Shown here: positions 1 to 57,398 of the stretch, piece after piece
How the letters are laid out: each line of letters begins with the position of its first letter
How positions within the stretch are numbered: position 1 is the stretch's first letter
From: Eggerthellaceae bacterium
GTDB taxonomy: Bacteria > Actinomycetota > Coriobacteriia > Coriobacteriales > Eggerthellaceae
Assembly: GCA_017459925.1 (NCBI GenBank)
Contig: JAFUCC010000012.1
Location: 1 to 57,398 of the forward strand
Direction: 5' to 3'
Length of the DNA: 57,398 nucleotides
Position numbers and translations under genes: made by a program
Notes under the pieces: model-generated
What the model was told of the DNA's origin: nothing
Seen by the model: the letters and a program-made list of their open reading frames with translations, nothing else
Database searches by the model: none

Positions 1-20
1 GCTCAGACAGTCCTCGCTAA
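1..20. repeat. PalD repeat fragment at the window edge
   Basis: The first bases read GCTCAGACAGTCCTCGCT. The start of this string (GCTCAGACAGTCC) recurs at 12894-12906, and the reverse complement (GCGAGGACTGTCTGAGC) recurs at 54521-54537, both inside large intergenic inverted repeats. This is therefore probably the truncated end of another copy of the family labelled PalD here; the rest lies outside the window. Confidence 0.6.
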
Positions 21-125
21 CCGCTCCGCTTTCATTCGTCGCAGCCGCAGACAGCCTCGCGAACCCTCCCACCAGCGCGGCCTGCGCATGATAGACTTGC
101 AACAGTCTCTGGAAGCGAGGTGTTC

Positions 126-779
126 ATGGCCGAAGAGAAGGCGTTGCCGTTTCATAGTTTCACGTTCACGCTGATTGCGGACAAGAGGCCGCGCACGGCG
201 TTTCGCATGAAGGCGCTCGAGGGCGGCATGTACGAGCTGCATGTCGAAAAGGGCTCGGCTTCGAACCCGACTTCGCAGTTCACGCGCGAGGTGCCGGTCG
301 ACGTGGCGCAGCGGCTGAAGGACGCGCTGCAAGACATCGGCGTGTTCGGGTGGGGCGAGTCATACGGCGATGCTTTGGCGCCTGGTAGCCGCCGATGGTC
401 GGTGAACACGGTGTTCAAAGAGGGCGTGTTCTCGGTTGCCTCGAAGGGCGGGTCAGACGTGCCCGCAGGTTTCGACGACATGCTGGAAGAGCTGTACCGA
501 CTCGACTTCCCGCGGCCGAGCGAATCGGGCGCGACGGGCGCGTCCGGCGAGCAACCGCAACGGTCGTTCCAGACGCCCCTTCCCACGAGCATCGGCGATT
601 TGGCCGCGTACGCCTCGAAGGGCGATTTCGGCAACTTCGATCCGACGATGCTTCAGCAGCGCATGAAGGACGAGGTTTCGCGCATGGGGCCCGCCGAGCG
701 CAAGCAGCTCATCGACATGCTCGTGCAATCAGGCATGGGCACGCGCGAGTTCTGGGAAGACTTCTTCAACAACCTGTGA
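126..779 (+). CDS. Unknown protein, 217 residues
   Basis: I do not recognise this protein. The ATG at 126 is preferred over the GTG at 120 because the purine-rich stretch GGAAGCGAGG (111-120) lies just upstream of 126 and would overlap the GTG. The N-terminal half (about residues 1-125) looks like a compact alpha/beta domain (FHSFTFTLIADKRPRT...). A Gly/Ser/Pro-rich linker follows at about 130-150. The acidic, helical C-terminal part contains MGPAERKQLIDMLVQSGMG and ends in WEDFFNNL. There is no signal peptide, membrane segment or obvious catalytic motif, so it is probably cytosolic. It stands alone, with a PalB half-element and the convergent dtd gene just downstream. Codon use resembles the neighbouring housekeeping genes. 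Confidence 0.75.
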   Translation: MAEEKALPFHSFTFTLIADKRPRTAFRMKALEGGMYELHVEKGSASNPTSQFTREVPVDVAQRLKDALQDIGVFGWGESYGDALAPGSRRWSVNTVFKEGVFSVASKGGSDVPAGFDDMLEELYRLDFPRPSESGATGASGEQPQRSFQTPLPTSIGDLAAYASKGDFGNFDPTMLQQRMKDEVSRMGPAERKQLIDMLVQSGMGTREFWEDFFNNL

Positions 780-793
780 TGCTGCTGGGTGTC

Positions 794-816
794 GATGAGT
801 CAGAGGATGACTCATC
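794..816. repeat. PalB half-element (solo palindrome)
   Basis: A 23-bp imperfect palindrome with 9-bp arms, GATGAGTCA and TGACTCATC, and a 5-nt centre. The arms match the ends of the paired PalB elements at 1308-1406, 3071-3172 and 55824-55923, so this looks like a single unpaired member. It lies between the convergent ends of the unknown gene and dtd and could act as a bidirectional terminator, although no T-tract follows. Confidence 0.65.
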
Positions 817-831
817 CTGCGCCATGCGCTT

Positions 832-1293
832 CTAGTGGCGCGGCTTCACAAGCTCGTCGGTGTCGAGGCAGATGGTGAACGGGCCGTCGTTCACGAGGGA
901 AACCTGCATGTCAGCGCCGAAAACGCCTGCCGCCACATGCGCGATGTCTTGACGGGCGCGTTCGACGAACAGCTCGTACAGGCGCTTCGATTCGCCCGGT
1001 TCGCCAGCTCCCGTGAACGAGGGACGGTTGCCCTTGCGGCAGTCGGCGTACAGCGTGAACTGCGACACGACGAGCACCTCGCCGTTCACGTCGGCGAGCG
1101 AAGCACCCGTATGGTGCTCGCCATCGGGGAAGATGCGCATCTTGAAGATTTTGCCCCACAGGCGTTCGACTTCTGCTTCGCTGTCGCCTTCGCCCACGCC
1201 CAGCAAGATAAGGTAGCCGTGTCCGCACGACCCGACGACTTCGCCTTCGATCGAGACGCTCGCCTCGTTTACCCGTTGTATGACTGCTCGCAT
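832..1293 (-). CDS. dtd: D-aminoacyl-tRNA deacylase
   Basis: A 153-residue DTD family protein. It hydrolyses D-amino acids (and, in this family, achiral glycine) mischarged onto tRNA, acting in the cytosol as a homodimer. The sequence begins [13 protein letters not shown], and has the central SQFTLYAD motif and the C-terminal NDGPFT motif. These correspond to the two conserved family motifs (SQFTL and NxGPxT) that form the cross-dimer active site. Length matches the family norm of about 145-155. It is convergent with the gene at 126-779, and the PalB pair at 1308-1406 lies just upstream of its start. Confidence 0.96.
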
Positions 1294-1307
1294 ATTGTCT
1301 CCCCGAA

Positions 1308-1406
1308 GATGAGTCAGAGGACTGTCCTGTGACTCATTCTCTGTTTCGTTAACTCAATTCGGGTGTTTGTCCGTGAATGAGTCGCAGGACAGTCCTCTGA
1401 CTCATC
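1308..1406. repeat. PalB double palindrome (dtd-recN intergenic)
   Basis: Two 32-bp arms at 1308-1339 and 1375-1406 are inverted copies with one mismatch, separated by 35 bp. Each arm is itself an imperfect palindrome bounded by ATGAGTC and GACTCAT. The same design recurs at 3071-3172 and 55824-55923. The element fills most of the space between the divergent dtd and recN genes, so it probably lies in or near their promoters. Confidence 0.85.
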
Positions 1407-1459
1407 CCAAACCCGGCATCAGTTCCGCACCCGTTGATTCGTCATGCTATGATTCTCGC

Positions 1460-3076
1460 ATGATTGACGAGATTCAGGTGCAGAATTTGGCGCTTATCCG
1501 CGAGGCTTCGCTCGAGCCGTCGCGCGGTCTGACCGTGCTGACGGGAGAAACCGGCGCGGGCAAGACGGCGCTGATCGAAGCCTTGAAACTGCTCATGGGC
1601 GCCCGCGCGAGCACCGGCATGGTGCGTGATGGGGAAGAGGCGCTCGCTGTTTCCGGCCGCTTTGAATCAATTTCCTCCGAGGAAAATGATTATTCCGATC
1701 TGGTGGTGACGCGGCGCGTCAGCGCGGATGGCCGCTCGAAGGCCAGCGTGAATGGCGCCATGGCAAGTGTCGGCGAATTGGCCGAGATGGTCGGGCCCAC
1801 GGTCGATTTGTGCGGCCAGTTCGAGCATCAGCAGCTCATGCGGCCGGCGACCCATCTTTCGATCCTCGACTCATGGGCAAGCGAGCAGATTGAAGCGCCG
1901 CTTGCAGCGTACCGGCAGGCGTTTGCCGCTGCGCAAGCTGCCGCCGAGGAGCTCGCGCGCGTGCAAGCCGCCAGCGAGCAATCGCACGAGCGGTTGGAGG
2001 ATGCGCGTTACATCTTGCGCCGTATCGACGAAGTGGCGCCTGAAGAGGGCGAATACGAGCAGCTGCAACACGATTTGGAACTGGCCGAGCATGCTGAGGC
2101 GCTGGCCGTCGCCGCTTCAACGGCGCATGAGGCGCTGTCCGGCGAGAATGGCGCATTTGACGCCTTGAACGCCGCCGTTGCTGCGCTCGAAGCGGGTGGT
2201 CGCGTCGATTCCGCCCTGTCGGACATGGCGCAGACGCTGCGCGAGACGAGCTACGCGCTGGAAGACGTGTCGTCGAGCGCCCGCGCGTACCGCGACGACA
2301 TCGAGTTCGATCCTGAAACGCTGGCGCAGCAGCAAGAGCGCTTCTCGCAGATGCAGGGCCTGCTGCGTACGTACGGCCCCCGCATGGAAGACGTGTTCGC
2401 GCGGCGGGAAGAGGCGGCTGACATCGTGTCGCTCGTCGACGATGCGGCCGGTCGCATGCAAGCCGTCACAAAGCAGGCGCAGGAAGCCGAGTCGGCGCTG
2501 GCCGTTGCCGCCGATGCGCTCGACGCCGCACGCGACCAGGCGGCCCCGCAGTTCGCCGTCGAAGTGACGGCCGTCATGGCGCGTCTCGAAATGGGCAGCG
2601 CCCAGCTCGTATGCTCGCGCCATCGCCTCGACCGCAAGGACTGGACCGAAGCCGGCCCATCGTCGTTCGAGTTCTTCTACCGTCCCGCCGAGGGCATGCA
2701 ACCGCGCCCGCTCGCGCGCATCGCCTCGGGTGGCGAGGTCAGCCGCGTCATGCTGGCGTGCAAGGTGGTGCTTGGCGCGCGCGATGCCGTCGACACGCTC
2801 GTGTTCGACGAGGTCGATGCCGGTGTTGGCGGCGCCACGGCGGTCGCGCTCGCCGACGTCATCGCCGACCTCGCGCAAACGCACCAGGTCATCGTGGTCA
2901 CGCACCTTCCCCAAGTCGCCGTCCGCGCCGACAAGCACTACGTCGTGCGTCGCGAATCCGCCGAAACCGAACTTGCGCCCGTAACCGCCGAAGCCCGCGA
3001 GCAAGAAATCGCCCGCATGCTCTCCGGCACCATAACAGAAACATCCCTCGCTCACGCTCGTGAGCTGCTGGAATGA
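1460..3076 (+). CDS. recN: DNA repair ATPase RecN
   Basis: An SMC-like ATPase of double-strand-break repair. The ATG at 1460 (MIDEIQVQNLALI) is chosen because family members start at this point; the longer in-frame extension only translates PalB sequence. Walker A GETGAGKT is at residues 29-36. A central coiled-coil region follows, then the ABC signature ASGGEVSR near 422, Walker B VFDEVDAG near 450 and the VVTHLPQVA switch near 480. The 538-residue length is slightly below the usual 550-570, the shortfall falling in the coiled coil. Two oddities are visible. A PalA palindrome (1665-1691) encodes residues 69-78 in frame, and the TGA stop at 3074-3076 lies inside the left arm of a PalB element. 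Confidence 0.95.
   Translation: MIDEIQVQNLALIREASLEPSRGLTVLTGETGAGKTALIEALKLLMGARASTGMVRDGEEALAVSGRFESISSEENDYSDLVVTRRVSADGRSKASVNGAMASVGELAEMVGPTVDLCGQFEHQQLMRPATHLSILDSWASEQIEAPLAAYRQAFAAAQAAAEELARVQAASEQSHERLEDARYILRRIDEVAPEEGEYEQLQHDLELAEHAEALAVAASTAHEALSGENGAFDALNAAVAALEAGGRVDSALSDMAQTLRETSYALEDVSSSARAYRDDIEFDPETLAQQQERFSQMQGLLRTYGPRMEDVFARREEAADIVSLVDDAAGRMQAVTKQAQEAESALAVAADALDAARDQAAPQFAVEVTAVMARLEMGSAQLVCSRHRLDRKDWTEAGPSSFEFFYRPAEGMQPRPLARIASGGEVSRVMLACKVVLGARDAVDTLVFDEVDAGVGGATAVALADVIADLAQTHQVIVVTHLPQVAVRADKHYVVRRESAETELAPVTAEAREQEIARMLSGTITETSLAHARELLE
1665..1691. repeat. PalA palindrome inside recN
   Basis: This 27-bp near-palindrome starts AATCAATTTCCTCCGAGG and ends AAAATGATT. 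It matches the intergenic PalA copies at 15465-15491, 42792-42818 and 50866-50892 with only one or two differences. Here it is translated in the recN frame (ESISSEENDY). The position falls between the Walker A region and the VTRRVSADGRS strand, where RecN proteins are variable. Confidence 0.85.
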
Positions 3077-3172
3077 GTGGCAGGACGTTCCTCCTACTCA
3101 TTTTCGCAGAGCGCCCCGACTCTTGATTTCGCTTGCCGAAAATGAGTAGGAGGAACGTCCTGCCACTCATTC
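3071..3172. repeat. PalB double palindrome at the recN 3' end
   Basis: The arms at 3071-3106 and 3137-3172 are perfect 36-bp inverted repeats separated by 30 bp. Each arm is also an imperfect palindrome (ATGAGTGGCAGGAC... to ...ACTCATT). The recN stop codon lies within the left arm. The element could fold as one long hairpin or two short ones and may end or protect the recN transcript. Confidence 0.9.
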
Positions 3173-3227
3173 GCGTCCCTCTCCCGGGCCCGTTCCGCAG
3201 ACGGACAAAACTTTTCAAAATTCCTAC

Positions 3228-3257
3228 TTGACAACTTCCACTGCACCGCGCTAAAGT
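3228..3257 (+). promoter_or_regulatory. Sigma70-type promoter of the tryptophan transport operon
   Basis: A consensus -35 TTGACA at 3228-3233 is separated by 18 bp from a -10-like TAAAGT at 3252-3257. It lies just upstream of the T-box leader, which would begin a few bases after the predicted start near 3264. Confidence 0.7.
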
Positions 3258-3264
3258 ACCCACC

Positions 3265-3560
3265 AATCGAATAGCTCGAAACCGTTGAGGCGAAAGTCAA
3301 GCCATCCGGGCACTCACAGAGAGCGGTCGTTGCTGAGAGTACCGTAGAACGCCAGGTGGTAAATGGATCGCCGAGGGAAAGGGGAAAGGCCCTGCCGCTT
3401 GGGAAGGCCGAGTATCTGGACCGTGAGCCCGCGTCAGAGGCAGAACGTGTGATAGCACGTTCACGAGTGGGTCCTTTTGGGACCAAGCAAAGGTGGCACC
3501 GCAGGTTGAAAGGCCTGTCCTTTGAAACTCCGCAAGGGGTTGCAAAGGACAGGCTTTTTT
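3265..3560 (+). ncRNA. T-box leader, tryptophan specifier (UGG)
   Basis: A tRNA-sensing riboswitch. In stem I, GGCGA (3289-3293) pairs with TCGCC (3368-3372) and GCCATC (3301-3306) pairs with GGTGGT (3355-3360). These enclose an internal loop whose 3' side reads AAATGGA, presenting codon TGG (Trp) at 3364-3366. The distal AGAGAGC motif lies at 3318-3324. The conserved T-box AAAGGTGGCACCGC is at 3489-3502, and its UGGC bulge (3494-3497) would pair with the GCCA 3' end of tRNA-Trp. A terminator follows at 3513-3560. Uncharged tRNA-Trp should favour antitermination and switch on tryptophan uptake. The pairing was worked out by hand; the T-box assignment is strong and the specifier is well supported. 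Confidence 0.93.
3513..3560 (+). terminator. T-box regulated terminator
   Basis: A 12-bp stem, GCCTGTCCTTTG (3513-3524) with CAAAGGACAGGC (3543-3554), is followed by six T residues (3555-3560). It lies immediately after the T-box sequence and is mutually exclusive with the antiterminator. Confidence 0.93.
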
Positions 3561-3646
3561 GATTTGCGCAAGACGACTTCGGGTCATTCGAGAACATAAG
3601 CAGGCCGACCGTAAGGAGCGGCGGCCACAACCGAAAGGAACCGAAA

Positions 3647-4219
3647 ATGTCCGAGAACACCACCGCCGTGAAGCGCACCGTCGCGACCGACAACGAGGCC
3701 AAGAAGGGTCTCACCACGCAGGATCTCATCCTGATTGCCGTGCTGCTGGCAGCAGGCGCCGTGCTGAAGCTCACGGTCGCCAGCTTCCTGTCGTTCGCCG
3801 GCATGAAGCCCAACTTCGTCATCGCCATGTACTGCCTGGCCATCATCCTGACGCGTCCGAAGCTGCCGCAGTCGATCGCCATCGGCCTCATCGCCGGCAT
3901 CATGTGCCAGATTCCGATGCTGAACGCCACACCGCTCGTGAACATTCCCTCCGAGCTGCTCGGCGCGCTGGCATGCGGCCTGCTCATTCACGTTCCGCTG
4001 AAGATCGCCGGCAAGGCCGACATCAACCCGATCTTCACCACGTTCCTTTCCACGGTCGTGTCGGGCTACACCTTCGCCATCATCGTCGGCCTCATGAATG
4101 GCCTGGCACTGCCCGTCATCTTCGTCACCTACGCCGTCATGGTGTTCGGCACCGCGACGTTCAACGCCATCCTCGTGCAGATCCTCACGCCGCTTCTGCG
4201 CAAGGTCCTGAAGAAGTAA
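3647..4219 (+). CDS. trpP: Tryptophan transporter S component, TrpP family
   Basis: A 190-residue integral membrane protein resembling Bacillus subtilis TrpP/YhaG. A polar N-terminus of about 20 residues is followed by about six hydrophobic segments. The family motif GMKPN (GMKPD in Bacillus) lies near residues 52-56, with LTRPKLPQSIAIGLIAGI after it. As a substrate-binding S component it would capture tryptophan and pass it through the energy-coupling module encoded directly downstream. The UGG T-box immediately upstream independently supports tryptophan as substrate. The start is preceded by AAAGGAACCGAAA. An inverted repeat separates it from the ATPase genes, which may lower their expression relative to trpP. 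Confidence 0.9.
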   Translation: MSENTTAVKRTVATDNEAKKGLTTQDLILIAVLLAAGAVLKLTVASFLSFAGMKPNFVIAMYCLAIILTRPKLPQSIAIGLIAGIMCQIPMLNATPLVNIPSELLGALACGLLIHVPLKIAGKADINPIFTTFLSTVVSGYTFAIIVGLMNGLALPVIFVTYAVMVFGTATFNAILVQILTPLLRKVLKK

Positions 4220-4240
4220 CAGCACAATCGCAAGCGCGAC

Positions 4241-4346
4241 GGAATTGAACGCTGCCCCTGGGATGATGTTCAAATTCTCGTAAGCTGGAATCAAGGATGA
4301 GGGTTGCTTTAATTTGAACATCATCCCAGGGGCAGCGTTCAATTCC
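4241..4346. repeat. PalC double palindrome between trpP and ecfA
   Basis: Perfect 36-bp inverted arms at 4241-4276 and 4311-4346 flank a 34-bp centre. Each arm contains the palindromic PalC core (AATTGAAC, CCCCTGGG, ATGTTCAA) that also occurs singly at 54474-54506 and 57351-57384. A degenerate PalD-like string, AGGACTGTTTGAGC, follows at about 4362-4375. As RNA it would form a very stable hairpin within the operon. Confidence 0.9.
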
Positions 4347-4418
4347 GCAGCCGAAAACACTAGGACTGTTTGAGCGACTGAGTAATACCCCAAACCCCCG
4401 TCGCAGGAAGACCAGACA

Positions 4419-5258
4419 ATGATCGAAATCAGAAACTTCACGTTCACCTACCGCGAAAGCGCCGAGCCGGTGGTGCAGGACATCAACCTCACCATTCCGG
4501 ACGGCGCCTTCGTCGGCATTACGGGCTCGGCGGGCAGTGGCAAGTCGACGCTCACGTACGCGATGAACGGCATCATCCCGCATTGCTACCCGGGCGATTT
4601 CTACGGCACGGTCCTCGTGGAGGGCCTCGACACGTGCGAGGCCAGCCTGACCGACATCTCGCAAGTCGTCGGCAGCGTCTGTCAGGACATCGACTCGCAG
4701 ATCGTCACCTCCATAGTGGAAGACGAGATGCTGTACGGCCTCGAGAACTTCGGCGTTCCGCATTCGGAAATCGACGCGCGCGTCGACGAGGCGCTGACCG
4801 ACATGGGCATCGCCGACTTGCGCGACCGCGTAATCGCCAGCCTGTCGGGCGGCCAGAAGCAGAAGGTTGCCATCGCTTCGATCCTCGCGCTGAAGCCGAA
4901 GGTGCTCATGCTCGACGAGCCCACGGCCGAGCTCGACCCGGCCAGCTCGCTGCAAGTGTTCCAGCTGCTGGAACGTTACGCGCGTGAGCACGGTACGACC
5001 GTCGTGGTGGTCGAGCAGAAGATCGCGCTGCTCTCGCAATTCGCCGACATGCTCGTCATCGTCGACGATGGCCGTATTCGCTTCGCCGACTCGCCGGCCA
5101 ACGTGCTCGCGCATTCCGACGAGCTGTTGGAAATCGGCGTGAACTGCCCGCGTTCCACCACGCTCATGAACCGGCTTGCCGTTGATGGCCTGTACGCTGG
5201 CCCTGTGTGCCGCAACGTCGAAGAAGCCTGCGTTGCGCTGGCGGAGGTGATCGCATGA
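4419..5258 (+). CDS. ecfA: ECF transporter ATPase (A component)
   Basis: A 279-residue ABC ATPase of an energy-coupling factor transporter, peripheral to the membrane. Walker A GSAGSGKST is at residues 36-44, the signature LSGGQKQ near 142 and Walker B LMLDEPTAELD near 163-173. A switch-region residue follows in VVVVEQK, where the usual His is replaced by Glu, as is common in ECF A components. The gene overlaps the next ATPase by four bases (ATGA), so the two are probably co-translated as a heterodimer with canonical sites mainly on this chain. Given the operon, its role is to power tryptophan import. Confidence 0.95.
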   Translation: MIEIRNFTFTYRESAEPVVQDINLTIPDGAFVGITGSAGSGKSTLTYAMNGIIPHCYPGDFYGTVLVEGLDTCEASLTDISQVVGSVCQDIDSQIVTSIVEDEMLYGLENFGVPHSEIDARVDEALTDMGIADLRDRVIASLSGGQKQKVAIASILALKPKVLMLDEPTAELDPASSLQVFQLLERYAREHGTTVVVVEQKIALLSQFADMLVIVDDGRIRFADSPANVLAHSDELLEIGVNCPRSTTLMNRLAVDGLYAGPVCRNVEEACVALAEVIA

Positions 5259-6589
5259 CCATCGAGTTCCGCAACGTGCACGCATCCTACGATGCCAGCA
5301 CGCCCATCCTGAAGGGCGTCAACTTCACCGTGAGCGACGGCGAGTTCGTGGCGTTTGTCGGAACGAACGGCGCTGGCAAGTCCACGACGATGCGCCTGGT
5401 GAACGGCCTGCTGAAGCCCGAACAGGGCGAAGTGCTCATCGACGGCGTTCCCACCACGCAGCTGAAGACGAGCGAGCTTGCCCGCCGCGTGGGTTTCCTG
5501 TTCCAAAACCCGGACAGCCAGATTTGCTGCAACACCGTGCGCGAAGAGCTGCTGTTCGGCTTCCGCGCGCTGAAGATGGACATGGCGCGCGCCGAGCGCC
5601 GCGTCGACGATATCATCGACGAGTTCGGCTTCAACCCCGACGACGATCCCTTCCTGCTGAACCGCGGCACGCGCCAGCTGCTGGCGCTCGCCTCCATCGT
5701 GGTGCTGGAGACGCCGGCCGTCGTGCTTGACGAGCCCACGACCGGCCTTGACTTCCGCGAGTGCGTGAAGGTCATGGGCATCATCCGACGCCTGCACGAG
5801 CGCGGCACCACCGTCGTCATGGTGTGCCACGACATGGAGGTCGTCGCCGACTTTGCCGACCGCGTAATCGTCATGAGCGACGGCCGCGTGGTCGATCAGG
5901 GTCCGACGTTCGAGGTCCTGCGCAACCGCCACACGCTCGAGGTGGCAAGCCTCGTGCCACCGCAGATTGTCGACATCTCGCTGGGGCTTTCCATCATGCG
6001 CCCCGAGCTGGCCGGCACGCTTGTCGGCACTGCCAACACGCTGAACGAGATGGAGACCGCCGTGGCCTCCGCCGTTGGCAAGCCTGACCGCTCGCAAGCT
6101 GCGCCGACGTACGCGCAATCCGCCCCCGGCGCCGAAGACGCCGCCGGCATCGGCGGCACCCAGGTGGGCGTCGCAGAGTTCGTGCGCATTCCCACGTCGC
6201 CCATCGACCCTGCGGGCGTGCAGCTCAACGAGCTACTCGATGCCCAATATGAAGGTGGGGAAACGAGTGCCGAATCTCCTGCTGTGAATGGCCCCAATGC
6301 TTCCGCTGCTGATGACTCTCTTGCCGATGTGGCGTTGGGCGCAGGTTCCTCCCACGCAGGCTCCGACGCCCCCTTCGACCTGTACAACGACCGTCCGGCG
6401 CCCGAGCCGGTCGGCGCCATCGGCTTCGCCGTTCCCGGCACGGTCAGCGAATCGGGTCGCAATCTGGTCGTTCCCGAAATCGACGTTACCGCCGCGGAGC
6501 CCGACGAAGGCGCTTCCGACGCTAACTCCGATGAAGGCGTTTCCGCTGATGATACCCCAATCGCGCCGAGTGAAGGAGGCGCCCGATGA
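5255..6589 (+). CDS. ecfA: ECF transporter ATPase with a long acidic C-terminal tail
   Basis: The second ATPase of the module, 444 residues from the ATG at 5255 that overlaps the previous stop (ATGA). Walker A GTNGAGKST is at residues 36-44, Walker B VVLDEPTTGLD near 157-167, and the switch His in VMVCHDMEVV is present. The signature is altered: LNRGTRQ near 134-140 replaces LSGGQ, a change related to the (K/R)G-x-RQ variants known in some ECF ATPases. ECF ATPases are usually about 280 residues. Here about 170 extra C-terminal residues are rich in Ala, Ser, Asp, Glu and Pro and look disordered, with no domain I recognise. The stop overlaps ecfT by four bases. Confidence 0.93.
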   Translation: MTIEFRNVHASYDASTPILKGVNFTVSDGEFVAFVGTNGAGKSTTMRLVNGLLKPEQGEVLIDGVPTTQLKTSELARRVGFLFQNPDSQICCNTVREELLFGFRALKMDMARAERRVDDIIDEFGFNPDDDPFLLNRGTRQLLALASIVVLETPAVVLDEPTTGLDFRECVKVMGIIRRLHERGTTVVMVCHDMEVVADFADRVIVMSDGRVVDQGPTFEVLRNRHTLEVASLVPPQIVDISLGLSIMRPELAGTLVGTANTLNEMETAVASAVGKPDRSQAAPTYAQSAPGAEDAAGIGGTQVGVAEFVRIPTSPIDPAGVQLNELLDAQYEGGETSAESPAVNGPNASAADDSLADVALGAGSSHAGSDAPFDLYNDRPAPEPVGAIGFAVPGTVSESGRNLVVPEIDVTAAEPDEGASDANSDEGVSADDTPIAPSEGGAR

Positions 6590-7356
6590 ACGGCTTCCTC
6601 GAGTACGTCCCCGGCACGTCGCTGCTGCACCGCATGAACCCGGTCGCCAAGCTGCTGTTCGCCGTCGTGTTCGCCATCACCTGCTTCTGCACGGGCAACC
6701 TCGTGTTCCTGTGCGTCATGCTGGTGCTGGGGCTTGCGATGGCTGCGAGCTGCGGCATGATGAAGCAGACGTTCGGCCTGATGAAAGCCGTGTTCGTGTT
6801 TTCATTGATCCTGGCGATCCTGCTCATCTTCACCACGCCGGCAGGCGATAAGCTCGTCGACCTGCCGTGGGGTTACATCGGCACCGGCTCCATCTTGGCC
6901 GCCATCACCACCATCGTGCGCCTTGAGGCCGCGGCCATTCCGCTGTTCCTCACGTTCTACGTCACCAAGATGTCCGACCTGTCGAATTCCGTGGTGAAGG
7001 TGCTGCACGTGCCGTACAAGTACGCGTTCACGTTCGCGTCGACCGTGCATTTCATCCCCGTGTTCATGAACGACATGAAGGGCATCATGGAGGCGCAGAC
7101 CGCGCGCGGCGTCGAGTTCGACGTGGGCGGCATCGTGAACAAGGTGCGCCTGATGGTGCCGTTGTGCGTGCCGCTGCTGGTCAGCTCGGTGCGCAAGACG
7201 AACAGCGCCGCCATCGCCGCCGAGGTCCGTGGCTTCAACCTGCGCACCCGCGATTCCGGCTACAAGCAATACCCGTTCGCCGCCTTCGACTTCGCTGCGA
7301 TGGCGCTGGCCGTACTCCTCCTCGCCGCCGCCATTTGCATAACGGTGCTGCTATAG
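6586..7356 (+). CDS. ecfT: ECF transporter transmembrane component EcfT
   Basis: A 256-residue membrane protein that couples the ATPase pair to the S component. Hydrophobic segments lie near residues 18-60, 62-85, 95-130 and 235-256. The two cytosolic coupling motifs of EcfT are visible: TARG in EAQTARGVEF near 171 and a variant VRG in AAEVRGF near 214. The start overlaps the upstream ATPase by ATGA. With trpP and the two ATPases it completes a self-contained ECF importer, so this S component need not share a genome-wide EcfAAT module, though sharing is not excluded. Confidence 0.93.
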   Translation: MNGFLEYVPGTSLLHRMNPVAKLLFAVVFAITCFCTGNLVFLCVMLVLGLAMAASCGMMKQTFGLMKAVFVFSLILAILLIFTTPAGDKLVDLPWGYIGTGSILAAITTIVRLEAAAIPLFLTFYVTKMSDLSNSVVKVLHVPYKYAFTFASTVHFIPVFMNDMKGIMEAQTARGVEFDVGGIVNKVRLMVPLCVPLLVSSVRKTNSAAIAAEVRGFNLRTRDSGYKQYPFAAFDFAAMALAVLLLAAAICITVLL

Positions 7357-7443
7357 CATCTGCTGATATTTGCACCAGCATGCTGTTGTAGCGCTGTTGC
7401 TTGCTTCATGGAGCTGTCATCTGCTCCTTGTCCAGATGCTCGG

Positions 7444-7535
7444 CCAGGTGCAAAACTTGCCATCTGCGCCAAGATGGGGTGCAAGACTCGCAATATGGAA
7501 CAGATGATGTTCAAGATTCGAACTCTTGCACCTGG
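7444..7535. repeat. PalE hairpin 1
   Basis: The outer arms are CCAGGTGCAA (7444-7453) and TTGCACCTGG (7526-7535). Internal GGGTGCAAGACTCGCAAT (7477-7494) is the family core. It is related to the PalE copies at 7603-7659 and 10224-10472. Confidence 0.75.
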
Positions 7536-7602
7536 ACGCTTCTGCGGCAAGCTCGCTGACCAGGGCGAACGTTAGCGTGGGATACTTTACACGCGCCAAT
7601 TT

Positions 7603-7659
7603 GGGTGCAAGACCCGCAATCTGCGCCATCGGATGCGCGAGATTCCGGTTCTTGCACCC
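7603..7659. repeat. PalE hairpin 2
   Basis: An imperfect inverted repeat with GGGTGCAAGA (7603-7612) and TCTTGCACCC (7650-7659) as outer arms. The inner parts CCGCAATCT and AGATTCCGG pair imperfectly. The same core recurs on the far side of the nfo-MGMT-DUF559-like block. Confidence 0.78.
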
Positions 7660-7754
7660 GACAGCGTCCCAATCACGGCCCTGCGCCTGGGAACGCTGGT
7701 CCGCAACCGTGCTTAATGCGAAGCCTCGTAACGAATTAGTGCAGGAGCCGGGTT

Positions 7755-8591
7755 TTACAATCGCGCGCCCTTCAAACGCGCAATCTCGTCAGCGTAACCA
7801 GAAAGCTCGTCGTGGGGAGTTTCCAGGTAGAAAGGAAGCTCTCGCAACTTCGGGTGGTTTGTCACAGCAGACAGGGCTTCGAAACCGATATGCCCCAACC
7901 CGAGCTTTTCGTGCCGGTCTTTATGTGCGCCACAAGGGTTCTTCGAATCGTTCAGATGAATGGCCCGCAGGCGATCAAGTCCGATGATGCGGTCGAATTC
8001 CCCCAGCACGCCGTCGAGGGCGCCTGCGATGTCGTAACCGCCGTCCCAAATATGACAGGTATCGAGGCAAACGCCCACGTGCTCATCGAGCTCGACGCGC
8101 TCGATGATCGCAGCAATCTCTTCGAACCTGCGGCCGACTTCGCTTCCCTTGCCCGCCATTGTTTCTAACAGCAGGGTCGTGGTCTGCTGCGGCTGCAGCG
8201 CGGCGTTCAGCGTTTCGGCGATCAGCTCGATGCCGACTTCAGACCCTTGCCCGACGTGCGCGCCAGGGTGCATGTTGTATAACTGACCCGGCATGATCTG
8301 CTCCATGCGCAGCAAGTCGTCGGCGAGCGCCTGAAGCGCGAACTCGCGCGTCTCGGGTTTCGCCGAGGCCGGATTCAACGTGTAAGGCGCATGCGCCAAG
8401 ATGCACGCGATGCCTTCGTTCGCGCGCACTTCGGCAAACGTGGCCAGGTCGTCCGGGTCGAGCTCTTTCGCTTTGCCGCCCCGCGGGTTGCGCGTGAAGA
8501 ACTGGAACGTGTTCGCACCGATGGAAGCCGCATCGCGCGCGGCTGCAGCAAAGCCCTTCGCTATGGAAAGATGGCACCCGATCGTGAACAT
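7755..8591 (-). CDS. nfo: Endonuclease IV, AP endonuclease
   Basis: A 278-residue TIM-barrel base-excision repair enzyme that cuts 5' of abasic sites and uses three metal ions. The start at 8591 (MFTIGCHLS) is preceded by GGAGGTGCGC, so the longer in-frame extension is rejected. All the usual metal ligands appear in order: [52 protein letters not shown] and YLETP. It lies just downstream of an MGMT-family gene on the same strand (17-base gap), a plausible small DNA-repair operon. Confidence 0.95.
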
Positions 8592-8608
8592 GCGCACCTC
8601 CGCTGTCG

Positions 8609-8992
8609 CTAGTCGCCGAGCTCGGCTTCCCAATCGAAATCGTCGGGTGGCCCCGTGGGGTCGTTGGCGCCGCGGCCATCCCAAAGGTGCGTTTCCAGGT
8701 CGACGTGGTTGTTGTCGACGAACGTCACGCCTTCGTCTTCTAGAAGCTTCCGTTGAACGTCGGGTCCGCCGAACGCAAAGCCCGGCACAAGCGAGCCGTC
8801 TTTGAACAACACGCGATGGCAGGGAATGCCCTCGCCGTCGGAATACGGTTCAGGGTTGTTGCGTAATGCGAAGCCAACGTATCGCCCTGATTGCGGACGC
8901 CCCATGAGGCTTGCCACCTGACCGTACGTCGTCACCTTTCCAGAGGGCACTTGCCGCACGATTTCGAAAACCTTGTCAGAAAACTCTCCCAT
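8609..8992 (-). CDS. MGMT-family DNA alkyltransferase domain protein
   Basis: A 127-residue protein consisting only of the helix-turn-helix DNA-binding and active-site domain of O6-alkylguanine-DNA alkyltransferase. The motif GIPCHRV keeps the acceptor cysteine, unlike alkyltransferase-like (ATL) proteins, which carry Trp there. The flipping-region motif [19 protein letters not shown] precedes it. It lacks the N-terminal domain of Ogt and Ada. The family also contains small proteins of uncertain activity, so methyltransferase function is inferred. The ATG at 8992 is preferred; the only upstream in-frame option starts with TTG and encodes an atypical extension. The C-terminal tail ([13 protein letters not shown]) is acidic. 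nfo follows on the same strand. Confidence 0.85.
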
Positions 8993-9147
8993 TGACGACA
9001 AGTATACCGCCGAAATGCGCCAGAGATTCGACGCAAAGCCGATGCAAATGCAGCCCGAAATCAACGAAATGCATCGCCGTTTCGTCAGTTATTCCTCCTT
9101 CAAAAAATGCCACTTGAAGTGCTAACTTTTCCTGTTACAATCCGCGC

Positions 9148-10140
9148 ATGGCTTTAGTGCTCGACATATCGACATCCATGGAGTTTTGGCGGCAAATCTA
9201 TCCCTTAGATAGGGCGCCCACGCAGCCATCCGTTATTGTCCCCGAACCATGCGCCTGCGCTCACGAGGACATCGAGCGCATAAAGCCGGATTGGATGACT
9301 ACGGAGTTCCTTGCTCCGCTTGGTGGAATTGTTCGTTTGCTTGTGTTCGACGGTACTCAGCGGCGGGATTCTAGCAAGCATGTCACATATTTGTGGAGCG
9401 GTCGCTTTCCGGAAGGGTCGTTTTACGAGCTTAAAGGCGGAGTATTCGTTGCGTCTCCCGAATTTGCATTTCTTGCTGCCGCAACGCTGCTCGATAAGAC
9501 GCAGCTCATCGCGTTTGGCTGCGAGCTCTGTGGCTATTACAGCTTCGATAGGAGAGAGAAGAGGGGATTCCGCAAACGTAGAGTGCCGTTGCTTACTGTC
9601 GAGCGATTACGTGATTACCTTGTCCGCGCCGAAGGGTGCAGAGGCTATAAAAAAGCGGCATCTGCTCTTCTACATATTGTCGAGCATTCGGCATCGCCCA
9701 TGGAAACCTTTGACGTGATGGCTCTGTGCCTCCCGTATAGGCTGGGCGGCTATGGGCTCGATGTTCCGCTGATGAATCACAAAGTTTCATTGACCCCACG
9801 GGCTGCGCATATTGCGAAGCGACAGTCATGTTTTCCCGATATTTGCTATCTGTCGGTTCAGCTCGATATTGAGCATCACGGAAAACTCGATCATTCCGAT
9901 CCTGAAGACCAAGCATCTGACCGTGCAAGGGTAAACGCTTTGAAGGAAATGGGCTTTGAGGTCATCGAGCTGACAAAGGATCAAGTAAACGACCTCCTGT
10001 CATTCGAGTATATCGTTCAACGAATCGCGCGTCTTCTTGGAAGGCGCTTACGCAAGGAGTGTCTCGGTGCGACTCCGGCTCGATTGGCCTTTAGGAGCAA
10101 CGTGCTTGCCTGGAATCAGTCAAGTGGGAAACTTCGCTAG
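9148..10140 (+). CDS. Hypothetical protein with DUF559-like endonuclease fold
   Basis: A 330-residue protein of uncertain function. The C-terminal part (about residues 225-305) resembles DUF559/Vsr-type PD-(D/E)XK nucleases: LDIEHHGKLDH, then DRARVNALKEMGFEVIELT. This parallels the family pattern of an acidic residue and His-Gly, an arginine-bearing helix (DRxRxxxL), then a Gly-x-x-V strand. The N-terminal part (about 1-220) holds Cys residues (EPCACAHED, CELCGYYSFDRR) and I do not recognise it. Base composition is lower in GC and codon use more relaxed than in the neighbours. The gene stands alone between PalE-containing intergenic regions, consistent with an accessory gene. A nuclease role is inferred from motif resemblance only. 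Confidence 0.72.
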   Translation: MALVLDISTSMEFWRQIYPLDRAPTQPSVIVPEPCACAHEDIERIKPDWMTTEFLAPLGGIVRLLVFDGTQRRDSSKHVTYLWSGRFPEGSFYELKGGVFVASPEFAFLAAATLLDKTQLIAFGCELCGYYSFDRREKRGFRKRRVPLLTVERLRDYLVRAEGCRGYKKAASALLHIVEHSASPMETFDVMALCLPYRLGGYGLDVPLMNHKVSLTPRAAHIAKRQSCFPDICYLSVQLDIEHHGKLDHSDPEDQASDRARVNALKEMGFEVIELTKDQVNDLLSFEYIVQRIARLLGRRLRKECLGATPARLAFRSNVLAWNQSSGKLR

Positions 10141-10537
10141 CGTCTTATTTGTTCGTGTGCAACTCTTAAGCGCCTCAATTCGTTAGCGCACAACCGAATG
10201 CGGAAAACGAATCTGGCCTCTCTGGGTGCAAAACATGCTTTCTTGTACGCGGGGCTCAAGAGTCGGAATTTGGTGCACCTGATGGCGCAGATTTCGAGTC
10301 TTGCACCCGAGTTGGGACTTTTGAAGCGTTGCGGGCTTGCGTTTGACCAGGTCAGCGAAACTGTTCTTCAAACGTTCGGGTGCAAAAGTTCAAATCTCGA
10401 ACAGTAGGTGTGCAAGATTGTGGGTCTTGCACCTCGACAGGGCCTAGATTCCGACTATTGCACCTGGACGCCATGCTGTGACGCACGATCTCACGCTCGG
10501 GGCGTTATACGCAACAGAGGCATTGTATGCAGTGCGC
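10141..10537. other. Gene-free stretch with PalE repeats
   Basis: Roughly 400 bases between the DUF559-like gene and the convergent aldo/keto reductase gene. I found no convincing gene. Most of it is PalE-type inverted repeat sequence (10224-10472). Confidence 0.7.
10224..10472. repeat. PalE hairpin cluster
   Basis: At least two hairpins are visible. One has outer arms GGGTGCAA (10224-10231) and TTGCACCC (10301-10308). The next spans 10378-10433 (GGGTGCAA to CTTGCACC). A lone arm TTGCACCTGGACGC follows at about 10459-10472, identical to 7526-7539 in the other PalE region. GGCGCAGATTTCGAGTCTTG near 10284-10303 is the reverse of the core at 7603. Confidence 0.75.
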
Positions 10538-11677
10538 TTATTCCCCCATGAGGCGGGCGAAGTCGGCCAGGGCTTCGGGGATGTCGATCTGCTGGGGGCA
10601 GACGGCCGAACACGAGCCGCAGCCAATGCAGGCGCTCGGGTGCTTCTCGGGCGGCATGGCGCCCAGGGCCATCGGCGCGATGAACGCGAATGACGGGCGC
10701 GAAAGATGCTCGTTGTACAGCTCGAGCAGGCGCGGAATGTCGAGGTCCATCGGGCAATGCGACACGCAGTAGTGACACTTGGTGCACGGCACGCCCTTCG
10801 CGCCGGCGAGCTTGCGGCCGATGGCGAGCAACGCGTCGCGCTCCTGGTCGTTCAGCACGTCGGCCTCCTCGAACAGCGCCACGTTCTGCTGTAGCTGCTC
10901 CATGTTCGACATGCCGGACAGGATCGTGCCCACGCCCTCGACGCCGCGCACGAACGAGAACGCCCACTCCACGGCGCCGGCGTTGGGACGCAGCTCGCGC
11001 AGCGGGGCCATGTCCTCGTCGTCGAGCGAAATAAGGATGCCGCCGCGCAGCGGTTCCATCACCATGATGGCGATGCCGCGTTCGCGCAGGTACTCGACCT
11101 TCTTGCGCGCGTCTTGGAATTCCCAGTCCATGTAGTTCAGCTGAATCTGGCAGAACTCGATGTCGTCGCCGTACGCGTCCATGAAGCGCTTGAACGTGTC
11201 GAAGTTGCCATGCGCCGAGAAGCCCAGGTGCTTGATGCGGCCGGCGGCCTTCTGCTCGCGGTAAAACGACAGCGTGCCGAACTTCTCGTCGTTCAGGTAC
11301 TGCTCGATGTTCAGCTCGCACACGTTGTGCATGAGGTAGAAGTCGAAGTAGTCGACGCCGCAACGCTCGAGCTGCGTGGCGAAAATGCTCTCGTGCTTGC
11401 CAAAGTTCGAGGTGTCGTAGCCGGGGAATTTCGTGGCCAGGTAGAACGACTCGCGCGGGTAGCGGGCCAGCGCGCGCCCAAGCACACGCTCGGAGTTGCC
11501 GCCGTGGTAGCCCCATGCCGTGTCGAAGTAGTTGATGCCGTGGTCGTAGGCGTATTGCACCATGTCGAGCGCGGCGGCTTCGTCGACGTCGTTGTCGTTG
11601 CCGTCGATGACCGGCAGGCGCATGGCGCCGAAACCGAGGGCCGAAAGCTTGATGTCCTGGAAGTCGAAGTACTGCAT
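10538..11677 (-). CDS. Aldo/keto reductase with C-terminal 4Fe-4S domain
   Basis: A 379-residue predicted NAD(P)H-dependent oxidoreductase. The TIM barrel carries the aldo/keto reductase tetrad: Asp52 and Tyr57 in FDTAWGY, Lys83 in LATKFP and His117 in LMHNV. The C-terminus holds two ferredoxin-type cysteine clusters, CTKCHYCVSHCP (298-309) and CIGCGSCSAVCP (350-361), so electrons may pass between iron-sulfur centres and the nicotinamide. The substrate is unknown; such fusions are common in anaerobes. AGAGGA precedes the ATG. It is divergent from pheS, and the short shared region holds a reverse-strand TATAAT (11704-11709) and the inverted repeat GAGAAACGTTCTC (11721-11733). Confidence 0.93.
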   Translation of the reverse strand: MQYFDFQDIKLSALGFGAMRLPVIDGNDNDVDEAAALDMVQYAYDHGINYFDTAWGYHGGNSERVLGRALARYPRESFYLATKFPGYDTSNFGKHESIFATQLERCGVDYFDFYLMHNVCELNIEQYLNDEKFGTLSFYREQKAAGRIKHLGFSAHGNFDTFKRFMDAYGDDIEFCQIQLNYMDWEFQDARKKVEYLRERGIAIMVMEPLRGGILISLDDEDMAPLRELRPNAGAVEWAFSFVRGVEGVGTILSGMSNMEQLQQNVALFEEADVLNDQERDALLAIGRKLAGAKGVPCTKCHYCVSHCPMDLDIPRLLELYNEHLSRPSFAFIAPMALGAMPPEKHPSACIGCGSCSAVCPQQIDIPEALADFARLMGE

Positions 11678-11710
11678 GGGGAATCCTCTCTCTCGATATG
11701 ATGATTATAG

Positions 11711-11740
11711 CAATGAGCAAGAGAAACGTTCTCCCGCCCA
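11711..11740. promoter_or_regulatory. Divergent control region with possible operator
   Basis: Between the aldo/keto reductase gene and pheS, AATGAGCAAGAGAAACGTTC resembles a decayed PalB arm. It contains the inverted repeat GAGAA-ACG-TTCTC (11721-11733). A TATAAT on the reverse strand lies at 11704-11709 and a TATACT on the forward strand at 11752-11757. The site could serve as an operator for both genes; this is inference. Confidence 0.4.
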
Positions 11741-11751
11741 ATATTTCGCGC

Positions 11752-11757
11752 TATACT
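11752..11757 (+). promoter_or_regulatory. Putative -10 box for pheS
   Basis: TATACT lies 37 bases before the pheS ATG. No good -35 hexamer is seen at 17-18 bp spacing (TTCTCC at 11729-11734). No T-box or leader peptide fits in the short leader. Confidence 0.4.
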
Positions 11758-11794
11758 CACAGTTTGTGTGAATTCGCACGTCGAAAGGCTAAAC

Positions 11795-12856
11795 ATGGCA
11801 ATTACAGACGAATTGGCGGCCCTGCGCGAGCAGACGCTTTCCGCCATCGACGAAGCGGTCGACACCGCGGCGCTCGATGCGGTGCGCGTGGCCGTTATCG
11901 GCAAGTCGGGCACGCTGACCGGCTACCTGCGCAACATGGGCCAGGTCGCCAAGGAGCAGCGCGCCGAGGTGGGCAAGGCCGTGAACGAGGCCCGCAAGGT
12001 CGTGGAAGAGGCGCTCGAGGCGCGCAAGGCCACGCTGGCGGCAGCCGAGCTCGAGGCCAGCATCGATGCGGCGGCGGTCGACATCACGCTGCCGGGCCGC
12101 TCGCAGCAGCTGGGCACGCGCCACCTGATCAACCGCGTGTCGGAGGAAATCTGCGACGTCTTCCTGGGTCTGGGCTACACGGTGGCCGAAGGCCCCGAGG
12201 TCGAAACCGACTACTACAACTTCACGGCACTGAACGCGCCGGCTGACCACCCCAGTCGCTCGATGCAGGACACGTTCTACGTGGTCGACCGCTCGGGCGA
12301 TGAGGCGGCGGTTCGCGGCGAGTCGGATGTGCTGCTGCGTACGCAGACCAGCGGCGTGCAGGTGCACTGCATGGAAGACCAGGAGCTGCCGATTTACATC
12401 GTGGCACCCGGCAAGGTGTTCCGCCGCGACGTGGCCGACCCCAGCCACCTTCCTCAGTTCACGCAGATCGAGGGCCTGGTGGTCGACAAGGGCATCACGT
12501 TCGGCGACTTGAAGGGCACGCTCGATTACTTCTGCAAGGCCGTCTTCGGCCCCGAGCGCAAGACCCGCTTCCGCGCGCACTACTTCCCGTTCACCGAGCC
12601 CTCGGCCGAGGTCGACGTCAGCTGCGGCGTGTGCCACGGCGAAGGCTGCCGTATGTGCAAGGGCACCGGCTGGCTGGAAATTCTGGGCTGCGGCATGGTC
12701 GACCCGAACGTGCTGGAAATGTCCGGCATCGACCCCGAAGTTTACAGCGGCTTCGCATTCGGGGTAGGGGTTGAGCGTGTTGCTTGCTTGAAGTACAACG
12801 TCCCCGACCTTCGCCTGCTGCTGCAAGGCGACATGCGCTTCCTTAGGCAATTCTAA
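11795..12856 (+). CDS. pheS: Phenylalanyl-tRNA synthetase alpha subunit
   Basis: A 353-residue catalytic subunit of the (alpha-beta)2 class II synthetase. The ATG at 11795 (MAITDELAALREQ) with GAAAGG upstream is preferred over an in-frame GTG at 11768. The N-terminal coiled-coil tRNA-binding region covers about residues 1-90. The class II core follows: LRTQTSGVQVHCME, KVFRRDVADPSHLPQFTQIE, and motif 3 GVGVERVACLKYNVPDLR at the C-terminus. A small extra segment, CGVCHGEGCRMCKGTG, carries four cysteines that could bind a metal; this segment occurs in many bacterial PheS proteins. pheT follows after a gap of 147 bases that contains a PalD element. Confidence 0.96.
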   Translation: MAITDELAALREQTLSAIDEAVDTAALDAVRVAVIGKSGTLTGYLRNMGQVAKEQRAEVGKAVNEARKVVEEALEARKATLAAAELEASIDAAAVDITLPGRSQQLGTRHLINRVSEEICDVFLGLGYTVAEGPEVETDYYNFTALNAPADHPSRSMQDTFYVVDRSGDEAAVRGESDVLLRTQTSGVQVHCMEDQELPIYIVAPGKVFRRDVADPSHLPQFTQIEGLVVDKGITFGDLKGTLDYFCKAVFGPERKTRFRAHYFPFTEPSAEVDVSCGVCHGEGCRMCKGTGWLEILGCGMVDPNVLEMSGIDPEVYSGFAFGVGVERVACLKYNVPDLRLLLQGDMRFLRQF

Positions 12857-12876
12857 GCGGGCTGTCCGCTTTGAGC

Positions 12877-12972
12877 GCGGGAGGGGGTCCCGTGCTCAGA
12901 CAGTCCTGCTTTGGCGAAGAATTCACAGGATTCTTCGCGTCGTGCGGAACTGCGCGCGGGACCCCCTCCCGC
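12877..12972. repeat. PalD inverted repeat between pheS and pheT
   Basis: Perfect 16-bp outer arms GCGGGAGGGGGTCCCG (12877-12892) and its complement (12957-12972) enclose GCTCAGACAGTCCT and an inner hairpin, GCGAAGAAT (12914-12922) with ATTCTTCGC (12930-12938). The same outer and inner strings occur at 54427-54557. It sits inside an operon expected to need equal subunit amounts, so it is unlikely to be a strong terminator. Confidence 0.85.
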
Positions 12973-13003
12973 GTACAAAGCTACGTAATTAGAAGGAACG
13001 AAC

Positions 13004-15463
13004 ATGAAGGTTTCTCTGAATTGGCTGAACGAATACGTTGACGTGCCTTCCGATTTGAAGGCGTTCTGCGACCGGCTCGACCTGACGGGCACGGGCGTCG
13101 AAGGCGTCGAGAAAACGGGCGCTGCGTTCGACAAGATCGTGACCGCGCAGGTCGTCGAGAAGGAGCCGCACCCCGATTCCGACCACATGTGGGTCACCAA
13201 GGTGAACGTGGGCGAGTGGAACCTGGGCGAAGACGGCAAGCCCGAGCCGCTGCAGATCGTGTGCGGCGCTCAGAACTTCAACGCCGGCGACCATATAGTC
13301 ACGGCGCTCATCGGCGCCACGCTGCCGGGCGACTTCACCATTAAGAAGTCGAAGCTGCGCGGCGTCACCAGCATGGGTATGAACTGCTCCGAGCGCGAGC
13401 TGGGCCTGGGCAACAACCATGATGGCATCATGATCCTGCCCGAGGACGCGCCCATCGGCATGCTGTTCGCCGACTACAAGAAGATGTCCGACACGGTGCT
13501 CGACCTGGAAATCACGCCGAACCGCCCCGATTGCCTGAGCATGGTGGGCATGGCGCGCGAAGTCGGCGCGATGTACCGCGCGGACGTGGCGCTGCCCATC
13601 CACGAGCTGGAAGAGGACGCCAGCCAGCCGAACGTGAACGACCTGGCCACGGTGGAAATCGAGGACCCGACCCGTTGTGCGCGCTACACGGCCCGCGTCA
13701 TCAAGGACGTGAAGATCGGCCCGAGCCCGCAGTGGCTCGCCGAGCGCATCACGGCTGCGGGTGCGCGTCCCATCAACAACGTGGTCGACATCACGAACTA
13801 CATCCTGTTCCTGTACGGCCAGCCGCTGCATGCGTTCGACTACGACAAGCTGGTCGGCGCGGACGGCAAGGCGCACATCATCGTGCGCGCGGCGGCCGAC
13901 GGCGAGCAGTTCACGACGCTCGACGAGGTCGACCGCGAGCTCACGAGCGACATGACCGTCATCGCAACGCCCGAGCGCGCGGTGGCGCTGGCCGGCGTCA
14001 TGGGCGGCCTGGAAACCGAGATCACCGAGGAAAGCACGACGGTGCTGCTGGAAGCCGCCACATTCGAACATGGCCGCACCAGCCGCACGAGCCGCAACCT
14101 GGGCCTCATCAGCGAGTCGAGCATGCGCTACGAACGTGGCGTCGACGACAACCCCATCGCCGACTACTCGGCTGCAGCCGCGGCGCTGCTGGCAGAGCTC
14201 GCCGGCGGCAAGGTGTGCCCGGGTATCATCGACGTGTACCCGACGCCCACGCCGCGCCGCGAGCTGCCGTTCCGCATCTCGCGCTTCACGCAGATGATGG
14301 GCGTGGAAGTTCCGCGCGCCGACATCGTCGACATCCTCGAGCGCCTCGATTGCGACGTCACCGACGACGGCTCCGACACGCTGCAGGTTCTGGCGCCGAC
14401 GTGCCGCCCCGACCTCGAGCGCGAAATCGACCTGTACGAAGAGGTCCTGCGCCTGTGGGGCATGGACCTCGTGCCGCCGACGCTGCCGGCGAGCCCCAAC
14501 CGCGTGGGCGCGCTGACCGACTGGCAGCTGTTCGTCCGCAAGGTGAACCGCGCGATGACCTCGGCCGGCCTGAACGAAACCACCACGTACTCGTTCGCCG
14601 ACCCGACCGAGCTCGAGAAGCTGCGCATGTCGCCCGAGGGCCTGGGCGAGCCGGTCGAGCTCATCAACCCGATGAATGCCGAGCAATCGGTCATGCGCCA
14701 ATCGATCATTCCCGGGCTTCTGCGCTCGGTCGTTTACAACCAGGCGCACGGCGTGAAGAACGTGCAGCTGTACGAAACCGGCGTGGTGTTCGCTGCGCAC
14801 GAGGGCCAGAAGCAGCCCAAGGAAAAGCAGAAGCTGGCCGGCATGCTGGCTGGCAGCATGCGTGACGCGTCGTGGAACGCCCCGGCCGTGCCGTTCGACT
14901 TCTTCGACGGCAAGGGCGCGGTGGAAAGCCTCGCGCGCGAGCTCGCCATTGCCAAGCTGCGCTTCAAGGCGCTGGAAGCCGACGAGGCCCCGCACCTGCA
15001 GCCCGGCCGCGCCGCCCAGGTGCTCGCCGGTGGTTCGGTGCTCGGCTGGGTGGGCGAGCTGCACCCGCTGGCCGTCGATGCATTTGAAGCCGAAGCGCCC
15101 GTCGTGGCGTTCGAGCTCGACATGGAAGCCCTCATGAAGGCCACGCGCCCGTCGCGCGACTACGTCGACGTGCCCGAGTTCCCGCCCGTCAGCGTCGACT
15201 TGGCGCTCGTCGTGGCCGAGGACGTGACGAACGAGCGCCTGGTGCAGTGCATCACGAGCGCGGGCGGCAAGCTGCTGGAAGACGTGCGGCTGTTCGACGT
15301 GTACCGCGACGAGCAGCGCGTCGGCGCCGGCAAGAAGTCGATGGCGTACGCGCTGACGTTCCGCGCGCCCGACCGCACGCTCACGGGTGAAGAGGTCGAG
15401 AAGGCCGTCGAGAAGCTGAAGAAGAAGGTCGCGGGCGCAACGGGCGCCGAGGTGCGCGGCTAA
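13004..15463 (+). CDS. pheT: Phenylalanyl-tRNA synthetase beta subunit
   Basis: An 819-residue beta subunit, the usual length. It begins MKVSLNWLNEYVDV. The EMAP-like tRNA-binding domain (about 40-150) contains HPDSDHMWVTKV and the QIVCGAQNF strand. The B3/4 editing domain (about 210-370) contains RCARYTARVI and QPLHAFDYDKL. The B5 domain (about 405-475) follows, then the catalytic-like core with MRQSIIPGLLRS. The C-terminal FDX-ACB anticodon domain (about 725-818) starts near FPPVSVDLALVV and includes VRLFDVYRD. It edits mischarged tyrosine and positions tRNA-Phe. AGAAGGAACGAAC precedes the start. Confidence 0.97.
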   Translation: MKVSLNWLNEYVDVPSDLKAFCDRLDLTGTGVEGVEKTGAAFDKIVTAQVVEKEPHPDSDHMWVTKVNVGEWNLGEDGKPEPLQIVCGAQNFNAGDHIVTALIGATLPGDFTIKKSKLRGVTSMGMNCSERELGLGNNHDGIMILPEDAPIGMLFADYKKMSDTVLDLEITPNRPDCLSMVGMAREVGAMYRADVALPIHELEEDASQPNVNDLATVEIEDPTRCARYTARVIKDVKIGPSPQWLAERITAAGARPINNVVDITNYILFLYGQPLHAFDYDKLVGADGKAHIIVRAAADGEQFTTLDEVDRELTSDMTVIATPERAVALAGVMGGLETEITEESTTVLLEAATFEHGRTSRTSRNLGLISESSMRYERGVDDNPIADYSAAAAALLAELAGGKVCPGIIDVYPTPTPRRELPFRISRFTQMMGVEVPRADIVDILERLDCDVTDDGSDTLQVLAPTCRPDLEREIDLYEEVLRLWGMDLVPPTLPASPNRVGALTDWQLFVRKVNRAMTSAGLNETTTYSFADPTELEKLRMSPEGLGEPVELINPMNAEQSVMRQSIIPGLLRSVVYNQAHGVKNVQLYETGVVFAAHEGQKQPKEKQKLAGMLAGSMRDASWNAPAVPFDFFDGKGAVESLARELAIAKLRFKALEADEAPHLQPGRAAQVLAGGSVLGWVGELHPLAVDAFEAEAPVVAFELDMEALMKATRPSRDYVDVPEFPPVSVDLALVVAEDVTNERLVQCITSAGGKLLEDVRLFDVYRDEQRVGAGKKSMAYALTFRAPDRTLTGEEVEKAVEKLKKKVAGATGAEVRG

Positions 15464-15464
15464 T

Positions 15465-15491
15465 AATCAGTTTCCTCGGAGGAAATTGATT
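15465..15491. repeat. PalA palindrome downstream of pheT
   Basis: A 27-bp near-perfect palindrome (AATCAGTTTCCTCGGAGG, then AAATTGATT) immediately after the pheT stop. It is one of four PalA copies in the window. Confidence 0.85.
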
Positions 15492-15502
15492 AACTCCGAC
15501 AA

Positions 15503-15540
15503 AAGCGCAGCTGACCAGGTGTTAGCTGTGCTTTTTCTTT
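15503..15540 (+). terminator. Rho-independent terminator of pheST
   Basis: The stem GCGCAGCT (15505-15512) with AGCTGTGC (15524-15531) is followed by TTTTTCTTT. The C in the stem opposite A/U changes gives one G-U pair. Confidence 0.8.
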
Positions 15541-15549
15541 CCAGTAACC

Positions 15550-15570
15550 TATAATGTGAACGTTGTTCAC
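15550..15570 (+). promoter_or_regulatory. Promoter -10 box abutting a palindromic operator
   Basis: A perfect TATAAT (15550-15555) is followed directly by the palindrome GTGAAC-GTT-GTTCAC (15556-15570). The palindrome covers the predicted transcription start of the EAL gene, the classic position for a repressor site. No clear -35 hexamer is visible. The regulator is unknown. Confidence 0.6.
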
Positions 15571-15596
15571 ATGAGCCAAGGGAAGGTCCGATAGTT

Positions 15597-17516
15597 TTGC
15601 AAAGCACCACAGCGACCTCCCTTTACATGACGTCGTTCAGCGTCGCAGCGCTGCTCGTGTGCCTTACGTGCCTGGTGTACATGGTGCTGCAGCGCCGCTA
15701 CGAGAAAACCCAGGGCAAGCTCTTCATCGCGATCATCATCGACGTCGGGCTGACGGCCATCTGCAACATCGTCACCGAGCTCGCGGGCCCCACAGCGGCC
15801 ATCGACCCAGTGGCCGCCGGCTTGCAGATGGGTTCCGACTACCTTTACTTCATCGTGCATTCGGCCCTTGCGCCGCTGTTCTACATGTACGTGCTCGTCG
15901 TATGCAGCGGTTCGTGGCGCCGCAGCCGCAGCCGGAACATCATCTACGGCCTGCCGTTCTTCCTCACCGAGTTTCTCGCGCTGACGAACCCGCTTTTCCA
16001 TTGGGTCTACTATTACGGACCGAACTTCACGTTCACGCGCAATTGGGCGGTCTACGTTATATATGTAGTCGGCGTCGTGTACTTCATCGCCGGGCTCGTG
16101 TGGCTGCTGCGCCATTGGCGCGCCGTCACGCCGCTCAAGCGCCGTGCGCTCAGCTACTTCTTCGTCATGGTTGGCTTGGGCGTCGGCATCCAGCTGGTGA
16201 ACTCGCAGTTCCGCGTCGAGCTCTTCGCGGAATCGCTCGCCATCATCGGCGTCATGATGTTCATCGAAAACGAAGACGAGCTGAAAGACTACGAGTCGGG
16301 CGTGTACAACCGCCTGGCGTTGAAGATGGACCTCAACGCCGCGTCAGCCGATGGCCAGCCGTTCTACGTCGTGGCCGTGCGCGTGGCGAACACGGCGACG
16401 TTCTTCCGCATCGGTGGCACCAGCATGGCCATGGACATCATGGCCACCACCGTGGCCGATTACCTGAAAACCATCATGCCCTGGTACCACGTGTACCGCG
16501 CATCCGCCACGCGCTACGTGCTCTTCGACCCGAAGCTCGACGCGCAGGGCGCCCGCGATCTGGCGGAAAAGGTGGCGCAGCGGTTCAAGCAAAACTGGAC
16601 TTACCGCGATTCCGAAATCGAGATGAAAGCGGTAATCGCCGTCGCGTGCGTGCCTGACGACCTGCAGCATCCCGAAGACGTGTTCTATTTGGTGGACACG
16701 CCGGTGCCGCCAAGCGAAAAGGACGTGCTGCAGGGCGATGACCTGGGTTACCTCATGCGCCGCGCCGAGGTGGAACGCGCCGTGCGCCGCGGGCTCGACG
16801 AGGGCAACTTCGAGGTGTACTACCAGCCCATCTACGATTCCGAAGGCCGCGCGTGCACGGCCGAGGCGCTCATGCGCATGACCGACCCGATTTTGGGCAG
16901 CATATCGCCGGTCGAGTTCATCGAAGTGGCCGAGCGGTTGGGTTTGGTCGAGGAGATCGGGGAGTTCGCCCTTTCCGAGGTGTGCGACTTTCTGGCAAGC
17001 GGCGTGCCGGCCAGCTTGGGCGTCGAGCACATCAGCGTGAACCTATCGGTCATCCAGTGCATGCAGACGGGCTTCCCCGCGCATGTCGCCGAAGTGGTGC
17101 GGAAGCATGGCGTTGATCCGCATATGGTGAGCTTCGAGATAACCGAATCCGTCGCTGCTGGCGACTACGAGTTCCTCGGGCGCGTCATGAGCGCGCTGAA
17201 GGCGAGCGGCCATCGTTTCGCCATGGACGATTACGGCACGGGCTATTCGAACATGCACTCGCTCGTGACACTCGATTTCGACGTGGTGAAGATCGACAAG
17301 ACCGTGCTGTGGGATGCCGAAAAGAGCGACATGGGCATGCTCATCTTGGAAAACGGCGTTCACATGCTGCGCAATATCGGCAGCAAGGTGCTGGTTGAAG
17401 GCGTGGAAACCGCCGAGCAAGTCGAGCTATTGCGCCGCTTGGGCGTCGATTACTTCCAGGGTTTCCACTTCGCCAAGCCGATGCCGAAAAGCGAGTTCGT
17501 GTCATTCCTGCAATAA
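15597..17516 (+). CDS. Membrane-bound cyclic-di-GMP phosphodiesterase (EAL)
   Basis: A 639-residue protein with a TTG start, 10 bases after AAGGGAAGG; an ATG at 15627 is the alternative. Residues about 10-215 hold around seven hydrophobic segments, a 7TM-type sensory module. Residues about 235-380 look like a GGDEF fold without the GGDEF motif. Residues about 400-638 form an EAL domain with its catalytic set present: AEALMRM near 422, NLSVIQ, FEITES, DDYGTGYS near 544, VKIDK, EGVET near 601 and QGFHFAKP near 621. It is therefore predicted to hydrolyse cyclic-di-GMP to pGpG at the membrane in response to an unknown signal. Its position 2 kb upstream of the pilus island suggests, but does not prove, a link to pilus control. 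Confidence 0.92.
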   Translation: MQSTTATSLYMTSFSVAALLVCLTCLVYMVLQRRYEKTQGKLFIAIIIDVGLTAICNIVTELAGPTAAIDPVAAGLQMGSDYLYFIVHSALAPLFYMYVLVVCSGSWRRSRSRNIIYGLPFFLTEFLALTNPLFHWVYYYGPNFTFTRNWAVYVIYVVGVVYFIAGLVWLLRHWRAVTPLKRRALSYFFVMVGLGVGIQLVNSQFRVELFAESLAIIGVMMFIENEDELKDYESGVYNRLALKMDLNAASADGQPFYVVAVRVANTATFFRIGGTSMAMDIMATTVADYLKTIMPWYHVYRASATRYVLFDPKLDAQGARDLAEKVAQRFKQNWTYRDSEIEMKAVIAVACVPDDLQHPEDVFYLVDTPVPPSEKDVLQGDDLGYLMRRAEVERAVRRGLDEGNFEVYYQPIYDSEGRACTAEALMRMTDPILGSISPVEFIEVAERLGLVEEIGEFALSEVCDFLASGVPASLGVEHISVNLSVIQCMQTGFPAHVAEVVRKHGVDPHMVSFEITESVAAGDYEFLGRVMSALKASGHRFAMDDYGTGYSNMHSLVTLDFDVVKIDKTVLWDAEKSDMGMLILENGVHMLRNIGSKVLVEGVETAEQVELLRRLGVDYFQGFHFAKPMPKSEFVSFLQ

Positions 17517-17559
17517 CGGTGTATGATGTAACCGTAAGCTAACAATGAGTAATGGAACA

Positions 17560-17597
17560 ATGAGTGGCGGGCTTGTCCCCAAAACTCATTTTCGGAA
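17560..17597. repeat. Degenerate PalB-like arm upstream of map
   Basis: AATGAGTGGCGGGCTTGTCC (17559-17578), followed by CCAAAACTCATTTTCGG, keeps the AATGAGT...ACTCATT ends of a PalB arm with a diverged centre. It lies in the leader of the methionine aminopeptidase gene. Confidence 0.5.
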
Positions 17598-17619
17598 TAA
17601 AACGCAAGGAGACGCAAAC

Positions 17620-18507
<888 letters not shown>

Positions 18508-18525
18508 GCGATACGCAAACGTTCC

Positions 18526-19476
18526 TCACATCTTCACGACGATGCACTTCAGCTCGTCGGGTATCGTCGCGTTCTTGTCGTTGTAGACGCGGACCCACAA
18601 CTCAACTTGCGTCGCTTTCCCGCCGACGTACTGAACGTGCCCAAGTTGAACCTGCACCTCGGCAGCGCTGTTCATGAAGTCCGAGAAAAACGCGCGCGAG
18701 GAGCTCGTGCAGAAGCTGTTCGACGCCGCCTCGCTGACGTAGCCCGAGAAACCGAGCTCCGTGAGGACTGAGTAATCGCCCTTGATCTGCGGGTTCGTTC
18801 CACCCTGATTGCGGTATGTCAGCAGCGTCACGCCTTCGTCGTTGGTAAGCCGCCCTTGGTTGGTGCTGCTCGTGTTCGACGCCTCGAGGATCTCCTCCTT
18901 GGTCATCCCCAGGAACTTCTCGCCTATGGCCCTCATGGCGTCCGCGTCGGCGTAAAGCCGCTCCTCGCTCGTGGCGGGCGTGAGCTCGCTTGTCTTATCG
19001 CTATAGGACGTTTCCGCTTCGGCGTAAATGGCGCCGCTACCCGTTAGCCACAATATGCTGGTGATCTTGCCGTTCTTCACCCGGTACGAGACCGCTTTTC
19101 CTTCGGGGATGCCCCTCACCGGCACTCCGCCGATTTCGTAATCGGCCATTAAGCTCGATTGTCCGTAGCCGTTTACCGAGAACGACGTGGCGTCAGTGAC
19201 GTCGCGGGCCACGCCTGCGGCGGAATCGAAGACGTAGGTTTTCGTGATGCTGGGGTTGTCGACCATCGCTTGCACGAGCACTGCAGCGTAACCCGAGCGC
19301 GCGTTCGCCTCGTCAACCGAAACCTTGGCCCGTTCGAGCTGGCTGCCGAGCACGGGGATGGCTGTGCTTACAAGCACCCCGATGATGGCCACGACGATGA
19401 GCATCTCGAGCAACGTGAAACCCGAAAGGCGGCGGTCCGGTTCCTGCGTAGTCGTATTGTGGACAAATTCACCCAT
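18526..19476 (-). CDS. Type IV prepilin, 316 residues, opposite strand
   Basis: A prepilin with cleavage site RRLSG-FTLLE (Glu at mature position 5) and the hydrophobic helix LIVVAIIGVLVSTAIPVLG. The N-terminal helix closely resembles that of the likely major pilin at 45384 (both have AIPVLG, QL, RA and DEAN in register), but the globular part is twice as long. That part contains only one or two cysteines and no domain I recognise. It is the only pilin transcribed leftwards and may be an alternative major pilin. No Shine-Dalgarno sequence is visible. TACCCT lies seven bases before the ATG, which fits leaderless transcription; this is inference. Confidence 0.93.
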   Translation of the reverse strand: MGEFVHNTTTQEPDRRLSGFTLLEMLIVVAIIGVLVSTAIPVLGSQLERAKVSVDEANARSGYAAVLVQAMVDNPSITKTYVFDSAAGVARDVTDATSFSVNGYGQSSLMADYEIGGVPVRGIPEGKAVSYRVKNGKITSILWLTGSGAIYAEAETSYSDKTSELTPATSEERLYADADAMRAIGEKFLGMTKEEILEASNTSSTNQGRLTNDEGVTLLTYRNQGGTNPQIKGDYSVLTELGFSGYVSEAASNSFCTSSSRAFFSDFMNSAAEVQVQLGHVQYVGGKATQVELWVRVYNDKNATIPDELKCIVVKM

Positions 19477-19667
19477 AATTAAAAGGGTAGCATGATGGCG
19501 GAAGGGAGATGGTTACGGGTTCGCTACGATTCATCATCAAGCCGTTTTCCGCGCATTCGCCTTGTGCCCTGCCAATGTGCATGCCGCAATATGTTGCGCT
19601 TCTCGGATGAGGCTAATGGAAGACGATGTCAACAGTTCGGTAAAGGCCCGTTAATCTGCGGTTTTGG

Positions 19668-19676
19668 TGCTAAAAT
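19668..19676 (+). promoter_or_regulatory. Putative extended -10 promoter of the first pilin cassette
   Basis: TGCTAAAAT matches an extended -10 box (TGnTAnnnT), 44 bases before the ATG at 19720. No clear -35 is seen. The 243-base gap separates divergent prepilin genes and shows nothing else I recognise. Confidence 0.45.
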
Positions 19677-19719
19677 CGCATCCAAATAGTCATTTGTAGG
19701 CTAGGGGTAAACCGCGCAA

Positions 19720-22119
19720 ATGCAGGAGCGGATTAAATATCGCGCGCGCAAGGGTTTCACGATGATGGAAACGCTCATCGTCGTGGGCATTCTCGTCGTT
19801 GTTGCAGCGCTTGTGGCCCCGAACGTCATCGATACGCAGAAGAGCCTACGCATGACCGAGCTCGACGCCAAAGCCGAGCAGATATACAACGCTGCGCAAT
19901 ACCAGCTTTCAGCGCTGAAGGCAGCGGGTCGGTTGGGCGTGTTCGAGTCTGACGACGCGACAGCGGAAGTGCTTCCATTGCCGGTCGTGCCTTCCGATTA
20001 CCCATCTGAAGATGGGGGAGGAGAAACGGCGACCGTTAGCACGCTCCGCTTTACCACGAGTGCTGGAAATACGGCTAAAACGTACATTTTGTCGCCAGAT
20101 ACTGCTTCTGTGACGAACGGCGTCACCAATGGCGACTATGTTGTTGAATTCAGCCCGAATACGGGTGAAGTATTTGCAGTGTTCTATTGGGAGAACGACG
20201 CCGTCGCTGCTGACGGCGCCCAGCCTGCGACGCCTGAAGCGTACTACAGAAAGATTTGCGGGTACCGTTCAAGCGCGGCGGGCGTTACGTTCCGTACAGA
20301 CCATCGCATCGGTTATTACAACGGCGGGGAAGTGTCGTTGGCGGTCGAGAGTTCTGGTGGCTCGGTTACCCCGGACGTCACCCCGTTTAATCTCTCCGAC
20401 CTTTCGCTGGATTTACTGAACGAGGAAGAGCTTTACATCAAGATTTACAACCCTGGTGGCAGCTTGGCCAATACAGACTTTGATCCGAGCAAGCTGAAGC
20501 TATCTATTTTCATCCAGGAGCTCGACGTCAATCCAGGCAGCAACTATGAGAATCCGTACAAGCGGGCTCTGATTAACGTAAACGGAGGAGTCCAACGAAA
20601 TGATATTCCGGACGTGAACGGAAACGTTATCCAAGGGGGCTCGCTGTCGTTCAATGCGGGTGTTGACTCCGAAATCGATTACATTTTAGATAGCCTGTAT
20701 AAGGACGCGTCGGGCCAGGCCATGAGTTTTGCGCGCCTGACGGACAATAAGATTAGACCAGGGGCGAACGTCGCAATCACCGTGTACGCGCAATACGAGG
20801 GCCAGCATTGGAAAAAGGGCCCTAAAACGGTGAATAGCACTTTTGGCGACTACTATTTCGAGGATGACGGTAATGGCAATAAAACAGGCGTCATCGACGT
20901 TTCAAGCATACGCCATCTTGAAAACATCACGACCACGCCAGTTGATCAAGGCGGCGATAGCATCAAGTACCTTACGATAAGGTTGACCAGCGATATCACA
21001 TACGATGGAACGCAGTGGGCGATCGAGAGCGTTGCCACAAACGCACACCGATCTCGCGAAAACCGAAACCCCTATTACGAGGACGGCGCGTATTCGGCAA
21101 TGGAGCCGATCGAGCTCCCAGATTATTTCCTTGCCGGAAATAATCGCGTGATTGATGGCCAAGGCCATAAGCTTGAGGGTTTAATAATCGGGGATCCGAA
21201 CAACCCCCAAGACAGAGCGGGCCTGTTTTCTTATCTGAAGTGCTGTGCTCGCAATCTCGAATTGGTTAATCCAATCGTATACGGAAGAAACGATGTTGGC
21301 GCACTAGCCGGGTACGTTGATAGGGCGGGCCTCTCGTTTGAGAACATAAAGATCAGCGGTGGCTCTGTAAATGGCGAAAAGCGAGTTGGCGGACTCGTTG
21401 GGGGCTCGAAAAACTCCACGTATATCGCTTGCACTTCTTCAGCCGACGTTACGGCAGGCAGCGGCGGTTTTGCCGGCGGTCTGATTGGCGCGACGGAAGG
21501 CACTGGCGTTAATGTCGATGGCGAACAAGGCCGAGTTTTGATTTCCTGCTCGGTTGGCTTCACGGCATTTACTGGCGATAAAACGACCATCTCAAGTAGC
21601 GGATCGTATGTTGGGGGGCTCGTCGGCGGCGTTGACTTCCCGACCGAAGACGGCCAACAATGGTCCGCATCGGGCGGATTCATTAGGGACTGCACGGTGT
21701 ATGCTGACGTTACCGGGCTCGATTATGTCGGCGGTTTCGTTGGCGCCACCGCGGAAGGCGGATGGCTTATCAGGTTTTCGGGATGCAGCGTCCTCCCATC
21801 TTATGACGCGAATTTGAACCCGATTCTTTATGAGGTTCGAGGTCGGAATTATGTCGGCGGATTCGGCGGGCGCATCAGCAGTATTGTCGATCACATGAAC
21901 AATACAGCGCAAATCAACGTAACCTCAACGGGCAATTATGCGGGTGGGTATGCTGGCGAGCTCCACAATACGACAGCGAAAAAATGCACAGCGTCCCGCG
22001 TGGACGACGAGCACGTTCCCGTTGTTTCGTGCTCGGGCGCCAATGTGGACGCATTTGCCGTGAAGGGCTCGGGTAGCGGTACGGAGAACTGCTCAAGTGA
22101 CGTTACGGTGAGAAGGTAG
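19720..22119 (+). CDS. Modular prepilin with GLUG-type repeats (799 residues)
   Basis: The prepilin signal is RARKG-FTMME, with Glu at mature position 5, followed by the helix TLIVVGILVVVAALVAPNV. After about 60 residues of pilin-like helix comes a long extracellular region. Its C-terminal third (about residues 480-790) carries repeated GLUG-like motifs: RAGLFSYL, NLELVNPIVYG, NDVGALAGYV, RVGGLVGGS, GGFAGGLIG, YVGGLVGGV, YVGGFVGA and YVGGFGGR. GLUG repeats form beta-solenoid surfaces in bacterial adhesins. The size is four to five times that of a normal pilin. It heads a tight four-gene prepilin cassette (gaps of 8, -4 and 3 bases). It is paralogous in architecture to the 793-residue protein at 38691. 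Codon use is less GC-rich than in the second cassette. Confidence 0.9.
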   Translation: MQERIKYRARKGFTMMETLIVVGILVVVAALVAPNVIDTQKSLRMTELDAKAEQIYNAAQYQLSALKAAGRLGVFESDDATAEVLPLPVVPSDYPSEDGGGETATVSTLRFTTSAGNTAKTYILSPDTASVTNGVTNGDYVVEFSPNTGEVFAVFYWENDAVAADGAQPATPEAYYRKICGYRSSAAGVTFRTDHRIGYYNGGEVSLAVESSGGSVTPDVTPFNLSDLSLDLLNEEELYIKIYNPGGSLANTDFDPSKLKLSIFIQELDVNPGSNYENPYKRALINVNGGVQRNDIPDVNGNVIQGGSLSFNAGVDSEIDYILDSLYKDASGQAMSFARLTDNKIRPGANVAITVYAQYEGQHWKKGPKTVNSTFGDYYFEDDGNGNKTGVIDVSSIRHLENITTTPVDQGGDSIKYLTIRLTSDITYDGTQWAIESVATNAHRSRENRNPYYEDGAYSAMEPIELPDYFLAGNNRVIDGQGHKLEGLIIGDPNNPQDRAGLFSYLKCCARNLELVNPIVYGRNDVGALAGYVDRAGLSFENIKISGGSVNGEKRVGGLVGGSKNSTYIACTSSADVTAGSGGFAGGLIGATEGTGVNVDGEQGRVLISCSVGFTAFTGDKTTISSSGSYVGGLVGGVDFPTEDGQQWSASGGFIRDCTVYADVTGLDYVGGFVGATAEGGWLIRFSGCSVLPSYDANLNPILYEVRGRNYVGGFGGRISSIVDHMNNTAQINVTSTGNYAGGYAGELHNTTAKKCTASRVDDEHVPVVSCSGANVDAFAVKGSGSGTENCSSDVTVRR

Positions 22120-22127
22120 AATCCGCG

Positions 22128-22754
22128 TTGAGACTCTTTCGCGAAACATCGAACCGTCTTTCATCGCAAAGTGGCATTTCCATCCTGGTTGCCCTGTTCT
22201 TTGTGCTTGTTGCAGGAATGATCGCTGCGGTTGTTATCTCCTCGGCCGCTGTGAACGCCGAACGCGTTTCCCCTGAGCAGAAGAACGATCAGGCGTATTT
22301 AGCCGTCGTGTCCGCCTTGAACACCGCAGATGACCTCGTAAAAGCCAACGGTTCCATTTGCGATGTGCGAATAGAGGTATCGGGCGGCACCGTTACAACC
22401 ACTACAGCGGGTTCTGATGGTCTGGGTTTAGGTCAATGGGCGACTGTGCAAGTGGGTCGCATGGAGAACGGCGGAATAGCCGAGCCGAAGAACGTTGTGG
22501 TCAGCGCTTCTGACATGGGCAATGCGAATGTGCCCGACGTGCTGCTTACGTTCACTATGACAACCGATCGTTCGATATACGTACGGGCTTGTCAGGATGT
22601 ATGGGGTTCGTCTACGGTTCCGACCGATGAGACAACTTTGAAGGCGGACCTCGCGGAGCGGGGTTTGTTCGGGTACACGCTTAATAGGCAAGTTGCAAGC
22701 TCGGGCTCGTCTGGAACCACGGTTTTCTGGGATGCGGTAGAGGTAAACGTATGA
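22128..22754 (+). CDS. PilX/GspK-like minor prepilin lacking Glu5 (208 residues)
   Basis: The TTG start at 22128 is supported by AGAAGGTAG upstream. A polar leader ends SSQSG, followed by the helix ISILVALFFVLVAGMIAAVV, which has no glutamate at mature position 5. Minor pilins of the PilX/GspK type share this lack, and in related systems such subunits sit at the filament tip. The rest (about 170 residues) is an unrecognised extracellular domain with two or three cysteines. It overlaps the next prepilin gene by ATGA, so the products are probably made in fixed ratio. Its counterpart in the second cassette is the 273-residue protein at 36925. Confidence 0.82.
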   Translation: MRLFRETSNRLSSQSGISILVALFFVLVAGMIAAVVISSAAVNAERVSPEQKNDQAYLAVVSALNTADDLVKANGSICDVRIEVSGGTVTTTTAGSDGLGLGQWATVQVGRMENGGIAEPKNVVVSASDMGNANVPDVLLTFTMTTDRSIYVRACQDVWGSSTVPTDETTLKADLAERGLFGYTLNRQVASSGSSGTTVFWDAVEVNV

Positions 22755-23110
22755 TTGCGAGGGCTCTAAGAAAGGTGCGTTTCCAGAGCGGCGAAACGCT
22801 CGTCGAGACGCTTGCGTCGATGCTTATCGCAACGCTTGCCGTGGTAGTGCTCACGACATCGGTCACAACAGCCGCAAGCATGAATCACTCAGCGGCGAAA
22901 CAAAGCGAAGCGACTCAGGAACAGCTCCTGAAAGCGTCCCAGTTCAATGGCTACATCGCCGAAACGGGTGAAACGAGCAATGGCTCGGGCACGCTTGCTT
23001 TTACAGACAAAGATGATGCTACAAGGCAAGTGACGTATACGGGCAGCGCAGTAGCCGTATACGGAGGCCAAGATATCGTGTCGTACGATTTGCAGGCAGG
23101 GGGCGCGTAA
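22751..23110 (+). CDS. Small minor prepilin (119 residues)
   Basis: The signal FQSG-ETLVE has Glu at mature position 5, followed by the helix TLASMLIATLAVVVLTTSV. The remaining 75 residues form a short domain ending in VAVYGGQDIVSYDLQAGGA. The unusual Glu at mature position 1 instead of Phe is shared with the 119-residue paralogue at 37736 (RGESITE). This position resembles the small minor pilins of Gram-positive type IV pilus and Com pseudopilus operons. It is translationally coupled to the genes on both sides. Confidence 0.85.
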   Translation: MIARALRKVRFQSGETLVETLASMLIATLAVVVLTTSVTTAASMNHSAAKQSEATQEQLLKASQFNGYIAETGETSNGSGTLAFTDKDDATRQVTYTGSAVAVYGGQDIVSYDLQAGGA

Positions 23111-23113
23111 GGC

Positions 23114-24700
23114 ATGAGGCCTGTTGCAAGAAAACTACGCATGCAAGCTGGCTTCACGCTGGTTGAAATGCTAGCCGCGCTTCTCGTATTGTCTCTTATG
23201 ACTGGCCTGGTTGCATCTGGCGTTTCCGCTGGAACGCGCATGTATCAACAAGAGCGCTTCGAATCTCAGGCCCAGGTGCTTGCGGGTACGATTAACAGCA
23301 CATTGGCGGACCCTGTGCGTTTCATGCAAAAGACAGGATCAACCTGCACCATGTCATATGAGGGCAATTTGATTTCGTTTCCCGCGAACGGCACTCCCCT
23401 TCAAGTTGATGGCGATGGGCATTTGTACCTGCAGGGGTCCGAATCCGGATCTAATCAGGTGAAGCTATTGAATGCGGGCATCTATGACGCTTGCAAGGTC
23501 GAGAGCCTCGACTCTCAGCTAAAGAGCGAGCCAAACGCAGACGGAACTACCGCATACGTATTCGAAGGCTCATATACGATAGCTGGGCCAAATGGCTTCT
23601 CGAAAGACTTTACGTTTGCCATCGTGCCCCAGTTTGGAGTTTCCCGCGGTAATACCGCCTCTTCGGGATCGGGGGGTTCAGGCTCTGGCGGAGCGGGGAC
23701 GATTGTTGACAAGGCGCCTCTCGACGTGCAATTGTCGGCTGCCAGGTCAGAGTTGGCGGCTGGAACCGACAAGCCTGATTCCGCGAAATCAGCCCTGCAG
23801 ACTGCCATAGATGCAGCGCAGGCGGTTTACGAAAACACCAACGCCGCGCAAGACGATGTGAACAGCCAGGTGTTGGCTCTTATTGCCGCCCGTGCCGCTT
23901 TTGCCAATGCATCCAGCGCTTCGGTTAATTACGATAGCTTGGGAGTCCTCCTCGGTGAAGTTGGGCAGATCGATAGCCGCATGGGCGATGCTGCCACGGC
24001 CTTGCAAAGGGCTTATTCGGATGCAAGCGCGCTCTACGACAACAAAAGCGCAACGGGGCAAGAAGAAGTTGATGCCCAGTATGCGGCTTTGCAAAATGCG
24101 CTGAATACGTACAGGGGCGTAAGGTATACAGCCGATTTGGCCCAAGCCATTGAGAACGCCAATAGCGCCAAGCAAACCGAACGGGTCGATGCCAATGGCG
24201 TTACTACATGGCTCAATTCTGCGCTGTCGAACGCTCGAGCAGCGGTGAACAACCCCACGGGCTATCCGCAGTCTCAAATCGATACCTATACAGCGGATTT
24301 GCAAAACGCTACGGCTGCTTATAACGCCCTGGAAAAGAAATCTTCTGGCGGTGGTGGTGAAGTTGTGGCGCCGACCGCCGGACAGGCTGCTTCTCAAGCC
24401 GACCTCGATAAATCAACTTATGGTGCAAGTTGGGGCAGTGGTAGTTGGACGTGGAAGAACATGAACACGTTCGATAACCCTGCAGTCACGTTCCTCGCTT
24501 TGGAGAATAATGGGGGAACACAGGTGCGGCTTATCTACTACGACAATAAATATTGGAAGCCTATAGATTGGAACGGAAACGATACGAAAGACGTGTTCAA
24601 CGACTGGGCGTCTGACAAGTTCGTTATCAGTCACTTGGGGGATGGCAGTTACCATGTTCATGGGTGGTCTGAATCGTGCAAATGGATTGCAATCAGCTGA
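23114..24700 (+). CDS. Modular prepilin with three FIVAR-like bundles (528 residues)
   Basis: The signal MQAG-FTLVE (Glu5) and helix LAALLVLSLMTGLVASG begin the protein, and a pilin-like domain reaches about residue 178. A Gly/Ser linker (SSGSGGSGSGGAG) leads into three helical repeats at about 201-265, 272-335 and 338-412, typified by ALQTAIDAAQAVYEN and ALQNALNTYRG. These match FIVAR three-helix modules of Gram-positive cell-wall adhesins. After GGGG, a Trp- and Tyr-rich domain of about 105 residues (GSGSWTWKNMNTF, YYDNKYWKPIDWNG) ends the protein; I do not recognise it. It may be a binding domain held away from the pilus by the bundles. It is the last gene of the first cassette, 168 bases before the giant gene. 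Confidence 0.87.
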   Translation: MRPVARKLRMQAGFTLVEMLAALLVLSLMTGLVASGVSAGTRMYQQERFESQAQVLAGTINSTLADPVRFMQKTGSTCTMSYEGNLISFPANGTPLQVDGDGHLYLQGSESGSNQVKLLNAGIYDACKVESLDSQLKSEPNADGTTAYVFEGSYTIAGPNGFSKDFTFAIVPQFGVSRGNTASSGSGGSGSGGAGTIVDKAPLDVQLSAARSELAAGTDKPDSAKSALQTAIDAAQAVYENTNAAQDDVNSQVLALIAARAAFANASSASVNYDSLGVLLGEVGQIDSRMGDAATALQRAYSDASALYDNKSATGQEEVDAQYAALQNALNTYRGVRYTADLAQAIENANSAKQTERVDANGVTTWLNSALSNARAAVNNPTGYPQSQIDTYTADLQNATAAYNALEKKSSGGGGEVVAPTAGQAASQADLDKSTYGASWGSGSWTWKNMNTFDNPAVTFLALENNGGTQVRLIYYDNKYWKPIDWNGNDTKDVFNDWASDKFVISHLGDGSYHVHGWSESCKWIAIS

Positions 24701-24785
24701 TTGCCTATTATCCCGACCCAGTCGAAAGCTCCAATGTATTTCGACTACAAAGTAACGTAATCACCTGCTGAAGCGATCGCTGCTG

Positions 24786-24791
24786 TATAAT
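24786..24791 (+). promoter_or_regulatory. Putative -10 box upstream of the giant gene
   Basis: A perfect TATAAT lies 78 bases before the ATG at 24869, in the only gap of more than 100 bases between 19720 and 45125. No good -35 is seen (ACCTGC at 17-bp spacing). It may allow the giant gene and second cassette to be transcribed separately. Confidence 0.4.
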
Positions 24792-24868
24792 CTAACTATC
24801 TATGTCATCAGGCATTTTGCTGTTTTGCAACGGAAGCGACAAGGTGCCGGCGATTACAGAGCGAGAGC

Positions 24869-27800
24869 ATGGGGAAACGAGTTACAAACGAGGGGTTCGC
24901 ACGTCGCGATAGCGGCTTTTCAGCTGCGTTCGCGTTCGTGCTTTCCATTGTGGCGGCAGTGGTTCTGTCGGCCAGCATCGCGTTGCTCGCCTGGGTGCCT
25001 TCCGGCGACGCCCTTACCGCGGAGAGCTCGGAAAGCGCCGCATCCACAGATGGTGTTTCCCCTGATGACAGCTCAAGCAGAGATCAGGCGGCGTCGAACT
25101 CTGGCGCTCCGAGCGTCGAAAAGCCGCCGTCTGCCCAGCCTCTTGCGGAAGACGTCGCCGCTTCTCCGGTAAAGGTCGTGTTGGAAAAGACCATAGTGAG
25201 TGATTCTGGCTATCACTACACGGTAAGCGTCGAGTACATGTCTGATGCGGGCATTCCCGAAGGCGCTGAACTCTCCGTTGCCTGGGTTATGCTGACGCCG
25301 GAAGGCTACGACCCGAATAAGCCCGAGTTCAAGGACCGTCCCACCGAGGAAGAAGCGTTCGTGAGCGCGGCGCAGCTTGCCGAGCGCGTTTCTGAACTGA
25401 CGAAGGTGCTGGACGTGCGCGAAGGCGACGAAGCTTTCTACACGGCGTTTTTGGACATTTCCCTGAATGTGGACGGCAACGTCGTGAAGCTGCCTGACGG
25501 TGTCAAGGTAAAGGTGACAGTGGAAACAGACGCTGTTGAGGCCGACCAAGCGAATCGTCTGCGCGCTTCGTTCTTCACCGAGAAGAAACCTGGCGCCGAG
25601 CATGCCGACCCGCTGGGTCTCGAAGACCGGTCTGGCGAGCCGGCGCAAGATAAGAAATACGAAAAGGGCGCGAAGGTCACGTTCGAAACCGACAAGCTTT
25701 CCGAGCTTGGCCTGATGGGCGTGATAACCGCTGAGGAGCTGGCTGCCGAGCAGGCCGAAGCCGAAGCTGCTACGGGTGCCGATAACAATGAATCGGTGGA
25801 ACACGAGCAGGATGTCGCCGAACCTTCGGACGAAACCGACGTGGAGACGACCGATGCTCCCGATAGCGGCGCCGCGCAAGAGACGCCCAAGCCGAGCCTG
25901 TCCACTTCCCTTGTTGCTGCAAGCAACGCGCCGCTCGCGCGCGTTGTGAACCAGTATTCGCTGCTCCAGGTTGCAGATGCGCTAGGCGAGGAAGCTGATT
26001 CGTATACCGTTACTTGGGTCGACGATGAGGGCGCAATGCTGAAGACGGACGTTGTGGCAGCGGGCGAAGCGCCGGCTGCGCCTAGCGTGCCCCCAACAAA
26101 AGCGCCCACGGCGCAGTACACGTACGCGTTCGCCGGTTGGTCGAACAGCTTAGACGGCAGGGTTTACCTCGACGAATTCCCGGAAGTAACCGAGGACGTT
26201 GTGTATGTGGCCACGTTCACATCGACGGTGAATACGTACATGGTCGTCTGGACGAACGACGACGGCACCGTGTTGGAAACCGATGAGGACGTCCCCTACG
26301 GCACCATGCCCGAATACAACGGCGCGGAGCCTTCAAAAGACGGTTACCGCTTCGGCCTTTGGGAGCCTGATGTAGCCCCAGTTGAGGGAGACGTCACTTA
26401 CAAGGCGGTCTTTACGCAATCGCCGGTGGAGTTCCTCGTCCGCGACCACAGCACGGGGGCGCCGCTTTCAGATGCGCACCTAACGCTAACCAACGACGCA
26501 GGCATTGTCGTTTGGGAGGCGACGACCACCGGTAGCGGCCTTGTGTGGGTCAAGCAAGTCGGCCAGGAGTCTGCAGGCGGCGATGGCGCGGAGTTCAAGC
26601 CGAACAGCACCTACACGCTGAAGCAGACGAGCGCCGACTCCGCGTACATTTGCCCTGCAGGGTCGTGGACGCTGAAGGTCGCAGAAGATGGCAAGACGTT
26701 CTCGCTTACGGTGAATGCCGACGTCTCCGACATGTCGACCTGGCGGGCGAGCGGTCCCTATGGCGCGCGCTTCTACCTTGACAACGTGGCGGCATCCACC
26801 GTCACATACAAGTACAACTACCCTGCGGGAATTACGCCCGAACCCGAAGACGAGAAGTCGTCTCTGCCGGAGCTTGCCTACGACTACCGCTACTTGGTAC
26901 AGCACGAAGACCCGGCAATCGACGGCTACACGTTCGTGGGATGGCAGGTTGATGGCACGTCGACCTATGCTCATGAAGGCGACACGATTTCGCTCGACAC
27001 GCTGAGCAGGGCAACGCACACGATGGTCGCACAGTGGCGCATCCCGCTTTCCGTGCAGGCGTACACCTATGCCAAAGGCGACCGCGATCACGCCATGCTT
27101 GAAGAGGGCAGCGAGGGCATCTATGCGATTCCCGTCGAACGGTCGCTGACGTTCGGCAGCCTTGCCAACATGGCAGAAGCGTACGGGCAGCAGAACACGG
27201 CAGTCCACGAGTTGGGCGCCAGCACCGACTACAGCTTCGCATTCGCCACGCTGCAGCCGGCATCGGGTGAGGCGTTCCGCGTTTACGCGATGCAATACGA
27301 TGCCGCCATCCATGCATGGCAGTACAAGGAATCCGAGGGCGCTGACTGGACGAACATCGACAAGGGCGCTCAGTTGAACCTGTACTACACGCAGGACCTT
27401 GTGGAAGTCAAGTGGGTGCAAGAGCTGGAAGACGGCTCGTTCACCGTGCTTGACGCCGCGCAATTCCCGGGCAAGTCGGTTGCCGTCAGCTATGACTGGG
27501 TGAGCACCGATGCGCTGGTCAGCTCCTCAGAGAGGCCTGTGGTGCAGGGCTCGAGCTACTACAGTTATCTGGGTTTCGGCGATGCCGATGCTGCGTCGTC
27601 GAGCGCTTTGTCCAAGTCGCAGCTACAGTCGTTCAGCCTGAAGAACTCGGAAGACGGCTTCCGATTCAGCGAGAGCGGGTCGGGCGACGGCGAGCCGGTG
27701 GCGGGCGATACCATTTTCGTGGTGTATTCCGAAACGCCGCCGGAAAGCAGCGTGCTTCTGGCCATCGAGAACCATTCGGAATGGCCGTACAAGGTAAGCA

Positions 27801-30800
27801 GCATCTTCGTGGGCGGTGAGCTTGCCGCCAACGATTGGCTGGCCAATGGCAACGCGGTGCTGGTGAACGACGATGGAACGCTGCAGGTGATGGCTGCGCA
27901 AGACACCGTTGCCGCAGATGCAACGTCTCATCTCGTGCTGCTTGGGGCTGGCGCCAAGGCGTTCGTAGTCGACGGCGGATTTATCGAAGAAGCCGCCGCG
28001 GGCACGATTGCCAGCGCCGCCGTGGCAAGCTCCACCCAGATCGTGCGCACCACGCTCGTGAAGACAAGCAATACCGAGAACGGCCTAGCTAACACCAAGA
28101 GCGTGACGAGGGGCGTTTTGGAGGAGGCTCCCGCCGAAGTCGTCGTGTCGTTCGATTCCGACCTCTCCGACCTTGCCGTGAGCAAGACGTGGAGCGACGA
28201 CTCGTACCCGTCGGGTTTCAAGGTCGACTTCGCCCTGTATGAGAATTCGAAAGCCTGCACGACTGACGCCGCGAATGCGAGGGGCGTATACACGATGCAG
28301 GGCGACGAGTGGGCCATCACGATTCCGAACCTGCCCACGCGACTTGCCTACAGCGTGTCGGAGACTGCCGTGCGCAACTCCGCTGGCAATGATATAACCG
28401 CAGACTTCCAGGCAACGTACACCGACGACGAAGAGCAGCGCGCCATTGCCGTCTACAACACGCGCACGAGCGACGTTTGCCAGGTGGGCGATAGGAAATT
28501 CCGCACCGTGAAGGAGGCGGTCGAGTACATCGAGGGCGCGGGCATGACGACTGCCACCATCGAGATGCTGTCCGACTACATCATGGCAGAAAGCGGCTCG
28601 GTTGAAATTCCGTCGGGTTACAGCATCACCCTGACCTCCGTCGACGTCGACAACCCCAACACCATCACCCGCGGTTTTGCGGGTGCCGCCGAGTTCTTCG
28701 CGGTACATGGCGGGCTGACCATCGAAAACGTGAAGCTGACCGGCCAGCTCGGCAAGGCCATCATGGCCAAGGACGGCAATGGCGGCTTGGTGCACGTGGC
28801 TGCGGGAGCGGTTCTCACGGCAGGCGATGGCGCCCAGCTCGCTTATGGTCGCGCCTCGAACGGCTCGGCGATCTACGCGGAAAGCGGGGCCACGGTGAAC
28901 TTGGATGGCGTGCGTGTGACGTCGTGCCAGGCCATCAGCGGCGGAGCCGTCGGCGTTGCGGACGACACGGTTCGCATTCGCGTTTCCGGCGACACGTACG
29001 TGCACGACAACCGTGACGGCGACAACCGCGATCAGTACAACCTCTTCCTCGACCAGGACAGCAACGAGGTCATTCAGGTTGTCGGCGAGGGCTTGGGCAG
29101 CAACGCGCTCGTAGGCGTGCGCGTTCCCAACGGCGATTCGGCTTCGACGCAATACAATGCGCATGGCGCCCCGGCCAAGCCGTTTGCCACGTATGCTGAA
29201 AGCGCAAAGAACGATAACCTGGCCAAGCTGACGAACGATCGCCTGAACAGCTCTTATAGCAATTACGGAAGCGCGAGCGAAATCCTGCCGAACACCGTGG
29301 TGTGGGGCGAGACGTTCAACTTCACGGTGAACGTGCAATGGCTCGATGACAAGTTCAACGAGGAAAGCCCTGTGCCAGATGGCGCCCAGGTAACGCTCAG
29401 GCTGAACAACGGCTACGTCACTCCCAGGGCGGATGGCGTCGTGCCCACCACCGTCGTTCTCGTTGGCTCTGACAGCATGACCTACACGTTCGAGGGCTTA
29501 GCGCGTTACGACGGCAGCGGCAATCCTTACAAGTACACGGTTTCTGAAACGTCGATTGCCCCAACTGAGTACCGACGGGTCATCTTCGCCGGCGACAAGG
29601 CCGTAAACGACAATCCGCTTACGTACAGCGCGGCAACCGGCAACGACCAGGTGGCCTTCGTTTCGAACTACTACCGCTATACCGAGCTGACGGTCGAAAA
29701 GAAAGCGGAGAACCTGCCCGCCGGCCAGACTATCTCGGCCTCGTTCTCGGTATACCGCGTGGCGAAAGACGGCATGGTCGATCAAAACGGCATCCGCTAT
29801 GGCGGCGTGGGTAGCGTAAGCGATTTGCCGCTAGCGCTGCGCAACACGGAGTTCACCACCGAAGGCGGTAATCGCTGGCACAAGGACCTGGGTGGAAGCC
29901 AAGTTAAGTTCCACAAGTTCTACGACATCGCGTTCCGAGAATTCGAGTACAACGCGACCAGTGGCATCGGCGCCCTTAAGGACGGAACCGATTGGCAACC
30001 GGGCGATGTCGTGCGCTTCAGCGAAACCGGCGATTGCTCCGTGCGCGGCGAGGACGAGGCTTGGCACGCGCTCGGCACGAGGGTGCCCGATTCGTACATC
30101 CAGTTCTCCCGGCAAGATGGCAGGGGCGGCGTGGAAAGCGCCGGCGGCACGAGCGCGGGCAAGGGTTGCACGATACGTAACGTCGTCAGCTCGGGTTCCG
30201 GCACGTACACCTTCACAAAGGAAAGCCACGACCTGTCATCTGATTATTACTACTACGTAGTTGAAACGCAGGTCAGCGAATCGGGCGGCATGGGCCGCGT
30301 CATTGGGGACTCCCATAAGCTCGTTGCGACGTACGATCCGCAGTACGAGTACGACCAGCTTGCGCAGAAGGTCACGGTGACCAATACGTACCGCAATTGG
30401 CTGAGCGTCGACAAGCGCTGGTCCGATGACGTCACGAACCCCGGAACGTGCGAGTTCGAGGTTTACCGAGTCCTCGGCGCGACTGGCAGCACCGCAGAAT
30501 ACCTCGATGACCCCGTCAAGTTCGAGCAGTTGGTGAAAGCCAACTTCGACCAATGGGTGCAAGACGGGAAGGTCGCGAAGCAAAACGAGCTGTCGTTCTC
30601 GCTGCCCGAAACCGACACCGATAGCTGGGTGCACGTGCTGGAAGACCTCGATGTGGAAGGCGGCGTGTACTTCGCGCGCGAGGTCCGTTCGGGCGGCATT
30701 GCCATCCTGAACCCCGATGTTTCCGACACCAAGACGAGCGTCGACGCCGTGTACAGCTACGACAAGAACGTCAATCAGATTACGGTGAAGAACCTGAGCG

Positions 30801-33800
30801 GCGTGCTGTGCAAGATCGACGACAGAAGCGGCGAACATCCCTTCCGCACGCTGAAAGACGCCCTCGCTTATGGTAGGACGCGCGAAAACGGCGAATCGAA
30901 TACCGAGTTCACCATTCAGATGCTGCGCGACTACTCCATTCCTTCGAGCGACATCATGCAAATCGCATCTGGTGAGCATATCACGCTGACCACGGCGTCC
31001 ACGGTTGCGACCGGGGCAAAGGTCTTCGTGTATTCCGGCGATGCCGGAAAGACCAAGGCCACCATCGAGCGCAAGGCTGGCAACACGTGGCCGTTCGTCA
31101 CCATGGCAGGCACGGCAGGCGCGAGCGAAGGCACGTCGTTCACGCTCGAGAACATCGAGCTCGATGGCGGCAGCACATCGGTAAACTTCAGAATCGGCAA
31201 CACCACGTATTACAACGGCGGTCTCATTTACGCCACCAACGCCACGGTCGTACTGCAAGAGGGCGGCATGGACAGCGGCGGTGATGGCACGGGCGTCGTT
31301 GTGCGCAACGGCAAGGCCAACAACGGCGGAGCGATATACGCCGTCAGCTCGAATGTGTCGGTAAGCGATGCCGCGTTCGAAAACTGCGTTTCCACCGACA
31401 CGAACGGCAGCGTCGATCGTGGCGGCGGCGCCATCTGGACAAGCGGCATTTCAACCATGGTCGAAAACAGCACGTTCGCCGCGTGCACTGCCGCGCGCGC
31501 GGGCGGAGCGGTTGCCAGCATGTATAAGAGCGCCGAAGGCGATGGCGGCGAAGAGACTGTCATTACCGGCTGCACGTTTACCGATTGTACGTCGAATTAC
31601 TATGGCGGTGCCGTTTACTCCCGCAACGCCACGCTGACAGTGGGCGGCGAAGACGCGTCTGACGCTTGCACGTTCACGCGATGCGAAGCGATGTATCGCG
31701 GTGGCGGCGTGCATCACGAAAACACGATGGGAACCACGGACGTTCGGAACTGCACGTTCGACGAGTGCAAGATGACTGCCGCAGTCGGCTCCAACACGAA
31801 TGCGAACGGCGGCGGCGGGTTGTGCACGGAGGCCAATGTTTTGAACCTGCGCGACTGCACGTTCACGAACGGCTACGCCTACGTGCGCGGAGGCGGCGCC
31901 ATTCACTTCAACCTTTCCGCCGAGGCATCTAACGTTTCCAACTGCACGTTCACCAACTGCACGACGCAGGTTTCCGGTGGCGGCGGACTGGAAGACGTTG
32001 CTCTAACCCAGACGATTTCCGACTGCACGTTCACTGACTGTGCGGCTCCCGGAAGCGCAGGCGGCGGAATCGACGTGGGCCATTTCAACTACGACAAGAA
32101 CGTTGTGGTGACGAACTGCGAGTTCACCCGCTGCGAAGCGGGCGGCGGCGATGGCGGCGGCGGCATCTGCACAGGCGGCGAGACGCTGACGGTCATCGGC
32201 TGCACGTTCGACGAGTGCAAGACCATCGCCACGTCGGGCACTATCAACGGCGGCGCTATTTCCATGAGCCCTGGTGGCGAGATGAACGAAGTTGACGTGT
32301 ACGGTTGCACGTTCACGAATTGCGCTGCGGCTTATGGTTATGGTGGCGCTATCTATTCGAAGGGCATCGTGCTGCGCGTCGGCGACCATCCGGAAACCGG
32401 AGCCCACACCACGTTCACTAACTGTTCAGCGCGCAATGACGGCGGCGCTATCGACCATTATTGGCGAGGCGCTGATGGTGCGTCGCTGTTCATGGAAAAC
32501 GTGACCTTCAGCAACTGCACATCCACTGCGGGCAGCGGCGGAGCCGTCTACGATGGCGGAAACAGCTCCGCCGATACCACGTTGGTTGTCGCGAACGTCT
32601 CCTTCGCCGATTGCTCGGCCCAGTCGGGGCATGGCGGCGCCGTTCGTTCCTCAGCCGCCGCCGTAACGGTCAGCGACTCCGATTTCAACAACTGCTCTGC
32701 CAGATATCATGGCGGTGCCTTGGGCCTCGACCTCTTCGACACGTATTACGAGGGGTCGTCGCTGAGGGTGACGGACAGCACGTTCTCCGATTGCAATGCG
32801 GGCATCAGGAACGAGGGCTACTACGGCGGCGCCATTTACACCGATACGGAGGCGTTTGAGCTTACCGGTAGGGAAGGGGTAATCACCTTCGACAACTGCA
32901 CGTCGTGGGGCGCGGGCGGCGCCATTTACCATAGCCGCGGCGATCGCGAGAGCGCTTCCGACACCTTCACCGACCTTGTTTTCGAGAACTGCGTTTCGAA
33001 GAGCGGCAGCGGCGGAAGCATTTACACGTGTGCGCCCTCCGTTGCGCTGACGCGCATCGCTTTCCAGGATGGCACGTGCATGTACAGCGGCGGCGCCATC
33101 AATCAGAATGTCGGCGCTAACTTCATGGACAAAGCGCAGATGAATGTCGTCGATTGCACATTCAAGCACCTGCATTGCGGAGTCGACACTACAAGCGGAA
33201 GCAACGTTCACGGTGGGGCCATTTTCACGAACACGAGGCTCCTCACCGTTACGGGGCAGCAGGAAGTCCTGACGTTCGAGGATTGCTTTGCACGCGGCAG
33301 CGGCGGCGCGATTTGCCATGATCGCAACAATAACGAAGCTGTCGAAACCGTCATCACCGATTGCAGCTTCAAGGAATGCGAGGCGACGAGGAACAGCGGC
33401 GGGGCCGTGTACTCCAATGCGCCTGTGGCCACGCTGACCAACTTGTCGTTCGAGGGCACGCGGTCGTATTGGTCGGGCGGCGCCGTGTACCGCTCGGTTG
33501 CAGATTCGTATATCGCGCAAAGCAATACGACGATCACCGGCTGCACATTCAAGGATTCCGAAGCAGGTTACGGCAACACCGAGAACAATACCGGTTCGCA
33601 TGGCGGCGCGATATACGACAGTACGCTGATCCTGAACGTTCAGGGCCAGGAAGGTGTTGTCACCTTCAACAACACCAAGGCGCGCGGCAGCGGCGGCGCC
33701 GTGTACCAGAGCCGTGGATCCGAGGATTCAGCTGCAACGTTCACGCAATGCAGCTTCGACACTTGCACGGCGAGCACTGCCAGCGGTGGTGCGATTGCGG

Positions 33801-36800
33801 CATGGGCCACCACGCTGACCGTGCGGGACGCGTCGTTCAGCCATGTGAGCACCAGGAATTACGGCGGCGCTATCTATCACGAGGTCAACGGTAGCAGCGA
33901 GACGCGCTTTGCCAATGGCGCGACGCGCTTGAGCCACATCGTCGTGAACGATGCCACGACGCAAAACGAGTCGGGTGGCGGCGTTTCCACGAGCGCGCGG
34001 ACGCTCGTCGTTGACGGCCAGGGCGGTGAGAGCTCGTTCACCGATTGCACTGCTAGGAAAGCTGGCGGCGCCATTCGGCACAACAATGCCAATGTTGCGG
34101 CAACGACCACCATTTCCGATTGCGACTTCACGCGCTGCGAAGGCGCGGCTGACGAGGGCGGCGGAGTCTGGACGCAGGCAACCAGGGCCGTTTTGTCCCG
34201 CTGCGATTTCGTTGACTGCACGGCGTATTCCAACGGCGGCGGCCTTTGCCATCGCATCACCAATAGCGATCAGGTTGCCACATGCTCCACCACCGTCGAG
34301 GGCTGCTCGTTCACGAACTGCGATTCCACCAACCAGTGGGGCGGCGGCATGCGGGCGGAAACCCTGACGCTCGATGTGACTTCTACGTCGTTCGACGGTT
34401 GCGACGCTCGTTGGGGCGGTGGCGGCATCTATCAGGCTCGAAATTCGGAGGGTTCGACCTTCACCTTGGACGGTTGCGGTTTTGCCAATTGCACCGTGTG
34501 GGATACGCAGGACAACTACGAGACCGGTGGCGGAGCCGTTAATGCGAAGGCGCGCGTGCTCGACTTCAAGGAAAGCGTGTTCGAGGATTGCTCGGCCAAG
34601 AACCGCGGTGGCATTATCATGCACGCCGACGTAAAGGCGGCTGCCGAAGCGACGATTGCCGATTGCCGACTTTCGGGCGGCGAGGTCAGCGAGGGCAATG
34701 GCCAAGGCGGCGGCATCTACTTCACCATGACTGATGCCACCCTCATCCGCACAACCATCGAGAACTGCTCGGCGTCGGCTCGGGGCGGCGCCATTTACAA
34801 GCATAATTCCTATAGCCTGCCACTCGTGCTTGACGATTGCGAGCTTACGGGCAATTACGCTGGTAATTACGGCGGAGCCGTGTTCTTCGACTCGAACAAC
34901 ACGATCACGCTGCGCAACGGCACGAGCATCACCGGCAACACGCTGGGAACCACCACGGTGGAAAACGCGGCAGGCGTGTACATCCTGCAAGACAGGGGCC
35001 AAGCCACGCTGGTCTTGGGTTCCGTAGACGCCGAGGATGACACGATCACCGTGTACGACAACACGACCAGCTCGGATATGCAGTCGAACGTGCGGCTCAT
35101 ACGGAGCGGTACGTATGACAAGAAGACGCAGCGCTACTACGATAGGGCCGACAGCGTCAGCCTGCTTTCCAACTTGACGAAACCGGGCGTTGGCGCGACG
35201 GGCAGCATCGGCGTGGTGAACCCGGGCCCGGAGAACACGCAGTTCGGCGTGGGCGACGTGGGCGGCCATACGGGCGTCGAGTACATCGTCTCCGACATCG
35301 ACACGCAATACGGCAAGCTTGACCCTGCCGATCACGAGCATAAGAAGATCATCTGGTATGCACCGCCCGTGTGCAAGATCACCGACCAGTACGGTTGGCC
35401 GTTGTACTACGGTCCCGAGAAGAAGACGGCGACGTTCACGTCGTTGAAGGACGCCATCGAGGTCCTGAACGTCTTGACGCCCGGCTACCTGCGCGACAAC
35501 GATGATGTGGAACCCACGCAGTTGCAGATCCAGATGCTGGTGCCCAATTACACCCTGGGCGAAGCGACGCCTGCCCTGAAGCGCGACGTCACGCTGACCA
35601 CGGCCAATCCTGGTCCTACGGAATTCGACTATCCCATGAACGCCACGTCGGCCACGGCTACGGTGATGCGCGGTGCTGCGGCGACCGCAGGCTCCCTGTT
35701 CACGGTGTCCCCGGGTGTGGGGCTTACTGTGAAAGCCATTACGCTCGATGGCGGCAACCGAAGCGAGTTGCCGCTGGTTGTGCCTGCGAACGGCGGCATC
35801 GTCAACGTGCAGACCAATGCGTCGGTCACGCTGTCCGAGGGCGCCGTGCTGTGCAATTCGGCCGTTTCTGACGGAAACAATGGCGGCGCCGTGTATGTCA
35901 CCGGCGGCACAAACCCCGACGTTCCCGCGCTCGTCATGGACGCAAACGCCACCGTCTCCGACTGCTTGGCCGGTAACGGCGCCGGTGTGTACCTGACCGG
36001 CGGCGTGCTGTTCGAAATGAACGACGCTCCCCATATCGAGGGGTGCACGGCGAGCAAGGCGGGCGGCGCCGTGTACGTCTCGCCGTATGCCACCATGTCG
36101 TTCGCCGACAATCCTAACGCCGTCATTCGCGATAACGCAGTCGCCGATGCTTCAGGCGCTGGTGCGGGCATTTACCTTCCCGACAACAACAGCAAGCTGA
36201 ACTTGAAGCTCGGTCGGGCTGCCGTCATCGCCGACAACTACGTGCTGGGCACCGATGACGATACGCGCCAAAACGGCTTCGAGAGCTACCCGCTGTTGCG
36301 CCAGGATATTTTCTTGGGTGAAAGCGGCGAGCCTGCGACCTCCATCGTGTTGACGGGCGACCTCTCGATGGATGCCGGGGACATTTGGGTGTGGGCCGAT
36401 AACGCGACGCACTATAAGACCGAAACGCAATTCGCCGTCATCGCAACCGATGCGAGCGGCAATCCCTCATTCACGCCTCGCGACAGTTCGTTGGCGCTGC
36501 TGCGCAACGCGCGCGACGACGTTGATTCCGAAAACGACACCGATTCGCATCTGTACGGCATTCAAGAAGACGGCGTGAACGTCATCTGGTCGTACAACAC
36601 GGGTTCGGCGAAAGTCGTGTTGCGCAAGGTTGCTTACGAGGACGGCAGCTACGATTCGCTTCAGGGGGCTGTGTTCACCGTGTACAAGGGCCGCAGCACC
36701 CGTCCTTACGTGGTGCGCCACGACGATGGCACGCAAGAGACGCTTTCTGGCCTGCAATCGGGCGATGCGGGCGTGTTCTGGATTGGCGTGCTGCCGTATG

Positions 36801-36928
36801 GCACGTATTACCTGGAAGAGACGACGACGCCAAGCGGCTTCGACGCCTCGCGGAAATGGTTCCGCCTCGATATAAATGAAAGCGGCGTGAGCATGTCGGC
36901 TGCTGCGACGAGCAGGGCTGCGTTATGA
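24869..36928 (+). CDS. Giant multidomain surface protein, candidate modular pilin (4019 residues)
   Basis: A single intact 12,060-base reading frame. Residues 1-16 are a basic leader ending RRDSG, followed by F17 and a hydrophobic helix to about 41 (AAFAFVLSIVAAVVLS), like a prepilin without Glu5; a plain signal anchor is the alternative. Then follow a Ser/Glu-rich region, InlB-like repeats near 379, 457 and 650-725 (YTVTWVDDEG, YMVVWTNDDG), and a Cna-B-like domain near 1090-1198. A first beta-helix module starts near 1202, and two or three Cna-B-like domains span about 1475-1980. A long Cys-rich beta-helix (about 1979-3490) has roughly 40 GGA-I/V-Y turns, and a third module begins near 3498. 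A SpaA-like domain (about 3912-4010, LPYGTYYLEETTTP) ends it. No LPXTG or C-terminal membrane segment is present. It overlaps the next prepilin by ATGA. An adhesive role is inferred. Confidence 0.9.
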   Translation: MGKRVTNEGFARRDSGFSAAFAFVLSIVAAVVLSASIALLAWVPSGDALTAESSESAASTDGVSPDDSSSRDQAASNSGAPSVEKPPSAQPLAEDVAASPVKVVLEKTIVSDSGYHYTVSVEYMSDAGIPEGAELSVAWVMLTPEGYDPNKPEFKDRPTEEEAFVSAAQLAERVSELTKVLDVREGDEAFYTAFLDISLNVDGNVVKLPDGVKVKVTVETDAVEADQANRLRASFFTEKKPGAEHADPLGLEDRSGEPAQDKKYEKGAKVTFETDKLSELGLMGVITAEELAAEQAEAEAATGADNNESVEHEQDVAEPSDETDVETTDAPDSGAAQETPKPSLSTSLVAASNAPLARVVNQYSLLQVADALGEEADSYTVTWVDDEGAMLKTDVVAAGEAPAAPSVPPTKAPTAQYTYAFAGWSNSLDGRVYLDEFPEVTEDVVYVATFTSTVNTYMVVWTNDDGTVLETDEDVPYGTMPEYNGAEPSKDGYRFGLWEPDVAPVEGDVTYKAVFTQSPVEFLVRDHSTGAPLSDAHLTLTNDAGIVVWEATTTGSGLVWVKQVGQESAGGDGAEFKPNSTYTLKQTSADSAYICPAGSWTLKVAEDGKTFSLTVNADVSDMSTWRASGPYGARFYLDNVAASTVTYKYNYPAGITPEPEDEKSSLPELAYDYRYLVQHEDPAIDGYTFVGWQVDGTSTYAHEGDTISLDTLSRATHTMVAQWRIPLSVQAYTYAKGDRDHAMLEEGSEGIYAIPVERSLTFGSLANMAEAYGQQNTAVHELGASTDYSFAFATLQPASGEAFRVYAMQYDAAIHAWQYKESEGADWTNIDKGAQLNLYYTQDLVEVKWVQELEDGSFTVLDAAQFPGKSVAVSYDWVSTDALVSSSERPVVQGSSYYSYLGFGDADAASSSALSKSQLQSFSLKNSEDGFRFSESGSGDGEPVAGDTIFVVYSETPPESSVLLAIENHSEWPYKVSSIFVGGELAANDWLANGNAVLVNDDGTLQVMAAQDTVAADATSHLVLLGAGAKAFVVDGGFIEEAAAGTIASAAVASSTQIVRTTLVKTSNTENGLANTKSVTRGVLEEAPAEVVVSFDSDLSDLAVSKTWSDDSYPSGFKVDFALYENSKACTTDAANARGVYTMQGDEWAITIPNLPTRLAYSVSETAVRNSAGNDITADFQATYTDDEEQRAIAVYNTRTSDVCQVGDRKFRTVKEAVEYIEGAGMTTATIEMLSDYIMAESGSVEIPSGYSITLTSVDVDNPNTITRGFAGAAEFFAVHGGLTIENVKLTGQLGKAIMAKDGNGGLVHVAAGAVLTAGDGAQLAYGRASNGSAIYAESGATVNLDGVRVTSCQAISGGAVGVADDTVRIRVSGDTYVHDNRDGDNRDQYNLFLDQDSNEVIQVVGEGLGSNALVGVRVPNGDSASTQYNAHGAPAKPFATYAESAKNDNLAKLTNDRLNSSYSNYGSASEILPNTVVWGETFNFTVNVQWLDDKFNEESPVPDGAQVTLRLNNGYVTPRADGVVPTTVVLVGSDSMTYTFEGLARYDGSGNPYKYTVSETSIAPTEYRRVIFAGDKAVNDNPLTYSAATGNDQVAFVSNYYRYTELTVEKKAENLPAGQTISASFSVYRVAKDGMVDQNGIRYGGVGSVSDLPLALRNTEFTTEGGNRWHKDLGGSQVKFHKFYDIAFREFEYNATSGIGALKDGTDWQPGDVVRFSETGDCSVRGEDEAWHALGTRVPDSYIQFSRQDGRGGVESAGGTSAGKGCTIRNVVSSGSGTYTFTKESHDLSSDYYYYVVETQVSESGGMGRVIGDSHKLVATYDPQYEYDQLAQKVTVTNTYRNWLSVDKRWSDDVTNPGTCEFEVYRVLGATGSTAEYLDDPVKFEQLVKANFDQWVQDGKVAKQNELSFSLPETDTDSWVHVLEDLDVEGGVYFAREVRSGGIAILNPDVSDTKTSVDAVYSYDKNVNQITVKNLSGVLCKIDDRSGEHPFRTLKDALAYGRTRENGESNTEFTIQMLRDYSIPSSDIMQIASGEHITLTTASTVATGAKVFVYSGDAGKTKATIERKAGNTWPFVTMAGTAGASEGTSFTLENIELDGGSTSVNFRIGNTTYYNGGLIYATNATVVLQEGGMDSGGDGTGVVVRNGKANNGGAIYAVSSNVSVSDAAFENCVSTDTNGSVDRGGGAIWTSGISTMVENSTFAACTAARAGGAVASMYKSAEGDGGEETVITGCTFTDCTSNYYGGAVYSRNATLTVGGEDASDACTFTRCEAMYRGGGVHHENTMGTTDVRNCTFDECKMTAAVGSNTNANGGGGLCTEANVLNLRDCTFTNGYAYVRGGGAIHFNLSAEASNVSNCTFTNCTTQVSGGGGLEDVALTQTISDCTFTDCAAPGSAGGGIDVGHFNYDKNVVVTNCEFTRCEAGGGDGGGGICTGGETLTVIGCTFDECKTIATSGTINGGAISMSPGGEMNEVDVYGCTFTNCAAAYGYGGAIYSKGIVLRVGDHPETGAHTTFTNCSARNDGGAIDHYWRGADGASLFMENVTFSNCTSTAGSGGAVYDGGNSSADTTLVVANVSFADCSAQSGHGGAVRSSAAAVTVSDSDFNNCSARYHGGALGLDLFDTYYEGSSLRVTDSTFSDCNAGIRNEGYYGGAIYTDTEAFELTGREGVITFDNCTSWGAGGAIYHSRGDRESASDTFTDLVFENCVSKSGSGGSIYTCAPSVALTRIAFQDGTCMYSGGAINQNVGANFMDKAQMNVVDCTFKHLHCGVDTTSGSNVHGGAIFTNTRLLTVTGQQEVLTFEDCFARGSGGAICHDRNNNEAVETVITDCSFKECEATRNSGGAVYSNAPVATLTNLSFEGTRSYWSGGAVYRSVADSYIAQSNTTITGCTFKDSEAGYGNTENNTGSHGGAIYDSTLILNVQGQEGVVTFNNTKARGSGGAVYQSRGSEDSAATFTQCSFDTCTASTASGGAIAAWATTLTVRDASFSHVSTRNYGGAIYHEVNGSSETRFANGATRLSHIVVNDATTQNESGGGVSTSARTLVVDGQGGESSFTDCTARKAGGAIRHNNANVAATTTISDCDFTRCEGAADEGGGVWTQATRAVLSRCDFVDCTAYSNGGGLCHRITNSDQVATCSTTVEGCSFTNCDSTNQWGGGMRAETLTLDVTSTSFDGCDARWGGGGIYQARNSEGSTFTLDGCGFANCTVWDTQDNYETGGGAVNAKARVLDFKESVFEDCSAKNRGGIIMHADVKAAAEATIADCRLSGGEVSEGNGQGGGIYFTMTDATLIRTTIENCSASARGGAIYKHNSYSLPLVLDDCELTGNYAGNYGGAVFFDSNNTITLRNGTSITGNTLGTTTVENAAGVYILQDRGQATLVLGSVDAEDDTITVYDNTTSSDMQSNVRLIRSGTYDKKTQRYYDRADSVSLLSNLTKPGVGATGSIGVVNPGPENTQFGVGDVGGHTGVEYIVSDIDTQYGKLDPADHEHKKIIWYAPPVCKITDQYGWPLYYGPEKKTATFTSLKDAIEVLNVLTPGYLRDNDDVEPTQLQIQMLVPNYTLGEATPALKRDVTLTTANPGPTEFDYPMNATSATATVMRGAAATAGSLFTVSPGVGLTVKAITLDGGNRSELPLVVPANGGIVNVQTNASVTLSEGAVLCNSAVSDGNNGGAVYVTGGTNPDVPALVMDANATVSDCLAGNGAGVYLTGGVLFEMNDAPHIEGCTASKAGGAVYVSPYATMSFADNPNAVIRDNAVADASGAGAGIYLPDNNSKLNLKLGRAAVIADNYVLGTDDDTRQNGFESYPLLRQDIFLGESGEPATSIVLTGDLSMDAGDIWVWADNATHYKTETQFAVIATDASGNPSFTPRDSSLALLRNARDDVDSENDTDSHLYGIQEDGVNVIWSYNTGSAKVVLRKVAYEDGSYDSLQGAVFTVYKGRSTRPYVVRHDDGTQETLSGLQSGDAGVFWIGVLPYGTYYLEETTTPSGFDASRKWFRLDINESGVSMSAAATSRAAL
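31200..34920 (+). repeat. Internal beta-helix repeat region of the giant gene
   Basis: The encoded protein repeats the pattern C-x-F-x-x-C followed after 5-10 residues by GG-A/G-I/V. Repeated codons produce many similar GGCGGCGCCATTTAC strings. Between about 32824 and 34000 a larger unit repeats every 372-391 bases (about 124-130 residues). Each unit starts GGAIYTDT, GGAIFTNT, GGAIYDST or GGGVSTSA and then has V-x-GQ-x-x-V-x-x-F-x-N/D-C. The region could change length by recombination. Confidence 0.8.
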
Positions 36929-37746
36929 GCGCTCGGATGAACAGTCAAGAGCGCCAAGAGCGGTCGACGCGCGGAGCATCGCTGCCGCTCGTCCTGCTGC
37001 TTTTCCTCGTTTGCGCCATGGCGTCCTCCATCGTCTTGGCTGCAGCTTCAGCTGCGGCGGGACGCACGGCGGGCCTTGCCGAATCAGACCAGCTCTACTA
37101 CAGCGCCTCTTCGGCGGCGCGGTTGTTCAGCGACGAGATCGCGGGGGATGATGGAAGCGGCCGCACGGTAACGGTGCTCCTTTCCCAGGAGCTCTCGGCA
37201 GATGGCTCAACCGCGGTTGGCGCGCCCACGCTTGCGCTGCTGCGCGACGGCACCACGCGCGTCGACCCTGAAGCCGGCTGCACGCTGTTGGAGCGGGCGA
37301 CGTTCTTCGCGCTGTTCGGTCGCGATTTCGAAACCGCTCAAGCCGCTCAGCAGTGGGTGGCTTCATCTGGCGTCTCGTGGGACGACTGGCTCGACACGTA
37401 TGAAAGCGCGTTTCCTGGCCAGGCTTTTGCCACGTTCACGTTGCAACATGACAACTCGCTCGACGCCAAAGCCCGCGCCGCGCTCGACTTGCAGGTGCGT
37501 GCAGAGGTCGACGCGGAGGGCAACCTGCTCTTCCGTTTCCTCGAGCCCGATGCGGACGCATCGAAAGACGATGGCGTTCTGCTGACGCTCACGTGTTCGG
37601 GTGATTATGATGCCCAGCGCATAGACGCACGCGCTGACGCCTCGAATAACGCACCTTCCAATGCCGCCATGTATGACGTGCAAACCATTATCGTCACATG
37701 GAAGCCGTCGGGCATCGAAGGGGGTGTGGGCTCTCATGCAGCTTAG
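36925..37746 (+). CDS. PilX/GspK-like minor prepilin lacking Glu5 (273 residues)
   Basis: A basic N-terminus ends RSTRG, then comes the helix ASLPLVLLLFLVCAMASSIV, which has no glutamate at mature position 5. This resembles PilX_N-type and GspK-type tip subunits and parallels the 208-residue protein at 22128. The remaining 230 residues are extracellular, acidic and unrecognised (GDDGSGRTVTVLLSQEL, DAKARAALDLQVRAEVD). The gene overlaps the giant gene by ATGA and the next prepilin gene by 11 bases, which ties its production directly to that of the giant protein. The two E5-less subunits could meet at the filament tip; this is inference. Confidence 0.83.
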   Translation: MSARMNSQERQERSTRGASLPLVLLLFLVCAMASSIVLAAASAAAGRTAGLAESDQLYYSASSAARLFSDEIAGDDGSGRTVTVLLSQELSADGSTAVGAPTLALLRDGTTRVDPEAGCTLLERATFFALFGRDFETAQAAQQWVASSGVSWDDWLDTYESAFPGQAFATFTLQHDNSLDAKARAALDLQVRAEVDAEGNLLFRFLEPDADASKDDGVLLTLTCSGDYDAQRIDARADASNNAPSNAAMYDVQTIIVTWKPSGIEGGVGSHAA

Positions 37747-38095
37747 CTCGAAACTGCGCTCCCAACGGGGTGAGAGCATTACCGAGGTGCTCGTGGCGAC
37801 TGCCATCGGCGGCTTGGCTCTGCTGATGCTTGCCATGGCGATATCGGTTGCCGTTCACATGGCCACGACGAGCCGCAGTTCCTTGGATGAGTACTATACA
37901 GCCAACAATGCGATCGCCGAAGCGAAGGCGACCTCTCTCGGCATCGGGGAAGTGGCCCTTGCGCCCCCGTCGGGCGACGAGATTTCGCTTGCGGGCGACG
38001 ATCTGCAGGTGCGCTACTACCGCTTCGATAGCGACAAAGCCGGGCTCGATTCCGTCATCGCCTACGAAGAGGATTCCGAAGCGGGTGGTGCCTGA
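37736..38095 (+). CDS. Small minor prepilin (119 residues), second cassette
   Basis: The ATG at 37736 (MQLSSKLRSQRGESITE) follows GAAGGGGGTGTGGG and overlaps the upstream gene by 11 bases. The cleavage motif SQRG-ESITE has Glu at mature position 5 and, as in the 119-residue paralogue at 22751, Glu rather than Phe at position 1. The helix is VLVATAIGGLALLMLAMAIS. About 75 further residues form a small domain (DDLQVRYYRFDSDKAGL). The equal length and shared signal support a duplicated cassette. The stop overlaps the next start (TGATG). Confidence 0.87.
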   Translation: MQLSSKLRSQRGESITEVLVATAIGGLALLMLAMAISVAVHMATTSRSSLDEYYTANNAIAEAKATSLGIGEVALAPPSGDEISLAGDDLQVRYYRFDSDKAGLDSVIAYEEDSEAGGA

Positions 38096-38679
38096 TGAAG
38101 GCGCGGAGGCAAGCCGGCTTCACGTTCGTCGAAACGCTCATGGCGTTGCTCATTTTCGTGCTGCTCACTGCCGTTGTGGCGGCGGGCATTCCCACGGCAT
38201 ATCGCACGTATATCGGCGTGGTGAACAGCTCGAACGCCCAGCTCGCCCTTTCCGCCACGACGTCTGCGCTGCGCGATGAGCTGGGCATGGCCCAGCAGGT
38301 GGCGCAGATAACGCGCAATGGCGAGACCGTCGTGTGCTTCGAGACGCCTGCCGGGTATTGGGAGAGTATCGGCAACGCCGCCGAGGAAGACGGGCATGCG
38401 GGCCTGATCGTGCAAGTGTATGCTCCCGGCGCAACCGGTCCCGGGGAGCCGCTGGGCGAGCCTCGTGAGCTCGTGCCCGATGCGTCGTTTGCCGCTGCGC
38501 GTGGTTACGAGGGGAAGATGCACCTGCTGATGGGCCCTGTCGTCTACGCTGACGGCGTCTTCACGGTAAACGACCTGAAGGTTCAAGTCGAAGGCGATAC
38601 GCTGCTAGAACTACCGAAATACGAAGTGCGGGCCGCGTTGGCTCCCGATAATGCCGCCAATGCGGCGGTTGGCTCCTAG
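38095..38679 (+). CDS. Minor prepilin (194 residues)
   Basis: A prepilin signal RQAG-FTFVE (Glu5) with the helix TLMALLIFVLLTAVVAAGIP. The remaining 150 residues resemble PilW/PilJ-type minor pilins in overall form (an N-terminal helix with ALSATTSALRDELGMAQQV), without added adhesive modules. It occupies the place that the FIVAR-bearing prepilin (23114) holds in the first cassette, and so may be the unadorned version of that subunit. The start overlaps the previous stop by one base. Confidence 0.87.
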   Translation: MKARRQAGFTFVETLMALLIFVLLTAVVAAGIPTAYRTYIGVVNSSNAQLALSATTSALRDELGMAQQVAQITRNGETVVCFETPAGYWESIGNAAEEDGHAGLIVQVYAPGATGPGEPLGEPRELVPDASFAAARGYEGKMHLLMGPVVYADGVFTVNDLKVQVEGDTLLELPKYEVRAALAPDNAANAAVGS

Positions 38680-38690
38680 GATGGCATGAC

Positions 38691-41072
38691 ATGCGACAAC
38701 GCGTAGAAAAAGCAACGAGGAACACGGCTGGCTTCACGATGCTGGAGGTCTTGCTGTCCGTTGCCCTCCTGATAATCGTCGCAGGGCTCATCTTCATTGG
38801 CGTGACCCAGTACATGCGCTCGTTGTACCAGCGGGAGATGGACGAGACCGCCAAGGAAATCTACATCGCCGCGCAAACCCACCTCATGCTCTCAGACGAC
38901 TTCGGCACCTTTGCAGGCCGCACGCTGCGTGGCACTAAGGACAACGTTTCGGAGGAGGGCCGTGCCGCCAAGGACGGCAGTGATGTGTATTACTTCGTCG
39001 TGGGAGGCGAGGATACCGACCGCGACGACCTCGATAACAACCGAAGCGTCCTTTCCGCGATGCTGCCGTGGGGCTCCATTGACGAGACGGTGCGCGGCGA
39101 TGGAAGCTACATTGTGCGATACCACTATGCGCAGACGGGATCGACCGTGCTCGACGTGTTTTACGCTGATCCACATGGCCGCTATCCCTATACGTTTGAT
39201 GATGCCGACTTCTCGGCGCTGTTCACGGCGGATACATACCGAGGCGAATCGGGTTCTTCGGCGCGAGCGGATTACAACGGGGCCGTCATCGGGTATTACG
39301 GCGGTGAGATGACGCGCGTCGACACGGGCGACCTGCCTGTTCCCAAGCTGCGGGTGAGCAACGCGGAGGAACTCACCGCAACGGTCGAGAACCGCGCGGC
39401 ATTTGCCGGCAAGGCGACACTAGAGCTATATGTCACCGGCAAGGTGAGCGGCGCCGTGTACGGACCACTCGTCCTGGGTTCGTCTGACGACATGATCATC
39501 ATCGACAGCGTAACGCAGGCGGACAAGCATTTCGCAAGCCTGCAAAGCGTGAACGGGCACGAGTTCATTCCCGGCGAGGATATCGAGGTGCAAGCATTCG
39601 CCATATCGAAGGAGTCTCTGCGCATGACGAAAAGCGCGAAGCGCACTACGAACAGTTTGTTCGCATCGTCGGGCGCGCTGAGCATGCAGGATGTAATTCG
39701 GGCGGTGCTTTCCCTGGGCGGTACCGCGGGTGGAAACGCGCAGTCTCAGGGCGGAGCGGGACAAGCGGATTCTTCCCAGAAGCATTACGTGCGCATTGCG
39801 AACATGCGTCATCTGGAGAACCTCGACAAGGACATTTCCCGGTACGATAGCGCTTCTGCGGCGAAACTGGGTAGTGACGCTGTATATGAGCAAGTCACCG
39901 ACTTGTCCTGGTCAGATTTCCGCAAGCGGGCAGTTGGCGTCAGCGCTTCGGCGGAGGACACTGCCCAAAGCAGCGCCGTGCAGGTGTACGACATCAATGG
40001 GCAGCCGTATGGCTCGCCTGGCTCGTACCGGCCTGTCAACCCCGATGCAGGGCTGAATCTCGTGTACGAGGGGTCTGCCCACCGTGTCTCCGACGTCTTG
40101 GTGCCCGAGGAGGCGGGGGCAGGCGAAGCGGGCTTGTTCGGCTTGCTTCAGAACGCAAGCGTGTCGAATCTCGAATTGGTGAACTTCAGCCTCGTTGGCA
40201 ATCGCGATGTCGGCGGCTTGGCAGGCAAGGCGCTGAGTTCGCGCATCAACAACGTTCTCGTGCACAACGACGCGGCCGACGGTGGTGACGCGGCGTTCGA
40301 GTTCCTCAGCGCAAGCGGCAGTGCGGGTGGCCTTGTGGGGGCTCTCGAGCAGGAGAGCCGCGTTTCCGGTTGCGGCGCGGCCGTGTACGTGCGCACCGGC
40401 GGCGACTACGCGGGCGGGCTCATAGGCTACGTGTCTGGCGCTGCGACGGTTGCGAACTCCTATGCAGCGGGTCACACGACGGAAGGCCGTTACCTCAAAA
40501 CGACCGATGGCGGAGTCGCTGGCCGTGTGAACGTGGTGGCCGCAAGTTCAGCTGGCGGCCTTGTCGGCGCGCCCGCATTTGCGGACTTCACGGTGCTGAA
40601 CTGCTATTCCACCTGTTCGGTACAGGCAGGTTCAAACGCGGGTGGGCTGCTTGGCTGGATGGGATCCGGCAGTGTCGAGAATTGCTACGCGACCGGCCTC
40701 GTGCTCTCCTCGACAGAGGGCGGAAGCGTCGGTGGTCTTGTGGGGTCGGCGGGCAGCGCCTCGTACAGCAGTTGCCGCTACCTCGATTTGGTCAACAACG
40801 CGCGTGGCGTCGCTGCAGCTGGCAACGGCAGCCTCGAAGGCGTTTCCCCCTTCGACAGCAGCGCAAGCGAGTACAATCGTTTCGCCGCGAATTCCGCGCG
40901 CGCATTCCCATATGATGGTACCCTTTCAGATACGTACCCCTACCCGGTTGTAGGCGAGTTGGGCGGACAGAGCGTGGTTGATGGCAGCGCAACTGCTTTG
41001 ACGAAACACCTCGTCGCCCATTATGGCGACTGGCCTATGGTCGAAACCCTCGTGGTTAACGTGCGCGGGTAA
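38691..41072 (+). CDS. Modular prepilin with GLUG-type repeats (793 residues)
   Basis: The signal NTAG-FTMLE (Glu5) and helix VLLSVALLIIVAGLIFIGV open the protein. A central region of about 350 residues follows, containing the string HYVRIANMRHLENLDKDIS, similar to the RHLENITT stretch in the 799-residue protein at 19720. The C-terminal part (about 460-790) has GLUG-like motifs: EAGLFGLL, NLELVNFSLVG, RDVGGLAGKA, SAGGLVGAL, YAGGLIGYV, SAGGLVGA, NAGGLLGWM and SVGGLVGSA. It is therefore a true paralogue of the 799-residue prepilin, but more GC-rich. It ends the second cassette, 29 bases before pilB. Confidence 0.9.
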   Translation: MRQRVEKATRNTAGFTMLEVLLSVALLIIVAGLIFIGVTQYMRSLYQREMDETAKEIYIAAQTHLMLSDDFGTFAGRTLRGTKDNVSEEGRAAKDGSDVYYFVVGGEDTDRDDLDNNRSVLSAMLPWGSIDETVRGDGSYIVRYHYAQTGSTVLDVFYADPHGRYPYTFDDADFSALFTADTYRGESGSSARADYNGAVIGYYGGEMTRVDTGDLPVPKLRVSNAEELTATVENRAAFAGKATLELYVTGKVSGAVYGPLVLGSSDDMIIIDSVTQADKHFASLQSVNGHEFIPGEDIEVQAFAISKESLRMTKSAKRTTNSLFASSGALSMQDVIRAVLSLGGTAGGNAQSQGGAGQADSSQKHYVRIANMRHLENLDKDISRYDSASAAKLGSDAVYEQVTDLSWSDFRKRAVGVSASAEDTAQSSAVQVYDINGQPYGSPGSYRPVNPDAGLNLVYEGSAHRVSDVLVPEEAGAGEAGLFGLLQNASVSNLELVNFSLVGNRDVGGLAGKALSSRINNVLVHNDAADGGDAAFEFLSASGSAGGLVGALEQESRVSGCGAAVYVRTGGDYAGGLIGYVSGAATVANSYAAGHTTEGRYLKTTDGGVAGRVNVVAASSAGGLVGAPAFADFTVLNCYSTCSVQAGSNAGGLLGWMGSGSVENCYATGLVLSSTEGGSVGGLVGSAGSASYSSCRYLDLVNNARGVAAAGNGSLEGVSPFDSSASEYNRFAANSARAFPYDGTLSDTYPYPVVGELGGQSVVDGSATALTKHLVAHYGDWPMVETLVVNVRG

Positions 41073-41101
41073 CGCAGCGGATATAAAGGAAGGCATTGTA
41101 G

Positions 41102-42790
41102 ATGAAATACATGCGATTGGGCGACCTACTGGTAGACGCAGGCGTCATTACCGACGAACAGCTTGGCGCTGCGCTGAAGTCCCAGAAGGAAAGCAAGCGC
41201 CGCTTGGGCGACGAGCTCATCAAGACGGGCATTATCACCGAGCGTCAGCTCATCGATGCTCTCATGATGCAGCTCGGCATCGACTACGTCGATCTGTCCA
41301 CGACCGACATCCCGCCGGAGATGGCGCAGATTCTTCCCAAGAACATCGCCAAGAAGAATTCCATCGTGCCCATTCGCACGCGAGGCGACGAACTGTACCT
41401 CGCCATGGCCGACCCGCTGAACTTCATCGCCATTGAAGAGGCGCGTACGGCCACGCGCAAGCGCATCACGCCGGTCATCGCCACGCAAAGCGGCATCGAC
41501 CGCGCCATTTCAGCCCTGTACGGCACCGAGGGTGCGAAGCGGGCCATCCGCGAAATGCAGCAAGAGGGCACGCGCGAAACCGATTACGTGGGTACCCAGG
41601 TTTCCGACATGACGGAAACCGAGAGCGCAGCTCCCTCCATCCGCCTGGTCGACAGCATCATCGAGCGAGGCATTTCCGATAAGGCCTCCGACATCCATAT
41701 CGAGCCGCAAGAAGATGTCGTGAACGTGCGCATGCGCGTCGACGGCATGCTTCACAACACGCTGACCATCCCGAAAGAGCTGCAGCAATCCGTGACCAGC
41801 CGCATAAAGATCATGTGCAACATGGACGTCACCGAGCGCCGTATACCGCAAGACGGCCGCGCAATCGTGCGCATCCGCATGCATGAAGCCGACCTGCGCT
41901 GCTCTACGCTGCCCACCGTGCATGGCGAAAAGATCGTCATGCGAATCCTCGATCGGGATACTCAGCAAGACACCGCCGAACAGCTCGGCTTTTATGGCCA
42001 CAACCTGGCGGTGTATCACAAGCTCATCGAGAACACGCAGGGCGTTATCCTGCTTGTCGGCCCGACGGGTTCAGGCAAGTCGTCCACGCTGTTCGCGATG
42101 ATTAACGCCCTGAACACCGAAAACGTCAACATCGTCACGCTGGAGGACCCGGTCGAGTACAGTATCGACGGCGTGAACCAGGTTCAGGTGAACGAGAAGA
42201 CCGGCATGACGTTCGCGAGCGGCCTGCGCTCTATTCTGCGCCAAGACCCCGATATCGTCTCAGTCGGCGAGATCCGCGACAACGAGACAGCCGAAATCGC
42301 CATGCGCGCTGCCGTGACGGGCCATCTGGTGCTTTCCACGTTGCATACGGGCGATGCGCTTTCCACGCTCGACCGCCTGTCAGATATGGGCATTGAACCG
42401 TTCATGCTGGCCACTGCGCTGAAAGGCGTCATCTCGCAACGTCTGGTGCGCCGCGTCTGCACGCACTGCCGCGAGGCATACACGGCAACGCCCGAGGAGC
42501 TGCGTAATTTGGGGTTCGACCCAAACGCCCAAAATGTTCAGTTCTACCGTGGCCGCGGGTGCCCCGAGTGCTTCAACAGCGGGTATCGAGGGCGCATCGT
42601 CGTGGCCGAGGCCCTTATTGTCGATCGGGCTATCAGCGATGCGATATACCGACACGAATCGCGCGACAAGTTGTTGACGGCTGTGAAGCAAAGCGGATTC
42701 CAACCCATCGTGGCGAATGCCCGTGACTTGGTGCTGCGCGGCATCACCACGGCAGACGAGGTTTACCGCACTATCCACACCACCGATTAG
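41102..42790 (+). CDS. pilB: Type IV pilus assembly ATPase PilB
   Basis: A 562-residue hexameric motor that powers pilin polymerisation on the cytosolic side of the membrane. The N-terminal MshEN-type domain (about 1-145) contains LGDLLVDAGVIT and LGDELIKTGII, the paired repeats that bind cyclic-di-GMP in some relatives. Walker A GPTGSGKSS is near residue 320, the Asp/Glu-rich Walker B segment (DIVSVGEIRDNETA) near 384 and the His box LSTLHTGDA near 414. A four-cysteine zinc site is formed by CTHC near 454 and CPEC near 489. AAAGGAAGG precedes the ATG. Start of the core machinery block pilB-pilT-pilC. Confidence 0.97.
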   Translation: MKYMRLGDLLVDAGVITDEQLGAALKSQKESKRRLGDELIKTGIITERQLIDALMMQLGIDYVDLSTTDIPPEMAQILPKNIAKKNSIVPIRTRGDELYLAMADPLNFIAIEEARTATRKRITPVIATQSGIDRAISALYGTEGAKRAIREMQQEGTRETDYVGTQVSDMTETESAAPSIRLVDSIIERGISDKASDIHIEPQEDVVNVRMRVDGMLHNTLTIPKELQQSVTSRIKIMCNMDVTERRIPQDGRAIVRIRMHEADLRCSTLPTVHGEKIVMRILDRDTQQDTAEQLGFYGHNLAVYHKLIENTQGVILLVGPTGSGKSSTLFAMINALNTENVNIVTLEDPVEYSIDGVNQVQVNEKTGMTFASGLRSILRQDPDIVSVGEIRDNETAEIAMRAAVTGHLVLSTLHTGDALSTLDRLSDMGIEPFMLATALKGVISQRLVRRVCTHCREAYTATPEELRNLGFDPNAQNVQFYRGRGCPECFNSGYRGRIVVAEALIVDRAISDAIYRHESRDKLLTAVKQSGFQPIVANARDLVLRGITTADEVYRTIHTTD

Positions 42791-42791
42791 C

Positions 42792-42818
42792 AATCAATTA
42801 CCTCGGAGGAAATTGATT
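42792..42818. repeat. PalA palindrome between pilB and pilT
   Basis: A perfect 27-bp palindrome around CCTCGGAGG (AATCAATTACCTCGGAGG, then AAATTGATT), directly after the pilB stop. It could form an intra-operon hairpin. It is identical to the copy at 50866 apart from the central bases. Confidence 0.88.
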
Positions 42819-42843
42819 ATCTCGACAGGACAAGAGGCTGAAC

Positions 42844-43896
42844 ATGGGATTGATGGACACTATCGTTTCGCAAGCTGAGGCCGCCCGTGCGTCAGACGTG
42901 CACATTGCGGCGGGCGTCCCCGTGCGCTTCCGCGTCGACGGAAAGTTGGTCAACCTGGGCGAGCATGTCTTGTCGCCCCAAGACTGCGAAGCAATTGCGC
43001 GTGACGCTGCCGGCGAGGCGTATGAGTCCATTGCCAAGATGGGCGAGCTCGATATGGCGGGAACGTATGCAGGGCATGTGCGCTGCCGCTTGAACATCTA
43101 CCAGTCAATGCGGTCGGTTTGCCTAGCCATCCGCCTGCTTTCCAACACGATTCCGAAGCTCGACACCTTGGGCCTTCCCAAGGTCGTTCAGGATTTTCCG
43201 AATTATCAGAAAGGCATCGTCATCGTCACGGGCGAGACCGGCTCTGGTAAGTCGACCACGCTCGCATCTATCTTGAACGAGATCAACCTCACGCAACCCG
43301 ACCACATCATCACGTTGGAAGACCCGGTCGAGTACGTGTACGAGCCGAAGATGTGCTCCATCGACCAGCGCGAGATCGGCCGAGACACCATATCGTATTC
43401 AGAAGGCTTGCGCGCCATACTGCGCGAGGATCCCGATGTCATCCTCATCGGCGAGATGCGCGACCTCGACACCATCGAGACGGCGCTCACCGCTGCCGAG
43501 ACCGGCCATCTCGTGTTCGGCACGCTGCATACGCAAAGCGCCGCCGATTCCATCGACCGTTTGGTCGACGTGTTCCCCGAGGGGCGTCAACGCCAGATTC
43601 GCCTGCAGCTTTCCATGGTCCTGAAGGCGGTGTTGTCTCAGCAGCTTCTGCCGAAAGCCAGCGGCAAAGGGCGCGTCGTGGCGTGCGAGGTCATGATCGT
43701 GAACCACGCCATCCGCAACCTCATTCGCGAGGGCAAGACTCCGCAAATCGAAAACACGCTGGCCACGACGGCCGAGCTGGGCTCCATCACCATGGACAAC
43801 ATGTTGGTGCAGATGGTACGTCAGCGTCTGATCACGCGCGAGACTGCGATCGAGGCGGCCCGTGACCGTGAAATGGTCAGTAAGAACGCACGATAG
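42844..43896 (+). CDS. pilT: Type IV pilus retraction ATPase PilT
   Basis: A 350-residue hexameric ATPase that drives pilus retraction and hence twitching or DNA uptake. Walker A GETGSGKST is near residue 130, the Walker B region DPDVILIGEMRD near 199-208 and the His box FGTLHTQSA near 222. The C-terminal motif AIRNLIREGK, characteristic of PilT rather than PilB, is present. The N-terminal PAS-like domain includes ASDVHIAAGVPVRFRVDG. Its presence implies a dynamic filament, not a static pseudopilus. It is separated from pilB only by a PalA palindrome and followed by pilC after 14 bases. Confidence 0.97.
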   Translation: MGLMDTIVSQAEAARASDVHIAAGVPVRFRVDGKLVNLGEHVLSPQDCEAIARDAAGEAYESIAKMGELDMAGTYAGHVRCRLNIYQSMRSVCLAIRLLSNTIPKLDTLGLPKVVQDFPNYQKGIVIVTGETGSGKSTTLASILNEINLTQPDHIITLEDPVEYVYEPKMCSIDQREIGRDTISYSEGLRAILREDPDVILIGEMRDLDTIETALTAAETGHLVFGTLHTQSAADSIDRLVDVFPEGRQRQIRLQLSMVLKAVLSQQLLPKASGKGRVVACEVMIVNHAIRNLIREGKTPQIENTLATTAELGSITMDNMLVQMVRQRLITRETAIEAARDREMVSKNAR

Positions 43897-43910
43897 GAAG
43901 GTTTTGAAAC

Positions 43911-45125
43911 GTGAAGACGTTTAATTACTCAGCACGCGCGCTCGAGGGCGGTGGACAGGTTACCGGCGTCGCCGAGGCCAATACGCGGGAAGAGGCTTTG
44001 CGCCAGCTGCGCGACAACGGTCTTATCGTCGAGCAGATCAGCGAAGTCGGCGATTCGAAGCGCGATCTGGATCTTCGCCTGGGCGGCGGCAAGACCAAGG
44101 AAAAGGAACTTTCCATCACGTGCAACCAGTTCGCCATCTTGCTTCAGGCGGGCCTTCCCATCACGCGAACGCTCGAGCTCATCGCCAACCAAACGGAAGA
44201 CAAGACGCTGCAAAAGGTGCTGAAAGAGGCAGCTGACGAGGTCGCGGCAGGTTATAGCCTAGCCGACAGCCTCGAGAAACATGGCGACGGCCTTCCCACC
44301 ACGTTCATCGAATCTGTGCGTGCTGGCGAGGAATCGGGCTCGCTCGATACCGTGTTCCGCCGCCTCAGCACGTATTTCGAGAAGTCGAGCCGCACGAAGG
44401 CCAAAGTTAAGAGCGCCATGATTTACCCGACGTTCGTCATGGTAATCGCCGTGGTGGTTGTGGCCATCATCATGATTTTCGCCGTGCCGGTGTTCAGCCA
44501 AACGTTCGAGGGCATGGGTCAGGAGCTTCCCGCCATCACGCAGTTCGTCGTGGCGAGTTCCGATTTCTGGGTTCACTGGTGGTGGCTTGTGGCGCTGCTC
44601 ATCTTCGCAGCCGTCATCGGCGTGAAGCTTGCCAAGCAAAACGATGCGTTCCACCTGAAGTGGAGCGAGCTTGGCATTCGCATTCCCGTTTTGGGGCGCA
44701 TCAACACCATGAATGCTGCGAGCCAGTATGCAGGCACCATGAGCGTCATGATGTCAGCGGGTTTGCCCATTGTGAAGGCGGTTGCCGTCACCGCAAGGTC
44801 GATGACCAACTATTACATGGGCCGTTCGCTCGAAAACATCTTGCCCGATTTGGAAGCCGGCAAGCCGCTGGCAGCGTGCTTACGTGCCGAAAACAAGCTG
44901 CCTGAACTCGCTATCGAGATGACAGCGGTGGGCGAGCAAACGGGTTCGCTCGAAACGACCATGGAAGTGATTTCAGAGTATTACGACAACGAGGTGGAAA
45001 CGTCCACGAGCCGCGCGATGTCCATTTTGGAGCCCATGATCATCGTCGTGCTGGCGCTCATCGTGTTCGTATTGCTGTTGTCTGTGTACCTGCCGCTGTT
45101 CGGCATGTACGGCGGCGTTTCGTAA
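43911..45125 (+). CDS. pilC: Type IV pilus inner-membrane platform protein PilC
   Basis: A 404-residue polytopic membrane protein of the GspF/PilC family, the base on which PilB and PilT act. The GTG start at 43911 follows AGGAAGG. Two cytosolic F domains are visible: the first around QFAILLQAGLPITRTLE (about 70-190), the second around QYAGTMSVMMSAGLPIVKA (about 270-380). Each contains a Glu-rich stretch (RAGEESGSLD, AVGEQTGSLE). Hydrophobic segments lie near 172-194, 218-235 and 375-400. A 258-base gap with its own promoter separates it from the major pilin gene. Confidence 0.96.
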   Translation: MKTFNYSARALEGGGQVTGVAEANTREEALRQLRDNGLIVEQISEVGDSKRDLDLRLGGGKTKEKELSITCNQFAILLQAGLPITRTLELIANQTEDKTLQKVLKEAADEVAAGYSLADSLEKHGDGLPTTFIESVRAGEESGSLDTVFRRLSTYFEKSSRTKAKVKSAMIYPTFVMVIAVVVVAIIMIFAVPVFSQTFEGMGQELPAITQFVVASSDFWVHWWWLVALLIFAAVIGVKLAKQNDAFHLKWSELGIRIPVLGRINTMNAASQYAGTMSVMMSAGLPIVKAVAVTARSMTNYYMGRSLENILPDLEAGKPLAACLRAENKLPELAIEMTAVGEQTGSLETTMEVISEYYDNEVETSTSRAMSILEPMIIVVLALIVFVLLLSVYLPLFGMYGGVS

Positions 45126-45228
45126 TAAGTCTGCCGTGCCATTCTGCGTGAACGAGGCGCAGAGAAAAGCCCGTGTTTCCTGCTTGCGCGCTCAAGGTGA
45201 GCCGCAAGATATGGGGTTTAGCGAAAAA

Positions 45229-45252
45229 ATGGGACACAAGTCCCATCTGCGG
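45229..45252. promoter_or_regulatory. Hairpin in the pilC-pilA gap
   Basis: ATGGGAC (45229-45235) and GTCCCAT (45240-45246) form a perfect 7-bp stem with an ACAA loop. An alternative longer pairing joins CCGCA (45202-45206) with TGCGG (45248-45252). No U-tract follows. It may be a weak terminator or regulator. Confidence 0.4.
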
Positions 45253-45299
45253 TGTTGCCAAACGGTTGACATCCTTTGCGAAAAATGCCTCGTTTTCCC

Positions 45300-45328
45300 T
45301 TGCTGATGTGGGAAAACCGTTATAGAAT
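45300..45328 (+). promoter_or_regulatory. Putative promoter of the major pilin gene
   Basis: TTGCTG (45300-45305), a 17-bp spacer and TAGAAT (45323-45328). A separate TTGACA at 45266-45271 has no fitting -10 box. Confidence 0.45.
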
Positions 45329-45340
45329 GTGCACACGAGA

Positions 45341-45380
45341 CCGAAGGCGGTAAGGTTCCTTCGGTAAAACGAAGGAGGAG
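45341..45380 (+). promoter_or_regulatory. Alternative hairpins over the pilA ribosome-binding site
   Basis: CCTTCGG (45358-45364) can pair with CCGAAGG upstream (45341-45347). It can also pair, through CCTTCG, with CGAAGG downstream (45370-45375), which overlaps the Shine-Dalgarno AAGGAGGAG (45372-45380). The two pairings exclude each other, so one exposes and the other hides the ribosome-binding site. Confidence 0.55.
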
Positions 45381-45383
45381 AAC

Positions 45384-45842
45384 ATGCTTGAAATGTTGAA
45401 GACTCGCAAAGAGGCTTTGCAGAAGCGTGGTGTCAAGGGCTTCACCCTGATGGAGATGCTCATCGTCATCGCCATCATCGCAGTCCTGGTTGCCATCGCC
45501 ATCCCGGTCCTCGGCGCTCAGCTCGCTCGCGCACAGGCTGCTACCGATGAAGCCAATATCCGTGATGGATACGCTTCTTACCAAGTTGCCCAATTGCAGG
45601 ACACTAGCTGGAGCAATACCGCTACGTACTGGCTGAAATCGGACGGGACCGTTGTTGCGAGTGCAGATGTTCCTGACGGTGCTTATGTTTGCAAGGGCGC
45701 TAGTGCAGATGCGGATAATGCAGATACCGACGGTGCTGACGTTGCTGGCGTTAGGGTGAAATGGGTGGCGGGTGCCCATATTAAGTACACGTATGATTCG
45801 ACGAATAAAACCGTGCAAATTACCGCCGATAAGACTTCGTAG
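45384..45842 (+). CDS. pilA: Type IV major prepilin (152 residues)
   Basis: Probably the main structural pilin. The signal RGVKG-FTLME has Glu5, the helix is MLIVIAIIAVLVAIAIPVLG, and the mature protein of about 133 residues has the usual length for a major pilin. It has a strong Shine-Dalgarno sequence, its own promoter-like sequence and a terminator immediately after, as expected for a highly expressed gene. The globular domain is small and Ala/Asp-rich (GASADADNADTDGADV) and contains only one Cys, so no disulfide loop is formed. Its helix is very like that of the reverse-strand prepilin at 18526. Which of the two forms the filament shaft is not certain. Confidence 0.9.
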   Translation: MLEMLKTRKEALQKRGVKGFTLMEMLIVIAIIAVLVAIAIPVLGAQLARAQAATDEANIRDGYASYQVAQLQDTSWSNTATYWLKSDGTVVASADVPDGAYVCKGASADADNADTDGADVAGVRVKWVAGAHIKYTYDSTNKTVQITADKTS

Positions 45843-45864
45843 CGTAATAATAATTGGTCTTCGG

Positions 45865-45900
45865 GAAGCGCCGTCCGGGTAAAACTGGGCGGCGCTTTTC
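45865..45900 (+). terminator. Terminator after pilA
   Basis: AAGCGCCGTCC (about 45869-45879) pairs with GGGCGGCGCTT, followed by TTC. The T-tract is short, so read-through into pilD is likely. This would give much more pilA than pilD message. Confidence 0.75.
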
Positions 45901-45927
45901 ATAAGTTGGCAAGGATATAATCTCGCC

Positions 45928-46758
45928 ATGGCGTTAACCGATCCCATAGTCACCGCGTACGTTCTGGTTGTAACTGCAATCTTCGGCCTGGTCATGGGCA
46001 GCTTCATAAACTGCTGGGCATGGCGCTTCACGCATGGCGAATCTGTCCTGAAAGGCCGTTCTCATTGTGCGACGTGCAACCACGAACTTGGTGCGCGCGA
46101 TCTGGTCCCCGTATTCAGCTGGCTGGCTTCCGGTCGCAAATGCCGGTATTGCGGGGAGCCCGTTTCGGCCAGGTACCCTGCAACTGAGGTCATCTGCGCC
46201 CTCGTATTCGTCCTCATTGTCGCAAAGTACGGGCTCACGCTCGAAGCGCTCGAGCTCATCGTGTTTGCCGGAGTATTGCTGTTCCTGTCGCTGACCGATT
46301 TGGATGAGCGTATCATCCCCAATGGGTGCATCGTGGTGGCGCTTGTCGTGCGTGCTGCGTACTTGGCAATTGCGCTCGCCATGGGCTGGATGAATTCGGG
46401 CCAGGTTCTGTATTACGTGGTGAGCGCATTCGCTGTGGGCATCGCCCTGCTCGTCATAGTGCTGATCGCAGACAAGGTGTTTGGTCGTGAATCGATGGGC
46501 GGCGGCGACCTGAAGCTGTACTTTGTTGCCGGATTCTATTTCGGGTGGCAGCAGTGCCTGTTCCTCGTCATTCTGTCGTGTGTTATCGGCATTGTCGTGG
46601 CGTTGGTGGGGGCGGGTAAAGCTGCCGATGAGGGGGAGGATTCCGAAGGGACCCTTCATCGCGCCATTCCTTTCGGTCCGTCCATTGCCGTAGCCTGCGT
46701 AATCACAATGCTCGTCGGAGATTCGTTTATCAGCTGGTATCTCAGCCTCTTAGGGTAA
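45928..46758 (+). CDS. pilD: Prepilin peptidase PilD
   Basis: A 276-residue membrane aspartic peptidase that cleaves the Gly-Phe junction of prepilins and N-methylates the new end. The N-terminal methylase-type domain carries Cys47, Cys50 (HCATC) and Cys72, Cys75 (KCRYC). The catalytic aspartates lie in SLTDLDERIIPN near 124 and MGGGDLKL near 195. About seven or eight hydrophobic segments are present. It is probably the enzyme that processes all the prepilins in this locus. The position between pilA and pilM fits a complete pilus locus. Confidence 0.96.
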   Translation: MALTDPIVTAYVLVVTAIFGLVMGSFINCWAWRFTHGESVLKGRSHCATCNHELGARDLVPVFSWLASGRKCRYCGEPVSARYPATEVICALVFVLIVAKYGLTLEALELIVFAGVLLFLSLTDLDERIIPNGCIVVALVVRAAYLAIALAMGWMNSGQVLYYVVSAFAVGIALLVIVLIADKVFGRESMGGGDLKLYFVAGFYFGWQQCLFLVILSCVIGIVVALVGAGKAADEGEDSEGTLHRAIPFGPSIAVACVITMLVGDSFISWYLSLLG

Positions 46759-46788
46759 ACGCCAGGTTGATGGCATATTGAGCGTTCC

Positions 46789-46813
46789 TGTAGCGCTGTC
46801 AAAGCGCTACAAT
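46789..46813 (+). promoter_or_regulatory. Hairpin with overlapping TACAAT upstream of pilM
   Basis: A perfect 9-bp stem TGTAGCGCT (46789-46797) and AGCGCTACA (46803-46811), with a GTCAA loop. TACAAT (46808-46813) could be a -10 box, in which case the palindrome would be an operator. There is no T-tract, so it is not a standard terminator. Confidence 0.4.
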
Positions 46814-46854
46814 AGCAATACTTGTGCAAACTGTGCGCATGAAAGGGTTACGAC

Positions 46855-47865
46855 GTGTCGTTAATTGGAATCGACATCGGAAACACTAATTGCAAAATGG
46901 CCTTTCGCGAAGGCGGCGGCATGCGTCTTATTTCCATGCGCATGCCCGAAAACATGGTGCGTGATGGCGACATGGCCTCTCCCGAGACCATGAGCAAGTT
47001 CTTGCGGACCGTGCGCGACGAGGAGCATGTTCGCGAACGCGATTGCGCGCTTGTGCTCAACACCTCACAGGTCTATTTCCGCCATGTCACGCTGCCTCCC
47101 ATGACAGTTCCCGAGCTTCTTCTGAACCTTCCCTACGAATTCCGCGATTTCATTCAGGACAATCCCGAGGAATACGTGTATGACTACGCGGTCGACGAGA
47201 TTGAGCGCGACGAGGAAGGCGCAGTCACCCGCATGGAGCTTTACGCGGCGGCTGTCCGCAAGCCCCTCGTCGAGTCGTATAATCAAATGCTGAAGAAGGC
47301 CGGCTTCAAGCTGAAGATGGTCACCACTGCGCCCATGGCGTATATGCGCTTGTTGCGCACGTTCATCGAAGCCAACAACCTGTATGTGGAAGACGGCCAA
47401 GACGTTGTGTTCGTGGACATCGGGCATGCCGACGTCACGGTGTCGCTGTTCCGCGGCATCAACTACGATTCTGCTCGTACTATCGATTTCGGGTGCGATG
47501 AGTTCGATAACATCATTGCCGACTTGAAGGGCATCGACCCGTATACGGCGGGTAGTTACAAATTCACGAATTTCGAAGGCGTGCTGGACGATCCTGCATG
47601 CCTGGCGCTTTGCGATCGGTTTGCGCTTGAAGTAAGCAAAGTCGTGAACTTCTACAACTTCAGCAATCGCGAACGCGAAATCGGCCAGCTTTTCTTCCTC
47701 GGCGGTGGCGCACGCATACCGCAGCTCACACGCGCTATCGCAGAGGCTATTTCGGTGCCGACAACCAACATTGAAGAGATCCTGCCTGCTGAGGCTCGCG
47801 GCCAGGAGAACGCTCCTGTGTGCGCGCTTGCCGTATCTGGCGTCCTCGAAGGGGAGTCGATGTAA
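46855..47865 (+). CDS. pilM: Type IV pilus assembly protein PilM
   Basis: A 336-residue actin-like cytosolic protein that binds the N-terminus of PilN and helps dock the motors. The GTG start follows AAAGGG. The ATPase fold begins SLIGIDIGNTNCKMAF (phosphate 1), followed by VVFVDIGHADVTVS (phosphate 2) near 185-198 and QLFFLGGGARIPQL (adenosine motif) near 282-295. pilN starts at the base after its stop. Confidence 0.95.
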   Translation: MSLIGIDIGNTNCKMAFREGGGMRLISMRMPENMVRDGDMASPETMSKFLRTVRDEEHVRERDCALVLNTSQVYFRHVTLPPMTVPELLLNLPYEFRDFIQDNPEEYVYDYAVDEIERDEEGAVTRMELYAAAVRKPLVESYNQMLKKAGFKLKMVTTAPMAYMRLLRTFIEANNLYVEDGQDVVFVDIGHADVTVSLFRGINYDSARTIDFGCDEFDNIIADLKGIDPYTAGSYKFTNFEGVLDDPACLALCDRFALEVSKVVNFYNFSNREREIGQLFFLGGGARIPQLTRAIAEAISVPTTNIEEILPAEARGQENAPVCALAVSGVLEGESM

Positions 47866-48483
47866 ATGGCGCTGGATTGGAGCAAGGAGATAACCTTTTC
47901 GGGCTTGAAGAAGGGTTCTTCGAGGGCCAAGGCGGTTTACCCGTCGAAAACGTATATGAACCTCGTGGTGAAAGACCAGAAGACCATCGAGGCTCGCAGG
48001 GCGGTACCCGTTGCCATACTGCTCATACTGCTGGTTGCGGCGTTCGTGAAGTTTGGCATTTACGACTTCTACGATCGCGTGAATCAGAAGCAAGTCGAGC
48101 TGGCGCAGCAACAGCAAACGCTCACCATGCTCGAAGAGCAACTCGTCGATTATGACGCCGTGTTGGAAGAATACGAGGCATATGAGTCATCGCGCCTTTC
48201 CACCGACGAAAACACCGTTAGCGTGACCGATGCGCTTGCCCTCGTCGACCGGTACATCGCGCCATCTGCGTCTATTGCTTCAATCGACGTGCAGGGCAAC
48301 ACCATATCGCTCAACCTGTCGAACATATCGCTCGATCGCGTCGGCGATTTGGTCAGCACGCTGTATACGCAGCCGATTGTTTCAAACGTGTCGGTTTCCA
48401 CGGCGGCAACCGAGCAGACCGCTGCCGAAGACGTCACTGCGGCGATGGTCGTGACGTTGCAAAAGGTCGGTGATGGCCAATGA
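47866..48483 (+). CDS. pilN: Type IV pilus assembly protein PilN-like
   Basis: A 205-residue bitopic membrane protein. The short cytosolic N-terminus (about 1-45) would bind PilM; the classical INLLP motif is replaced by the stretch TYMNLVV. A membrane helix lies near 47-62 (VAILLILLVAAFVKFGI), then a coiled coil (QVELAQQQQTLTMLEEQL), then a ferredoxin-like periplasm-side domain (SIASIDVQGNTISLNLSN). Identity rests on position between pilM and pilO and on topology more than sequence. It has a 4-base ATGA overlap with the next gene. Confidence 0.87.
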   Translation: MALDWSKEITFSGLKKGSSRAKAVYPSKTYMNLVVKDQKTIEARRAVPVAILLILLVAAFVKFGIYDFYDRVNQKQVELAQQQQTLTMLEEQLVDYDAVLEEYEAYESSRLSTDENTVSVTDALALVDRYIAPSASIASIDVQGNTISLNLSNISLDRVGDLVSTLYTQPIVSNVSVSTAATEQTAAEDVTAAMVVTLQKVGDGQ

Positions 48484-49232
48484 TCACGTATAAGCTTTCA
48501 AGGCGCGAGAAAGCCCTTTTGGCTATATTGGCAGTTGTGGTGCTCGCCATTGCGTGGTTCATCCTGATCTTCCAGAATACTACTCAGCAAATCGATCGCT
48601 TGGAGTCGGAGATATCGACTGTCGAGTCGACTATCGAAATCGACACTGCCCGCGTGTCCCAGCTAGCCATGATGAAGCAGGTCATCGAGGAGCGTAAAGC
48701 CGAAGGCGCCCAAATGACCGAAGTCCCAACGTTCGATAACATGCAGCCGCTTATGGCTGAGCTGAACGGCATCATGGGTGTTACCGATACGTACACGTTG
48801 ACGTTCGATGAGCTCGATCGCGAAACGAGTTCCGAGTACGTCTATCGCGGTGTGCGCATCGATTTCGGCTGCGGGTCGTATGGCACGGCCGAAAGCGTGG
48901 TTGCCGCCTTGGCAAACGGAACGTTCCCTTGCGTTATCGATTCAGTCGCCATTACCGACTCTTCGGCAAGGGTGGGTTCGAGCTCGCGAGTTGGAACATC
49001 ATCCAGCGGGTCAACGGTGTCGGCGTATATTCACGTGACATTCTTCGAAAAGTACCCTTCGGCCACCCCGTCTACAAGCGAGTCGGTTGAAGCCGCAAGC
49101 GCCTCTGAGTCCGAAGCCAGTGGCGCAAGCGCATCGAGCGCGTCGAGTGCGGCCAGCGCTTCGAGTGGGGCCAGCGAATCCGCGGAATCTGCGGAGTCCG
49201 ACGAAGCTTCCGAGACCACCGAAGAAGGTTAG
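48480..49232 (+). CDS. pilO: Type IV pilus assembly protein PilO-like
   Basis: A 250-residue bitopic protein with a membrane helix near 13-31 (ALLAILAVVVLAIAWFILI), a coiled coil (QQIDRLESEISTVESTIE) and a ferredoxin-like domain (about 85-185), the PilO arrangement. The last 55 residues are almost wholly Ser, Ala and Glu (ASASESEASGASASS...), an extracellular low-complexity tail unusual for PilO that may reach into the cell wall. It is the last gene of the pilus island, followed by a strong terminator. Confidence 0.86.
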   Translation: MITYKLSRREKALLAILAVVVLAIAWFILIFQNTTQQIDRLESEISTVESTIEIDTARVSQLAMMKQVIEERKAEGAQMTEVPTFDNMQPLMAELNGIMGVTDTYTLTFDELDRETSSEYVYRGVRIDFGCGSYGTAESVVAALANGTFPCVIDSVAITDSSARVGSSSRVGTSSSGSTVSAYIHVTFFEKYPSATPSTSESVEAASASESEASGASASSASSAASASSGASESAESAESDEASETTEEG

Positions 49233-49252
49233 TTTATTTGACTTCCTTTTGA

Positions 49253-49284
49253 CCTGGGGGAGCGTATTGTTCCCCCAGGTTTTT
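49253..49284 (+). terminator. Terminator of the pilus island
   Basis: ACCTGGGGGA pairs with TCCCCCAGGT around a GCGTATTGT loop, followed by TTTTCTTTTT. A strong intrinsic terminator. Confidence 0.92.
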
Positions 49285-49309
49285 CTTTTTGCAATTTCAC
49301 CTAAAAACA

Positions 49310-49340
49310 CAAACATACGTTCGTAGTAGTGTGATATAAT
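49310..49340 (+). promoter_or_regulatory. Promoter with LexA-like box upstream of the orphan gene
   Basis: TATAAT (49335-49340) lies 44 bases before the ATG. Just upstream, CAAACATACGTTCG (49310-49323) differs at one of fourteen positions from the Bacillus-type SOS consensus CGAACRNRYGTTYG and would overlap the -35 zone. One mismatch of this kind can also arise by chance. Confidence 0.4.
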
Positions 49341-49384
49341 CGACACCAGACAAAAGGCCAACTGAATAGGAAAGGATGTAGCCC

Positions 49385-49579
49385 ATGGGGTCGATAGAAT
49401 TGCGCGCTTTGTCAGGTGTTGAATCGCTCGTAGCTGCTGCCCATGAAACGGACGAGCCCCTCATCGTGTTCGATGGGGAAGACGAATGCCTTGTCGCCAT
49501 GCGTCCGGCAGTGTTCGAGCGCATCCTGTACGACAGCGATTTGCTGAATAGCACCAAACGCGAGACGTTGCATTTGTAA
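49385..49579 (+). CDS. Small Phd/YefM-like protein, orphan (64 residues)
   Basis: A short protein with AGGAAAGGAT before the ATG and its own promoter and terminator. The stretch DEPLIVFDGEDECLVAMRP, then AVFERILYDSDLL, resembles the core of Phd/YefM antitoxins (a hairpin, then VAVLMSxxxYERL). It is somewhat shorter than the usual 75-90 residues and no toxin gene follows; the next gene is argC after a 72-bp palindrome. It may be a solitary antitoxin-like DNA-binding protein or a remnant of a toxin-antitoxin pair. The family assignment is tentative. Confidence 0.65.
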   Translation: MGSIELRALSGVESLVAAAHETDEPLIVFDGEDECLVAMRPAVFERILYDSDLLNSTKRETLHL

Positions 49580-49589
49580 GCGCATGATC

Positions 49590-49620
49590 GTGGGCGCTCC
49601 TGCCGTTTAGGGGCGCCCAC
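49590..49620 (+). terminator. Hairpin after the orphan gene
   Basis: GTGGGCGC (49590-49597) pairs with GCGCCCAC (49613-49620). There is no T-tract, as the 72-bp palindrome begins at once. Confidence 0.5.
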
Positions 49621-49692
49621 GGTGAAACTGATACCGGGTATGCGTTCCACCCCGCCAGCGGGGTGGAACGCATACCCGGTATCAGTTTCACC
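49621..49692. repeat. 72-bp perfect palindrome
   Basis: 35-bp arms (GGTGAAACTGATACCGGGTA... and its exact complement) are separated by only CA. No other copy occurs in the window. It lies between the orphan gene and the argC promoter region. Confidence 0.93.
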
Positions 49693-49737
49693 TCAGGTCC
49701 GCTTACCTGCCTGTAATCGGTTAATACGGTGAATGCC

Positions 49738-49766
49738 TTGCAAATGACGAGGCGGTTTCTTACGAT
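49738..49766 (+). promoter_or_regulatory. Putative promoter of the arginine operon
   Basis: TTGCAA (49738-49743), a 17-bp spacer and TACGAT (49761-49766), 36 bases before the argC ATG. An ArgR operator is expected here. GTGAATGCCTTGCAAATG (49730-49747) is a weak candidate half-match only. Confidence 0.5.
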
Positions 49767-49801
49767 GGAACCTCACGTTGAACAAGATTGGGAGAAGTCT
49801 C

Positions 49802-50860
49802 ATGAGCATACAGGCAGGTATCGTCGGTGCGGCCGGGTTCGCGGGAATCGAGGCCGCTCGATTCGTTATAGGCCATCCGGAATTCGAACTGGTGGCGGCA
49901 ACGTCGAACGAGTTGGCGGGCAAACGTCTTGCCGATTTGTACCCCGGGTTCGAAGGGGTCACCGATTTAGCGTTCTCGTCGCATGACGATGCGCCGCTGA
50001 AGCAATGCGACGTGGTGTTCTTGGCCGTGCCGCACACAGCTGCCATTGCGCAGGCGCCCGCGCTCGTGGAAGCGGGCGTTGCGGTCATCGACTTGTCGGC
50101 GGACTTCCGTCTGAAAGACCCTGCCGTGTACGAGCAGTGGTACCAGGTGAAGCACACGGCCACCGATCTGCTGGCCGAAGCTGCATTTGGCTTGCCCGAG
50201 CTGTTCCGCGCCGACTTGGAGGCTCTGGCCGCCAAGCGTGCGGCGGGCAAGGGCGTGCTCGTCGGCTGCGCGGGCTGCTACCCCACGGCAACATCGCTGG
50301 CTGCAGCGCCGTTCATCCGCGCTGGCTTGGCGGGTGCGGGCCCCATTGTGGCCGATGCCGTATCGGGTGTTTCAGGTGCCGGAAAGAAGGCCACCGAGCG
50401 CACGCACTTCTGCTTTGCGAACGAAAACGTCGAGGCGTACGGCGTGGCCAACCATCGCCATACGCCCGAAATCGAGCAGATCCTCGGCATCGAAGGCAGG
50501 CTCGTGTTCACGCCGCATTTGGCGCCGCTCGACCGCGGCCTGCTCTCCACGGTCACCATTCCGATGGGCGAGGCGCCCATCACGCAAGGGCAGCTCGACG
50601 AGCTGTACGCCGACTTCTACAAGGACGCGCCGCTCGTAAGCGTGCTCACGGGCGGCAAGCAGCCCAAGACGTCGTCGGTTGCCGGCACATGCCGCGCGCA
50701 TGTTGCCGCCGTGTTAAACGAGCACGCCAACGTCATCGTGGCCACGGGCGCCATCGATAATGTGGGTAAGGGCGCTGCCGGCCAAGCCGTGCAGTGCGCC
50801 AACATCGTGTTCGGCCTACCCGAAACCGCCGGCCTCGATCTCATCGCCATACCGGCGTAG
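49802..50860 (+). CDS. argC: N-acetyl-gamma-glutamyl-phosphate reductase
   Basis: A 352-residue enzyme for the third step of arginine synthesis: NADPH-dependent reduction of N-acetylglutamyl phosphate to the semialdehyde. The ATG at 49802 (MSIQAGIVGAAGFAG) with GGGAGAAG upstream is chosen over an in-frame TTG at 49778. The nucleotide-binding GAAGFAG turn lies near residues 8-14. The active-site cysteine is in VGCAGCYPTA, about residue 158. First gene of argC-J-B-D-G-H. Confidence 0.96.
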   Translation: MSIQAGIVGAAGFAGIEAARFVIGHPEFELVAATSNELAGKRLADLYPGFEGVTDLAFSSHDDAPLKQCDVVFLAVPHTAAIAQAPALVEAGVAVIDLSADFRLKDPAVYEQWYQVKHTATDLLAEAAFGLPELFRADLEALAAKRAAGKGVLVGCAGCYPTATSLAAAPFIRAGLAGAGPIVADAVSGVSGAGKKATERTHFCFANENVEAYGVANHRHTPEIEQILGIEGRLVFTPHLAPLDRGLLSTVTIPMGEAPITQGQLDELYADFYKDAPLVSVLTGGKQPKTSSVAGTCRAHVAAVLNEHANVIVATGAIDNVGKGAAGQAVQCANIVFGLPETAGLDLIAIPA

Positions 50861-50865
50861 CGAAA

Positions 50866-50892
50866 AATCAATTACCTCCGAGGAAATTGATT
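50866..50892. repeat. PalA palindrome between argC and argJ
   Basis: A perfect 27-bp palindrome (AATCAATTACCTCCGAGG, then AAATTGATT), five bases after the argC stop. Fourth PalA copy in the window. Confidence 0.88.
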
Positions 50893-50913
50893 CATATAGA
50901 TGAAAGGCTCTAA

Positions 50914-52215
50914 GTGAACGACGCGAACGATATACGACCGCTTAACCTCGAAGGGGGCGCCCCCGATCTTACCGGCCTCACGGCAATCGAAAACGGCGGC
51001 GTCACTAGCGCCAAGGGCTTCAAGGCCGCTGGCGTGCACGCGGGTTTCCGCAAGAACCCCGAACGGTTCGACCTGGCCCTGCTCGTGGCTGATGAGCCTG
51101 CGGCATGCGCGGCTACGTTCACGCAGAACGTGTTCTGCGCAGCACCGGTTACGGTTTCGCGCGAGCATCTCGATGGCGTGTCGTACGGCACTGCCCGCGC
51201 GTTCGTGGTGAATTCCGGCACGGCCAATGCGGCCACCGGCTCGGTCGGCATCGAATCTGCAAAACGCACCGCAGAAATCGTCGGCGAGGTCGTCGGCTGC
51301 CCCGCAAGCGAGGTCATGGTCGCTTCCACCGGTGTCATCGGCGTGCAGTTGAACATGGCCACGTTCGAAACGGGCGTGCCCATGGCTTACGATGCCCTGT
51401 CCGAAGACGGGGGAGCCGCGGCGGCACGCGCCATCATGACTACCGACACGCATCCGAAAGAGTGCGCGTTCTCGTTTTCGGGTGACGAAATCGGCTACCC
51501 GGGTGCCACGTTCACCATCGGCGGCATGGCCAAGGGCTCGGGCATGATCATGCCGAACATGGCCACCATGATTTCGGGTATCACGACCGACGCCCCTGTT
51601 ACGCCCGATGTGCTGCATGCGGCGCTCAAGCAGGCCGTAGCCAACAGCTTCAACAAGGTCACGGTCGATTCCGACACCTCCACTAACGACTGCTGCTTCC
51701 TGTTCGCCAGCGGCGCTGCGGCACCCGGCGCCGAGCCGTTCCAGCCTGGCTCTCCTGCATTGGCGGCGTTCCAGCATGCGCTCGACGCCGTGTGCGGTAC
51801 GCTTGCGCGCGCCATGGCGGCCGATGGCGAAGGCGCCACGCGGCTCATCACCGTGCGCGTTGCCGGCGCGGCGAACGACGCCCAGGCTGACATAGCCGCC
51901 CGCACCATCGCGAACTCGCCGCTTGTGAAGACGGCCATCTTCGGCCACGACGCCAATTGGGGCCGCATCGCCGGCGCCGTTGGCCGTTCGGGCGCCGACT
52001 TCAACCAGGAAGACGTTTCCATCGACATCATGGGCCTGCCCGTCATGCGCGCCGGCCTTCCCGTACCGTTCAGCGAGGAAGAGGCCCTGCGACGATTCGA
52101 GCGCCCGGAAATCGACATCGACGTCGATTTGGGCGCTGGCACTGCTCGCACGGTCATGTGGACCTGCGATTTCTCGTATGAGTACGTTACGATCAACGGA
52201 GATTACCGCACATGA
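50914..52215 (+). CDS. argJ: Glutamate N-acetyltransferase / amino-acid acetyltransferase
   Basis: A 433-residue enzyme that moves the acetyl group from N-acetylornithine to glutamate, recycling it for step one. The GTG start at 50914 follows GAAAGG. The autocleavage site of the family is visible: KGSGMIMPNMATM, with the Ala-Thr junction at about residues 217-218, giving alpha and beta chains. VNSGTANA and DTSTNDCC are further family motifs. Whether it also uses acetyl-CoA (bifunctional type) cannot be read here; no argA is in the cluster. The stop overlaps argB by ATGA. Confidence 0.95.
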   Translation: MNDANDIRPLNLEGGAPDLTGLTAIENGGVTSAKGFKAAGVHAGFRKNPERFDLALLVADEPAACAATFTQNVFCAAPVTVSREHLDGVSYGTARAFVVNSGTANAATGSVGIESAKRTAEIVGEVVGCPASEVMVASTGVIGVQLNMATFETGVPMAYDALSEDGGAAAARAIMTTDTHPKECAFSFSGDEIGYPGATFTIGGMAKGSGMIMPNMATMISGITTDAPVTPDVLHAALKQAVANSFNKVTVDSDTSTNDCCFLFASGAAAPGAEPFQPGSPALAAFQHALDAVCGTLARAMAADGEGATRLITVRVAGAANDAQADIAARTIANSPLVKTAIFGHDANWGRIAGAVGRSGADFNQEDVSIDIMGLPVMRAGLPVPFSEEEALRRFERPEIDIDVDLGAGTARTVMWTCDFSYEYVTINGDYRT

Positions 52216-53153
52216 AGCTTTCGAAAGACACACGCCCCAACGGCGTAACCGATAAGGAAAGCGCCCAACTTCTTGCCGAGGCGCTTCCCTGGATCAAGAA
52301 CATCACCGGCAAGACCATCGTCATCAAGTACGGCGGAGCGGCCATGGTCGACCCCAAGCTTCGCGCCGATGTCATGAGCGACATCGTGCTGCTGAAGACG
52401 GTCGGCGTGAACCCCATCATCGTGCACGGCGGCGGTAAGGACATCACCAAGGCCATGGAAGACGCCGGCATCCCCGTGGAATTCAAGGACGGCCAGCGCG
52501 TCACCACCGATGAAGGCATGGATATCGTCCGCACCATCCTGGCCGGCAAGGTGAACCAGGAGCTTGTCCGCGCCCTGAACGAGCACGGCAACATCGCCGT
52601 GGGCGTGAACGGCGTCGACGGCGGCACCATCATCGCCGAGCCCGTGTCTGACGAACTCGGACGCGTGGGCAAGATCAAGCGCATCAACGGGTCGCTTCTG
52701 CAGGACCTCATCGATGCCGACTACATTCCCATCATCGCGTCGGTCGCCATTGGCAACGATGGCGGGTACTGCAACGTGAACGCCGACGTCATGGCGGGGC
52801 AAATCGCCGCGGCTACGAACGCCGCCAAGATCTTGTTCCTCACCGACGTCGACGGCCTGTACCTCGACTTCGACGACAAGGACACGCTCGTCTCGCAGCT
52901 GTCGCTCGAGGAAGCGCGCGAGCTCGTGGAAGGCGGCACGCTGTCGTCGGGCATGATCCCGAAGCTGCGCTCGTGCGTTACCGCCATCGAAGGTGGCGTT
53001 CCTTCCGCCTACATCGTCAACGGCACCATCCCGCATTCCATCTTGCTCGAATTGCTGACCCTATCTGGCGTGGGCACGGCCGTGTACGCAGATACCGCCG
53101 ATGCCAAGACCCCGGTCGGCAATTTCGCCAGCAAGCTTCTGGAAAACAAGTAA
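52212..53153 (+). CDS. argB: Acetylglutamate kinase
   Basis: A 313-residue kinase that phosphorylates N-acetylglutamate. The fold motifs IVIKYGGAAM, IIVHGGGKDI and FLTDVDGLY are present. The N-terminal extension with a helix (TDKESAQLLAEALPWIKNI) and the length above 290 match the arginine-inhibited hexameric type, so this step is probably the feedback control point, as is usual where argJ recycles the acetyl group. It is translationally coupled to argJ (ATGA), and argD follows after 10 bases. Confidence 0.96.
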   Translation: MKLSKDTRPNGVTDKESAQLLAEALPWIKNITGKTIVIKYGGAAMVDPKLRADVMSDIVLLKTVGVNPIIVHGGGKDITKAMEDAGIPVEFKDGQRVTTDEGMDIVRTILAGKVNQELVRALNEHGNIAVGVNGVDGGTIIAEPVSDELGRVGKIKRINGSLLQDLIDADYIPIIASVAIGNDGGYCNVNADVMAGQIAAATNAAKILFLTDVDGLYLDFDDKDTLVSQLSLEEARELVEGGTLSSGMIPKLRSCVTAIEGGVPSAYIVNGTIPHSILLELLTLSGVGTAVYADTADAKTPVGNFASKLLENK

Positions 53154-53163
53154 AGGACCCATC

Positions 53164-54396
53164 ATGACCTTGCAAGAACAACAGCAACTCGAGGAAACCT
53201 ATGTCATGCACACGTTCGGCCGCAAGCCGGTCGAGCTTGTCCGCGGCGAAGGCATGCGCGTGTGGGACGATGCGGGCAATGAGTACCTCGATTTCATCGG
53301 CGGCATCGGCGTCATCAGCCTGGGACATTGCCACCCGGCGCTCGTGAAGACGCTGCAGGACCAAGCCGCCAAGCTCATGCACGTGAGCAACTACTACTAC
53401 ATCGAAGGCAGGGGAGAGCTTGCCAAGAAGATCAACGACCTGGTGAAGCTGAACCTGTCCTGCGCCCATGCCGAGGACTGGCAGACGTTCTTCGCCAATT
53501 CCGGCGCCGAGGCCAACGAGTGCGCCATCAAGCTGGCGCGCCTGTACGCGCGCAGGCAGAAGGAAGCGGAAGGCTCCGATGCGCGCCCGCAGCTCATCGT
53601 CACGCTCGAGCGCAGCTTCCACGGCCGCACCTGCGAGACTCTCGCCGCCACGGCGCAGCCCGTGAAGCAGGAGGCGTTCAGCCCGCTGCCCACCGAGAAG
53701 CTGTACGTGCCCGTTCCCGCAAACGACATCGAGGCGCTGGAAAAGACGTTTGCCGAGCATGGCGACGACATCTGCGGCATGATGCTCGAGCCCGTCCAGG
53801 GCGAATGCGGCGTGTACCCGTGCACCGAGGAATACCTCGAAGCGGCGCGCCGCCTCACGCGCGAACACGGCGCCGTGCTCATTTTCGATGAAGTGCAGTG
53901 CGGCATGTTCCGCTGCGGCACGCCGTTCGGCTTCCAGCATGCCAACGTGCAGCCCGACATCATCACCATGGCGAAGGGCATTGCCGGAGGCGTTCCCATG
54001 GGCGCCTGCGCTGCGCGCACGCGTGTCGCCAAGGTGTTCGAGCCGGGCATTCACGGATCGACCTTCGGCGGCAGCTGCCTTGCCATCGCGGCTGCCAACA
54101 CGGTGCTCGACACCATCGAGGCCGAGGGCATCGCGCAAAACGTCGAGGAAGTCGGCGCTTACCTGCGTGAGCAGCTGGCCAAGCTGCCCCATATAAAGGA
54201 AGTGCGCGGCCTGGGCCTCATGGTCGCCGCCGAGTTCGACGACGAGATCGACGCTCCCGCAGTCGTGCTTGCAGCGCTCGATGCGGGCCTGCTCCTGAAC
54301 GCCACCGGCCCCCACACCCTCCGCTTCCTTCCCCCCTTGGTCTGTGCTCGCGATGATGTGGACGCCCTCATCGCGCGATTGCATGACCTGCTGTAA
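53164..54396 (+). CDS. argD: Acetylornithine aminotransferase
   Basis: A 410-residue PLP enzyme that converts N-acetylglutamate semialdehyde and glutamate to N-acetylornithine. The ATG at 53164 (MTLQEQQQLEETYVMHTFGR) follows AAAGGACCC. PLP-binding features are NSGAEANECAIKLAR, FDEVQCGMFRCG and the Schiff-base lysine in TMAKGIAGG near 271. HGSTFGGSCLA follows. Such enzymes may also act in lysine synthesis. A nested PalD/PalC element separates it from argG, in place of the usual argF. Confidence 0.95.
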   Translation: MTLQEQQQLEETYVMHTFGRKPVELVRGEGMRVWDDAGNEYLDFIGGIGVISLGHCHPALVKTLQDQAAKLMHVSNYYYIEGRGELAKKINDLVKLNLSCAHAEDWQTFFANSGAEANECAIKLARLYARRQKEAEGSDARPQLIVTLERSFHGRTCETLAATAQPVKQEAFSPLPTEKLYVPVPANDIEALEKTFAEHGDDICGMMLEPVQGECGVYPCTEEYLEAARRLTREHGAVLIFDEVQCGMFRCGTPFGFQHANVQPDIITMAKGIAGGVPMGACAARTRVAKVFEPGIHGSTFGGSCLAIAAANTVLDTIEAEGIAQNVEEVGAYLREQLAKLPHIKEVRGLGLMVAAEFDDEIDAPAVVLAALDAGLLLNATGPHTLRFLPPLVCARDDVDALIARLHDLL

Positions 54397-54426
54397 AATT
54401 CTCAAGTTAAGGAAACAAAGCTCTGA

Positions 54427-54557
54427 GTTGGGAAGGGGGTCCCGCGCGCAGTTCCGCAGCGAGCGAAGCGCAGAATTGAACATCACCCCTGGGGTAATGT
54501 TCAATTCGTCAGCTGAGCGAGCGAGGACTGTCTGAGCACGGGCGCCCCCTTCCCAAC
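54427..54557. repeat. PalD element with nested PalC (argD-argG)
   Basis: Outer arms GTTGGGAAGGGGG (54427-54439) and its complement (54545-54557). Inside are GCGCGCAGTTCCGC and GCGAGGACTGTCTGAGCAC, shared with the pheS-pheT PalD copy. At the centre lies a PalC palindrome (54474-54506), bounded by AATTGAACAT and ATGTTCAATT. Confidence 0.85.
54474..54506. repeat. PalC single palindrome
   Basis: A 33-bp palindrome, AATTGAACATCACCCC to TGGGGTAATGTTCAATT, with one central unpaired region. It sits inside the PalD element. Confidence 0.88.
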
Positions 54558-54599
54558 CCAGGGCGGACAGGTTGATAGAGAGTTGAAAGGACAACAGTA

Positions 54600-55811
54600 A
54601 TGACCGAACGCGAAAAAGTAGTGCTCGCATATTCCGGCGGGCTTGACACGTCCATCTGCATCAAGTGGCTCATCGACGAGCACAACCTCGACGTCATCGC
54701 CGTCATCGGCGAAGTCGGTCAGGAGCACGAAGGCCTCGAGGCCATCCGCCAGAAGGCGCTGCGCACCGGCGCCATCGAAGCGTACGTCGTCGACATGCGC
54801 GAGGAATTCGTGAACGAGTACCTCACCGACGCCATCCGCGCCAACGCCCTGTACGAGAACAAGTACCCGCTGCTTTCGGCTCTGTCACGCCCGGTCATTT
54901 CCAAGCACCTCGTGGAAATCGCCCACAAGCACGGTGCGAAGTACATTGCGCACGGCTGCACGGGCAAGGGCAACGACCAGGTCCGCTTCGAAACGAGCGT
55001 GTGGCTGCTCGACCCGTCCATTGAAATCATCGCGCCTGTGCGCGAGTGGCCGTTCAAGACGCGCCCCGAGGAAATCGAGTGGGCTGCCGAGCACGGCGTC
55101 GAGGTGCCCGTCACCAACGCCAAGCCGTATTCCATCGACGACAACCTGTGGGGCCGCGCCATCGAATGCGGCGTGCTGGAGGATCCGTGGAACGAGCCTC
55201 CCGAGGACATCTACACGATGACCGGTTCGCCTGAAGCTGCTCCCGACAAGGCCGAATACGTCGAAATCGGGTTCGACAAGGGCGTTCCGTGTTCGCTCGA
55301 CGGCGAGAAGATGTCCTACATCGACATCATCTACAAGCTCAACGAGATCTCCGGCCGCAACGGCTATGGTCGCCTCGACATGATCGAGAACCGTCTCGTC
55401 GGCGTGAAGAGCCGCGAGTGCTACGAGCAGCCGGCCGCGCTGACGCTCATCACGGCGCATAAGGCGCTCGAGGACATGTGCCTGGAACGCGAAGTGCTGC
55501 ACTACAAGCTCGGCATCGAGCAGAAGTGGGCCGAGTGCGTGTACTACGGCCAGTGGTTCGCTCCGCTGAAGGCGGCGCTCGACGCGTTCATCGCAAGCAC
55601 TCAGGATGCGGTTACCGGCGTTGTGCGCGTGAAGTTCTACAAGGGTACCTGCACGGTCGTCGGCCGCAAGTCCGATTACTCGCTGTACAGCTACGAGCTG
55701 GCCACCTATGACAAGGAAGACCAGTTCGACCACGAGGCGTCCGCTGGCTTCATCGAGCTGTTCGCCCTGTCCGCGAAGACCTGGGCCAAGAACCGCGCCA
55801 ACAACGCGTAA
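54600..55811 (+). CDS. argG: Argininosuccinate synthase
   Basis: A 403-residue enzyme that joins citrulline and aspartate using ATP. The PP-motif AYSGGLDTS lies at residues 10-18. HGCTGKGNDQVRFE (about 118-131) and VTNAKPYSIDDNLWGRAIE are family signatures. AAAGGACAACAGTA precedes the ATG. It receives citrulline from ornithine carbamoyltransferase, whose gene argF is not in this cluster. A PalB pair separates it from argH. Confidence 0.97.
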   Translation: MTEREKVVLAYSGGLDTSICIKWLIDEHNLDVIAVIGEVGQEHEGLEAIRQKALRTGAIEAYVVDMREEFVNEYLTDAIRANALYENKYPLLSALSRPVISKHLVEIAHKHGAKYIAHGCTGKGNDQVRFETSVWLLDPSIEIIAPVREWPFKTRPEEIEWAAEHGVEVPVTNAKPYSIDDNLWGRAIECGVLEDPWNEPPEDIYTMTGSPEAAPDKAEYVEIGFDKGVPCSLDGEKMSYIDIIYKLNEISGRNGYGRLDMIENRLVGVKSRECYEQPAALTLITAHKALEDMCLEREVLHYKLGIEQKWAECVYYGQWFAPLKAALDAFIASTQDAVTGVVRVKFYKGTCTVVGRKSDYSLYSYELATYDKEDQFDHEASAGFIELFALSAKTWAKNRANNA

Positions 55812-55823
55812 GTCGATATTCGG

Positions 55824-55923
55824 AATGAGTCGCAGGACGTTCCTGCTACTCATTCCTGCACGACGGATGTGGCAATGGAAATGATTGCCAGGAATGAGTA
55901 GCAGGAACGTCCTGCGACTCATT
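55824..55923. repeat. PalB double palindrome between argG and argH
   Basis: Perfect 35-bp inverted arms at 55824-55858 and 55889-55923 with a 30-bp centre. Each arm contains an imperfect palindrome from AATGAGT to ACTCATT, with GCAGGACGTTCCTGC inside. The arms differ at several positions from those at 3071-3172, yet match each other exactly. Confidence 0.92.
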
Positions 55924-55940
55924 TGCAAGAAGGGGTTTTC

Positions 55941-57329
55941 ATGGCTCTCTGGTCAGGAAGGTTCACCGAGAACGTTTCGGAGTTCACGCAGCGCTTCGGC
56001 GCGTCGCTGCCCGTCGACAAGCAGCTGTACGCGCAAGACATCGCGGGCTCGAAGGCGCATGCGCGCATGCTCGGCGCTCAGGGCGTCATCAGCCAGGAAG
56101 ATGTCGAGGCCATCGTTGCCGGGCTCGACCGCATAAAGGCGCGCATCGACGCAGGCGAATTCGAATTCGACATCAACGACGAGGACATTCACATGTCCGT
56201 GGAGAAGGCGCTCATCGCCGACATCGGCGAGGCGGGTGCGCGTCTGCATACGGGACGTTCACGCAACGACCAAGTCATCACCGACACGCGTCTGTTCGCG
56301 AAACAGCGCGCCACCGATCTCATGCAGGCCAACGTGGCGCTGCGCCAGGTGCTCGTCGATCAGGCGAAGGCCAACACCAACGTGCTGCTGCCAGGGTATA
56401 CGCACATGCAGCACGCCCAGCCGGTTTTCCTGGCGCACCATCTGCTTGCGTACGCTCACATGTTCGCGCGCGATTTCAAGCGCTTGGCGGCTGCACGTGA
56501 GGCAGCCGATGTGAATCCGCTTGGTTCGGCGGCCCTCGCTGGCACCACGTACCCGCTCGACCGCCGCATGACGGCCGAAGAGCTCGGCTTCTCCGGTGTC
56601 ACGGCCAATTCGCTCGACGCCGTGTCCGACCGCGATTTCCTGCTCGACCTCGATTACGCGGCTACAGTGTCGTGCGTGCACCTGTCGCGCTTGGCCGAGG
56701 AAATCGTGTTGTGGTCCACGTCGGAATTCGGGTTCATCACGCTGTCTGACGCGTTCTCGACGGGCTCGTCGATCATGCCGCAGAAAAAGAATCCCGATTT
56801 TGCGGAGCTCATCCGCGGCAAGACCGGCCGCGTCGTGGGCGACCTAGTCGCCTTGCTCGTCACGCTGAAGTCGTTGCCGCTGGCCTACAACAAGGACCTG
56901 CAGGAAGACAAGGAAGGCGTCATCGACGCCGCCCGCACGCTCGAAGATTGCTACACGTGCATGACCGGCATGCTCGAGACCATGACGGTGAACGTTGACG
57001 CCATGCGCGCGCAGGTGGCCAAGGGTTACCTCGGTGCCACCGACGTTGCAGACTATCTGGCCAAGAAGGGCTTGCCGTTCCGCCGTGCCCACGAAATCGT
57101 CGGCCATCTTGTGCTGCTGTGTGATCAGCGCGGTTGCGGTTTGGAAGATTTATCGCTCGAAGATTTCAAAGCCGAAAGCGATCTGTTCGAAGCCGACATC
57201 ACTGAGGCACTCGACCTGGAGGCTATCGCCGACGCCCGCACAACCGAGGGCGGCACGTCCCGTGAGGCCATTCGCGCCCAACTCGCCCAAGTCGAGCAAA
57301 CCCTCGCTGCCGATGCAGCTATTATTTAG
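55941..57329 (+). CDS. argH: Argininosuccinate lyase
   Basis: A 462-residue fumarase-superfamily tetramer that splits argininosuccinate into arginine and fumarate, the last step of the pathway. The ATG at 55941 (MALWSGRFTENVSEF) follows AAGAAGGGG; the TTG at 55923 lies inside the PalB arm and is rejected. HTGRSRNDQ (about 99-107), PGYTHMQHAQP and the signature GSSIMPQKKNP (about 275-285, with the catalytic serine) are all present. Confidence 0.97.
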   Translation: MALWSGRFTENVSEFTQRFGASLPVDKQLYAQDIAGSKAHARMLGAQGVISQEDVEAIVAGLDRIKARIDAGEFEFDINDEDIHMSVEKALIADIGEAGARLHTGRSRNDQVITDTRLFAKQRATDLMQANVALRQVLVDQAKANTNVLLPGYTHMQHAQPVFLAHHLLAYAHMFARDFKRLAAAREAADVNPLGSAALAGTTYPLDRRMTAEELGFSGVTANSLDAVSDRDFLLDLDYAATVSCVHLSRLAEEIVLWSTSEFGFITLSDAFSTGSSIMPQKKNPDFAELIRGKTGRVVGDLVALLVTLKSLPLAYNKDLQEDKEGVIDAARTLEDCYTCMTGMLETMTVNVDAMRAQVAKGYLGATDVADYLAKKGLPFRRAHEIVGHLVLLCDQRGCGLEDLSLEDFKAESDLFEADITEALDLEAIADARTTEGGTSREAIRAQLAQVEQTLAADAAII

Positions 57330-57350
57330 TGAGGTGATTTGCCGGGAGGC

Positions 57351-57384
57351 GATTTGAACATCACCCCAGGGAAGATGTTCAATT
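57351..57384. repeat. PalC palindrome at the window end
   Basis: GATTTGAACATCACCCCAGG, continuing to GAAGATGTTCAATTTG, is an imperfect palindrome with the PalC core. It begins 21 bases after argH and may be the left arm of a pair continuing beyond the window. Confidence 0.75.
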
Positions 57385-57398
57385 TGAAGAAACACCCC

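Follow-up and report, generated by a model that had tools for sequence, protein, structure and literature searches.

The stretch of DNA analysed (the window; 57,398 nucleotides of an Eggerthellaceae contig from a gut-type bacterium) carries, inside a type IV pilus (T4P) minor-pilin operon, a gene for a 4,019-residue adhesin-type protein, here called the giant. The giant itself is probably not a pilin, and we consider it reasonably probable that it is a Sec-exported adhesin held by a minor-pilin tip complex, PilY1-like in its working and without the PilY1 domain. A link of the giant to the pilus is strongly indicated by sequence comparison, because relatives encode a GLUG prepilin and the giant as one polypeptide. 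Fusion of neighbouring genes is strong evidence for physical association.

Gene and locus

The giant gene is an ORF of 4019 codons with an ATG start and a frame open throughout, and it heads the run giant-X2-V2-W2-GLUG2-PilB-PilT-PilC. Upstream lies GLUG1-X1-V1-W1 at 19720-24700, followed by a 168-base gap in which a sigma-70-type promoter was sought by consensus and none was found. Downstream, the cassette X2-V2-W2-GLUG2 occupies 36925-41072, and the giant and X2 genes overlap by ATGA at 36925-36928 (spacing -4 bases). The run is tight, with 11 bases from W2 to GLUG2 and 29 bases from GLUG2 to PilB. The preliminary description of an intact 12-kb gene with an ATGA overlap between two prepilin cassettes was thus borne out, the ORF being uninterrupted and the cassettes complete on both sides. 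A sequencing artefact was ruled out, since a colinear homologue exists in another genus. The minor-pilin sets flanking the giant have four genes each, including one E5-less member each, as in PilY1/PilC clusters; these members, X1 and X2, are the two E5-less prepilins of the window. The features were as follows.

19720..22119, plus strand: GLUG1, large prepilin, 799 aa
22128..22754, plus strand: X1, E5-less prepilin, GspK-like (NF037980, 1.5e-5; X-pilin profile, 61 bits)
22751..23110, plus strand: V1, minor prepilin (weak N_methyl match)
23114..24700, plus strand: W1, modular prepilin of 528 aa, ending in a 110-residue domain with which several relatives' giants also end
24869..36928, plus strand: giant adhesin gene, 4019 aa (ORF; colinear 3970-aa homologue in G099)
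36925..37746, plus strand: X2, E5-less prepilin in PilX/GspK position (X-pilin profile, 63.4 bits)
37661..38095, plus strand: V2, minor prepilin (GESITE)
38095..38679, plus strand: W2, minor prepilin (GFTFVE; PF07963, 22.5 bits)
38691..41072, plus strand: GLUG2, large prepilin of 793 aa, whose counterparts in G235, G225, and G237 are fused to the giant
41102..49232, plus strand: T4P machinery, namely PilB, PilT, PilC, a small GFTLMEM prepilin, PilD, PilM, PilN, and PilO (translations)
45384-45842, plus strand: the small GFTLMEM prepilin between PilC and PilD, probable major pilin

With the listed start, V2 would overlap X2 by 86 bases, and its translation probably begins further downstream. 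Machinery names other than PilB were assigned from reading the sequence, and PilB orthologues were found in 30 of 138 genomes. A 316-aa GFTLLEM prepilin is divergently transcribed at 18526-19476 (minus strand).

Domain composition of the giant

The Pfam scan of the giant returned SpaA, Cna_B, Flg_new, and bMG3 only; the PilY1 C-terminal beta-propeller (IPR008707) was absent from it. The parts of the protein are listed below.

24869..25012, plus strand: N-terminal signal, residues 1-48, with a basic n-region, a hydrophobic run at 17-43, and the c-region WVPSGDA (sequence; SPase-I-type signals in G099, G004, G058, G233, and G228)
25013..25144, plus strand: Ser/Ala/Asp/Glu-rich low-complexity linker, residues 49-92 (unstructured in a low-confidence model)
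25145..25780, plus strand: N-terminal beta domain (NTD), residues 93-304 (strands modelled at 102-220, pLDDT about 70-90)
26876..26983, plus strand: Listeria-Bacteroides (InlB B-type) repeat, residues 670-705 (PF09479, 3.7e-6)
29324..29584, plus strand: Cna_B, residues 1486-1572 (PF05738, 1.2e-11)
31466..35068, plus strand: Cys-rich GGA/FxxC repeat region, about residues 2200-3400 (repeat counts)
36617..36892, plus strand: C-terminal SpaA, residues 3917-4008 (PF17802, 9.9e-17)

The InlB-like, Cna-B-like, and SpaA-like domains of the preliminary description were therefore recovered by Pfam. Its beta-helix derives from the repeats and from a weak match of an AIDA-type profile to the region; the GGA/FxxC repeats probably form a right-handed beta-helix. 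The NTD is common to the giants of T4P loci, where it stands directly after the signal and linker or, in the fusions described below, after the GLUG pilin. A fold search with the NTD model gave no significant PDB match, and the PDB held no match by sequence either.

Cna_B and SpaA domains also occur together in LPXTG wall-anchored adhesins. The giant ends in SpaA followed by SAAATSRAAL, and no LPXTG, hydrophobic stretch, or charged tail was found there; an LPXTG anchor was found in 0 of 12 giants inspected. Sortase and anchor profiles identified a sortase and LPXTG proteins elsewhere in the genome, and LPXTG-like DNA patterns across the whole genome were no more numerous than in a reversed control and hence uninformative. 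The missing LPXTG in a genome that has sortase was counted in favour of a giant that is pilus-held and not wall-linked.

Homologues with separate giants

Giant-type genes adjoin minor-pilin cassettes repeatedly, in three families of the order, and the homologues in T4P cassettes mostly have SPase-I or lipoprotein signals. A question raised beforehand was whether homologues always sit next to E5-less prepilins; they were mostly found directly behind a GLUG prepilin, the giant of G233 (3385 aa) lying 6.5 kb after its GLUG prepilin. The window giant differs in position, as it precedes X2, whereas elsewhere the giants come after GLUG. The homologue in G099, which belongs to a different genus of the window's family, has 3970 aa and is colinear over residues 105-3188 at 31% identity (1205 bits). 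It lies directly behind a GLUG prepilin ending HYGDWPTVETLVVNVRG, like the window GLUG2, and its C-terminus is SpaA without LPXTG, as in the window. Its start, MLNRKNPTLRRGQLRKHRMRKHELGRKSISVLLVLVLATMNYSTSFA/APLG (signal ..LVLATMNYSTSFA/APLG; slash, cleavage site), is a textbook SPase-I signal. The giants of G004 and G058 agree with that of G099 in position and signal type, and the giant of G007 (2118 aa, same place) starts SKG/AVATETLATVALVAAL (SKG/AVATE) with Glu at +5, an ambiguous signal.

A different family of the order has giants behind the X-V-W-GLUG cassette in G222, G224, G228, G230, G234, and G236. They reach 5844 aa in G222 and 6194 aa in G228, and those of G224 and G236 exceed 5,800 aa, a lower bound as only part of their length was covered, as was also the case in G230 and G234. 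A conserved LYGC lipobox starts the giants of G222, G224, G230, G234, and G236, and G228 has an SPase-I signal. The T4P-cassette giants at loci L118-L127 (G224, G236, G222, G230, and G234) reach about 6,000 aa and are apparent lipoproteins.

The G004 giant (L032:319-6249, minus strand) ends in 28 residues matching the elongation factor G tail, and a related giant in G165 (L089) starts just past fusA, which is either an insertion at the fusA 3' end or a chimeric contig. The C-terminus of the G004 giant was excluded from use. The gene behind it, considered as PilB, was rejected as such, being LutC-like.

Giants fused to prepilins

The GLUG prepilin and the giant form a single frame of 4609 aa in G235 and of 4252 aa in both G225 and G237, and a second giant of G235 has an E5-less X-type prepilin N-terminus. 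The frames are located as follows.

L113:13321-20000 into L114:1-7150: G235 fused prepilin, 4609 aa
L116/L117: G225 fused prepilin, 4252 aa
L128:6028-18786, minus strand: G237 fused prepilin, 4252 aa
L114:18835-20000 into L115:1-9949: G235 second giant, 3704 aa

The signals of the fused prepilins (GFTLTEM/GFTMMEM) are of textbook type, and the N-terminal part of the G235 fused frame matched Pfam N_methyl at 28.4 bits, above the cut-off. The window GLUG2 and giant were concatenated in silico and aligned to the relatives' fusions; the alignment ran from pilin residue 7 across the joint to giant residue 286 (417 bits with G235, 453 bits with G225), with further aligned blocks within the repeats beyond residue 286. 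At the joint in the relatives, the last motif of the pilin is retained (HYGDWPSSETNTLNVRG in G235), the stop codon and signal peptide are gone, and a Ser/Thr-rich linker leads to the NTD. The fused prepilins of 4609 and 4252 aa may exceed in size all other known type IV pilins.

With the X-pilin profile, the second giant of G235 scored 34.4 bits, towards the low end of the X pilins' own 31-121 bits; a short linker leads from its prepilin helix to the same NTD, and the second half of alpha-1 is missing. It shows that the arrangement put forward for the window giant in the preliminary description exists, in a different genome.

W-type pilins, including W1, and the relatives' giants have in common a 110-aa C-terminal domain (YYxGxYYxP..LTDG..W). 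The W1 copy gave a confident model (pLDDT 85), for which a fold search returned no PDB match. Copies were located at the following positions.

Window 24368-24697
L047:9356-9685, minus strand
L114:6821-7147
L115:9620-9946
L050:6981-7355, minus strand

Export signal and alternative readings

The N-terminus, MGKRVTNEGFARRDSG-FSAAFAFVLSIVAAVVLSASIALLAWVPSGDALTAES, is as previously described, a basic leader with RRDSG followed by Phe and a long hydrophobic helix. An uncharged run of 26 residues ends in WVPSGDA, about 27 residues after Gly16. WVPSGDA fits an SPase-I c-region by eye, with Pro at -5 and a possible cut after A48 (PSGDA/L), and SPase-I-type export of the giant is likely. For a Sec signal, a 26-residue hydrophobic core is long, which leaves room for an uncleaved anchor.

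It had been proposed that PilD cuts the giant after Gly16 and that it is a huge pilin without E5, probably located at the tip. The leader, the F after it, and the long helix free of charges make up a class III-like pattern of leader, Gly, and hydrophobic stretch; S at +2 and A at +6 are reminiscent of the X-type motif, the 3704-aa giant of G235 joins an X-type N-terminus to the same NTD, and the G007 giant has Glu at +5. However, a Gly ahead of the hydrophobic core also occurs in 14 of 69 ordinary signals (further N-termini of non-pilins that have a basic stretch and hydrophobic core; cases were counted where a hydrophobic or small residue comes after the Gly), a rough rate as the set was drawn from mechanical ORF calls that include some false ORFs, and RRDSG-F is therefore weak evidence. 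On a profile made with 20 of the family's X pilins, the window's own excluded, the giant scored 5.1 bits (bias 7.4), no higher than unrelated membrane proteins, against 61-63 for X1 and X2. The giant has F at +1 and Phe at +5 in place of Glu5, and an exception of the GspK/PilX type was not backed by the X profile. The N_methyl profile, which matched five other window prepilins at E < 0.01 and V1 weakly, did not match the giant, nor did the GspK profile, which matched X1. A comparison of the N-terminal structure with PilX/GspK-type pilins had also been suggested; the model of residues 1-330 (mean pLDDT 56) does not by itself settle signal peptide versus pilin helix, and its helix spans residues 19-37 only, at low confidence, short of the roughly 50 residues of a pilin alpha-1. 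The helix stops at WVPSGD, and a linker and a different beta domain stand where a pilin module (helix and beta-sheet head) was sought and not found; none of the pilin families searched matched the giant. The closest full-length homologue, in G099, has an SPase-I signal, and the window c-region LLAWVPSGDALTAESS resembles that of G233 (..VWYGDRDALA/SESS). Cleavage after Gly16 is thus probably wrong, and a class III (prepilin-type) signal, and with it a PilD-processed giant pilin, is unlikely. A TadE/TadG-type giant pilin was rejected, as no profile matched.

That the giant is a cell-surface adhesin sharing only locus or regulation with the pilus, and held in the membrane by an uncleaved signal anchor, is suggested by the long hydrophobic core, by the lipobox in five relatives, by domain types like those of ordinary wall-anchored giants, and by weaker NTD matches in LPXTG giants. 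This is a quite unlikely reading given the GLUG-prepilin fusion in three genomes, the X-type prepilin N-terminus on a fourth protein, the recurrence of such giants beside minor-pilin cassettes in three families, and the ATGA overlap with X2. The same fusions point to lasting display and not release, and the size and modular build are of adhesin type, which makes very improbable a substrate exported or released by the pilus in a TcpF-like or type II secretion-like way, in spite of the lack of an anchor, the adjoining E5-less GspK-like tip pilin, and the docking of secreted proteins by minor pilins of other systems (PMC12075869). The idea of a giant pilin-linked adhesin accordingly held for the pilus linkage (fusions and GLUG adjacency) and for the size, and was not supported for the giant being itself a prepilin.

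Proposed mechanism

For the preferred reading, a Sec-exported adhesin held by minor pilins, we infer the cleavage site, the capture by minor pilins, the tip position, and the adhesion. The ribosome-bound precursor would be exported via Sec, and signal peptidase I would probably cleave it after Ala48. The exported giant, having no wall anchor, would be captured, probably by its NTD, by a tip complex of minor pilins of the same operon (X2, which is E5-less, V2, W2, and GLUG2), and the pilus would push the giant out and pull it in again. A long arm binding surfaces or partners would consist of the Cna-B, InlB-repeat, beta-helix, and SpaA modules. In relatives, the same modules are carried covalently, on a GLUG prepilin or on an X-type prepilin N-terminus. 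Holding by minor pilins is proposed because of the fusions, the adjacent E5-less X pilin, and the domain trade between W1 and giants. The gene order here, FimU/X/V/W-like minor pilins with a non-pilin giant, is that of PilY1 clusters, and the E5-less X pilin of other systems is the tip subunit contacting PilY1 (PMC7541494).

Counted against this reading were the position of the giant before X2 and not after GLUG2, and a signal unlike those of the homologues, whose 26-residue core directly after Gly16 would also suit an anchor or a PilD substrate. Its main difficulty is the lipoprotein signal of five relatives, which suggests membrane retention and fits the tip model less well.

Comparison with known systems

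The window giant is filed neither as PilY1, the domain being absent, nor as a modular pilin, the pilin tests having failed. Like PilY1/PilC, the tip adhesins of diderm type IVa pili, it is encoded with four minor pilins including an E5-less one; unlike them, it lacks the beta-propeller, belongs to a monoderm host, and is much longer, and its relatives are pilin-fused or, in some cases, have lipoprotein signals. To our knowledge, cases of adhesin carriage by monoderm T4P without PilY1 are few, chiefly the modular pilins of Streptococcus sanguinis. PilB and PilC of that species place adhesive modules on monoderm T4P, as do the fused relatives; the window giant is without a pilin module, whereas the proteins of G235, G225, G237, and G008 are modular pilins. 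Modular pilins were correctly said beforehand to be far smaller: S. sanguinis PilB has 454 residues, and the most extreme architecture in a 2021 survey has 860 residues with 12 repeat copies (PMC8179133), against 4609 in the relatives, whose fused forms would, as judged from their reading frames, be the largest modular pilins found described. The giant resembles the Cna-B/SpaA LPXTG giant adhesins of Coriobacteriia and Firmicutes in domain types, size, and NTD family (weaker matches), but it has no LPXTG/sortase anchor and lies inside a T4P minor-pilin operon. TcpF is released via the toxin-coregulated pilus. In the TcpB-TcpF pair, a tip minor pilin has a Sec-type protein docked to it (PMC12075869), as is proposed here; the window giant differs in being of adhesin type.

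No paper on T4P giants of Coriobacteriia was found among those searched, which does not prove that none exists. We give roughly even weight to the proposal that these proteins are an undescribed Coriobacteriia class of T4P-displayed mega-adhesins (2,000 to > 6,000 aa) with interchangeable N-termini (SPase-I signal, lipobox, GLUG-prepilin fusion, or E5-less prepilin helix), including the largest type IV pilins known and forming a monoderm counterpart of PilY1. Across the order, this giant adhesin occurs exported on its own, as an apparent lipoprotein, or within a pilin, and these three forms allow one to ask whether display at the tip is equivalent with and without a covalent link. Should the fused forms be assembled, the pilus machine can handle a 4,600-residue subunit, far beyond described modular pilins.

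Long pilins and Sec-type proteins in a related cassette

A cassette of the order bigpilin-X-V-W-PilB was found in about 20 genomes of the family. Modular prepilins heading it, of which that of G008 has a PF07963-type signal, and Sec-type proteins of 2,300 aa located between the first pilin and X were as follows.

L050:9044-17506, minus strand: G008 modular prepilin, 2820 aa
L051:400-9075: G121 modular prepilin, about 2890 aa
L052:10095-16772: G137 modular prepilin, 2225 aa
L055:5750-12688, minus strand: G017 Sec-type protein, 2,300 aa
L056:4510-11415, minus strand: G116 Sec-type protein, 2,300 aa

The same spot holds one long pilin in sister genera, a single pilin of 1150-2890 aa in most relatives of the family, and the two Sec-type proteins have slight sequence similarity to those pilins. 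A Sec-type protein beside pilins in these two genomes was counted as support for giants held by minor pilins.
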